A stretch of 64,000 nt of DNA from the NCBI GenBank assembly GCA_963580285.1, contig OY757026.1, positions 67,395,396 through 67,459,395 on the forward strand, read 5' to 3'. Source of the stretch: Lucinisca nassula (lineage: Eukaryota; Mollusca; Bivalvia; Lucinida; Lucinidae). How positions within the stretch are numbered: the stretch's first letter is position 1; each line of letters begins with the position of its first letter. This document shows, piece by piece, positions 1 to 64,000 of this stretch. The notes beneath the pieces are model-generated. The model was not told the origin of the DNA, searched no databases, and saw only the letters and a list, made by a program, of their open reading frames with translations. The position numbers and the translations under genes are program-made.

Positions 1-48
1 GCCCACATCTCCCATCAGAGACACTGAAGGGAAAGAAACACAAACATT
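1..48 (-). mobile_element. PLE 3' UTR tip (fragment)
   Basis: The reverse complement matches the terminal part of the PLE 3' UTR at 21240-21290 (TTTGTGTTTCTTTCCCTTT then GTCTTTGATGG). A T-run at 49-69 follows. Confidence 0.55.
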
Positions 49-170
49 TTTTTTTTTTTTTTTTTTTTTGTCGGCGCCTCCTCCCCTTCCGACTTCATAT
101 ACATATCGTGCATAGAATATGTAAAGTTAATAAAGTTAATATGTACAGATGAAGTGTCGTAGAAACCACG

Positions 171-606
171 CATGTATGTATGTATGTATGTACTTATATA
201 ATTTCTTTTGAAGTGCTGATCAATAATTAGTAGGTATATAGATATGAATGATGTATGTATGTATGTATGTATGTATGTATGTATGTATGTATGTATGTAT
301 GTATGTATGTATGTATGTATGTATGTATGTATGTATGTATGTATGTATGTATGTATGTATGTATGTATGTTTTGTTTGATTTGTTTGACCCGAGGCCCAA
401 CGTCCCCGTCAACACCGCAAAGGCCACCCCGGAGACGCTGCCTCCACCGACGTCGCACCAACATCGCCGCGACGCCACAAGCACGCCATGTGCCTGCTGG
501 CTTGTTAATCAGGGGAGGGCTACACTCGGATTGCGTGACATTTCTTTGCAGAACATAGCGTCTCACGCATGTATGTATGTACATATGTATGTATGTATGT
601 ATGTAT
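171..606. repeat. (ATGT)n microsatellite around a SINE-1 remnant
   Basis: ATGT repeats lie at 171-192, 250-370 (about 30 units) and 569-606. Between them, 369-470 is a decayed minus-strand SINE-1 3' module (CGTCCCCGTCAACACCG). Long open frames here on both strands are repeat artefacts. Confidence 0.95.
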
Positions 607-639
607 TTTAAGAATGAAATTTATCTTTCTGCAGTTCAT

Positions 640-740
640 GGAAGCACCAACGCAGCGGGTCGCGTGCAAAGTAAATGAACCCCGAAGGGGTTCATGTAAA
701 CCCTGCCAGCGACCCACCGCCGTCAACACCCCCATGAAAA
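640..740. repeat. Small hairpin repeat
   Basis: Inverted repeat around GAACCCC/GGGGTTC at 677-694, with outer arms AGCGGGTCGC and GCGACCCACC. Nothing recognisable follows from 745 to 1000 beyond AT-rich DNA. Confidence 0.5.
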
Positions 741-1014
741 GCAGAAAAATTAAGTTTATTTTTATATTTACATTATTTGCCCCTCATCGCTGGGAGAAAA
801 AATGCTTGTAGGGCAAACGTTTAAAGCTGAAAAACATTTACACGCTGTTTTCTACAAAGAGCGGAGCAACGCCCATAGAGAACAATGTTTTAAAATGACG
901 TCACTTGACGTCAGTAAAAATCATGTGATTCGATGCGTTCATGGAAGTATGAACGCAATTGTTTTCTATTGGTTTACATTAAACTTTACACTGGAAATGT
1001 AAATATGTATGTAT

Positions 1015-1295
1015 GTGTGTGTGTGTGAATTCGGGTTTAACGTCGCTTTCAACAATTTTTCAGTCATATCACGACGGTGTCTGGTTGCGACAGGGAGCTC
1101 AATGCCCACGTTTATAGTGCTGCCTCACTGAAGTATCATGTCCCAGACACATTGCATGATACCACACCCAGTCACATTATCCTGACACTGGATCGACCAG
1201 TCCTAGCTCTACCCCGTAAATCTGAGTGCCAAGCGAGGAGCAGCTAGTACCATTTTTAACGACTTTGGTATGTCGCGGCCCCGGATCGAACCGAA
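1015..1295 (-). mobile_element. SINE-5 copy, tRNA head lost
   Basis: Nearly the same as 27452-27773, with the 3' end at a TG run and the GCGACGTTAAACCCG module (as its complement at 1027-1045). The body is collinear down to the B-box (GGATCGAACC), where it breaks off before the A-box. Confidence 0.75.
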
Positions 1296-1419
1296 CACAA
1301 ACATGAAATAACTAAACCCTAATGGAAACATCACTGGCCGAAAGCCTACTTCGTTCCGACGATCCAGTAGCCGCCGGCATATTAGGACGAGGCGATCAGT
1401 ACAAGTACGCGCAACGTAT

Positions 1420-1600
1420 ACAGTAAAATTTCTATATTAAGACCACCATTGGGACTATTCAAAAGTGGTCTTAAAGACCACTTTTGAATATCCCCAATGG
1501 TGGTCTCTACCAGAGGACAACAAAAGAAAGTTAAAATGTCTGAAGCATTCTAAATATGATTGTAAAAGCAGAATTCATCTTATTTTTAGATGGGTTTTCC
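1420..1600 (+). mobile_element. pogo/Tigger-like MITE, 3'-truncated
   Basis: Starts TACAGTAAAATTTCTATATT, the pogo/Tigger-type terminus with a TA target. A subterminal hairpin has arms AAAGTGGTCTT and AAGACCACTTT. Related to the full copies at 11028-11227 and 11417-11627. Confidence 0.65.
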
Positions 1601-1616
1601 GGTAATACCGGAAATC

Positions 1617-1821
1617 AATACGAAAACACGCCTATATAATTTTGACCCCCTAAACCTCATTTGTATATATAAAAACTGGGGTTTAAAGGGGGTTATTACG
1701 AGTACCCACAATCTATATTTTGAGCAGAAATAAGAAAACTATCATAAATTTTCATTTTAAAATTTTCGTTTTTTCGGCGGTAAAGTTTACCATGTAGTTG
1801 TAAAGACGTGTTTTCCTAATG
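1617..1821 (+). mobile_element. MITE family A (half hairpin)
   Basis: Left TIR ACGAAAACACGCCTATATAA and right TIR GTAAAGACGTGTTTTCCTAATG. It keeps only one arm of the central hairpin (ACGAGTACCCACAATCTAT). Confidence 0.75.
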
Positions 1822-2352
1822 CCACTGTGTGTGTATGGGGATATAATAATAAGCTACAAATAGCTTTTCAATATCTTCAACTGTGACGATTTCGGTTTGT
1901 TTTAAGGAAGCTCAGGGCAAACTGTAATAATTCCACCCAGTCAGCATAGATATCATCGAGGTCCAGTTATTTAAATTTTTGGTAATGTCGGTTGGTACCT
2001 GATGCTGTTCGAGCCCACCGGAGTCTTCTCCAGCATTTCAGTTATTTCATGCTTTCGAGTCATCATTGATGTATCATCTCTGTAGTCGTTTGATTTTCAT
2101 GTTCTCGGAGATGTAGCGCTGATGGGTAAGAAACCCTTCATGCCGACTGAACAAATTATTTGTCTAAACCACCGCGGACATGACCATGGGCGAGGATTTT
2201 TGTCACATAAAATCGCTTTAACCCCTCCAGTGAAATACTATTTACTGACCGCTCTAAGGCGGTGCTTCTGTCGCGGTTTATTCTTGTTATAGTTTGTCAT
2301 TGCATGTTTGTATTGCTTATATATTTTTATTTTGGGTTGCCATTTGGCTTTT

Positions 2353-2631
2353 CATCACGATAACAAGTCCGTGAAACGAAGACCCCCCTAAACCCCATTT
2401 TATATAGGGAAAAGTGGGGTGTAAGGGAGTAAACATTATCTGCCTTATTTTTGCTCCAAACAATAGATTGTGGGTACTCGTTAGAACCGCCTCATTGAGG
2501 CGGTTCTAACGAGCACCCACAATCTATGCCGAAAGCAGAAATTAGAAAGATGTTATCATTTTTATCTAATATATTTGACTTCTGACACCATGTTGGACGC
2601 CATTATTTCACACGGCCATGTTTTCCTAATG
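2353..2631 (+). mobile_element. MITE family F2
   Basis: Ends CATCACGATAACAAGTCCGTG and CATGTTTTCCTAATG. The centre carries the shared hairpin (CTCGTTAGAACCGCCTC with its complement). Inserted in PLE 3' UTR sequence, T on both sides. Confidence 0.8.
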
Positions 2632-2660
2632 TTTTTTTGAAAAGTAACTGTCCTTTTGGC

Positions 2661-3395
2661 TTTCCGCTTGTGATGTTTTCATTTGGGTTTAGGTATGCTT
2701 TACATGGGAGGTGTTGGGTAGTTGTATCGAATCGTGATCATTGCCTTCGCTTTCCACTTGTGATGTTTTCATTTGGGTTTAGGTATGCTTTACATGGGAG
2801 GTGTTGGGTAGTTGTATCGAATCGTGATCACTGCCTTCGCTTTCCACTTGTGATGTTTTCATTTGGGTTTAGGTATGCTTTACATTGGAGGTGTTGGGTA
2901 GTTGTATCGAATCGTGATCACTGCCTTCGCTTTCCACTTGTCATCACGTGAACTAGTCCGTGAAATGAAGACCCCCCTATACCCCACTTTATATAGAGAA
3001 AACTGGGGTTTACGGGCGTAAACATTATTTTTCTTATTTTTGCTCCAAGACATAGGTTGTGGGTACTCGTTAGAACCGCCTCAATGAGGCGGTTCTAACG
3101 AGCACCCACGACCTATGTTTGCAGTATTTACAAGAAAAATATCACGGATTTTCATCAGAAAAGTAGCCATTTTGGAGATGAGAAAAATGCACTATGTCGC
3201 ACGGGTGTGTTATCGTAATGTGATGTTTTAAATTGGGTTTAGGTATGCTTTACATTGGAGGTGTTGGGTAGTTGTATCGAATCGTGATCATTGCCATCGC
3301 TTTCCGCTTGTGATTTTTTAAATTGGGTTTAGGTATGCTTTACATGGGAGGTGTTGGGTAGTTGTATCGAATCGTGATCATTGCCATCGCTTCTA
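2661..3395 (+). repeat. 90-bp tandem repeat, split by a MITE
   Basis: Units begin at 2661, 2751, 2841 and 2931 (TTTCCRCTTG). The array resumes after the MITE at 3221 and 3301. Because 90 is divisible by 3, it makes a spurious repetitive open frame at 2637-2951. Confidence 0.9.
2942..3220 (+). mobile_element. MITE family F2 inside the 90-bp array
   Basis: Ends CATCACGTGAACTAGTCCGTG and GTCGCACGGGTGTGTTATCG. Central hairpin as in other F2 copies. Unit sequence stops at ACTTGT and resumes at TGATG, so at most one base (T) is duplicated. Confidence 0.85.
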
Positions 3396-3410
3396 TTTTG
3401 ATAAAGAGTG

Positions 3411-3566
3411 AGTGTTTAAGTTTTACGTCCGACCAACAGCTAAGGTCATACGGAGACGGGAGCTCGATTTAAAGACTCATCCGAAAGTCTGTAGAAGCCC
3501 GGGATCGATCCTACGACCCCTGGTTTACAATGCGAGTAGCGTAACCACTACACCACGGAGGCTTCT
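3411..3566 (-). mobile_element. SINE-3 (tRNA-derived)
   Basis: The complement reads GCCTCCGTGGTGTAGTGGTT (A-box) with a B-box-like GGATCGATCC, then the body CTTTCGGATGAGTCTTTAAA and the tail of ACTCA repeats. Confidence 0.85.
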
Positions 3567-3569
3567 ACT

Positions 3570-3856
3570 ATTTTGATAAAATATAGGACTTTTTTATTTC
3601 TTTAATATATATATTATCAGGAAATGTACTTATTTTTGGATAAAATCGTACACCTTACCTTTGGCGAGTCGTTAGCTGGCCGGGCCGTAAGGCTTCCGTC
3701 GACCTGAGTGCCAACTTTCGATAGACCTTTAAGGTGGAACAGTCCTATCCAATTCACCCGTAAATTTGCTAATATCAAACAATATGTATTTACATGCAAT
3801 ATGAGTATCTTATGAGAAATGTAAATTTCCATCTTATCCAGTATACATGTAATTAC
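3570..3856. other. Intronic DNA, no clear feature
   Basis: Unique-looking sequence just past exon 9. One strong minus-strand donor (CCAAAG/GTAAGG at about 3658) is present, but no satisfactory exon can be built onto it. Confidence 0.5.
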
Positions 3857-4055
3857 CTTCCATAAATGTACTCCGTAGTAACCCCAGCAATACTCTGTGT
3901 TGGACATTGCAGAAGAAATACGCAGCCAAAAAGCAGGGCCAGGAACGCAGCTATCAGGTTCATACGTATTATCCCTCTACACTTCAACTTTCGTTTCTTC
4001 ACAATGAAACCACCTAGCAACATGCCGCCACCAGCACCCGGTACGGTTATCATTC
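3857..4055 (-). CDS. SLCO4A1-like: SLCO4A1-like exon 9 (TM8-loop-TM)
   Basis: A 199-bp exon: MITVPGAGGGMLLGGFIVKK, RKLKCRGIIRMNL, a hydrophobic span, then LQCPTQSIAGVTTEYIYG, which in OATPs runs straight into the Kazal-like cysteine loop. Acceptor ATTTTCCTATAG, donor GGAAG/GTAATTAC, phase 1 in and 2 out. No convincing next exon is seen in the window. Confidence 0.92.
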
Positions 4056-7000
4056 CTATAGGAAAATGATAATAATCATCACAGTGGGCACATGACGTAA
4101 TTGTGACGTCATATCAACGTCCGTACAACGTCATGACGATTATGCAACGTCACATCTACGTCGGTGCAACGTCGTGACGTTGCACCGACGTTAATTTGAC
4201 GTTGCCCTAGCGACCTGTGTCTGCTGGGATGTTATATCCTTTTTTGACAAATATGGCCACGTTTTGCTCTAACCCCTTTAATAGTGAATAGCCTGGGTAT
4301 CAAATCCAAACAGATGCGGCAATTATTGTGACGTCATTTTTTTTTAAGAAATAGAATAAAATTTGTTTTAAATGTCATATGATAATTTAAATATTATATT
4401 CGTACTCATGTATTATAGAATTTATTAAACTCGTTGAGAAAAATGGCATAAGATGCTCGGCAAAGACTCGCATTTTACAACTTTTCCTCAGCTCGTTTCA
4501 TAAATTAATTAATACATGAACACTCATTCAATATCCTCTTAAGGATCGCAGGATCGATCCCGGGCTTCTTCAGACTTTCGGATGAGTCTTTAAACCGAGG
4601 TCCTGTCTCCGTAAACCTTAGCTGTTGATGGGACGTATAACTCAAACACTCACTCACTCAATGTCCTCTATATGTCACACTGTGCTGTTGTCCTAGTGCT
4701 CTATTTAGAGGGTCTCCAGTCCAATCACCCGGCACGCATCACCGTCTTGTTATTAACCCATTTTTTTCCAGAAACCCCCAAACGGGTAATTTGCAAACAG
4801 AGCAGGTCCAGATAAGACGCCGCAGAACGCGGCGTCTGATCAGGACCTACACTGTTTGCGAAAAGTTAAGCCATTTTCCATTAATTTTGTAATGGACTCC
4901 TGCTATATATAAGGTGGAAGATTCCATTTGGTACTCGTACAAAAGGGTTAAAAACCCTGTTTTGGGTGTTTGCGACCAGGAAGACAACGACAGGCCTGCT
5001 CAGCTTGACAGACTAGGGTATATATTATTTTTCTAAATTCTGCTCAAAAACATAGATGAGGCGGTTCTAACCTGTAGCCACCTAAATTTTTCATTTTTTG
5101 TTGTTGTTTTTTTGTTTTTGGTGTTGAAATTTCAATATAATTGATTAGGCATGTTTTCGTAATGTCACAGACTAAACTCCGTTCAGAAAATCTGATTCAT
5201 CGATTGTTTCGTTTCTTCCTTTTAATACTCATTTTATATGTTTTAGACCTGACCCTCCGCCGACTTCTCAACCAAGTTGTATGCCTCTGCGACAGTCAGG
5301 AAAGGCTGTGATTATTTGGAGAAAATTGCAAAAAAAGAAAGAAATGAGAGCACAGACTAAGTCCATTTGACAATTTATTGTCATAAAATAATAAATATTC
5401 AAATACAATTGATGCACTTTATATATAGATATGCAATTGCGACACACCTTATATTCGGATGGCTAGATAGAGGTTCACTAGGAACGGGGAACCACTAGCA
5501 CGATGTGCTGTCAACACTTGTCAAAAAGACTTATACCGATATCAGATGTGGTGCCACAGCTAATGATTTTCCATGAAGTGATCGTGCAAATATCGTAATT
5601 TCAAGAACAGTAATCACTTCTATATATGGTTTAAAAGGGTGTGTCGAATCTGTCAGAATGTTTTAATCTGTGAAAGAAAATTTGGATTTTGAAAATTTCT
5701 CCACATAATCACAGCCTTTCCTGGCTGTCGCAGAGGCATACGACTTGCTACAGAAGTCGGCGGAGGGTCAGGTCTAAAACTTTCCCACAGTGATGTATGG
5801 GCTAAAATGAGTATTAAAAGCGAGAAACGAAAAAAAAAAAATAGGTGTGTTTCAGGTTTCCCGACCCTACCTAAGTTTTAGGCCCGACCCTAAATTTTTT
5901 ATTGCCAAAAAAAAAAAAAAAAAAATCGCGGGGCGAAACGACTCGGAACTACGCGAGCGGTTGCGTGCGGTTTATTTGTTCTAATTCGGTCAGTTTCCGA
6001 GCGTTTCGGTGTTTACTACTACTATTTCCGCAGAAATGCTCTATACAGTGTATAAACAAAATAAAAAATTAAGATAAAAAAAAAAATTAAATCGACCTTC
6101 CCCACCTAATTTTTTTCAAGCTGAAACCTGAAACACACCTATTTTTTTTTTTTGGCCTAATACGAAAACACGCCTATACAAATACATTGTAACCTTTATC
6201 GCCGAAACAGTAAAAATTTAAAGATGAAAAATTGTGATATCTTTCTTATTTCTGTTCAAAATATAGATTGTTGGTACTCGTTAGAACCACCTCATCGAGG
6301 CGGTTCTAACGAGTATCCACAATCTATATTTTAGAGTTGAAATGAGAAAAATAGGCTTACCCCTGTAAACCCCAGTTTTACTATATAAAAGTGGGGTTCA
6401 AGGGGGTCAAAATTATATAGGCATGTTTTTGTGATGGATACAGATTTTCTGAATGGAGTTGTTTTTTTTAGCAAGAGTTTTGGTAGTTTAGATTATACAG
6501 AAACCTTAGGTTGTTTACTAGTCATTAGTGAACGTTGCAAGGGAGTGGCAGTTATTTCACACTATGTGGAGAAAAAAGCAATCCCTAAAGAATTCAAGGA
6601 TGCGTCAACTATCCACCTATTCAAAAGCAAAATAACCCTCAGATCTGTGACGATCACCGTGGCATCTCTTTATTGTCAACTGCTCGGAAATTCCTTTCAA
6701 GAGTCCTTCTTAACCGACTGAATGAACACCTTGAACAGTCAGGGCTCCTACATGTACCAGAAAGCCAGTGTCTGTTTTGGAAGGACAGACGAATGATTTA
6801 CCAGATCTTCACAGCAAGGGTACTGCACGAGAAATGCCAGGAACAGAACATGGACCCGTATATGGCCTTCGTTAACCTCACCAAAGCATTTGACACAGTC
6901 AGTCGTGAGGGCCTCTGGAAGATCATGAGGAAGTTTGGGTGACCAATCATGTTCAAAGCAATGGTGAGACAGTTCCACGATGGTATGCTTGAACGAGTCC

Positions 7001-10000
7001 AAAATGATGGCGAGTTTTCAGATTCATTCCTTGTGACAAACGTTGTCAAGCATGGCTGTTAGACCCAACACTGTTCAGCAGGATGTTTTCTGCCATGCTC
7101 ACAGATGCTTTCCAGGATGGTAACAATGGCATACTTCCGCCCCCGCCCATCGGGGCTTGAAGAAATAGATGGGCTGCATGATGCTTCCACGCTGAAACCG
7201 ACCGCACACGAGTACTGGTAAACTGCTTAAAGGATTTAAGCCTGCCCTGGCAAAGCGGTGCGAGTTGGACCGTCCATGCGTATAAATCCTATTGGTTTCA
7301 TTGGGCGACAGGGCTTGAGATGTCATTGCATCTCAATGTCGGGTAAAAGTCCCACAAAATTGGAAGCAACGTCTCAAAAATGACCCATACCGTGTTGACG
7401 GGGACTTTAAACCTGAAATCAAACATCAAACAAATACAATGGCATACCTATTAGGTATCGCTTTGATGGGAAGCTTTTCAATCTCAGAAGATTTCAAGCC
7501 AAATCCAAGGTACAGACAGAGGTGCTAGATGAGTTCCTCTTTGCTGATGGCACGGCAAAATGTGCTCCAACAGAAGAGAAGATGCAAAAATGTATAGATC
7601 AAGTTTCCGCCTCCTCTGATAGCTATGTTCTCACAATCAGATTCAAAGACTGAAGTAGTCTGTCAGCCAGCACCTGGCAAGCCTTACAACGAACCCACCA
7701 TCACAGTGAAAGGTCAAAAATTGCAAGTGGTAGACAAGTTCACCTACCTTGGGAGCACACTGTCAAGAGCCGTCGTGCAAATTGATGGTGAAGTTAATGC
7801 AAGGATTGCCAAAGCTAGTGCATGATTTGACCGACTACGTGGCAGTGTCTGGATCGAAGTGGAATCAGACTTGACACAAAACTGAAAGTCTACAGAGCTG
7901 TGGGGCTGCCAACACTATTGTATGCATGTGAAACATTAACATTCTACCAACGGCACGCCAAAAGTCTGAATCACATCCATACTAGCTGTCTTAGAAAACT
8001 CTTAAAGATTAAGTGGCAAGACAGGATTCCAGCCACGGAAGTCCTGAACAGGGCAGTGATGCAAAGTGTACATACTCTACCGAAGATGGACAGGCCATGT
8101 TGCCAGAATGTCTGAGGAAAGTTTGCCAAAGATTATTCTCTATGGAGAACTAGAAATGGGCAAACGCTCCCAAGGCGGTCAGAAGAAGCGCTACAAGGAC
8201 ACCCTCAAAGCCTCCCTCAAGGACTTCAACATTCCAACAGTCGTGGGAACAAATTGCACAGGACAGAGCAAAGTGGCGAGGTCTCATCAGAAGAGATGCC
8301 AATTAATATGAGGCAAAAAGAATCAGTGAAGCTGAGCAGAAACGCGCAAAGCGCAAAGGCAGAGCTAAGGCATCACCAACAGAACTGTCTTCTTCTAGCC
8401 TCTGTTGATCGATCTGCAACGAACAAGTCAGAGCTAGAATCGGTCTCATCAGCCATCTTAGAACACGCAAATAGTAACATTTTTCAAATATGATTAAGAC
8501 TGGTCATTGTCCGTAATGATCTATTATTATTATTAGTGAACATATTTGTGGATTGCAAATGGCAGAACTCAGGTGGCTGAAAGGATTAATAAAGATCTCA
8601 GGTTATTTCAAAGATATGGAATAATTATTCACCCATTTACAATGTAAAGGTATTAAAATTACTTATTTTTGCGTATACAAACCTCCGCCGTTTTCCTGAA
8701 TTGTGTATATTTGCGGGTTTTAAAATTCGATGATTAACGAACTTTTCTTATTTTTCATTCACAAAAATTCTTATACATGTATATGGGGAATATGTTGATC
8801 GCGACATCACGAAAACACGCCTATATAATATTGACCCCTCTTAAGCCAATTTTACAAAGTAATCTGCGGTTTTAAGCGGCATCCCTTTTTTTTTACTTCT
8901 GTTCAAAAACATAGACTGTAGGTACTCGTTAGAACCGCCTCGCTGAGTCGATTCTAACGTGCCCAAAATCTATGTTTTGAACAGATATATGAAAAATATC
9001 AGAATTTGTTTAGCTGAAAATTTTCATTTTTAGTAGTTATTTAAATAGGCGTGTTTTTGTAATGAAAACGCGAATATTACTACACCGCGAAAATATATAT
9101 AATTATAAAAGAAAAGATAATAGGTCCCGCCCCCGTCCATCGGGGCTTGAAGAAATAGATGGGCTGCATGATGCTTCCACGCAGAGCTGAAACCGACCGC
9201 ACACGAGTATTGGTAAACCGCTTATAGGATCTAAGCCTGCCCAGGCAAAACGGTGAAAGTTGGACCGTCCATGGTTATTAGCCTTATTGGCTTCATTGGG
9301 CGACAGGGCTTGAGATGTCATTTTATCTCAATATCGGGCAAATGTTCCACAGAATCGGTAGCCACGTCTCCAAAATGACCTATACAGTGTTGACGGGGAC
9401 GTTACACCTCAAACCAAACAAATTAAAAAAAGCAAGGATCGAAGTGAATAATAGAAATGAAATCCTTACCCATTACAAAACTACCAAGAGCAGCAGGTAG
9501 ATTAAATTTCTCTTGTAAAAATTTTGGACCGAATGTCGCCACGCCACTTATTATCATACCTTCAGTACAAGCACTTAGGGACAGGAAGAAAAACGTGGGA
9601 TTTCTGGCCTGAAAACGTAATAATATTAATAATGGTAATAATAATAGTGATTTCATTACGGTTTCATTACGATAACACATCCGTATGACATAATAGAATA
9701 TTTCTTCTTGCACACCAGACAAGGAAATCCGTGATTTTACCCTTGGATAAAAATTTATGTTCTGACCCTGGTGTTCCGACCCAAAATCGAATATAATCGC
9801 GTGTTTGATACATGCACTGGTTCAATGCGACCTTGCATGCACCGTCGTTAAGGTTGATGTCACAGCACGTTACGTGACGTCACTAAACATTCTTGTAGTG
9901 TCATCACAATATGGCGGACATCGGCAACCCAAAGTGACTGCAGTATTAAAACCCACGTTCAGAAATGGAAGGTATGCAAGAAAAAGAATCCTACATGGGT

Positions 10001-13000
10001 GTGAGGGTGGATAGAAAAATCCGTCTCTCGGCAAGCCTCGTGATGCCGGACAGTGACCCTCGGGACGGATTTTTGCATCCACCCCTCACACCCATGTAAG
10101 ATTCTTATAATATCTCAAAAACAGTTACCCAATGAAAATCTGTGAAATTTTCTTACTGGTGTCCCAAACTAAGTTGAGAAATAAAGAATACCAGGTTCGT
10201 GTCATTTGATATCAAGTTTATCAGGCAAGGCTTTCAGAACGCTTGCAGAATAGCGAGGCTTGCGAGCGATTCTACATGCGTTCTCGAAGCCGAGCCTGAA
10301 AAACTTGATATCAAATGACACGAACCTGGTATTCTATTTATCAGTTAACCCCCCTGCAGTCAATTTAGGGATAACTGATACCGTCTGCTACATGTACATA
10401 TAAGCCATAAAATTCCATGAAGTAAACTGGACCACCTAAAGGTGATAAATGCCCCCGCCATATGCCTCCTTAGATAAATAATTTGTTTGACATTTGCAGC
10501 AGAAAGGCATACATTCTAACTAAACTAGAAACGGCAACATTCTCCAAGACACATATGGCCAAAATGTAAAAGTCGTTCAAAGGGTCATAATTGTGCAATA
10601 AGCGGCTGGATAAGAGGCCTGTTTCCATTATACCCATATTCAATGCATGTCTGACCTGTGTTGCAAGTTCCAATGCCCTGCGTAAAATACTGTAGGAGGA
10701 GTTGCGGGGACAAGAATAGTGCTACAAATTGTGACGTACGGACGGCGTACGTACGTACGAACAAATAGAGGCCTCCGTGGCGCAGTGGTTACGCTACTCG
10801 TCTTGTAAACCAGGGATCGCAGGATCGATCCCGGGCTTCTCCAGACTTTCGGATGAGTCTTTAAACCGAGGTCCCGTCTCCGTATGACCTTAGCTGTTGG
10901 TGAGACGTAAAACTCAAACACTCACTCACGTACGAACAAGGGCAAAACGTACGTGCGAACGGACAAGAGCAAGACTTTATGCCCCTCCCCACTGCGTAGC
11001 GGGGCATAAAAATACAGTAAAATTCCTATATTAAGGCCACACCTTTTGGAATGTTCAAAAGTGGTTTGTAAGACCACTTTTGCACAGTCCCAAAGGTGGT
11101 CTCTGACCAGAGGACAGTGTATGCAGAACAGACAAAAAAAAAAAGAATAACATTAACATGTAAATAAGCTTCTAAAAGCAGATTTAGTCTTAATTTTAGG
11201 ATGTCTTAATAGCGGAATCTTACTGTACTTGGTTAGCCTACTACAGAACTTACAAGATTCAACATGGCTCTCGGAAAATCTCTCCAACTTTTCCCAAAAT
11301 CTTGTTTTAACACTGCATCGTCGTCTTTTGTATTGCAAGCCTCTGACTTTCTCTGCAGCTGTAATTTGGCACTGCCTTGGAAATTAACATGTAGCACATG
11401 ACGAATACATGTCTATATACAGTGAAATTCCGCTATTAAGACCACCCAAAATTAAGACTAATTCTGCTTTAAAAAGATTATTTAGTAGGTTGCAGTTATT
11501 CTTTCTTCGTGTTTTCTGCATTCAGTGTCCTCTGGTCATGGACAACCTTTGGGACTGTTCAAAATTGGTCTTAAAGACCACTTTTTAACAGTCTCAAAGG
11601 TGGTCTTAATATAGAAATTTTACTGTAGTTTGATCCCCTTGAATCCTACATTTACATAGTGGATGCCAATGTCCTGTGAAACGGGAGTATACAGGGGGTA
11701 TTATTTTTCTTACATGTATTTCTGCTCAAAAACATAGATTGTGTTTTCTCGTTAGAAACGCCTCAAAGGCGGTTCTATCGAGAACCAACATGTTATCTTT
11801 TGAGCAAAAATAGGACAAGTAGATTTTCTTCTGAAATTTGTCATTACTTGATGATGGAATTGTTATTATATTTGAACAGTCGTATTTTCGTAATGAAAAT
11901 GAAAGACCTTTAAAGATTGTCTTTGGAAACTGGGAGAAAATCATCATCACATCACGTGAACAAGTTTGTGAAATAAAGCCACCCCTACCCTACTTTATAT
12001 GGAGAAAGCTGGTGGGGTTAACGGGGGTATACATTATTTGTTATTTCTGCACCAAGACAGAGGTTGTAGATACTCGTTAGAACCGCCTCACGAGCACCCG
12101 CAGCCTATGCTTGTGTGTAAATAAGAAAAAATATCACGGACATTCATAAAAAGAAGCCATTTTGGAGATGTGAAAACAAATGCACAATCTCGCACGGATG
12201 TGTTATCGTTGAAGAGTTTCGAGCTTCCGTGGACTGAACAAATCTACATGCTTAAACCACATCGGAACTAAGGGCGAGGGTTGTGGCCACGCAAAATCGG
12301 TTAAAGCCCACCAACCCATCCCAGTTATTGCCATTGTATATTTTGCATGTATGTCCTGTTAATTAAGAAATAATCTCCACGTACCGTGTGTTATCGTGAT
12401 TAACACACGGTGTTGGAGGGCAGATTGCGAAATATACCGTGTGTTAATCACGATAACACACCGGGTGCGTGAAAATTATTTCGATTCTAACATGATGCTA
12501 AACTGAAATACAGTAGTAACAAAGCGTTATCTTGGGGACTATTTTGCAGCGGATGTCGACAGAAGGAAATGTTTACATGCAACGTCACGATGACGCCAAA
12601 ATTGCACGCACCACGTTGACGACGTGAATTATCGCATATTTGCAAACGCTGACGTTTCCACTGGGTTCAATGGGAAAAACGTTAACGTCATGTTAGAATT
12701 TGTGTTATTTTAAAAAGCCGTCTGGATAGCCGTGTGGTCAAATATGTCCTTGGAGCGTTTTGCTTGTAATGTTTCTTGTAATGCCGTTGTAATTTGTGCG
12801 TCCTTCACTTTGACGGAAATTTATAGGTAATTGTATCGATTCCTGGGCCCAGTTGTTCAAAGCATCGTTAGCTTAACGAGCTCGTTAGTGGTCATATTGT
12901 TAACTCTTCTAGCAAGTACAATATTGTAAATTTTGGTATTTTTGCTGAAAAAATGTGAGCAGCTTTTGCGTCCGCAAAAGCTGCTCACATTTTTTTCAGC

Positions 13001-16000
13001 AAAAATATTAGCCTATTTGCCATAATAAATGATCAAAGTTTTAACGATACGTTAACTAACGACGTCGTTAGTTTTGAACAACTGGCCCCTGATCGTTTGT
13101 AGGATCCCTAAAAGTAGTTAGCCTCGTCTCCATAGACCAACTGACTCATCAGTTTTCCCGATATAATCTATATATTTGTCGAGGTTCCGTTTTGTGTAGT
13201 CAATTTGTGGATCCGGTCAGATGTGACAGCTATCGAAGATTTCCTAACCGTCACAGCAATAATGGGATGATGCAATGTTGTGAAATCGCAAAACAAAACG
13301 TGTTGACTTCAAAGAACAAAAGACATCAGAGTACATGTTAGACAGTATATTACATACTTCAAATCAGTTAGGTTACATATACAGTTCACTACATTATACA
13401 GCATTTTTGTCAAAAAAAGACAAGAAACAATATTATACAAGCATACCCAAAAGCAGTTACTATTCCACACACATATATAAATTACACTAATATCCATAGG
13501 GGTAAGAAACATGGTGAGCTCGAATAACTATTTTATCAAATACAACCTGAATTATTCGAGCTCACCATGTTTCTTACCCCTATGGATATTAGTGTAATTT
13601 ATATATGTGTGTGGAACAGTAACTGCTTAAGGGTATGCTTGTATAATATTGTTTCTTGAAAAACAGAAGTAGAGGGAATGATCTGGAATCGATACAATTA
13701 ACTCACAACTTCCATCAGAGACACCAAAGGGAAAGAAACACAAACATGAAGCAACAGATCCCAACGGAAATACCAAAAGCGGAAAGCCAAGAGGACAGTT
13801 ACTTTCCCACAAAATGGCCAAAAGGCTATCCAAAATAAAATCATATAAGCGACACAAACACCCAAAGACAAGTCATAACAAGATTAACCGCGACAGAAGA
13901 ACCGCCTTGGAACGGTCAGTGGAAACGAATTCCACTGGGGGTGGGGGGGGGGAGACTTTAATCGATTTTACGTGGCCACAATCCTCGCCCTTACCTCCGT
14001 CACTATTTAAACAAATAATTTGTACAGTCCGCATGAAGCCTCCAAACTTCAAAGACATACCATAACAAAAATAAACCGCGACAGATGAAACGAAACGAAT
14101 TCCACTGGGGGGGGGGGGGGGGGGGGGGGCACCCACTCTTTTTATATCGAAGACAGATTTTAACGAAATTGGGTGCTGAAGTCATCGCGGTTATAAATTT
14201 TTCTTTATCTTTATTTTTTATATCTTTAATTTTTGCAGTATAAATTTCTAATTTTTCCAAAACTAAGACGTCTTGTCCATTATCCGTTTCGGTTTCAAAA
14301 CTTTGGGGCTTAGACACACTGATGAAGATTAAATTTCAGAAAGGCCTCTGTATCACTAAATTTGGTATAGTTACGCATTAATACTAAGTCACCATCAAAT
14401 TCAGGTTCCGATAGACCTTGTTGCAGAAGAGATTTAAGTCCAGTATTGAATTTTGAAATTAAATCAGAATGACGTCTATAAAATTTTAAAAAGGCTTATT
14501 ATTATTATTGCCGGATTATTACAGGGTCCCTGATGAGGCTTTATTAGCCGAAACTACGTAGTATGACCCATCTTCTTTCTTATGAATGTTTTCATTGCTC
14601 TTAAAGGAACTCATTTTTGATTTTTATTTGACGGATTAAATATTGACATTACTTACTTTGATGGTTCGATCAGTCAGATTTATCCCCTAAACTTCAGTTA
14701 AACAAGGCAAATTCCTCTGGTACCGAGGCCCCCTTTTTGGATTTACATTTATCTATTGTATATGGATTTGTTTCTTGCAAAATTTATGATAAACGTGATG
14801 ATTTTGATTTCGAGATTGTAAATTTTCCTTTCTTGGACGGTGATGTTCCTCGTGCGACATCGTACGGGGTTTATATTTCTGCAGTTAGTTCGATTCGCTA
14901 GAGTGTCTAGTCATGTATCCGACTTCAACATTCGTAATAAATTATTAACCGCTAAACTTCTTAATCAGGGGTATGGGTATCATAAACTACGTAAAGCCTT
15001 TTCTAAGTTTTAGAGACGTCATTCTGATTTGGTTTCAAAACTCAATGTTGGACTTAAAACACTTCTGCTACAAGGCCTATCGGAACTCGAACTCTATGGT
15101 GACTTAGTATATAAATTTAGAAAAATACATGCCCGTAATGACTTTAGTACCCAATTTCGCAAAATCGTTCGTCGATATATGAAGATTGGGTACAACATAA
15201 ATGTTATAAAACAGACTGCATGCATGGTGGTTAACACAATCACGGTTGGCAACTTTGCTTCCCTCTTTGATTGCACATCGGTGGGTCGGGCTTAAGATTA
15301 TATGACGGTTCCGGTCGGGCCCCTCGGTGTCTAACTGTTGGTTTTCTTTTGCTCCAGCAATTCTGTTGTTGTATGCTGTCGAGTCCTCAACCTTGTTTCA
15401 TCTTTGTAGTTTTTTTATTTGTATGTTCTCGGAGATGTTACACTGATGAGTTAGGAAGCCTTCATGCGGACTAAACAAAATTAGTGTATACCGCTACAGA
15501 GGTAAGGGCGAGGATTATGGCCATGCAAAATCGATTTAAACCCCCCAGTGGAAATCTTTCCACTGACCGTTCCAAGGCGGTTCTTCTATGATGCTTTATT
15601 TACGTTGTAGTTTGTTACTACATACTGTGTGGATCACTTGTGTCTTTTTATTTTGGATGGCCATTTTGCCATTTTGTGGGAAAGTAACTGTCCTTATTGC
15701 CATCCTTTGTTTAGGTTTCCATTATGGTCTGGTCGCTTCATTTTTGTGTTTCTTTCCCTTTAGTGTCTTTGATGGGTGGAGTAAGTTAATTGTATCGATT
15801 CCTGATCTTTGTTTTACTTCTACTTTGCGTAGTTTATCATACCGATAACTCTGATTAAGAAGTTTAGCCGTTAACAATTCATTACGAGTGTTGAAGTCAG
15901 TCACATGACTGCACGCTCTAGCAAACCGAATCAATTGTGAAATATAAACGCCATAGGATGTCGCGCGTAGAACATCACCATCCAAAAAAGGAAAGTTTAC

Positions 16001-19000
16001 AATCTCAAAATCAAAATCATCGCGTTTATCATAAATTTTGCAAGAACTAAACCATCCACAATAGACAGATGCAAATCCATCAACGGGGCCTCTGTATCAG
16101 AAGAATTTGCTCTATTTAACTGAAGTTCTTGGGGTATATTTGCCTGATCAAACCATCGAAATAGGTATTATCAATATTTAATAAATCATCCAAATATCTA
16201 AAAGTGGAGCTAAAAGCTTCAATGATTTCAGACTGGTTATCAGCAGAAAGGGACATCATGAAGTCTCCCTCATAACAAAACAAAAACAGATCAGCCACAA
16301 GTGGTGCGCAATTAGTACCCAGCGGAATACCCACAACTTCTCTAAATAAAATAGTACCAAATCTTATGTACATATTGTCAAGTAGAAAGGTGAGAGCTTC
16401 ACACACCTTCTGACATGACCATAAAGTATAGTTTTTATGCTCTTCAGAAGTGAAAAACGCATTTCGTACATTACATGCAAGATAGAGGGAGTCTTCCCTA
16501 TGAAATGTCCATTCAATTAAATCAATACGTTTTTCTTTAATAAGATTATGAGGAACGCAGTGTAAAGGGTGGAAAAATCATGAGTCGACAAACTTGAAGC
16601 TCGAAAACGCCTGGATTTCAATTCATTTAAAACTTCATTAGAATTTTTATAGACCAAAACAGATTTCTACCTGATCTTTCGATTACTACTTTGGACATCT
16701 CCTTCCTGATGCCCGGGACTTCCGTGGAGTGTGGGCCATGTTTGCTGATGTTGGCGCGGTGGGGGAGGCCTATCAGAACTTTGGGGTTGAGACAAACTGA
16801 TGAAGATTAAATATCAGAAAGGCCTCTGTGTCACTAAATTTGGTATAGTTACGCCTTAATTGTCGCAATATTTTATCACGTGCTTTTTGATGGCAGTAAA
16901 ACATGAAGTTAATAATTTGGAGAGTTCAGTGGTAGTACAAGAGCTTGAAGTTGCAATAAACCGTGCTTTATATGGTCTTTTATGAAGTTTAGGTAACAAA
17001 TATAACGTAGGAAGCTTATCTTGGCCTTCTGTAACACAGACAGCAAACTTGGTGACTGAATGACAAATATTGTCATCAACTAAAGCCCTCTCTACAGCTA
17101 AAGGCTGAAGTTCATAGGCCTTAGTGCCACCAAGTTCTTGCTGAAGAGTGTTAACATAGTGAAGCCGTCAAACAACGAAGTCTTTTTATGACAAAATGCT
17201 GTAAAATGTAGTAAACTGTATATGTAACCTGAGTTGAAGTATGCAATAAACTATCAAACATGTACTCTGGTAACTCTTGTTCATTCAAGTCAACACGTTT
17301 TTTTTTGTTGGCGATTTTACAACATTGCATCATCCAATTATTGCTGTAACGGTTTGGAAAACTTCGGTAGCTGTCACACCTGACAGGGAAAACTGCAGAC
17401 TTAAAGGCATTTATTCTCGTTTATTGAGGACCATCGTTGCATTACATAATATTATATAGCCCTCAGTGCTGACTGAAGAGAAGACCCCTATCCTCAACAG
17501 GTAAGAGGCCTCTTGGGGAAAAATCAATAACTTACTAACTGTTAACTAGAGTGTACCTTATTGATTTTCCCCTTAAGTGCCTCAGTCAGGGATTCAACAA
17601 GAGCTACTAATCACCATATTAGGGTCTGTCGTTGATCTGCTACAGACAGTATATCACAGGGGGCAATAAAACAATTATTAGCACACGGTGTGTCCTACCT
17701 TACAAGAATAAATGCCTTTAACTGGTCTATGGAGACGAGGAACGTCTGACATCTCTAAATGTCCGACAAAATCAAAGTTTTCGGGAAGCTGTTCAAAATG
17801 GTTTGAAATGGCCTAAAAGTCGCGAATTTTTAAAGAATTTTTTTTAAATTTAACTTGCAAAATTTATGTGTGGCATCTTAGTTATGGATCCCAAAATGTC
17901 TTTCATCCCTACAGGTCCGCCAGCATTACAAGTAACTTAGAAGATATTCTTATGGCTAATAATCTATTTATTATTACATAAAACAACAATACAACCTTAA
18001 AGCTATGTTAAGAATAAACTTCGGAAAATCTGTTTAATGAAGTTGATTTTAACATAGGTTAATTTTATTTTTAGTATTATTTTTATTGTTGTTGTTACAT
18101 TATTAGTAATAAGAAATATGCTCTAAGTTACTCGTTATGCTTGGGGACATTTAGGTATGCCGGACATTTTAGGATCCATTTTTAAGCTACTTATTTACGA
18201 AGGTGAACTTCTTTAACATAGGTTTAACGATATTTTGTTTTTGTATACAATAACAATTGATTCTTGCACACCAGACAACGAATCCGTGATTTTACCCTGG
18301 GATAGAAATTTATGTTCTGACCCAGGCAACTAACATAAATGCGCTTCAATTCTATTCAACTGCAGGAACTACTTCCGCACTCTTTTTATTTTGTAAACAA
18401 TATACATGTGCGAGCTGTCAAAACTAACCGGAGGTTTTGTGCAAGAAAAAGAATCCAATATGGGGTTCTGTTGAAGATGGGCGTTTCCAACCCTCGGGAT
18501 GACTGTGCTGAGCGGAACCTCGGCGTAGCCTCGGTTCCGCTCAGCACGGTCATCCCTCGGGTTGGAAACGCTCATCTACAACAGAACCCCATATCAGATT
18601 CTTATACTATTAGCCATATGAAATAGTTAATTGTAATGCTAGCTGGTGGACACTTAGGGATGAAGGACATTTTGGGATCCATAACCAAGATGTGACAACC
18701 GAAACTGCCTTTCTTGAATACGTGAAAGGGAAAAAGAAAACATCACGTAAACAAGTCCATGAAATGAAAACCCATTTATACCCCACTTTATAAAGGGAAA
18801 ACTGGGGTTTACGGGGTATACATTTTTTTTCTTATTTTTGATCCAACACATATGTTGTGGGTACTCGTTAGAACTGCCTCAGAGAGACGGTTCTAACGAG
18901 AAACCCACAACCTATATTTGGGTTATAAATAAGGAAAATAGCATCAATTTTCATCAGAAAAATAGCCATTTTAGAGATGTGAAAAATACACTATGTCGCA

Positions 19001-22000
19001 CGGGTGTGTTATCAGAATGAGATAGCAAATTTGCAAAAACAGATTAGGAAACTTTTAGCGAAATAATATGTTAACTTTTGATTTATCCAATTGACATGCT
19101 AGATATCTAACACTCTGTGTTCAGTTGGTTTATAGCTGGGTAGCCTAGCAGCTAGGAGTAAAAGTGAATAATATGTAATAAAAATCATCTGTTTGCACTA
19201 AAATGAACAGTGCACATGTATAGAAGTTTAGCTATTCTAGTTTCTCTTGCTCAATTTTAATAATCCTAAGATTTGAGACTCTTCCAACTCCAAATAGGCC
19301 TATGAACTTCAGCCTTTAGCTGAAGAGAGAGCTATAGTAGATAAACATGTTTGTCATTCAGCCACCAAGCTTGCTGTGTGTGTTACCGAAGGCCAAGACA
19401 AGCTTCCTACGCTATACTGGTTACCAAAACTTCATAAAAGACCTTACAAAGCACGGTTATTGCAAATTCTAGCTCTTGCACTACCACTGAACTTTCTAAA
19501 TTATTAACTTCCTGTCTTACTGCTATTAAAACGCATGTGGTTAAATATTGTGATAAAGTCTTTGAAAGATCAGGAAGAAATCTGTTTTGGTCTATCAAAA
19601 ATTCGAATGAGGTTTTAAATAAATTGAAATCCAGACATTTTCGTGCTTCAAGTCTGTCTACTTACGATTTTTCCACTCTTTATACTACACTTCCTCATAA
19701 GCTTATAAAAGAAAAGCTTAATGATTTAATTGAATGGGCTTTTCACAGAGAAGATTCTCTCTATCTTGCATGTAATGTCAGAAATGCATTTTTTACTTCC
19801 AAAGAGCATAAGAATTATACACTTTGGTCATGTCAGAAAGTGTGTGATGCCCTCACCTTTCTACTTGACAATATTTATATTAGATTCGGTACTAAGTTAT
19901 TTAGACAAAGTGTGGGTATTCCGATGGGTACGAATTGCGCACCTCTTGTGGCTGATCTGTTCTTGTATTGTTATGAAAGAGACTTCATGTTGTCGCTATC
20001 CATTGATAACCAATCTGAAATTATTGAAGCTTTTAGCTCCAGTTCTAGATATTTAGATGATTTATTAAATATTGATAATACCTATTTCGATGGTTTGATC
20101 AGTCAGATTTACCCCCCAGAACTTCAGTTAAATAAAGCAAATTCTTCTGATACCGAGGCCCCGTTTTTGGATTTACATCTATCTATTGTAGATGGGTTTG
20201 TTTCGTGCAAAATTTATGATAAACGCGATGACTTTGATTTTGAGATTGTAAATTTTCCTTTTTTGGATGGTGATGTTCCTCGTGCGCCATCCTATGGCGT
20301 TTATATTTCGCAATTAATTCGATTTGCTAGTGTGTGTAGTCATGTTACTGACTTCAACACTCGTAATAAATTATTAACGGCTAAACTCCTTAATCAGGGT
20401 TATCGGTACCTTAATCTACGCAAAGCCTTTTCAAAATTTTATAGACGCCATTCTGATTTAATTTCAAAATTCAAAATTGGACTTAAATCTCTTCTGCAAC
20501 AAGGTCTATCGGAACCCGAATTTTATGGTGACTTAGTATATAAATTCAGAAAAATATATAACCGCAACGACTTCGGCACCCAATTTCGTAAAATCATTCT
20601 TCGATATAAAAAGATTGGGTACAACATGGATGTTATACGACATACTGCATACATGGTAGTTAACCCAATCACGGTTGGCAACTTTGCTTCCCTCTTTAAT
20701 TGCACGCCGGTGGGTCAGGCCTCAGATTCTATGACGGCTCCAACGTAAAGGCTTATTGAGAATTAGAGAGATCTAATTCAAGGTAATGTTGGTTGGTGCC
20801 TGATGCTCTGTCTCTGGTCGGGCCAATCGGAGTCTAACTGTTGGTTTTCTTTTGCTCCAGCATTTCAGTGGTTTCTTGCTCTCGAGTCCTCACCGTTGTC
20901 TCACCTCTGTGGTCCTTTGATTTTTTGTGTTCACGGAGATGTTGCACTGATGAGTTAGGAGGCCTTCATGCGGACTGAACAAATTATTTGTCTAAATCGC
21001 GACGGAAGTAAGGGCGAGGATTGTGGCCACGTAAAATCGATTTAAGCCCCCCAGTGGAAATCTTTCCACTGACCGTTCGAAGGCGGTTCTTCTGTGGCGG
21101 TTTATTTATGGTGCTGTTTGTTACTTACTGTGTGTATCACTTGTGTCTTTTTATTTTGGATGGCCATATGGCCATATTGTGGGAAAGTAACTGTCCATAT
21201 GGCCTTCCTTTGTTTAGGTTTCCATTATGGTCTGGTCGCTTAATGTTTGTGTTTCTTTCCCTTTGCTGTCTTTGATGGGTGGAGTAAGTTAATTGTATCG
21301 ATTCCTGATCTTTGTTTTACTTCTACTTTGCCATTGCTAAGAAATTGATAAAGGGGGAGTTCCAAATCTGCCCACGCACAGATTTTCTTGAAACTTCATT
21401 TGTTTTTTACTTGAGGACTATCAACTATATATATAACTTTGTTTCGTTTGATAAATTACTATAGGTCTCAGGAGAGCTCCCTGGGGTAGTCCCCTGTTGA
21501 GGTCATACACACCTGTGAACTTTTCAGTCTTAAATCAATAGGTATCATTATTTTCAAATTTTGTTGCTTTGATTGGCAACAGAACTCTATAAGGATTAAA
21601 CTAATAGAAAAAATGTAAATGTGTCTATGTCTTTTAATTTTTCTGATAAATTTATTTACAAAATTTCTTCTACTTTTCATGAAAATTTATAAAAAAAAGA
21701 GATTTTCATCATAAGTTTTAGATGTGTTACTGATCTTGTCACCCCAAGATATTGCATATAAAAAGGGCCACATATATCCTCTATATAGCAAACAAATTTC
21801 AAAAAAGTCAGAAACCGGTAACATTGTTTTTGATTGCTAGATATGGGTTCAGGTCTATTTTTGTGCTAAAATCAGTTACAATATAAGGGGACAAGATTTC
21901 CTTAAAGTGTATTTTTATTGTGTTTTAAAGGTCATTTAGAGCCACCTTATCATACAAAACGTAGCATAGGCATTTATGTAACCCCCCCCCCACACACACA

Positions 22001-25000
22001 CACACTACCTGCCCCCCCCCCCCCCCCCAAAAAAAAAAAAAAAAAAAAAAAAAAGACAATGTTTACAGACAGGAGTTTTGGTTTTTGACTTTTAAAAAAA
22101 AAAAAAAATTCATTCATGCACTGTTCATGATGGATGTTAGTGTTGACAGTATTGCAAAAATGATAATCCTCAAACAATTACATTATGGAACAATAGGAAT
22201 AAGACAAGGTGTTTTATTTGGTCTTTCTGTATATTTTATATTTATTTATGTATACTTTTGTATATTAAACCCTGCAATAAAAAGACACTTGATGTCAGTA
22301 ATATTCACGTATGACGTATTGAATCTGCTTAAAAATTACTTTCATATGCCTATTTTTTTTTCTTTAATTATTTTTGTTGTTGTCATTTTTACTTCTTTAA
22401 AATAAAACAGCAGCCAATAAATTGCCAACTGTGAAGGGACAGACTGATTTTTCGATTAGGTCTAATGAGTGATTAGGCCCCGTCCATTGGGGCTTGAAGA
22501 AATAGACGGGCTGCATGATGCTTTCACGCAGAGCTGAAACCGACTGCACACGAGCACTGATAAACCGCTTACAGGATCTAAGCCTGCCCAGGCGAAGAGG
22601 CGCAAGATGGTCCGTCCAGGCTTGTAAACCCTATTGGTTTCATTGGGCGACAAGGCTTGAGATGTCTCATCTTAATGTCGGGTAAAAGTCCCACAAAATT
22701 GGAAGCAATGTCTCCAAAATGACCTATACAGTATTGACGGGGACGTTAAACCTCAAATCAACCAACCAAATAATGATTGATCGGTCCATATGTTGGTAAT
22801 TTTTTCTTACATCACTTGGTCAAAGAGACCCACACGCGGTTCCCCCACCAAAGGTTTTGTGAGATCATGAAAACCATTTGCTGCATTTTTTCTAGGTTCA
22901 TTATAACATCTGCAAAAGTGTAAGCTACAATGTCTAAGTCTTCAAAATAAATGCAGAGCTAGCCACACTGTAACTAGTTGTAAAATTGGCATTTGGTATA
23001 CACTTCCCTAAATGAAATAGATGGAAGGCAAGTTGCTGTAACTAATGCATTTGATAGCTTATCTTGTATTTAGATGTTGAAATACGATTTGCATTTTTAG
23101 TCATCTGTATGCAGTACTTGTCATCTATGTTAAGTTGTCTAGCTCTGTATTCATCAGTTTTTGCAAATGGCGTAAATCAGCTGTTAGCTGTACTATTAGC
23201 ATATTTCTGAACCAATATCTGTAGTTGGCTTTATATTTTTCTATAATACTGTTAGCAAATATACAGTTTGCTGAAAGTTCGAAAGCTGAACTGAATAGTC
23301 TTCTCGATTATATTAATTCATGTTACTCAAAAAATATCTGGTTGTTTTCTGGATCATATTAAGAATATAAATAGATCATATTTAAGAAAATTACTTTCTG
23401 ACACTGATTTGCACAGCAGGCAACATTTGTTTGTGCTTTAGTTGCGGGGGCAAAAGAGCCAACACAATTGTGTTTCCATTTTGTCTACAGTAATCTGTGT
23501 ATACAGTGGGCCAAAAGATCAGAAAATATTGTCTGTGGTATTATGACATACCTGGCTCAACCATGATAAAACATCATTACTCTTGACCATTCAAGCAAGC
23601 TGTGCCATTAAGGTATAACAATCCGACTTTTCAAACTTTTTAAGTAGAATGCATCAGTTCAGAGAGTCAAGCGAAATTGTCTGGTTTACAGAACCATCCA
23701 TTTTACTTTCCATTTCAACAATCTTTGTCATAATAAGTTTCAGCAGGCTTTAGGATTACTTTAAATGTAAAAACGCCTGTTAAGATAAGAATTATATGTT
23801 TTATTAAAATCCGATTGAATTGTTAATGAAAACTCAAAATGAATTGTGTTTTTGGTGTTCCCCAGGGTACAATAACTGATACAATTGCTGATTAAATGAG
23901 CTCATACTATACAATCAAGGTTTAAACATACATATATTCATGTGTATATATATCTTAGTGTGCAAATTCTCGATTGAAAATGTTATACCATATCTACAAA
24001 TGGTTTGAAAAAAATATAAAAATCTGACCAGTACTACTCAATGTTCAAATGCAGTATGTTACCGGTCTCTGGTTTTCAAGAAAGTTTGATAAAATGTTCT
24101 AAACATATATGGGCAATTTTCGTATTAAAATGATGGGGTGACAAGAACTGCAACAATGTGAAATCAAAAGTCAAACATACTCCAAAAGATTTTATGGTTG
24201 TGAAATCTGGGGTCTGCTCCATATGAAATTGATCATGGTCTGTGGAACTTCATTTGAACAATAGCAAATGTGATACAAAAATAATCACAAATAAATCCAG
24301 CAATGCCTTAGAACAAAATAACTAAAAATTATAAGAAGCTGTTATGTATATATACACTTATTTGAGGGTACCCCTATTTTCGGATGTGGAAATAAAACAT
24401 TGTAGATTTATAATGAAAACAGATATGAGAGTGAAATAGCTAAATAATGAACAGTCAGGTACCAGGCATTCATTAGGCACAATATCATGGAAATCTGTGC
24501 GTGGGCAGAACCCTATGGAAATTTACTATAGGCTGGAATTCCCCCATTTAAATACAATAATGATCAGACTATTATTACCAGACTAATAGCTAGTCTAATA
24601 CCTGGGATGTCTTTACTCACCTGGAAGTCTTTTCGGATACCCTAACATTGGAAAGCTAACAATAAACATTACGACACCACTTATCAGGAAGGGGATCCAC
24701 CAAGCACCGACCCATCGTGGATCCATAGGCGTGAGATCTAAACTGTAACAAAATATATTTGAGAGGTCTACACTGTACACTGTAACCTTATCGTCGAAAA
24801 AAAATGAAACTTTTAAGATGAAAAAGTGTGATATTTCTGCTCTAAAATATAGATTTTCGGTACTCGTTTGAACCGCCTCTATTTTAGTGCATGAGGCGGT
24901 TCTAACGAGTACCCACAATCTATATTTTAAAGCAGAAATAAGAAAAATAAGGTTTACCAGTTTTACTATATAAAAGTGGGATTCAAGGGGGTCAAAATTA

Positions 25001-28000
25001 TAAAGGCATGTTTATTATATGACGTCGTTGATAAGCAGTGGATAACGTCGTGTAATAAAAAATAAATATCGTATGGTCACACGTGTAATAACACTTTGGC
25101 TGGATAAAGTAACGTCATTACGACGTCCATGTCAACAATACATTTTTGTGGAAATTGTCATATTCAAAGGCGATAAATCTACTTTAAAGTGGTCATATGA
25201 TAAACAGAATCTTACACCCGTGGTAACTTCATATGAAAATTATAAAACTCGCCGAAGGATCGTTTTATAAATTTCATATGAAATGACCACTCTTGTAATA
25301 TCCTCTATTTTTGTGATGGGAAGAAAACAGAACGCCACATAAGACGGAAAACGGAAATAATTATTGGAAATGTTTTTTCTTATTCATGAAATATTTCCTG
25401 CGGTCATTTCCCCTTTTTCTTTCACAAAAAAAAAAACATTATTCAGTTTCGGGTGAAACATGTGCTCTGCTTGTATGCACAGGAATATGTTAATTAGGTA
25501 CAGTAACCGGCTTGAAATGGCTTCAAAAATTTTGATTCAGTCGGTAAACTGTTATTCTAACCGAATCCATGATAAAATTCAGACAATTATCCCTTAATAT
25601 GTTTGTCTTTTGCTGGATGAAGCTTATCAAAGCATTGTAAGCTTAACGAGCTTGTGAATGGTCAAAATGTTGACGGTTCTAACAAGAACAATGTTAATTC
25701 TATTCTATTTGCCTTTTAACGATGTTACATACAACTAACGACCTCGTTACTTTTGAACAAGTGGACCATGGTTATCTACATAACGGTATCGCATCCGCGT
25801 GACATAGTGCATCCCAATGGCGCTCCAACCCCCATTAGGGCTTGAAAAATTGATGTGCTTTCACGCAGAGCTGAAACCGACCCGCACACGAGTAATGATA
25901 AACCGCTAAGAGGATCTAAGCCTGCCCAGACAAAGCGGTGCGAGAGTCGGACCGGCCATGCTTATAAACCCTATTGATTTCATTGGGCGGCTGGGCTTGA
26001 AAAGTCATTTCATCTCAATCCCACAAATTTGGAAGCAATGTCTCCACCAGAATGACCTTTACAGTGTTGACGGGGACGTTAAACCTCAAATTCAACAAAA
26101 CCAAAAGCATCCCAAATGGTCAATTTTATAATGAATATTATGCTGATTTATACTAAAAATATAGGTTGCGGTTGCTCGTTATCGACTAGCCACAATCTAT
26201 GCCTTGGAGGAAAATAAAACCACAATTTTCTCTATTTCAAGTGGGGTTTTGTTTGTTTGTTTCGGAGTTTAACGGCCCAGTCAACGCTAGTTTAGGTCAT
26301 TTTGAGCCGGTCACTTTACCTATCCACACTTTCTGGGCATGCTTATATACAAGCGGTTAACCAGTACAGTGCACATTCTTTCGCCATATACTGACAACTG
26401 CCCTTCTTGAATCAGCGGAAAGGAGAGAATGACCGTAGAAAAGATTTCATGATCAATCTCTACAAAAGAATGTTCAAGTGGGATTTAGAGGGGTGTTCAT
26501 TACACGGAATTATTAATATGATGTAGAACTTTGACAACTGTATACTAAATAACTTTAGAATTTGACATTGTATGAGCAAATCATTTAGATTCCAATATAT
26601 AGCAAACAACATGTTTTTCGTTGTCTGATCAATCCAGTTTTTAATACAGAAAATAACGTTGTAGGTTTTTTTATAAGAAATTTTAGACTCGGACAAAAGG
26701 TAAGCATCCCGTTTGTTAACGCTCTGTCACCAGACGACAGTTTGAAATACTTTTCTTTTTTCTTCCAGAAGACAGGATCTGGCATTTCAGGAAATGTCTA
26801 AACACGTTTTCTTGGAAACATATCCTCAATTCCTCGTCTGCTAACTTAGCGCATACAGAGTGGTAAAGGTTACGTTAGGTCATAAGCTCTATTGCTTGGG
26901 TCTGAAAACTGAAACAAAAGGTGCAGAAAAAGATGTCCAGGTAAGTATTTAATGAAATCATCTCGTTTGAAAGTCCACTAGAGCATCGAAGCGAAGCTGT
27001 TTTTCGGACGATACAAAAAATGTACAGGTTGGCGCTTTTTGGTCCATGGGTATCCGCGACTTGGAAACAACGTCAAGGTAAGATTTCCACACTTTTTCAA
27101 TGGGTCCATGCATAATAAAACTTCAGTAACCATGGCTCAAGAGAATGGAGAAATAACAAGGATCATTAAGGAATAATTGTGTAGCAAGTGTAGATAGCAT
27201 AAGTTTTAATCCATTTAGTACCAGAAACCCCAAACGGGTACACTGGCAAATAGTGCAGGCCAAGATCAGACGGCGCAGAACGCGGCGTCTGATCAGGGCC
27301 TCCACTGTTTGTTAAAAGTTCAGTCATTTTCCAAAAAAAATTTGATGAAAACTCAACCTTACCTGACCCTAAAGTTTGAAATGAACTCCTGCTATATATA
27401 AGAAGGAAGATTCCATTTCGTACCAAAATGGTTAATGGACAAATAAGGAGTGTGTGTGTGTGTGAATTCGGGTTTAACGTCGCTTTCAACAATTTTTCAG
27501 TCATATCACGACGGTGTCTGGTTGCGATAGGAAGCTCAATGCTCACTTTTATAGTGCTGCCTCACTAAAGTATCATGTCCCAGACACATTACATGATACC
27601 ACATTATCCTGACACTGGTTCGACCAGTCCTAGCTCTACCCCGTAAATCTGAGTGCCAAGCGAGGAGCAGCTAGTACCATTCTTAACGACTTTGGTATGT
27701 CGCGGTCCGGGATCGAACCCTTGACCTCCCGTTCCCCGGAGCGGACACTCTACCAACTGAGCTATCGGGGCCGGAAGACAAATAAGGACACTTATTTTGT
27801 CATTCTTCCTTCTTACTAGACTGATATCAGTCCTAGATATTATAGAGCATCTTACATGAGTGTTCATGTATTATTGAATTTATTAAACGAGTCGAGGAAA
27901 AGGGATAAAATGCGAGCCTTTGCAGAGCATTTTATCCCGTTTCTTCAACGAGTTTAATAAATTCAATAATACATGAGCACGAATGCAAGATTCTATTTAT

Positions 28001-31000
28001 TATATGACATTTGAAACGCTTTTTATTCACGACTGTTTAACAAAAATGTCAATATTCCGCCATAAGTAAACGCGACGTCGTTAATGGCGTCGTATATGTA
28101 ACGTTACGGGACCTATCTAGCTAATTTGCATATTTAATCCACTAGTGGATTATCGAATTTATTACATGGCGTTATTACTCTCTCAGACGCGACGTTTTAT
28201 GATAAAATGGTTTTAACCATGCTCGCCATATTTTATCTTATGCCATCATGCCAGGCCAGATTTTATTTTATGCTGTCTCAACATCTTGTTGAGATAGAGC
28301 TCAAGAGAGAGAGATTTAAATTAGTTAGGGGAACTGAGGAAGGGGTATATTTTTATTCATGTAAGGATCACTTAATAAAAAGTCACATCTCATTAGACTT
28401 AATAAGTCTACCTTTTTACCTGTTTGTGTCTATTTTGTCGGCGTCTGTATATATGTTGAGAAATTGTCCCCCTCCCATGTACCCTCCGGCGACGCCCAGG
28501 GCTCCTAGACAGTATATTATACCTGTTGGGAAGTAAGCAAAACCAAAATCAATTCAAAGCTTTCCTGTCACTCAAAGCGCATTTCGTCTCGACTGCGTTT
28601 AGCATAACGCGATGTTACAATCCTGTCTTACGTCCGTTTTTTTTTTTCTTGCGTTTGTTGGTTCATAGTTCGTGCGTATATTGGTTCATAGTTCGTGCGT
28701 ATATTGGTTCAGGCGTTAGCATTTGTGTCAACCCTGGCGTATACTACAGCCAACCCTCTTTAAACCTACATTCGTTATAGCCGCCAAAACCGTTACAGTC
28801 GAACTTCGATGGCTCGATCACCGATGGCTCGTTTACCATGGCTGGTTCGAACTCGTACTTGAGCCCCTAGGGAAATCCTCAAAATAAGAAATGGTGGGGG
28901 ATGATTAAGGAGATTTTAGTCTTTTATCTTGCAAATGTATGCTGTGTGTACTCATTAGAATCGCCTCGGTGAGGCGATTCTAATGAGTACACACAGCATA
29001 CATTTTCGTTATATAAGATCGAAAAGATGTTCAAAAGCATCACGTTATGCCTCCTGACAGTCACCCTCAGTGGCTCGAACTACCCCTGTCTCGAATAAAT
29101 TTTCATGATCCCAAAGAGGTTTGAGCCATCGAAGTTCGACTGTATATCGCCCATGTCAATGAAATGACTACTTTGCTAAAAGCTTAGCCTAGGTTTCGAG
29201 CGGCGTGCGCTTCTCTCGGATTGGAAATGCACAAATCGAGTCCATAGGCATAAAAGATTCTTGTAATCTTATATTCCAAGAAACAAATGTTATAGATATT
29301 TGTAGGAATCCATTCTAATAAATGTCTATAACATTTGTTTCTGAGAGTAATGATGGGGAAAAGGTCGTTTATTACCTTTCGTCCTTTATAAAGGCAAATT
29401 ATTCATAACAGCACAATAATAGGGAAAACTATCAGTTACCCCTATATATAGTGCATTGTAACACATTGACCTGATAAAGAAATGCTATCTCAGGACAAGT
29501 GAGCTTTATCACGTCAACGAGACATTGCACTTTTTGAATGAACCGGACAACCGGAAATATGGCCAAAATGTTACTGTTACTAGAAAAAACGAAAACAAAT
29601 TACATTGAAAATTATCAAAAGAAAAATAACGGTCAGTTGATAGTAAATATACTGGTCGATTATATTCCGCAGCGGTATGTTGGGACGCACTGAGGACAAA
29701 CGGTAAGTGATAGAAAATTGCCAATTTAAAGGGTTTACAAGGGGATAAACTGATAAATAGAATAATACCAGATTCGTGTCATTTGATATCAAGTTTATCA
29801 GGCTCTGCTTCGAGAACGCATGTAGAATCGCTCGGCAAGCCTCGCCTGATAAACTTGATATCAAAAGCCACGAACCTGGTATTCGCTATATACTGCCGTT
29901 TTAACGACGGGTCCTCTGTAATCTGGTCCGAAGTGGCGCGAAATAGCACTCAACATACACACATGCTCCCACTTAACCCGCGTGGAAAATGAACCAGATC
30001 GATACCAGAACAACACCTACGCAAATATCTGAGTGACCATCGAAAATTTAGACAAGCCCGTATATCAATATTTTCAAGCACATCACAGAACTAAAAATGG
30101 TAGGGTTATCCTTTGTAAACAAGAATTATACCACACAGTTGTTAAAGTAAGGGTTATTAAAACGGGGTGGTGTTTCTGGGGCAGACAAGCTAGGCAAATT
30201 AGGTATCATTGTTGATCTGCAATCATTTTCCAAATTCGACAACGGAATCAATGATCCCAAAAGACCTGAAAACCACATCACGAAAATAGGCCTATATAAA
30301 TTTGACCCCCATGAACCCCACTTTCATAAAGTAAAACTGGTGTTTACCGGGGTAAACCTTATTTTCTTATTTCTGCTCTAAAACATAGATTGTGGGTACT
30401 CGATGAGACAGTCCTAACGGGAACCCACAATGTTAGTTTTGAGCAGAAATAAGCAGAATTAAGAAACAGAATAAAACGCAATAATTCATCTTAAAACTTT
30501 AATTTCTCCGTGAAAAATTTACGCTGTGATTCAAAATGAGACAATCAAGTGTAACCAATTTGCCAGTGGCCTTGAAAACCAGTGTTTCAAACATCGAAGT
30601 AACAAATGTTCCATGTTCTATAGAGAATGCATATCATTTCTTCTTCAGCTGCGAACGTTTTACAGTCCAAAGAAACGAAATGCTCCAAAACTTGGCAAGG
30701 TTTTCCCGCGTTTAACGAACCAAATTCTCCTCAATGGCGATGAAACTTTTAGTCTTGAAGAAAACATTGAAATTTTTACGGTAGTACAGAAATTTATCGT
30801 AAAAACTAAACGGTCTGCAAACTAGGTTCATGATCACCACATTTTTGCACAAGAAGATTTCTTTTTTAATCACAAGCCGATAGGTGCGTCTGGGATAGTT
30901 AGGTCTCCATTCATTGCCCGATATCGCGTCTTATAATGTTTTCATCACTTTTTTTCCTTCAATTGTCATAGTTAACTTCAACTTAAGACATGTAATTATT

Positions 31001-34000
31001 ATTGTCCAAGTTATTTATTTCAGTTTTCGCACTAAAACATGTAAAAACAGCATGCTCAAGGAGATGAACTTAATAAGCTTCAAGCGTCCGTTCAAATCCT
31101 TTCAAGAATGAACATATTTATATGTGTTTGTATATTTATATGTATGTATTTCTACGAATAAATACGTTTAAACCAAATGTTCCGCGAATGAAAGTCCCAG
31201 TTTCAGAATCGGCACCCTTCTCTTTTATTTGTTTGAATGATTGATTCGCGGAAGTCCGATATAAGGTTTGTTCGCTCTATCTGCACATTTTATCTACAGC
31301 AATTTAAAGGGCCCTGCCCATTGGGGCTTGAACAAATAAATGAGCTGCATGATGCTTCCACGCAGAGGTGAAAGCGACCCGCACACAAGTACTGGTAAAC
31401 CACTTAGAGGATCTAAGCCTGCCCATGCAAGGCGGTGCGCGTCGGCCAATCCATGCTTGTAAACCCTATGGGTTTAAATGGGCGACAGGACTTGAGATGT
31501 CATTTCATCTCAACGTCGGGTAAAAGTCGCACAGAAATTAAAGCAACGTCTCCAAAATTACCTTTACAGTGTTGACGGGGACGTTAAACAGCAAATCAAA
31601 CAAACAACACAGCAATTTAATTCGGCTAGCGATTAATCAAAATATGAACGGACCATAGGTACAGCAATCATCGGTGATGTGACATCATGAAAACACGCCT
31701 ATATAATTTTGACCCACTTGAACCCCACTTTTATATACGGTCGAGCACCAATGGCTCTAACACCACTGTGACCCCGAAAATCTGTTCGAGACAGGGGTAG
31801 TTCGAGCCACTGAGGGAGATTGCCAGGAGATATAAAATATACTTTTGGATATCTTTTCGATGTTTAATAACGAAAATGTATGTTGTGTGTACTCGTTAGA
31901 ATCGCCTCATCGAGGCGATTCTAATGTGTATACACAGCATACATTTCCAAGACAAATGATGAAAATCTTCTAAACTATCCCCCACTATTTCTTATGTTGA
32001 GTATTTTCCTAAGGGCTTAAAACGGGTTCGACTCAGCCATGGTAAAACTTGGGTATACAGGGGTAACCCTTATTTTTCTTATTTCTGCTCTAATATATAG
32101 ATTGTGGGTACTAGTTAGAACCGCCTCAACCAGAATCAGAATCAGAATTGTTACTGGTGACACGTCAAATGACATTCATACACCAGGACCTGTGATGTGG
32201 GAAGTTAGTCCCTAGCTCTAACCAAAGAGGTAAATTTAGCTACACAATCATCAGCACCTTCAGCTGTCGAAATAATCGAATCGGGAAGGGCATTCCAATC
32301 TCTAATGGTTCTGGGGAAGAACGACTCTTTATAAATGTCAGTTCTTGCAGTAAGGGTCTGAAACGCCAACGAATGGTGATTTCTACAGTGTCTAGATGGG
32401 GGAACAAGGTCATCTGTTGGAATGCTGGCAGCACCCTTTAGACCTTTGTATAAAAGGATTAGCCTACTGTCTTTTCTCCTTTTCTTGAGAGACTCCCATT
32501 TTAATTTTCCAAGTATTCCAGTCATGCTCCCAGTTTCAAAGCAGTAATTGCCTGTTACAAATCTAGCAGCTCTATTCTGAACTTTCTGAATTTCATCGTT
32601 AAGGACCACTCCACTGGGGTCCCAGATACAACTACCATATTCCAAGATTGGGCGAACAAGACCTTTATATGCTGCCTCTTTTACATCCTGAGAGCACTGA
32701 TGAAGATTTCGCCTCAGGAAACCAAGCGTTCTATTTGCCTTAGTACACATGTTGCTAATATGAGTATTCCATCTCAAGTTGTGTGAGATTGTCACTCCAA
32801 GGTATTTAATGGAGTCCACATTCTCGAGGACCGTTCCCTCTAAGGTGTAAGAAGCCTCAACTTAATTAGACCTCTTCCTAGTTATCTGCATAATATTGCA
32901 TTTAACTGGCTGAAATCTCATGCCCAATTTACGTGCCCAACATCCTAATCTATCTATGTCAGCTTGAAGTTTCACTGAGTCATCTGTATCTCTAATTTCC
33001 CGGTAACAAACACAGTCATCTGTGAACGGTCTTATATCTGAGTCAATGTCAGTGGAAATATCATTGATGTACAGTGAGAACAAAAGTGGACCAAGAACGG
33101 TCCCTTGCGGGACTCCAGACAAAACTGGACCCCACTCCGAAGATTCACCATTAACAACAACCCGCTGTTTTCTGTAGCAAAGAAAGGAATCTATCCATTT
33201 GAGGGTCTTTCCCCCAATTCCATAACCAAATAACTTAGATTTAAGTAGTTCATGAGGAGGGGTGTCAAAAGCCTTCTCGAAGTCCAGAATAAATGTGTCC
33301 ACCTGTCCCCCTTTGTCCAAGATTTTTGCCCAGTCATTAATAACTGTGCTTAGCTGAGTTTCACAACTGTGCCTTTTCCTAAATGCATGTTGTCTGTCTG
33401 ACAAAAGTTTATGTTCGTCCAGGTGGGCCATGATGTTTGAGCAGACTATATGTTCCAGCAATTTAACCAGAACACAAGTCAGAGACACAGGACGATAAAT
33501 ACGGGCAAAAGCCCTATCTCCTTTTTTGAAGAGTGGACAAATGTTTGCTTAGAGCCATTCTTTGGGGATTTCACCCGTATCAAGAGACTGTTGAAACAAG
33601 TGTGCAAAAACTGGACCCAACTCATTTGCTAGTTCCTTCAGGACTCAAGGATGAAGCTCATCAGGTTCTAAGGCCTTACTGGGGTTTAAGCCTTGAAGTA
33701 ATTTGATCACTCCTGCAGCTGTCACAACAATATTATTCATGAATGGGGCCGATCTTCCAGTCAATGGCACCTCCGTGAACTCAGTTTTATTAAATGCATT
33801 CAATGAATTGACCAACTAGTTCCTCTGCCCTTTCAGAGTCTGATTCAGCAACCCCGTCCCCTCCTCTTTTATTAAGGGGCGGGATACCTTGCCTGTCTTT
33901 CTTCTGGCTATTAATATATCTGTAGAAGTCTCTGGGATTTGCCTTTACATCACCTACCAAGTTATTCACATACAAATCATGCTGATTTTTTATATCAGTC

Positions 34001-35409
34001 TTGATTTCACGTCTCAAGTTTTCAAATTTTGTCCGGAGTTTACCACTTCCCGTCTTTTTTGCCTTTGCATGAATCTTATTCCTTCTGCGAATTTTCCTTC
34101 TTATCTCTGGAGTGATCCAGGGAATAGAAGATACAGACCCACTAGTTTTTGAGGGGATATGATTTTCGGCCGAAGTATGAATGAAAGAAGTTATCAAATC
34201 AAAATTCTCCTGTACAGACCGAGCATCTGAATGACCATTAAAGTAATTCTCCTTTGCAAATCTGAGTGCATCCTTCCTCATAGTTTCGTAGTCACCTTTC
34301 TGATATGAGTACACCTTCCTCCGAGGTTTCTTTTTTGGTGGGATGTGAATTTTTAAATATCCGGAGACAACATCGTGGTCACTTAGTTTATCTAGGGAAT
34401 GAACGTGTCCCCTTGAGCATAAATAAGAAAAATATTACAGCTTTTCAAATGAAAAGTTACACTTTTAGGTGAAACACTTATCAATATATGGGCCCCGTCA
34501 AGCGATTTTGGTACTCATCGCCTATGCGAGCAGCGAAGGTTCTGGCGAGCCTGCGCATCCGCGCAGTCTCGCCAGAACCTTCGCTGCTCGTTCATACAAG
34601 CAGTAAATCAAGAGGAACCTTCAGACAGAAAGCCATATCCCTGGCCCCTCTGTATGGCTGGGCATGCGCAGTTAAAACTTGCCATGACGGAATGCTCGAA
34701 GACACAAATTCGCTTGGCGGGGCTCATATTTAAATATGCATGTTTTAGTAATGCTTGCAAAAAAAAAAAAAAAAAAAAAAAAACATTGTCAATATTCTTG
34801 GACGATATAGCGCAATTAGGGACAAACTGTGATTACGCATACAAAAAGATTTCCATCACGAAAACACACCTATATAATTTTGTCTCCCTTGAACCCCAGT
34901 TTTATATAGTAAAACTTTTTTTTTTTTTTTTTTTTTTTTGGTATTGTTTTTACGGCCCTTTCAAGATTATTTCACTCATATCAAGCCGATCGTTAATCAG
35001 AGGTGGGCGAAAACCGGAGCACCCGGAGAAAAACCACCTGACCTTCCGTTGCAGAACTTGGCGTCTCACATGTGACCCGAGCGAGGCTCGAACCACAGCG
35101 GTGAGAGACCTAATGATCAAGAGTCAGCGCTCTTAACCACTAGGCCACGGAGGCCCGTAAAACTGAAGTTTACAGGGGTAAACTTATTTTTCTTATTTCT
35201 GTTGGTTTAAACAATATTTATTTATATATAAATCACATACATTTTCATACAGTTAGAGGTGTTTCAGGATCTGACAGTAAGCGTAGCGCTTATGTAGAAG
35301 TCATCTCCTGGGACAAGTATATTTTACATTAAATGAATGGCTTTTGTAGTACATATAAACCAAGTGATTTCAGAGAAAGAAATACACATAACAATGCTGA
35401 TTAATTCCA

Positions 35410-35505
<96 letters not shown>

Positions 35506-38500
35506 AGTGACAGCTGACGAGGAGTGCATTCGCTTACATATTAGTGTGTTAGTGACGTCAGTTTTTCAGAAGAATAGTGCGACTGGCACTTCCTGTACTA
35601 TTTCAGTTGCTAAAGTTGCTGTGCCCGCGAGTTAATTAATAAACTGTCACTGATGTCTCAAAGGAGAAATTTCATATAGAAGAGCAAAAGAAACGCTAGT
35701 AGTTGAAGGAGACCGATTCGTCTCACAAACTCATCCCGTGACCGGGCCGGAGCAAATAAATTAGACGGCAATATTATTTTATCTTTGTGCGTACTTAGTA
35801 ACCGACTAGGCTGTGGGTCTAGTAATGAACCTGCCAGAGTGAATGATATAATCTTGAACTTTAGCAAAAAGGGTCTCATTTTCGTGGTAGGTCATAGTTT
35901 CTATGCCAAAAAGTAGGTCGTGAGAGTTATAGTTGTTGATATTGCTGGGCAGGTATCTTTGCCGAGTTTCCTCGTATCTGGGGCATGTAAAAAGGAAGTG
36001 GTGAACGCTTTCAAAGCCACCACACTGACAGGTTGGATTGGACACTATATTTTTTCTGTAGAGGTGGGAGTTTAGTGAACTGCATTCCATTCTCATTCTT
36101 GCTTGGAGAATTTGTCCCAAGCGCGAGCCCGAGTTGTAATACTTCGGGGGTTTTGTGATGTTTCTGTTGAGTCGATATTTAAACGAGGTAACTGAGGGAG
36201 CTTGCTTTACGTCTTCAGACAGAGCATTCCAAGCACGTATTGTAGAAGGGAAAAATGAGTTGTAAAACAAGTTTGTATTGGCTTGAAGAGTTCGAATATC
36301 CGTTGAATTTCTAAAGTTGTATGAAGTGCTCTCACTAACTAGGGGTGGAATAAGATCTGAGAGGTAACTTGGCGTGAAACCGTTCATTATTTTATAAAAG
36401 ATAACGAGTTTATGTTTGTCTCTCCGACTTTGGAGGGATTCCCATCCTAGATCTGAGAGCATCTTATCAATACTACATAACTTGGTTGCCCCAGTGATGA
36501 TCCTTGCAGCTTCGGTGTGAATTGAGTCTAGTTGCTTTTTGGTCTGTGTTGAGCAGTTGTCCCAAACTGAGTCGCAGTACTCCAGCAATGGTCTTATAAA
36601 AGCTATGTAGGTTCTTTCCAGAGCTTTACGACTGACTCTAAATTTTAGAGCTCTCATAAGGTTAAGTCTAGTCCAGGCTTTCTTAGCAATGTTTTCGATA
36701 TGGGTTGACCATGTACATGTGCTTGTAAACGTAAGACCTAGGTGCTTATGTGTAGTTGTGTCTTTTATAGTGACATCGTTGAACCAAAGCGGAGGGTGGT
36801 AGGGTAGATTCATTTTCCTAGAAACAGTCATGGATAATGTTTTGCTTGCATTGAAATCGACAAGCCAATTTTGGGCCCAGTTACTTACAGATTGTAAGTC
36901 AGTGTTTAAGAGATCTGCAGCTCTTTGAGGGGCATCGACTATAACGTATAGACTTGTGTCATCTGCGAACAGTCGGACTGAGCAGCCTATATCATTGACA
37001 ATGTCATTGATATACAGTAGAAATAGAAGGGGGCCAAGGATTGATCCCTGGGGCACGCCTGCGTTTACTATGGACCAATCGGATGACTGCCCATTCAGAA
37101 CGACGCGTTGCTTTCGTCCAGTGAGATAACTAGAGAACCAGCGAGTTATTTTTCCTGAGCAGCCTATACCTGATAGCTTATGAAGTAAACCTCTGTGCCA
37201 GACTCTGTCAAAGGCCTTACTGATGTCGCAGAATACGGCCCTGACTTCCTTACCATTGTCTACGGCTTCACAAAAGGCATGATAAATATGCAATAGTTGA
37301 TAGACAGTTGAGTCACCTTGAACAAACCCGGATTGGAATGGGGTGAGAATTTGGTTTTCCATGATATAGTTATACAGATACTTGTGAATACAACGTTCCA
37401 TCGTTTTTCCCATTTGACTCAGAAGTGTAATTGGCCTATAGTTTGATGGAATTGATTTATCGTCTTTCTTGTAAATCGGAGTAACGTTACCATATTTCCA
37501 GGGCTCAGGAAAGTAACATTGGCCCAAGGAGTGGTTAAATATAATAGAGAGAGGTTCTGCGATGAGAGTAGCTCCTTCTTTTAGGAGTCGTGGACTAATT
37601 AAATCTGGACCGCAGGCTTTATTTACATTGAGATTTGATAAGACATCCTTAACGTCCTCAGCTAAAATAGTTATGGTTCTAATGGTGTGTTGAACAAGCG
37701 GCAGCTGGGGTAATGGCCTGTTATCATCTATCAATGTTGACTGAGATGCAAAGTAATTATTAAGCATATTGGCTGTTTGGAGATCGTTTTCTGCACACTC
37801 ATTATTCATAAATAGTGTGGGTATGGTATTTGATTTTTTCCCTAAATTTAGAAGTTGCTTAGATGTTTTATAAAAGAGCCTAGTGTCCGTTGTTTCACAC
37901 GATAGTAGACGGTCAAGTTTTTCGTAATATTCTTTCTTGGATTTTCTTATTTCGTTAACTATTTTGTTACGGAGACATTTATATTTCTCCCAGAGATGGA
38001 TATTGTTTGTTCTATTATGTTTTCTATAGGTACGTTTTCTTTGGCGGATGAGGCTTTTAATATGGCAGGTTATCCAGGGGTGGTCCAAAGGCCTGATTGT
38101 AACAGTTTTGTTGGGTATACTTTCACTTGCTGCAGAAAGTATAGCAGTAGAAATGTCTTTAACGTTTTCATCAATGTCTACGGTTGAGTTAAGCTTGTCA
38201 ATTAGGTTTTGTCGGGAAAGTATTGCTCGAAACTTATCAAAGTCTGCCAGCTTATAGTTCCATATCTTTCTTTTAAACGTTTTGACAGTTGGACGTATGA
38301 ATTTTAAGAGGACTATTGTCGGGCAATGATACCTAACTTGGTCTGGTATGAAGGGATCTACTACACCACTCATTAAGACATTAGATTTGTTACGTACTAA
38401 AATTAGGTCGATAATGGAAGAGGAGCTTTCAGTAAAGTGAGTGGGTTTCTTTATTACTTGCACCAAGCTGTATTGTAAGACTAGTTCTGTCATTTTGTTG

Positions 38501-41500
38501 CTATTTGCCTTGGTCATATCGAAATTAAAATCCCCTAGAATAATGATATCCAGTACATTTGTATTAAATGCCCTATCAACGCTTTCGCTTATGCGATCGA
38601 AATACTCTGAATTACTGTTGGGTGGTCTGTAAAATCCACCAATAAGTATTTTTTTCTTTTTCATAACAAGTTCAATCCATAAAGCCTCGAGCCCTCTGAC
38701 TTCTAGATCGCTCCTGCGCTTACATAAAAAAGTTTCTCGGACATAAATTACAACTCCGCCTCCAGGACGATCTCGCCTGTCTGCTCTGAAAGGTGGTGAG
38801 AAGTTTTCAATATGGATAGATTCATCTTTTACGTCTGGTTTAAGCCAGCTTTCAGAGAAGACAAGCACGTCGTATGCTTCTGCCTCGGCTTCAATTAAAT
38901 CGTGCTTTGGCAGGATGCTCTGAACATTTAAGTGGAGTATACTAAGGTGGTTAGATAGCGTATCAATGGATACGTCGAGATTATTAAAACTGGCACTAGC
39001 AGAGCCCACGACAGAATCTGGACCGGGATTAGTTTCAATATCACCACTCAAAAGAACAAGAGAGAAAATTTCTGTTCTTAACTATAGGCTGTGGTACTCG
39101 TTAGAACCGCCTCGTCGAGGCGGTTCTAACGAGTACCCACAACCTATACTTTGAGCAGAAATGTGAAAATTATCACAATTTTTCATCATAAAATTTTCAT
39201 TTTTTTCGGCGATAAAGGTGGAAATGTATTTGTATAGGCGTGTTTGCGTAATGTATAGCGCAATTAGGGACAATACAAATTGTGATTACGCATACAAAAA
39301 GATTTCCAAGCTGCCCTGTTTTTTGCTAAATCTTTTTGCATTGCATAATATGTCCTTACCCAAGTAAAATGGCGTTTCTTCGGCTTTACTATTTTCATCT
39401 ATAAAACTGGTACCAAGTGTATACATTGGCGTGGAACCAGCACCATGGAGGGCATTGGCAATTATGAACACAATTAAATAGTTCTTTATTGAAGATCCCG
39501 AGTTTCCGGAGACACAAACGTCAGTCCCGTTCTTGGCACTGCAAACATTTTCAAAGTCTGTTAGATCTGAAATTAGTTTAAAAATAGATTCATAAGAATG
39601 TTGTGGAGCCAACCCGAACTTCCGCTATTAAGACCACCTAAAATTAAGTCAAATAATGCTTTTAAAAGCATATTTAGAAGGTTTTTTGTTTGTTTGATTT
39701 GAGGTTTAACGTCCCCGTCAACACTGTAAAGGTCATTTTGGAGACGTTGCTTCCGATTTTGTGGGACTTTTACCCGACATTGAGATGAAATGACATCTCA
39801 AGCCCTGTCGCCCAATGAAACCAATATGGTTTATAAGCATGGACGGTCCAACTCATGCGCACCGCTTTGCCTGGGCAGGCTTAGATCCTTTAAGCGGTTT
39901 ACTAGTACTCGTGTGCGGGTCGGATTCAGCTCTGCGTGGAAGCATCATGCAGCCCATATACTTCTTCAAGCCCCGATATTTAGAAGGTAACAGGTACATT
40001 TTCTTCTTTTCTACATCCAGTATTCTCTTGTGGTGGACAACCTTTGGGACTGTTCAAAAGTGGTCTTAAAGACTACAATTAAGAAAAACTATGCTTTTAA
40101 AAGCATATTTAGAAGGTTACAGGTACAATTTCTTCTTTATATCCAGTGTTCTCTAGTGGGAGACCACCTTTGGGACTGTTCAAAAGTGGTCTTAAAGACC
40201 ACTTTTGAACAGGCCCACAGGTGGTCTTAATATAGAAATTTTACTGTGTTATACTGATACGAGCCTTTCGAGTTGGGATTTCGAAGAAGGATAAAGCTTT
40301 CGAGTATCCCCGGATTATTCTCGCTTGCTCTAAGCATGCCCGATATATGAGTCTGATTTTCCGTTCGTTTGCCTGTTCGTTCGTCAAGCTGTCAACACTT
40401 GCGACCAATTAATTTCATGTAAGAGTCCATTTCCCAAGAACTATAAGAGTCTCGTTAATGATGCTAGGTACAAACTGGCGTCCAGTAATGCAAGCGTCCA
40501 AATTTGACCTTGACATACCTTTCTATGGTTCACCGACTCAGTGAAATTTTCCGCGCTAAGTAGGACTCTTGTCTTTTATGGCAAGAATGAAATGTCTGAG
40601 CACAACGTGCGCTGATTACAACGAATACGATAATTTAAAAGCAAAATATCTTGCTTAACATATCGTAATCGCGAAAGGACTTGCTAGTGTGATAACGCTC
40701 TTTCTTTTCCACGCAGACATTTTCGTACGTACTGCAGTTGGGCGAATGGGTTGTAAGTAACAATTGGAGATTTGTTTGTTTGGAGTTTATCGGTCCGGCC
40801 AACACTATTTGGGGGCATACCTGGCCGGTCCCAACAAGAGCACATTTTTACTGAGCAGGCTTCTCATAAGCGGTTAACCAGTACCGTGCGCATTCTTTTG
40901 GCCACAACAGACACCTGCCCTACCATGGATTAGAGAAAGCAGATAAATTCTTCTTGCACACCAGACAAGGAAATCCGTGATTTTACCCTGGGATAGACAT
41001 TTATGTTCTGACCCTGATGTTCCAACCCAGGCAACTAACATAAATGCGCTTCAATTCTATTCAACTGTCGGAACTACTTCCGCACTACTTTTATTTTGTA
41101 AACAATATACATGTGCGAGCTGTCAAAACTAACCGGAGGTGTTGTGCAAGAAAAAGAATCCAATATGGGATTCTGCATCTACAACAGAACCCCATATTAG
41201 ATTCTTATAATGTTCAATCTCAGCGAAAGAATGTAGACTACACCATCATGTGAACAAGTCCATGAAATGAACACCCCCAAACCCTATCTTATATAGAGAA
41301 AACTGGAGTTTACGGTGGTATAGATTATTTGTCGTATTTCTGCTCCAAGACATATGTTGAAGTCAACGAGGCGGTTCCAACGAGCACCCACAACCTATGA
41401 CTGCAGCATTTGTAAGAAAAATATCAAAACAATTCATCAGAAAAGCAGCCATTTTGGAGATGAGAAAAAAGCATATATGTCTCACGCGTGCGTGTTATCG

Positions 41501-42562
41501 TTTTGCCTTTTCTTTCTTTCTTTTTTTCTTTCTTTCTTTCTTTCTTTGCAGTAATTATGTTCTTACGCTAGGGGTCTTTAACCTGCACAGGGCATGATTC
41601 TCCTTGTACAGTGGGTCTCCAGTTAACGTCCCTATCCGTTATGACATTCATCCCTGCAAATGATGCCACCGGAGCGTGTTCGGACACCGAAATTTTATCG
41701 CCGCTGCCGGGGATCGAATCCGGAACCTCTCGCATCAGATGCAAGTGCACTAACCACTGAACAATCACGCTTGTTGGCAGATATTGCGCCCACGATCTTC
41801 TGAAAAATTGTCAGACGCAGATCCGACTCAACTACAAAGGCCGGCACTAGGTCTAAATAATAAGTATAAGTAGTCTTTACCTGAGCCTTTGTAGTTATAA
41901 AGTCCTGTGGCAAAGTGTGGAATTGCAAAGACAAATGACCCAATGCCAAGAACGAGTATTCCAATTCCGATAATTTTCGGCTTATTTCGTTGTCCTCCGT
42001 AATAGCTGATGACGAGAACGAGGAAAAACGCCAGAAAGTCGTTTGAGCTGGCAATGAGGCCCGACCTTGAACTTGGTAGGTCAAATCGCTTCTCTAGAGT
42101 AGTGATGACGGCGTTGATAACGCCGTTGACGATAAATCCCTGGAAACATAGAAAGTCAAATTTCAATCACAGATTGTTGGGGCCTGGACTCAGACGAGTG
42201 ATCATGGGCCTAGCTGACCTCTTAAAATTCGTTTTTGCACAGTCTGTCCAAAGTTAAAGATGGCTGAACAATGAACACTATCCCAACATGTTCAAAAAGT
42301 TTATTCAGGTCTGGAAAGCTACAAAATAAACGTAGTTTGATGGCTATAAAAAAGCAGGCACACGTCGTTAAGGCAACGTCATGACGTTGTACCGACATTG
42401 ATATGACGCCACAATTACTTCATGTTCCTGCTGGGAATGCCCCTTTTCGAAAAGGGGCATTATAGCTGGTAAACCATCAAAACTACTTTTATTTATTAGC
42501 TTACTAGACATGAATACGCTTTCTGAACAGGTTAGGCTAGTGTTCAGCCATATCAAGTGTTC

Positions 42563-42595
<33 letters not shown>

Positions 42596-45500
42596 ATTTC
42601 AAAAGGTCAGTTGTGCCCATGATCACTCACCTGAGTCCATGTCGGCAGTATGTCTGATTTCAATAATTATTATTGCTCAAACACCGATTGCCCGTTTATT
42701 CTTGTTGTTTTGATAATATACGTTCCCCCTTCAAGCTGTCAATAACTTGATATCGCGTATAGTTGTTCATACTTCGAAAGGTATATTATACTTTTATTAA
42801 TCAAATAATTTCGTATTGGCCCAGTCACAGGTCCGAGGTCTTCTGTTTTGGCACGAGGCCAAAGGCCGAGGCCAATACAGCTGACCGAGGACCTGTAACT
42901 TGGCCAATACGAAATTACTTGATTAATGACAATTTTATTAATTGACGCAATTAAAAACATGATTTATTATTTTTGAATATTGGTTGCCCTGGTGTAATAC
43001 AGGATAATCAATTAATAGATTATTTTATACATAGCAGTGAAATCACAAATAAAAGTGATATTTTCACACTGTGAACATACAAACGATATTTTCACAGTGT
43101 GGAAAATAACATGACCTTGTTATTTTCACAGTAGCAGCCCAGACTACCTTTATGGCCAAAAGTCATATATTTTCTTCCGATTAATTCTGTAAAATACCTT
43201 GCAGAAGCATTGTTTCAACTGTAAAAAATGCTGTATTAAAAATTGCGATCCGTTTATGGTTTGCAACTGACAGTTGTGACGTCATAGCCACGTCAAAAAG
43301 TGTGACGTAAGATCCGATTAATCATTTACAGTAAGTATCTTAAAATTTCATCAAATAAAAAGACAATTTATTTTCTCGATAAATAAATAAATAGAGATAA
43401 TTTACTTTTAGTTGATGAATAACAAAAATAATTCATCTCGTGTGTTGAAAACATCAGAATTTGCACTCGTGCTTCGCACTCATGAAAATATATTTTCAAC
43501 ACACTCGATGAAATATTTTTGTTATTCATCTCCAAAAAGTAAATTATCTCTATTTATTTCAAAAGAACAAATTTCTAATACGCATACATGTAGCAGTTAT
43601 TCTTTATTCATGTTTTTTTTTTTTTTTTTTTATTGGCAGTGATACATTTAATATGCTCATACAATGTGCCATCTTTGGACAGAAAAAACACCTATTAGTA
43701 ATTTCCCCCGCCCATCGGGGCTTGAAAAAATATATTGGGCTGCACGATGCCTCCACGGAGAGTTAAAACCGACCGCACATGAGTACTGGTAAACCGCTTA
43801 GAGAATCCAAGTCTTCCCAGGCAAAGTGGTGCGAGTTGGACCGTCCTTACACATAAACCCATTTGGTTTGTTTGCCTGGCAGGGCTTTAGATGTAATTTT
43901 ATCGCAATGTCGGGAAAAAGGCCCACATAGGGTTGACGGGGACATAAACTTTCAATTCAAACAAACAAAAACCTATTAGATTTATGTGACGAGGGTTCTT
44001 TTATTTGGTCAGTGTATAATGATACATGCATATACAGGTACGCAAGTACTGGTATATAATAATTATATAATCATGTAGCTTAAAGTAATGATTTTTTATC
44101 TGAAATAAAAGAAAAAAACTCTTGAGGCCTTTCAGAGCGACTACTTTTGCCTTCATCACGAAAACACGCTTATATAATTTTGACCCCCTTGAACCCCACT
44201 TTTTTATAGCAAAACTGGGGTTTACTGGGGTGAACCTTATTTTCCTTATTTCTGATCTAAGATAAAAATTGTGGGTACTCGTTAGAACCGCCTCAATGAG
44301 GCGGTTCTAACGAGTATCCACCGTCTATATTGTGGCGGTTCTAACGAGTACCCACAATCTATATTTTGAGCAGAAGAAAGAAAAATATCACAATTTTTCA
44401 TCTTAAAATTTTCAATGTTTCGGCAATAAACTTTACAATGCATATATATAGGTGTGTTTTCGTAATGAAAGTAGGCAAACACTGGTGATGTTGACCCGTA
44501 AAATGACAATCAAAACAATGTTCGTATGCTTTGTTGTCTGCTGGGTACTAATAGGAGCAGTTTTATCAAGGTCGATATTCGGTGGCGATTCCCCCATTTT
44601 GGAAAATCATTAAAATTAGCTATTGTTTTCTCATATGATGTTGTAAACGCCGTTACTGTCAGTTTTTGTTTGTTTGTTTGATTTGAGTTTTAACGTCCCC
44701 GTCAAGACTGTAAAGGTCAGTTTGGAGACGATGCTTCCAGTTGTGTGGGACTTTTACCCGACATTGAGATGACATGAAATCTCAAGCCATGACGCCCAAA
44801 TGAAACCAATAGGGTTTATAAGCATGGGCGGTCCGTGTAACGAGATGGAATAGGAAACTTCTATGGTGCTTAAGCACATATAAATTATTTTAGTAGGTAT
44901 ATGGCAAGGCGGTGCGAGTGAAATATTTTAGGTGAAACACGGTAGGCAAAATGTGCTTCTCCATGCACAAGTCATGCACATATCATACGATGTATGCATG
45001 AGTGGTTTGTGGAGATTTTTTACCATACAGTTGGCCGCTATAAGGCTGGCTTTTATAAAATTTGCCTAAAAATCGCCAACCGCCAAATTGTGCCATATAT
45101 AATTTTCATTCCAGTCACGATGTTGTGTGTGTTCGTTTTGACGGGAGTTATTGCATTGCTTTATCGGGAAGTTTCATCATTTTTTCCATAGGGGAAATAC
45201 TATTTTAACGCAAATCAATTATCTACTCGATTTTTGCTATATGGCTATGATTGTGGACGGTATCTTCACTTTGCCACGAGTTTAGCGAGCTGACATGAGT
45301 ATGCATGATTTTCCGGTAGTATTCATAGCTATAAAAACCCTGAAAAAACGAACATTATTCAGCAGCAGGTCAAGTGCGAATAAATGCACACAACATAGTG
45401 GCGGGACAGAAAATGAATATAGAACGGCACAACGATGTGTGGTGACCTGCTGCTCCCTGCCAGATAGGAACAGGTACTGGTGCGACGCTGTCGGTTTAGT

Positions 45501-48500
45501 GTCCAGCAAGGGCGGACAGACCCAATAACAGACCGTCGAGACCATATTAGACAGGTTGTGGAAAACAACCTGAATTCGATTCAAACGAAGAAGTTACCGG
45601 GACTTCAAGTTCTTATTAATACAAATCGATAAATAATAAAAATCAACTTGTGGTCGACAACAAGGCCGACAAACTATAGTTTATCAACGACCTTTGAGAG
45701 TTCAACGTTCAAGCGTGGCAAGACTATTCCATGTTTTAGGGAAAGCAGGTTTCGCATGTCTTTTTTCACGGGATTTTAAAAATATAAATGAGTGTTTTGA
45801 TAATGCCAGTATGTAGAAGTCGTGGTCAAGTGATTAGTATGATGCAGTACGAATCTCATTTAAACTATATCGACCAATGTAAAATCCCAGCTGAAGGCGA
45901 CTTACCTAAAACACGGACTAACCCAAAATAAAAAGTGCAGTCACGTCTCACTGCGTTTTGAAAGACTATAGTTTGCAGCAGTGTGAGAGAAGTGGTTCAC
46001 CCTAAGTGAACGTATAATCTGGCCAGTCGCGTTTTTGTGTTGTTTCTTTTTCTTATTTTTTGTTGTGTTTGTTATTTGCTTCTGTAGACACTCATGTCAC
46101 CCCGGTCCGAGCACAGAACATTGTTTTGCTTTCTGGACGGACGTCGTGAGTGGGCTATAGAAGCAAATAAATGTGATTTTTTGTATTAGTATTGTTGTAT
46201 ATAGATACTGTCACGTCATTCATTTGATATCTTTCTTGTGCCTTACCCCATAGATGCCCGTACACCTGTCAGAAATCACACTCGGTTGTCTTGTCAGCAT
46301 GGGGGGTTGCGAGACGCCGTAAACCCACATGTAACAGTCCGACACTCGCACCGCTTTGCCTGGGCAGGCTTAGATCCTCTGAGCGGTTTACCAGTACTCG
46401 TGTGCGGGTCGGTTTCAGCTCTGCGCGAAGTATCATGCAGCCCATCTATTTCTCCTAGCCCCGATGGGCGGGGACGAAATTTACCGCCAGTAAAAACACT
46501 AAAGAAAGGAACATTTTTTTGTTGTTGTTTTGTTTGGTGTTTTTGTTTGAATTTAGGTTTTACGCCCCGTCAGCACTATTTAGGTCATTTTGGAGACGTT
46601 GCTCCCAATTTTGTGGCACTTTTACAAGACAACTGTCCGGCATCACGAGGCTTGACGAGTGACCAACTGATGCCGGACAGTGATTCCGATTGACCGATTT
46701 TTCTACCTATCCCTCACACCCATCTTTTGCTTGTATATCTTTAAGTACTGAGAGTTTTTTTTATATATATATAACGCAGTCACTTCGATTGTCGACGTCC
46801 TCCATATTTATGACCGTAATGCGGCTTTTTGACGTCACTGTATTTGCAGTGACGTCAAACTTAATGACAGCGTTTATGACGTCATTTTCAACCAGTGCCC
46901 ATCAAATACGTGAAAATTCTCGAGTTTTATCCTATCCCTTGATAGGATAACCTGAGTAGGATAAAAATTTCTATCCCAGGGTTACGTCTAGGTCTTAGCC
47001 TACTTACATGGTGTAAGAATAAAATCTTAATGGGTGTGAGGGATGGATAGAAAATAAGGATCATTGAGGGTGTTCAGTATATTACGAGCTCTAGGGGCCG
47101 TTTTAGTTTTTGTTTGTTTGTTTTTATTTTGTTTGTTTTTTATTTATTGTTTTATTTCGAGCATCCATGCTATACTAATGTTTACGTCCACCTGAATGTG
47201 ATGACGTCATTTTCTAGCTATCGGTGTCATCTAAACGACAAGGCATGCGAAGTCCTACACTTCGAAAGTGCATATTATGCATAACATTTGTATCTTACCC
47301 GTATGAGGATAAGGAGGGTGAGGTAAGAGTTTCTTACCCCGTAAAATATTGCATTTCATTATTTGGCATGCAAGAAAACTAATTCTTTCTGTCTTGGTTT
47401 ACATTTTTTTCTGAAGAAATTTGTAATAATTATTTTGTTTATAAATGTTTGGTGTGGCCTATGTACATGTGTTTATTTTTTTTTTCTAAACATACCTGGA
47501 ACACGCTGAATACGCAGGTCCAGAAAACAAACCATCTAACGGAGTTGAATATTTGAATGCATCTGAAAATTAAAAAAAAAAAATAAAATAAATAAATAAA
47601 ATAAAAAATGAATGAATGAATACATAAATGGAGGGCAGACCATATCTTAGTTTTATTCAAGAAGTTAAGCCATTACAAAATACACTTATTCAAATATATC
47701 GGTAAAATTTTACCACCACAATGAATTTTTTCAGATCAATATCCTGACATTTTTCATATTTCTGCTCAAAGCCATAGCATGTGGGTACTTGTTAGAACCG
47801 TCTCGGCGAGACGGTTCTAACGAGTACCCACATTCTCTGTTTTTGAGCAGAAATAAGAACAATACTCTATACCCCTGTAAACTCCAGTTATCTTATATAC
47901 ATGTATAAGTGGGGTTTAAGGCGGTCAAAATTATAAAGGCGTGTTTTTTATGCGAAGTCAGAGAAGCCATACACGTAGCACATAGCGAAGACTCTGACAA
48001 GACTGCGCGGATGAGCAGGCTGATTTGAGTCTTCGCTAGATACACATGTTCGACGCTACAGTTTTGCTGGGCGCTGTCCATATGGGTTGTTACTATTCCG
48101 TAGTAAAATTAGGTTAGCCCCCGCCCGCTACAATGAACTTTCTTTCAACAGAAACTGACATCTGCCGTTCTTGAATCATCCGCGAAAGGGGGACCATAGA
48201 AAAGATATCATGCACGTCTTCACAAAAAGCGCTGGACTGTTTGCGAAAACTGGCTTTTTTGCATTTTGTCCTGCAAAAACTTCTAGTCTGTCTGACAAAT
48301 GCCCTGTGAATCTTAGCAAAGAAATTGAATATTCTGACAACAAATATGCCTTTGGTCCTGCAGACTGTAGAAAAGAGTTTAGTCTGTCTGGCAGATGTCT
48401 TGCATCTGACAATAGAAAAGATCAGTCTCCCCGAAAGGACGTTGCCGAAACCGATAGGTATCTTTTGTTTGTTTGTGTTGAGAATTGACGCCCCCGAAAA

Positions 48501-51500
48501 CACTATTTATGTGATTATGGAGACATTCCTTTCAATGCCGTTGGGCTTTTACCCGACATTGCAATGAAATGACTTCTCAAGCCATACCTCTAAAAGAAAC
48601 TGTTGGGGTTTAAGGAGCGGTCCGACTCGCAACACTTTTCATGGGCAGGCCGGTTTACCAGTACTCAAGTTCGGTCGGTTTAGCTCTGTGCGGTTGCACC
48701 ATGCAGCCCAATCATTTATTCCAGGGGTGCAAATGCTCGTTGGTAAAACACAAGCTGTAACATTGTGAAAAGAAAAGGATACGCATTCAGGGAAATGACT
48801 CTTTCAAAAATATTTTGTCTCCCTCACCAAAAGGGGTCTACTCACTTAGCAACAGGTCATGTTGGAACTTTGTGATAACCGAAGGATAGTTTTTGTCGAT
48901 TCTCAATAAATACCTATGCTGTGGGTAATCATTAGAACCGCATCTACAAGGGCTATCCCTGGATAAGATAGCCTGGGTGGGATAAGACTTTCTATCCAAG
49001 GTTTAATACCAGGATTTCTTTATCTGGTGTGCAAGAATATAAGAATCTTATATGGGTGTGAAGGGTGGGTGGAAAAATTCGTGCCGAGGGTCACTGTCCA
49101 GCATCACGATGCCGGACAGTGATCCCGAGGGACGGATTTTTCTATCCACCCCTCAAAACCATATAGGATTCTTTTTCTTGCATACATGTACCTTCCATTT
49201 CTATTGCGAATTTTTAATGCTGCTGTCACTTCGGTTTCCGACCTCCGCCATTTTGTGATGACACGACAGGAATGTTTAGTGACGTCACGCATGACGACGA
49301 CGCGCATGAGGTTGTAATCAACCAGTGCATATATCAAACACGCGATTATATACGATTTTGGGTCGGAACACCAGGGTCAGAACATAAATTTTTATCCCAG
49401 GGTAAAATCACGGATTTCATTGCATGGTGTGCAAGAAAATTATTTCCCATTTCTCAGTGGGACTCAGGTTAAGGAATAGCAAACAGGGATATAGGGGAGA
49501 CCGGGGCTAGTTGGTCCGAAAATTGCATTTTTTAAGCTGCTGACATAAATATTCATTAGCGTGTAATACTTATACATTATGCAACTAGTATAATCTATTC
49601 TCCACCTTATCTCATATTTTCACGTCAGGAAAATGACAGATTCTTACAAATATTACTGTTTTCCATGACGAGGTAAAATGGAACAACTAACCCCACTATC
49701 GCGGTTAGTTGGTCAGAGCCGCGGGGTAAGTTGGACCGACCTGGATTCAACGAGAAAATCAGGAAGTAATAATGGGTCGATAAATGCCACTTTTGACAAA
49801 AAATCTGAGAAATTACGTGGCTTTAGTAAAATTGCAATAGATTGCCGGGTGATAATCTTAACACAAATTCCTAAGAAGATCAGCCAACTGTGCATTTTGT
49901 TAGTTATTTTTCTCAAAAACCGCAAATTTGATTGGAAAACCCCATTTAAAAGTCTTACCGTAGAGTAGACCGGGGCTAGTTGGTCCTAAGATTATAATTT
50001 GTCTTCAAAATCTGGGTCTAATATCTGTTTCTCAGAACGATTTTGGTACTATGCAACTTGTTCAATAATTTGCTGCTGTTTTTCATTCAGAAAATGCCAG
50101 GTTCTAAAAAATACAAATGCTTTTTCGACTGACCAACTTACCCCGTCGCGAATGGACCAACTTACCCCGACCCTAGCGCCTGGTAGATCTTCACAAATGA
50201 CAGGAACGTCATTGAATTTAGAAACATCAAATGTACTCATCTAAATACCTTATAAAATGAGCTTTCAGGAAAAATATAACTTTTCATGGTTTGTTTTACA
50301 CACAAAAAAGAAAAAAACAAATGAATCCAAGTGTGATAAAGTCACTTTTGTGGTACAAAATCAGTTTTTGTTCTCTAAAATGTTTACGCCTTTCTTGATC
50401 GCCATCTACTTTTCTTCAGAAAGTGTGTCACGATGAAGCATTCCATTGAGCCAAATCATTTTGCCATGACCCTTCTCAGTTCAGAGAAATGGCGCTCGGA
50501 CCAACTTGCCCCACGGACCAACTAGCCCCGATCTCCCCTATTCAATAAAAATGTAATCATCATCTGGAAGCAACAGAGAACTAAAACATGTGGATTGTGC
50601 TTTTGTCTGCGCTAGGTTAGATAGTTTTGGGCAATCATTAGTGACCCACAAATATTTTCTAAATTCAGCAGTGGAAGCACTGATCCAAAAGGGTGAGAAA
50701 ATATTACCCATTAACCCAGCCAGAAAAGAATGCCAGGCCAACGTCGGGCCGACAGTGATACGAAGTGGTCGCTGTCGGCTCGACGTTGACCCGGTGTTTC
50801 GTATTGGTATTGCCTTGTAAAACAAATTGAAGAAACTATCATAATCAATCCATTCCCGATAAAAGCCTGAGCGATGACCTTGATACTTGGTATGCAGCAC
50901 ACTGGACTCGGACCTTAACAAGTTTGTCCAAATGATGACCCTTATTTGATTCGGTCAATTTGGCCTTTCTATGGAAAAAGTCAAACAGTAGATATTTTCA
51001 TTTTATTGTATGCCTATTACATTAGACCTGATTCATACAGTTGGTTACATGAACTTCCGTCAACTTTATTCCGGTTGCCTCCGGTTTTGTATTATTAAAC
51101 TTGTTCTCACAGACAAATCTGGCCCCGCCCTTCAGGGCTTGGAGAATAGACTGGAGTGCATTATGCTTCCACGCAGAGCTGAAACCCACCGCACATGAGT
51201 ACTGCATGGTTAATCGCTTAGAAGGTATAAGCCTGTTCAGGGAAAGGGGTGCGTAGTTGGACCGTCCCTGCATATAAACCCGACTGGTTGTTTTGGACGG
51301 TAAGACTTGAGATGTTATTTCATTACGAAAACAAGCCTATACAAATACATTGTAACCTTTATCGCCGAAGAAATGAAAATTTTAAGATGAAAAATTGTGA
51401 ATTTTTTTCTTATTTCTGCTCAAAATATAGATTGTGGGCACTCGTTAGAACCGCCTCATCGAGGCGGTTTTAACGAGTACCCACAATCTATATTTCTCAA

Positions 51501-52774: not shown

Positions 52775-52837
52775 CTGGAGGTGCCAGGGTTGGCATTAAA
52801 ATAGCTTTTCCTTTTTGACCCTGTGAGCAGCTACTGT

Positions 52838-53465
52838 AGACTGCAAGAATCATACACGGTTGTGGGTAGTCGATGGAAATATCCGTCCAGAGGATCACTG
52901 TCCCGCATCGCGAGGCTTGCCGAGTAACGCCGGACAGCAGCGATACCGAGGGACAGATTTTTCTGTCCACCATCCACAACCGTGTAAGATTCTTTTTCTT
53001 GCATACCTTTCGTTTATGAGAGTGGATTTTGTTTATTAAATTACGATAACACTCCCGTGTGACATAGTGCATTTTTCACATCTCCAAAATGGCTACTTTT
53101 CTGATAAAAAAAAATCCGTGATATTTATCTTATAAATACTTCAAACATAGATTGTGGGTGCTCGTTAGAACCTATGTCTTGGAGCAAAAATAAGAAAATT
53201 GGTGTATACACCCTTAAACCCGAGTTTTCTCTATATATAGTGGGGTTTAGGGGGTGTTTTTTCACGGACTTGATCACGTGATAATGCAACGACTTCGATT
53301 TCCGACGTCCGCCATATTCTGACATCAATGTACATGCAGTGTATGTTTGAAGGTTTAACGTACTCGTCAAACACGCGAACTTGCTGGATTTGTATCTTAT
53401 CACTGGATAGGATATGAATTCCTGTCACTGGGTTGTCCAGGATTTTCTTACCTGGTGTGCAAGAA
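52838..53465. mobile_element. Family-E element split by an F2 MITE
   Basis: Hairpin half at 52838-53010 (GAGGATCACTGTCCCGCATC), F2 at 53040-53282, then the other half (ACGACTTCGATTTCCGACG to CCTGGTGTGCAAGAAA). Just upstream of the first coding exon. Confidence 0.7.
53040..53282 (-). mobile_element. MITE family F2
   Basis: ACGATAACACTCCCGTGTGA to CACGGACTTGATCACGTGAT. One hairpin arm is missing. Confidence 0.8.
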
Positions 53466-53744
53466 AGTACTATCTTGAATATGTGTAAGAAAAATTAAAT
53501 AGTATAGTAATCTTATTCGCATTTGTTCGCATAAACGTCAGATCTAGGTTGAAAGTTTGGCAAATACAGTACTTTCGCTATAATTTTGTATCTTTTATTT
53601 AAGAGTTTTCTTTTTCTCCTAATTCACGTTTCCATATGTCAGTCAGCTGTCTTCGAAATTAATCTTCGCATCGTTTCACACAATACCATGCATTAAGTGT
53701 AATGGATCTGAAAATGTTTGGTAAAATAGTACAAGTATTTGTAT

Positions 53745-54035
53745 ATGCATTGGCAAACAAGAACAATAATAAACGACAGCAGAAATCCACGAATAGCATT
53801 TGAACGATCAGTAAAAATATTTACGGGGAGGAATGGCAAATCGATTTTACGTGGCCACACTCCTCGCCCGGTAGATGAAACGTTGGTGCCTTGACTGGTC
53901 AGGAATCCATGCAGGGGCCGGCAATTCCAAAGCAAACCCAGCCGGCACATGACGTAATTGTGACGCCACATGAACGTCGTTGCAACGTCATGACGTTTAT
54001 GCAACGTCACATCCACATTGGTACAAACGATAACT
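53745..54035 (-). mobile_element. PLE 3' UTR scrap plus ACGTC repeat
   Basis: 53745-53900 matches PLE 3' UTR in reverse (AATCGATTTTACGTGGCCAC). 53940-54035 is the ACGTC-rich repeat (GGCACATGACGTAATTGTGA). Confidence 0.6.
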
Positions 54036-54477
54036 CCGCCTAGTCAATCGTATCTGCGACTACTATTATACTTCCCATTCAAACATATGTAGACTGTCCA
54101 ACTAGGATCAGAGATATGCAAGAATTCTGGTAGGGCAAAGCGGCTCATGACTGAAAGAATATGACGTTATGAAATGCATTATAGACAGCGTATGGTCCAC
54201 AAAGCTCAGAAACCTTCCGCTCCTTATTGCATTCTGACTGACAAAAAGGCTATATCGGGTTGAACGCATTAAGGGAAGGGTATATCCTAAATCGTCCATG
54301 AAGCTATCAACAGGCTACCACAAGTGGATTGAGTGTGTGCTTGAGTTTTACGTCCCAGCGACAGGTAAGGTAATACAAAAACGGAACCTCGGTTTAAATA
54401 CGTTCTATAAAAGGGTTTTCCTTTGGAAGCAAGGAATACACCACAGAACTGAAATATATGAAGTGTACATGTTTTCT

Positions 54478-54523
54478 GGGCCAGACTAGCTAGTTTCGGC
54501 CAATTAGGCCTCTTCAGTGACCC
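54478..54523 (-). ncRNA. Hammerhead ribozyme, unit 1
   Basis: Minus strand, from 54523: stem I GGGUCA with UGGCCC, core CUGAAGA (position 7 may be any base), stem II GGCC-UAAUU-GGCC, GAAA, stem III CU-AGCU-AG, then UC. Expected cleavage between 54484 and 54483. All conserved core bases are present. Confidence 0.85.
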
Positions 54524-54738
54524 TCAGATATTTTCAAAATTCCACAATGGAATCAATGATCCCAAAGGACAAGAAAATATAATCTACACTATGATATAGA
54601 GCAGGGAGACGTTTTACCGCCGCCACACATTCCCACACATCAGCTGTAGTGATGCTAAATACGTTCTATAAAAGGGTTATCCTTTGGAAGCAAGGAATAC
54701 ACCACAGAACTGAAATATATGAAGTGTACATGTTTTCT

Positions 54739-54784
54739 GGGCCAGACTGGCTAGTTTCGACCAATTAGGCCTCTTCAGTGACCC
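54739..54784 (-). ncRNA. Hammerhead ribozyme, unit 2
   Basis: As unit 1. Two substitutions keep the fold: stem II becomes GGCC/GGUC (G-U wobble), and the stem III loop becomes AGCC. Core and cleavage triplet are intact. Confidence 0.8.
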
Positions 54785-54999
54785 TCAGATATTTTCAAAA
54801 TTCCACAATGGAATAAATGATCCCAAAGGACAAGAAAATATAATCTACTCTATGATGTAGGGCAGGGAGACGTTTTACCGCCGCCACACATTCCCACACA
54901 CCAGCTGTAGTGAAGCTTAATACGTTCTTTAAAAGGGTTATCCTTTGGAAGCAAGGAATACACCACAGAACTGAAATATATGAAGTGTACATGTTTTCT

Positions 55000-55045
55000 G
55001 GGCCAGCCTAGCTAGTTTCGGCCAATTAGGCCTCTTCAGTGACCC
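55000..55045 (-). ncRNA. Hammerhead ribozyme, unit 3 (probably inactive)
   Basis: Same layout, but the base after stem III is G where a U is required (GGC in place of GUC), so cleavage should be lost. Confidence 0.7.
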
Positions 55046-55447
55046 TCAGATATTTTCAAAATTCCACAATGGAATCTTGATCCCAAAGGACAAGAAAATG
55101 TAATCTACACTATTATGTAGGGAAGTGAGACGTTTTACCGCCGCCACACATTCCCACACACCAGCTGTAGTGAAGCTAAATACGTCCTATAAAAGGGTTA
55201 AAGACTTACCCAAAAATGTGGAAAAACCCGGGATCGAACACACGACCCCTGGTTTATGAGGCGAGTAGCATAACCACTACACCATGGGGGTAACATGTGG
55301 ATTATAATCCGCCATTTTGTGAGTTACCAACCGTCTCTGGGACAGTGAAAGCACTAACACTCCTCTCATCTGGTACTGCGTCAAGATAATGTACAATACC
55401 TGCATAGATCTTCTTCAAGTTGCAGAACAACTGATCATTCGAGAATT

Positions 55448-55898
55448 TTCACATTATGTGGGGCATAAGAACCGAATATGAGTGTGAGGGGTGGATAGAA
55501 AAATCCGTCCAGAGGGTCACTGTCCGGCATCACGGGGCTTCCCGAGTGATGCCGGACAGTGATCCTGAGGGACGGATATTTCTAGCCATCCCTTACACCC
55601 ATATACATGTAGCTTTCTTTTTCTTACATACATTCAATTTCTTACCGCGGATTTTAATGCTGCAGTCACTTCGAGTACCGACGTCCGCCAAATTGTGATG
55701 ACAGTACAATAATGTTTAGTGACGTCACGTAACGTGCTGTGACGTCAACCTTAACGACGGCGCATACGATGTCGTAATCAACCAGTGCATTTATCAAACA
55801 CGCGATTATATTCGATTTTGGGTCGGAACACCAGGGTTAGAACATAAATTTCTATCCCAGGGTGAAATCACGGATTTGCTCGTCTGGTGTGCAAGAAA
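55448..55898. mobile_element. Family-E element, complete
   Basis: Hairpin GAGTGTGAGGGGTGGATAG to ATCCCTTACACCCATAT with inner GGTCACTGTCCGGCATCAC, then AGTGACGTCACGTAACGTGC and the end CTGGTGTGCAAGAAAA. Best copy of the family. Confidence 0.85.
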
Positions 55899-56039
55899 AA
55901 AGAAGCCATCCCTCAAAGATGCACCAATTATATACATATTAAAACGGAAAGGGTATAAACAAGCTGTAACAACGGTCTGGACAATCTTCCAAGAGTCTAA
56001 CATAACCGACTGACCGAACACATTTAACAGCCAGTGCTT

Positions 56040-56690
56040 CTACCATAAATCCAAGATCTATTCAGATTCTGGAAGGAACAACTGCCATGATCTTCACACC
56101 AATGCAGCTTAATTGTCAGGAACAGAATGTGGATGTCAACATGACCTTTGTTTGCCATACCAAAGCGTCGGACACAGTCAGTCGTGAGTGACTGGATAAA
56201 TCATGTCCAAGGCTTAGTCCAAAACATTTTTGCATGCTTGCTCGGGACAAAACACATCACGAAAACACGCCTATACAGAGGTGGAAAATTGTGATATTAT
56301 TCTTACATTTGCTCAAAATACAGATTGTTGGTACATGTACACGCTAGAACCGCCTTATACCAACACTCTACATTTTAGAGCAGAAATAAGAAAAATAATG
56401 CATACCCCTGTAAACCCCAGTTTTGCTGTATAAAAGTGGCGTTTAAGGGAGTCATTATTATATAAGCGTGTTCTCGTGATGGCCGATGGCGAGCTTTCTA
56501 ATCCTTTTTCTGCGTCAAATGGAGTGACGCAAGGTTGTGTTGAGTGCAAGTGTTTTCTACCATGCTCAAAGATATTTTCCATGATGGTGACAATGGCACA
56601 TGTCTACCTATTATGCATCACGTTTTCGGAAGCTTTGCAAGATAGGAATGTTACAAGCTCAATACAAGGTACAGACTATAATGTGCGGGT
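56040..56690 (+). pseudogene. RTE-type LINE fragment with a MITE insert
   Basis: CAGGAACAGAATGTGGATG and CACAGTCAGTCGTGAG match motif A of 6545-8490. After the MITE, GATGGCGAGCTTTCTAATCC and AATGGAGTGACGCAAGGTTG continue (NGVTQGCV). Dead. Confidence 0.75.
56255..56481 (-). mobile_element. MITE family A
   Basis: CATCACGAAAACACGCCTAT to AAGCGTGTTCTCGTGATG. Hairpin mostly deleted (CGCTAGAACCGCC remains). Confidence 0.85.
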
Positions 56691-56694
56691 TCCG

Positions 56695-56860
56695 AGGGTC
56701 ACAGTCCGGCATCACACACATGTAAGATTCTTTTTCTTGCATGCCATTCATTTCTGTGCGTGGATTTTTAATAATGCAGCGACGTCCGCCATATTGCGTC
56801 ATTATGTTGTACTCACCATTGTTGCGCTTAATCACATGGTTAATTGTATCAAAGCACTGT
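56695..56860. mobile_element. Family-E fragment
   Basis: GAGGGTCACAGTCCGGCATC, ATTCTTTTTCTTGCATGCC and AGCGACGTCCGCCATATTG. Confidence 0.6.
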
Positions 56861-56869
56861 TAAAAGCTC

Positions 56870-57355
56870 CAATATTTGTGTACATTTGTGCGTACTTTAG
56901 TCAAATGAGTTCGTTTCTATTTGGCTAATAGAGATAACTTTTTATCAGTTTAAGTTAAAACAAGACAGTCGTTCAACTTATCTGCATATTAGGCAATGTT
57001 ACCCCGTATATGACAATGAAATCATGCATCTTATAAGTTTTGAGTGGTCCATTTCAAATGAAAGGGGTGTCAGGTATGTTTTGTCTATTATAAATTTTAC
57101 ATAAATGTATGTACTTTGAGCAGTGAAGGACAAGATCGGACGCCGCCTTCTGCTAAGTCCGATCTGGCAATGTCCCACTAATGGGACGCTTGGCACGTAT
57201 GAGTAAAGATAACCAGTTTAATAAAGGGTTCAAATATAGTTCTTCATGAATTATCATAGTACTTTGCAAAGTCGAAAAAAACACACAAAACCCAAGTCCG
57301 CAGACTTCAAATTTGCATACATGAAAAATTTAAAAGAAAGACCTCAGTGAAATGA
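56870..57355. other. No clear feature
   Basis: AT-rich. A GCAAACAG-type hairpin scrap may lie at 57120-57185 (AGATCGGACG / AGTCCGATCT). Confidence 0.4.
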
Positions 57356-57357
57356 CG

Positions 57358-57692
57358 TACAGTCGAACTTCGATGGCTCGAACCCCTTTGGGACTATGAC
57401 ATTTCATTCGAGATAGCGGTAGTTCGAGCCACTGAAGGTAACTGCCAAGAGGCATAATGAGATACTTTTGAACATCTTTCGAAGTTAGATAATGAAAATG
57501 TTTGCTGTGTGTACTCATTAGAATCGCCTCACCGAGGCGATTCTAATGAGTACACACAGCACACATTTGCCAGATAAAAGACTAAAATCTCCTTAATCAT
57601 CCCCCACCATTACTTATCTTGAGGATTTCCCTAGGGGCTCAAGTACGAGTTCGACCCAGCCATGGTTAACGAGCCATCGAAGTTCTACTGTA
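57358..57692. mobile_element. pogo/Tigger-like MITE with the shared hairpin
   Basis: TACAGTCGAACTTCGATGG to CCATCGAAGTTCTACTGTA. Centre ACTCATTAGAATCGCCTCAC and its complement. Full copy, same family as 28794-29144. Confidence 0.88.
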
Positions 57693-57725
57693 TTTTCTTC
57701 ATAGCTTAAAATACAAGAATAGTTT

Positions 57726-57985
57726 TCAGAAGTAAACAAGCGTCATTTTTAACCCATAAGATGCCAATCACAACAGTTGTCGTCTGCTTTGTTTTCTGCT
57801 GGTAACTTTGAAAATCATTTTGCAAACAGTGTGGGTCCAAATCAGACTGGCCTTCTAGGCGCAATCTGATGAGGGTCCACGTGGTTTGCTTGCAAAAAAT
57901 ATGTTTGAAAAGTTTGCAGGAAGATGCAGCAGACGACATAAGAAGACAACATTTTCACATGTCCTTTTTCTTGGCATCTTAAGGA
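57726..57985. repeat. GCAAACAG hairpin repeat, diverged
   Basis: TTTGCAAACAGTGTGGGTCC and GGGTCCACGTGGTTTGC arms around CAGACTGGCCTTC. Confidence 0.6.
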
Positions 57986-57986
57986 T

Positions 57987-58165
57987 TAATGTTTGTTTGT
58001 TTGATTTGAGGTTTAACGTCCCCGTCAACACTGTAAAGGTCATTTTGGAGACCTTCCACATTTGTGGGACTTTTACCCGACCTTGAGATGAAATGACATC
58101 TCAAGCCCTGCCACCCAATGAAACCAATAGGGTTTATTAGCATGGACGGGCCGACTTGTCCAAGT
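57987..58165 (-). mobile_element. SINE-1 fragment
   Basis: GTTTGTTTGATTTGAGGTTT to ATTAGCATGGACGG. 5' half missing. Confidence 0.88.
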
Positions 58166-58204
58166 AAAACCGAATTACATGTGCAGTCGCTATGAGCTTG
58201 GGGA

Positions 58205-58520
58205 ATTTGTTTGTTTGTTTGTTTGTTTTAGAGTTTATCGGCCTAGTCAACACTATTTTAGGTCATTTTTGAGCCGGTCAGTTTACCTATCGCCAATTTT
58301 CCTGGGCAGGCTTAAACGTAAGCGGTTATCCAGTACAGTGCACATTCTTTCGCCAGAAACTGACAACTGTCCTTCTTAGATCAGCGGAAGGATGAGAATG
58401 ACGGAAGAAAATATTTCATGATCAATCTCCACGAACAAATGTTGCCGACACCGGCAGGTATCGAATCCGATGAGCTGTTGCCGACACCGGCATGTATCGA
58501 ATCCGATGAGATTGGGGAAC
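58205..58520 (-). mobile_element. SINE-2 with duplicated head
   Basis: Module GAGTTTATCGGCCTAGTCAA, body, then the B-box-like head GGTATCGAATCCGATGAG present twice (58455-58472 and 58492-58510). Confidence 0.75.
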
Positions 58521-59244
58521 AAACGTTTGTTGTAGGGACTGGGTCACATGGTCAAGATGGCCGCAATGCCCACCTGTGGACACAAAACCGTTCAAACTCC
58601 TATGAAGTACCGTTCAATGAATCTCTTTGCATTAAGTTAGTTTGACAAGCAAATGTCATTCTTCAAAGAATTCTAAAACTAGATCAAGCAATTGATTGGG
58701 TCTCACGTTGGCAAACACTTTCTGATAGACAGTTGGGAGGTATTTTAATTGGACAGTACAGGAGTCTGCAATGCAATGTTCACCACCTTGTGTTTTGAAT
58801 TTATTTCTGTCTGCCAGATGACTGACTGGATGTTAATATATAATGAATGATGTTTCAAGTCAAAATGAAATGAAGCTCATCAAAGTCTGAACGCTTTTGT
58901 GTCCACAGGTATATATGGTAAAAAACCTTCTTCCCTGGAACAAAACTGCTGATGCCCTTGAAACCTGGTTTGCAGTATTTCACGCTGGGAAGGCATAACG
59001 GAATCTGGTCGTCCGAAAACAACGTTTCTTGATTCTAGTCGGCTTAGTAAAGGCTTCTGGCTATCCGTTTGGGGAGAAATGACAAGGGGCTATTCTTTAG
59101 ATTTATTTTTTATTCACCGAAAGAACGGTCTTATATATGACTTTGTTTCAAGGAACGACCTATTAATCATTGATTCTAAATAAGATGACATCGTAACAGA
59201 GCTTGAACTCTGTGATTTGTTCGAAGAGATCTACCGCTGATTAC
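58521..59244. other. No clear feature
   Basis: 700 bp without a recognised repeat, exon or long ORF. Confidence 0.4.
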
Positions 59245-59548
59245 CATCACGAAAACACGCCTTTATAATTTTGAGCCCCATGAACCCCACTTTTATATAG
59301 TAAAACTGGGGTTTCCGGGGGTATACCTTATTTTTCTTATTTCTGCTCTAAAATATAGATTGTGGGTACTCGTTAGAACCGCCTCGATGAGGCGGTTCTA
59401 ACGAGTACCCATCGAGGCGGTTCTAACGAGTACCCACAATCTATGTTTTGGGCAGAAATAAGAAAAATATCGCAGTTTTTCTTCTTAAAATTTTGGTTTT
59501 TCGGCGGTAAAATTTACACTGTATTTGTTTAGGCGTGTTTTCGTAATG
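59245..59548 (+). mobile_element. MITE family A with duplicated hairpin arm
   Basis: CATCACGAAAACACGCCTTT to AGGCGTGTTTTCGTAATG. After a perfect hairpin, CGAGGCGGTTCTAACGAGTA is repeated. Confidence 0.92.
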
Positions 59549-59712
59549 TCATTAAACGATTGCCAAACTCGGTACCTTTTCTTTACATATTTATCCTTTC
59601 AATCGACAAATAGTCAAAAATTCCATCACATAACCATTCATTTACTGCTTAGCTCTTCTAGAGAGCACTTATGGTGAGCTTGATTTTCTATTTGACGTCA
59701 TAAATAAGGAAA

Positions 59713-59862
59713 GTTTTCTGGCGAAAGAATGTGCGATGCACTTGTAAACCGCTTACGTATGAGCCTGCCCAGGAAAAGTGTGGGTAGTTAAACTGACCGG
59801 CTCAAAATGACCTAAATGGTGTTGACTGGACCGTTAAACTCCAATAAACACAAACAATTAAG
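59713..59862 (+). mobile_element. SINE-2, 3' half
   Basis: GGCGAAAGAATGTGCGATGC to GTTGACTGGACCGTTAAACT, then CAAAC tail. Confidence 0.75.
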
Positions 59863-60059
59863 GAAAATTAAAACAAATACTGGCACAGGCTATTTGCGTC
59901 CCGACAAAAAAAGAGGCACCGGATTATGATTGTTCTAATGTAAAATGTTTGTAACTGAAAAAAATGGGACGAGCATAGCTATCATGAAAGCTTGCCTCCA
60001 TAAAAGGCAATTAAGGGTAATATGGACTGTTGGGTATAATATACCTACTCGATCTTTAC

Positions 60060-60372
60060 ATTACGAAAATAAGCCTATACAAATACATTGTAAATTTTAC
60101 CACCGAAAACTCGATATGAATCGATATTTTTTTTATTTATGCTCAAAACTTAGGTTGTGGATACTCGTTAGAACCGCCTCAGTGAGGCGGTTCTAACGAG
60201 TACCCACAATCTATGTTTTTAAAACCCGTTCTTGAGTCAAGAGGGACTTTACAGAGAAGTAGTGGGGATAAATTTGGAGATGTTCGTCTTTTATCTTGCA
60301 AATGTATCCTTTGTGCACTCATTAGAATCGCCTCGATAAGGCGCTTCTAATGCACACAACATACATTTTCAT
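60060..60372. mobile_element. Chimeric MITE: family A joined to pogo-like
   Basis: 60060-60230 is family A (ATTACGAAAATAAGCCTATA, full hairpin ACTCGTTAGAACCGCCTCAG). From 60231 it is the pogo-like body with its own hairpin (ACTCATTAGAATCGCCTCG). It ends at the LINE-2 3' terminus. Confidence 0.8.
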
Positions 60373-60373
60373 T

Positions 60374-63300
60374 GGTTTAAACGTATTTATTAGTTTAAGC
60401 AATACATGACAAGACAAATAATGATGTTTACAATATGTTAAAGGATTTGAACGGAAGCTAAATGTAGCTTATGAAGTTCATCTCCTGATAAATGAAAATG
60501 AGAGCGTTTGTACATATATTGGCGGGTTCACTTGAATACAGTTATACGTAGATGACTATACATAGTTGTACTAACCAAGGCAATGGATGAATGAAGAAAA
60601 GATCAAACAAAACAGAGAAAAAAGAACAAATAAGCATGATGTAATGAGAGAAGATGATGAGACAGATACAGCATATGAAAATGAAGATAGGCAAAGATGG
60701 TTATCTGAAGCGATTATTCAACCACCGACCCTTGCTGCATTCATGTGCAGACTGGTGGGGAGAATGCTTCCTTTAATCATATAAAAGTGTCTTTATGTTA
60801 AAATCTTTTGCTGGCTTCTATAAATGCCAATACGTGACGGAAAATTTGTTCGTTATCTTCAAAACATCTTGATGCATCACCATATAAGAGTATTTTGAGA
60901 TTGATGTTGGGTACAAATGATAGGTCTCGGAGTAGTTGATTGCGCTGATTTTGGTAATTAGCACATCGAAAGAAAAAATGGTAAGCGTTTTCAACGTGCC
61001 CGCAAGTACAAGATGGTGAGTCAGTCATGTTTTTTGAAAAAAGATCACTTTTTAAAATACTACAATTGGTTCTCAAGCGAGCATGCATGACTTGCCATTT
61101 TCTCTTACCCCGGTAATAAAATTTTGGTATTTGGACCCTGCTTCCAGTAAGGGCTGTTTTAAAAGACGCCAGTGAAGTAGTTTCTTTAGCCTGATTCGGT
61201 AAGTTATTATAGTCCCTGACAACCGAGGGTAAGAAAGACAAATAATAGTTATGTGTGTTACACTGAATAGTTGTAAAATCATTGGCATTTCGGAGGCCGT
61301 ACATAGTAGTTTCACTAACTAAAGGAGGAACAAGATTTGATAAATAAGTTGGAACTAGATCGTGTTGCATCTTGAAGAATAAAATAAGCTTATGATTGGT
61401 TCTCCTAGTTTGCAATGATTCCCATCCAACTTCTTCGTTTAGAGATTGTAAGGAGACCAAAGCTGTAGCACCTGTAACTATCCTAGCTGCTTCGTTTTGA
61501 ATTTTATCTAGTTCGCGCTTTTCATATTGTGTACAGTTGTCCCATATAATATCTCCGTATTCTAACAGTGGCCGAATAAACGATATGTAAATGACTTCTA
61601 AAGATTTCCTGTCCAAAACAAATTTAAGTCTGCGCATTACATTTAACCTATGCCAGGCTTTCTCTTTGATGATTTCAATATGTGTGTGCCATGTGCCATT
61701 TTCTGAGAAGTAGATACCAAGGTGTTTGTGTGACTGCACTTCTTTGATCTGACGGCCTTCCATAGAGACGGGAGGGTGCCAAGGTTTGTTAACTTTGCGA
61801 GATAAAAGAAGTGACTCGGTTTTTGCGGGATTAAAGGTGACCAGCCATTTATGTGCCCAGTCAGAGATAGTTTGGAGGTCAGTATTGAGAAGGAAAGCAT
61901 CAGAAACTGGGTCTTCAACAATAATATACAATGATGTGTCATCGGCAAATAGTCTTATGTTTGTCTGAATATCTGTAACAATATCATTGATGAATACTAA
62001 AAAAAGCAAAGGGCCTAGAATAGAGCCTTGTGGGACCCCGGCTTTGATGAATTTCCAGTCGGAAGTCGCACCAGGAGACACGACACGCTGTTTTCTTTGT
62101 TTAAGGTAGTCGTCGAACCAGTCAAGAAGAGTGCCTGTGATACCAGCTGCTTTCAGCTTGAATAAGAGGCCTTTGTGCCACACGCGGTCGAAGGCTTTGC
62201 TGATATCACAGAATATTACTCTGACCTCTTTACCTGAGTCCATTGCTTGGCTAAACGTATTGTAGAGATAAGCTAGCTGATTTGTTGTGGAATCGCCTGG
62301 TGTGAACCCCGACTGGTAGGAAGTCAATACATTATTGTCTCGTAAATGATTGTAGACATGTTTAAAAATAGATTTTTCGAATACTTTATCAATATTACTT
62401 AAAAGGGAAATCGGCCTATAGTTAGTAAGTAATGAGGGATCGTCATTCTTGGGAATTGGGGAAACGTTCGCCTTCTTAAAATCATCAGGGACTTTACTAC
62501 TTGCCAGTGACTGATTAAAAAATGATGTTAGTGGAACTGCAATTTCTTCAGCTAGTTCTTTTAAGACCTTGTTACTAACACCGTCTGGTCCTACTGCTTT
62601 GCCGATTGGTAGCGATTTAAGAATAGTTTGAACCTCGTCAGGTGTCAAGATTATGGAGTGGAGTTCAGATTCCACATTATACATTGGCATATGAGGAAGT
62701 TCAGCATTACTATCATTGATAATAGTTTGGTCTCTAAAGTAGTTGTTTAACAAGTTAACCTTCTCAGTGGGATCTGTAACTAGATTACCGGCGGATTTAA
62801 TTGATGGAAGGCTGGTCGATTTAACTGGATTGATAAAATGTTTGAGAGTTACCCACCAATCTCTGGAAGTTAAATTATCGGACTTAAGTTTATTAGCAAG
62901 TTTGTCGGTATGAGCCTGTTTTGAGCGTCGAATTAACGAGATTGTTTTGTTTCGGTAACGGCGAAATTTAGCCCATGCTTCAGGGTCATTAGTGGATTTC
63001 GCCTTACGATATAAGCGTTTCCTTTTCCTTATATGTCTCTTGATAAAGCTAGTAATCCAGGGTGGGTCTGACAATCTAATTCTCGAAGTTTTGTTGGGAA
63101 TGCACTGACTTGAAATGTCTATAAGGTGTTCTGTAATAATACTTGCATAATTATTTATGTCGCTATCTCGAAATAAGTCCCAATCGGTCGTAGCAGCCTT
63201 TTGCCTGAGGAGGTCATAATCTCCTCTGTCGTATAGCCATATGTGTCGGGTTAGAGATATTGATTTGGGTCTTGAGAAATTCATTATTCCAAAAATTGGA

Positions 63301-64000
63301 CAATGATATCGAACTTGCTGTGGTAAGAAAGGATCCCCTACACCACAAGAAATAACACTGTTTCTGTTTGATACTAGGAGGAGATCAATTAGTGAATTGG
63401 AAGTTTCAGTGAAGTGTGTAGGCTCAGTGATGCACTGAGTAAGGGAAAACTGTTGACAAAGATAGTTGATTTTGTGTGCTGTGGTTTCAGAAAACATATT
63501 ATAATTAAAGTCACCGGTCAGGCAAATATCCCTGATGTCAGTATCAAAAGCCAAGTTTACTGAAGTTTCTAATGTTGCTAAGTAATTGCTATCCGCATTT
63601 GGAGGTCTGTAGACAAGTCCAAAAAGTAAATGTTTATGTTTCAATGTGAGTTCTATCCATAAGCACTCAATACCAGGTGTTTCTAAGTCTTGTCTACGGG
63701 TGTAAGTAAGAGTGTCTTTAACATATATAATGACACCCCCATGTGGATCTCTCTCTCGATCCTTCCTCTCGGGTTTAAAGTATGAAGGTATTAAAATATC
63801 GTCTGTTGAAATGTTATGGTGCAGCCACGTTTCTGAGAAGGCCAGTATATCATATTCCGCCAGTTCAGTTTGAAGCAAGTCTAGTTTCGTAAATATACTT
63901 TGTACATTATAATGAACAAATGACAAGTGATGGAAAACATTTGTGAAGTTTGGAACTGACCCTGAAAACGAGGTACTAATACTGCTTACTGAGGATGAGG
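60374..64000 (-). mobile_element. LINE-2, APE-type non-LTR retrotransposon (runs off window)
   Basis: The 3' terminus GTTTAAACC is at 60374-60382. 3' UTR to 60797, then an intact ORF to the right edge. Same family as LINE-1 and 30530-31174, but clearly diverged from LINE-1 in protein. Confidence 0.9.
60798..64000 (-). CDS. LINE ORF2: endonuclease and reverse transcriptase, 5' end outside
   Basis: More than 1040 residues and open to the window edge. There is a Ser-rich stretch upstream (SSISTSFSGSVPNF) before HYNVQSI, so the true start lies beyond 64000. Endonuclease blocks: FSETWLHH, GLVYRPPNADS, GDFNYN, NSLIDLLLVSN, QQVRYHCP. Reverse transcriptase blocks: PISLLSNIDKVFEKS, FCDISKAFDRVWHKGLL, VPQGSILGPLLFLVFIND, LFADDTSLY (both Asp present), then HKHLGIYFSENGTWH. 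C-terminus CTCGHVENAYHFFFRC. No stops, so a recent and possibly competent copy. CR1/L2/Jockey-type. Confidence 0.93.
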   Translation of the reverse strand, partial: SSSVSSISTSFSGSVPNFTNVFHHLSFVHYNVQSIFTKLDLLQTELAEYDILAFSETWLHHNISTDDILIPSYFKPERKDRERDPHGGVIIYVKDTLTYTRRQDLETPGIECLWIELTLKHKHLLFGLVYRPPNADSNYLATLETSVNLAFDTDIRDICLTGDFNYNMFSETTAHKINYLCQQFSLTQCITEPTHFTETSNSLIDLLLVSNRNSVISCGVGDPFLPQQVRYHCPIFGIMNFSRPKSISLTRHIWLYDRGDYDLLRQKAATTDWDLFRDSDINNYASIITEHLIDISSQCIPNKTSRIRLSDPPWITSFIKRHIRKRKRLYRKAKSTNDPEAWAKFRRYRNKTISLIRRSKQAHTDKLANKLKSDNLTSRDWWVTLKHFINPVKSTSLPSIKSAGNLVTDPTEKVNLLNNYFRDQTIINDSNAELPHMPMYNVESELHSIILTPDEVQTILKSLPIGKAVGPDGVSNKVLKELAEEIAVPLTSFFNQSLASSKVPDDFKKANVSPIPKNDDPSLLTNYRPISLLSNIDKVFEKSIFKHVYNHLRDNNVLTSYQSGFTPGDSTTNQLAYLYNTFSQAMDSGKEVRVIFCDISKAFDRVWHKGLLFKLKAAGITGTLLDWFDDYLKQRKQRVVSPGATSDWKFIKAGVPQGSILGPLLFLVFINDIVTDIQTNIRLFADDTSLYIIVEDPVSDAFLLNTDLQTISDWAHKWLVTFNPAKTESLLLSRKVNKPWHPPVSMEGRQIKEVQSHKHLGIYFSENGTWHTHIEIIKEKAWHRLNVMRRLKFVLDRKSLEVIYISFIRPLLEYGDIIWDNCTQYEKRELDKIQNEAARIVTGATALVSLQSLNEEVGWESLQTRRTNHKLILFFKMQHDLVPTYLSNLVPPLVSETTMYGLRNANDFTTIQCNTHNYYLSFLPSVVRDYNNLPNQAKETTSLASFKTALTGSRVQIPKFYYRGKRKWQVMHARLRTNCSILKSDLFSKNMTDSPSCTCGHVENAYHFFFRCANYQNQRNQLLRDLSFVPNINLKILLYGDASRCFEDNEQIFRHVLAFIEASKRF

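Follow-up and report, generated by a model that had tools for sequence, protein, structure and literature searches.

The window analysed here is a stretch of 64,000 nucleotides from the clam Lucinisca nassula, and it harbors on its minus strand a short tandem array, which is flanked on both sides by SINE sequence (Table 1). TRF reported for the window a period of 261 with 3.1 copies and 95% matches at 54395-55200, and together with the unit alignment this agrees with an earlier note on this DNA, which had described three tandem units of 261, 261, and 260 bp. The aligned units vary in 18 of 261 columns (pairwise differences of 9, 14, and 13) and have GC contents of 0.406, 0.414, and 0.415. They are joined by a partial unit, whereby 22 of the 23 bp of 55177-55199 match the opposite array end (54395-54417). 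The open reading frame list of the window contains no frame of at least 120 aa that overlaps the array, and the array encodes no reverse transcriptase, which rules out that it constitutes a Penelope-like element itself, since such elements encode this enzyme and in most cases also a GIY-YIG endonuclease. TRF and BLAST against the window yielded direct units only and no LTR layout in the array; a plant-type LTR retrozyme was rejected on this ground and because the hammerhead motifs described below are of type I and not of type III.

Table 1. Coordinates of the array, its host SINE, and related features within the window
Feature	Position	Strand	Remarks
Putative retrozyme array	54395..55200	-	three units of 261/261/260 bp plus partial unit of ~23 bp; TRF, alignment
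Unit 1	54395..54655	-	last in RNA sense; unit alignment
Unit 2	54656..54916	-	unit alignment
Unit 3	54917..55176	-	first in RNA sense, 260 bp; unit alignment
Partial unit	55177..55200	-	RNA-sense 5' end of array
Unit 1 hammerhead motif	54478..54523	-	every core position kept; predicted cleavage between 54484 and 54483
Unit 2 hammerhead motif	54739..54784	-	every core position kept; predicted cleavage after 54745
Unit 3 hammerhead motif	55000..55045	-	broken: U16.1 to G, triplet GGC
TTTAA direct repeat, RNA-sense 5' junction of array	55198..55202	-	
TTTAA direct repeat, RNA-sense 3' junction of array	54394..54398	-	
Host SINE, head	55203..55290	-	tRNA-like; box A-like and box B-like sequences
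Host SINE, tail half	54330..54399	-	BLAST against window
Host SINE target-site duplication, upstream copy AATCCACATGT	55293..55303	-	
Host SINE target-site duplication, downstream copy AATCCACTTGT	54320..54330	-	
SINE copy, empty site	10772..10928	+	same SINE family without array
SINE copy, empty site	3406..3561	-	same SINE family without array
Partial SINE copy, empty site	4554..4659	+	without array
Related hammerhead motif (14530 site)	14524..14569	+	CUGAUGA, GUA triplet, one stem I mismatch
Relic, part of unit	30102..30272	-	old, single; hammerhead destroyed
Relic, part of unit	50571..50704	-	old, single; hammerhead destroyed
Longest Penelope-like reverse transcriptase fragment	19296..20748	+	open frame 19438-20748, 436 aa

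Several further features were recorded in the window. At 35806-39081 (minus strand) lies the 1091-aa open frame of a LINE, in which Pfam recognises an endonuclease and a reverse transcriptase domain. Thiodiazotropha MAGs provide its closest named relatives and are frequent among them, with Pinctada and Dreissena proteins ranking lower. Exons of an OATP (organic anion transporter) gene occur on the minus strand at 42145-41891, 39483-39358, 24771-24616, and 9426-9821; they are separated by mobile elements and together span a distance of more than 30 kb. The first two were found only via consensus peptides, and ~12 kb separate the first of the recognised exons from the array, which is located upstream. 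A repeat that contains GGCGGTTCTAACGAGTACCCACAATCTATATT or a near variant of it occurs at 51419-51573, 59389-59436, 44300-44365, and elsewhere; it is present in either orientation and resembles a miniature inverted-repeat element. A 90-bp unit is tandemly repeated at 2659-2941 and 3219-3392 (plus strand), the former array being located within a 121-aa open frame. Near the host SINE, a repeat at 55465-55800 contains an internal inverted repeat of 80% (55476-55604) and has relatives at 9802-10108, 49039-49340, 46632-46898, and 52861-53030.

Hammerhead motifs in the array units

On the minus strand, each unit contains a 46-nt stretch that is laid out as a type I hammerhead, with stem I GGGUCA/UGGCCC, CUGAAGA, stem II GGCC-UAAUU-GGCC, GAA, and stem III ACU/AGU. 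The motif had been claimed in the earlier note with the same stems I and II and CUGAAGA, and both the sequence and a descriptor scan agree with this; stem III, given there as two pairs, comprises three by count. The cleavage triplet is GUC in units 1 and 2, intact as stated before, and mutated to GGC in unit 3, where cleavage should thereby be lost. The suggestion that the changes in unit 2 keep pairing is borne out for stem II (GGCC/GGUC, one pair turned into G-U), but not for the other change, a single base of the stem III loop that destroys a palindrome. Among the units, the ribozyme is conserved no better than its surroundings, with 3 of 45 hammerhead columns being variable vs. 15 of 216 elsewhere in the unit.

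In order to weigh a chance likeness to a hammerhead within an unrelated tandem repeat, both strands were scanned with a descriptor in which the core letters were fixed and at most one mismatch in six was allowed in stem I, and 150 dinucleotide-preserving shuffles served as a control. The scan of the window yielded three sites, namely units 1 and 2 of the array and a site on the plus strand at 14530, whereas the shuffles yielded two in total; an initial, tighter descriptor had returned units 1 and 2 only. With a looser descriptor there were four window sites (the fourth being unit 3 in another pairing) vs. 30 in the 150 shuffles. The motif can thus arise at random, yet the stricter control leads to an expectation of ~0.013 sites per window.

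The Rfam search of the whole window gave no match at gathering thresholds, which speaks for chance as well. Below threshold, Hammerhead_1 aligns full-length to the units: to unit 1 over model positions 1-45 of 45 (22.2 bits, E 0.0016 in 121 bases; gathering score 34) and to unit 2 end to end (19.9 bits, E 0.086 in 1051 bases; gathering score 34), whereby unit 1 was absent from the Hammerhead_1 matches of the 1051-base search. In the latter search RAGATH-1-hammerhead matched units 1 and 2 with 18.4 and 16.6 bits, respectively (gathering score 56.3). A covariance-model match above threshold had been set beforehand as a test of the motif, and formally the outcome was negative, since all full-length matches are sub-threshold. 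This weighs little, because units 1 and 2 keep all core positions and have a relative at 14530, where the same core occurs again with a compensated stem II pair. Altogether, a chance likeness is extremely improbable, and it was rejected on the descriptor scan against shuffles.

Folding predictions were less favorable for the single ribozyme. In 52-nt pieces taken alone, the hammerhead of unit 1 has -12.1 vs. a minimum of -16.1 kcal/mol and that of unit 2 has -9.4 vs. -16.7 kcal/mol, and in free folds of 58-nt pieces the hammerhead was not seen. In a circular 261-nt unit 1 the hammerhead costs 2.8 kcal/mol (-67.1 vs. -69.9) and in a circular unit 2 it costs 6.2 kcal/mol. The predicted circles are 62-63% paired, and that of unit 2 reaches -65.8 kcal/mol compared to -56.9 (sd 4.7) for 200 shuffles; for animal retrozymes, a self-pairing “above 70%” is given in PMC4918200.

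Stem III and its loop form a perfect 10-nt palindrome both in unit 1, where it reads ACUAGCUAGU, and in the 14530 hammerhead, where it reads ACUACGUAGU with a different centre; those of units 2 and 3 are non-palindromic. Due to such a palindrome, two ribozymes can pair via a 10-bp stem III. In free co-folds of 52-nt pieces the dimeric hammerhead was the minimum in four of five pairs, i.e., for unit 1 with itself, with unit 2, and with unit 3, as well as for two copies of the 14530 site; the exception was unit 2 paired with itself. When the loop of unit 1 was replaced, 58 of the 256 possible 4-nt loops gave a dimeric minimum under the criterion applied here, including all 16 palindromic ones. 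In these models the palindrome thus helps the dimer without being required, and loops other than the natural one allow the dimer as well, which makes the palindrome argument somewhat weaker. In a two-unit transcript (unit 2 followed by unit 1), the dimeric form has -148.4 vs. a minimum of -153.7 kcal/mol (5.3 above), and a single monomeric unit 1 ribozyme has -150.9 (2.8 above the minimum). Constrained folds in which the pairs were enforced yielded unchanged energies. From the modelled folds, dimeric ribozyme action appears likely. Dimeric cleavage is said to be possible for Penelope-like hammerheads (PMC7761336), and axolotl hammerheads are described to cleave far better in dimeric constructs (PMC7229834).

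The host SINE and the junctions of the array

BLAST of the neighbourhood against the window revealed that the two array flanks are parts of a single minus-strand SINE. Its head contains a box A-like (TGGTGTAGTGG) and a box B-like sequence (GTTCGATCC); an ARAGORN scan of the window detected no tRNA, so that the term “tRNA-like” refers to these letters. When the array is removed, the host SINE agrees with the copy at 10772 in 126 of 157 aligned positions and with the copy at 3406 in 125 of 156. The duplication flanking it has 11 bp with one mismatch, a quality that was reached by 4 of 300 shuffles, whereas the duplications of the copies at 10772 and 3406 were matched by none of 300.

Within the host SINE, the box A-like and box B-like sequences are located upstream of the array and in the same orientation. 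It might therefore be suspected that the hammerhead units belong, together with a Pol III promoter of tRNA origin, to a single composite element that is driven by Pol III, as in SMalpha of Schistosoma, which has been published as SINE-like with a type I hammerhead (PMC8490949); tRNA sequence is also said to be carried by schistosome repeats (PMC4918200). However, the copies at 10772, 3406, and 4554 (partial) run through the site without an array, as does a copy at 52466 that consists mostly of tail and extends scarcely beyond it. Furthermore, the array is the younger part, since its units differ in 9-14 of 261 columns compared to ~20% between SINE copies. The host SINE also has two TTTTT runs between box B and the array, whereas T runs of at least 4 are missing from the copies at 10772, 3406, and 4554; the two runs are possible Pol III terminators, at which transcription should end ahead of the array. 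Neither relic of the unit, searched together with its flanks (29950-30500 and 50400-50900), matched a SINE copy. A composite element is thus very unlikely and was rejected, because the SINE predates the array and site-crossing copies in this one window lack it. Since SINE copies run uninterrupted through the site and the host SINE keeps its own duplication, the array is a secondary, later insertion in the SINE. A retrozyme within a SINE was not found among the literature matches listed (by title).

The nearby empty copies pin both junctions of the putative retrozyme to a few bases. The sequence is GTC-TTTAA-ACC at the empty site (with ATC for GTC in one copy) and GTC-TTTAA, array, TTTAA-ACC at the filled site. 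As the unit edges themselves carry AA and TTTA, the duplication made by the array may have any length from 0 to 5 bp; the criterion used here for the retrozyme class is a target-site duplication of more than 4 bp when present, and for Nematostella repeats a duplication of 15 bp is given in PMC4918200.

Both array ends fall at unit columns 239-261 and thus comprise the same ~23 nt of the unit, whereas the predicted cut follows column 172, about 67-89 nt away. This distance argues against a cleaved linear monomer that was copied from its ends, and from the position of the ends we infer a circle or an uncut multimer as the template. With random placement, ends as close as these would occur in about 1 of 11 cases (estimated as 23/261 for this single array). 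For a lizard Penelope-like element, unprocessed RNA is reported as the dominant substrate in vitro, and Penelope-like elements may have an optional “tail” of 30-40 bp, which is ascribed to internal initiation of reverse transcription (PMC11167929). The partial unit of ~23 nt looks similar to this tail, a resemblance that is drawn from one array only.

Relatives of the unit and a Penelope-like family

The two relics have 68-73% identity to the unit over 140-177 positions, with a best stretch of 75% over 105 positions for the relic at 30102. The related hammerhead motif at 14524-14569 is located in a stretch of ~116 bp that is flanked by inverted Penelope-like reverse transcriptase fragments, and it is identical to the array hammerhead in 39 of 48 positions (81%). 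Compared to the array, a stem II C-G pair is U-A and a stem I U-G pair is U-A at this site. Pair covariation among the four ribozymes remained within the shuffles (116 of 500 reach the counts), which is too small a set of sequences for this measure. In Rfam, the 14530 site obtained 19.7 bits with Hammerhead_3 and 19.8 bits with RAGATH-1-hammerhead, far sub-threshold and amid chance-looking matches. A covariance model (R1) was built from four sequences, namely those of the array units and of the 14530 site, which it recovers by construction. It further detected in the window the broken relic at 50616-50661 (E 0.00086) and on the plus strand two marginal sites at 16781-16846 (E 0.022) and 14303-14368 (E 0.19). 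The two marginal sites lie in an 88-bp repeat with 92% identity, within or beside Penelope-like fragments.

The reverse transcriptase fragments are located ~34-40 kb from the array, and the copies in the window look partial. Their family is a candidate mobiliser of the array. We take it to be Penelope-like from the style of its motifs YDFSTLYTTLP, GIPMGTNCAPLVADLF, and RYLDDLL. Pfam assigned no family to the longest fragment at E 0.01; RVT_1 was matched at E 0.019, and 5 of 30 aligned members had E values of at most 0.1, which is far from confident. The predicted structure of the 436-aa fragment has a mean pLDDT of 46.4, too poor for structure searching, and PDB searches for the family gave no meaningful match. 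A pattern search for the reverse transcriptase led to 19 matches in prokaryote contigs without a confirmed relative and to none in virus contigs; the shared ribozyme core pattern had no match in prokaryote or virus contigs, which says little outside these groups. Among the 120 relatives of the reverse transcriptase that were listed, two are named, both being Candidatus Thiodiazotropha MAGs. Since Thiodiazotropha are symbionts of lucinid clams, these MAG matches probably represent host contamination.

Interpretation and comparison with known systems

The array might have become an ordinary satellite, which was inserted once and then spread by unequal exchange, and whose hammerhead is a relic of no further import. 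Unequal exchange can make a trimer, unit 3 has a broken ribozyme, and the units do not conserve the ribozyme in preference to the remaining sequence. On the other hand, a related ribozyme and two relics are dispersed in the window, the junction in the SINE is clean, and every core position is kept in two of the three ribozymes, which makes a satellite origin unlikely. With good confidence, we regard the array as a metazoan-type non-LTR retrozyme that would have been moved via a circle or multimer by the enzyme of an autonomous element and was inserted in an older SINE. This identity had been proposed before, and it is supported by the unit size, the tandem layout, the type I hammerhead, a GC content of 41%, and the missing LTR layout, as well as, with respect to transposition, by the filled vs. 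empty SINE site and the relics dispersed in the window. For animals, PMC7229834 (Cervera and de la Pena, 2020) describes type I hammerheads that reside in tandemly arranged repeats of 150-450 bp with a GC content below 50% and without LTR; the array shares the unit size range, the GC content, and the type I hammerhead, the latter below the Rfam gathering score. It is best filed, on its sequence features, as a further member of this known class. The family itself is probably new, as the earlier note had suggested, which is plausible because retrozyme sequences are called species-specific in PMC7229834.

Cleavage, circularisation, the template form, dimeric action, and the mobilising enzyme are the steps that we infer. 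The array would be a non-autonomous, non-coding retroelement, whose transcripts would be cut by type I hammerheads into 261-nt units, and these could be circularised by a host ligase. Probably, the ribozyme would be most active when two units dimerize via the palindromic stem III. Reverse transcription may be carried out by the enzyme of an autonomous element, most likely of the Penelope-like family in the window, and insertion would occur as a short tandem array, here as a trimer that entered the older SINE. In this context, animal retrozymes are described as being expressed as circular RNAs of ~170-400 nt, and Penelope-like elements as strong helper candidates with the circular RNA as the proposed template, the return to DNA being unproven (PMC7229834). 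The ribozyme adjoining Penelope-like fragments provides a concrete helper family for testing, and together with the clean filled vs. empty site it makes both the template and the helper question testable.

More tentatively, and with less than even probability, the hammerheads of the retrozyme and of the Penelope-like family might be of one lineage, in which selection maintains a 10-nt palindromic stem III that makes the ribozyme act as a dimer of two units; the array would then have been written by internal priming of the Penelope type, with a circle or a multimer as the template. If so, the partial unit of ~23 nt would correspond to the Penelope “tail,” and the genome would be a test case for the enzyme that moves animal retrozymes.

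The array resembles the metazoan retrozymes described from Acropora, Mytilus, and axolotl (PMC7229834) in its tandemly arranged units, which measure a few hundred bp and carry a type I hammerhead, in its GC content below 50%, in having no LTR layout, and in the co-presence of Penelope-like elements. Compared to the mussel retrozymes of that source, its unit is shorter (261 bp here, ~350-390 bp there); most conserved loop-contact nucleotides are described as missing in the mussel ribozymes (PMC7229834). The pairing of the predicted circles likewise lies below the value cited above for animal retrozymes (PMC4918200). With the hammerheads of Penelope-like elements the array has in common the type I, a very short stem III, and possible dimers, and a relative of its motif adjoins Penelope-like fragments here. 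In contrast to these elements, whose hammerheads flank an ORF, the array repeats a 261-bp unit and has no reverse transcriptase; furthermore, the non-conserved nucleotides of helix III are usually missing in the described motifs, while the array motif allows a stem of 3 bp to be drawn. As in SMalpha of Schistosoma (PMC8490949), a short repeat with a type I hammerhead adjoins tRNA-like sequence, but here the tRNA-like SINE is the older element that was entered by the array. Plant LTR retrozymes (PMC4918200, PMC7761336) are likewise non-autonomous and hammerhead-bearing; propagation by circular RNA is described for them and would apply here by inference, and they differ in carrying mostly type III hammerheads in LTRs of ~350 bp, together with PBS, PPT, and 4-bp target-site duplications.
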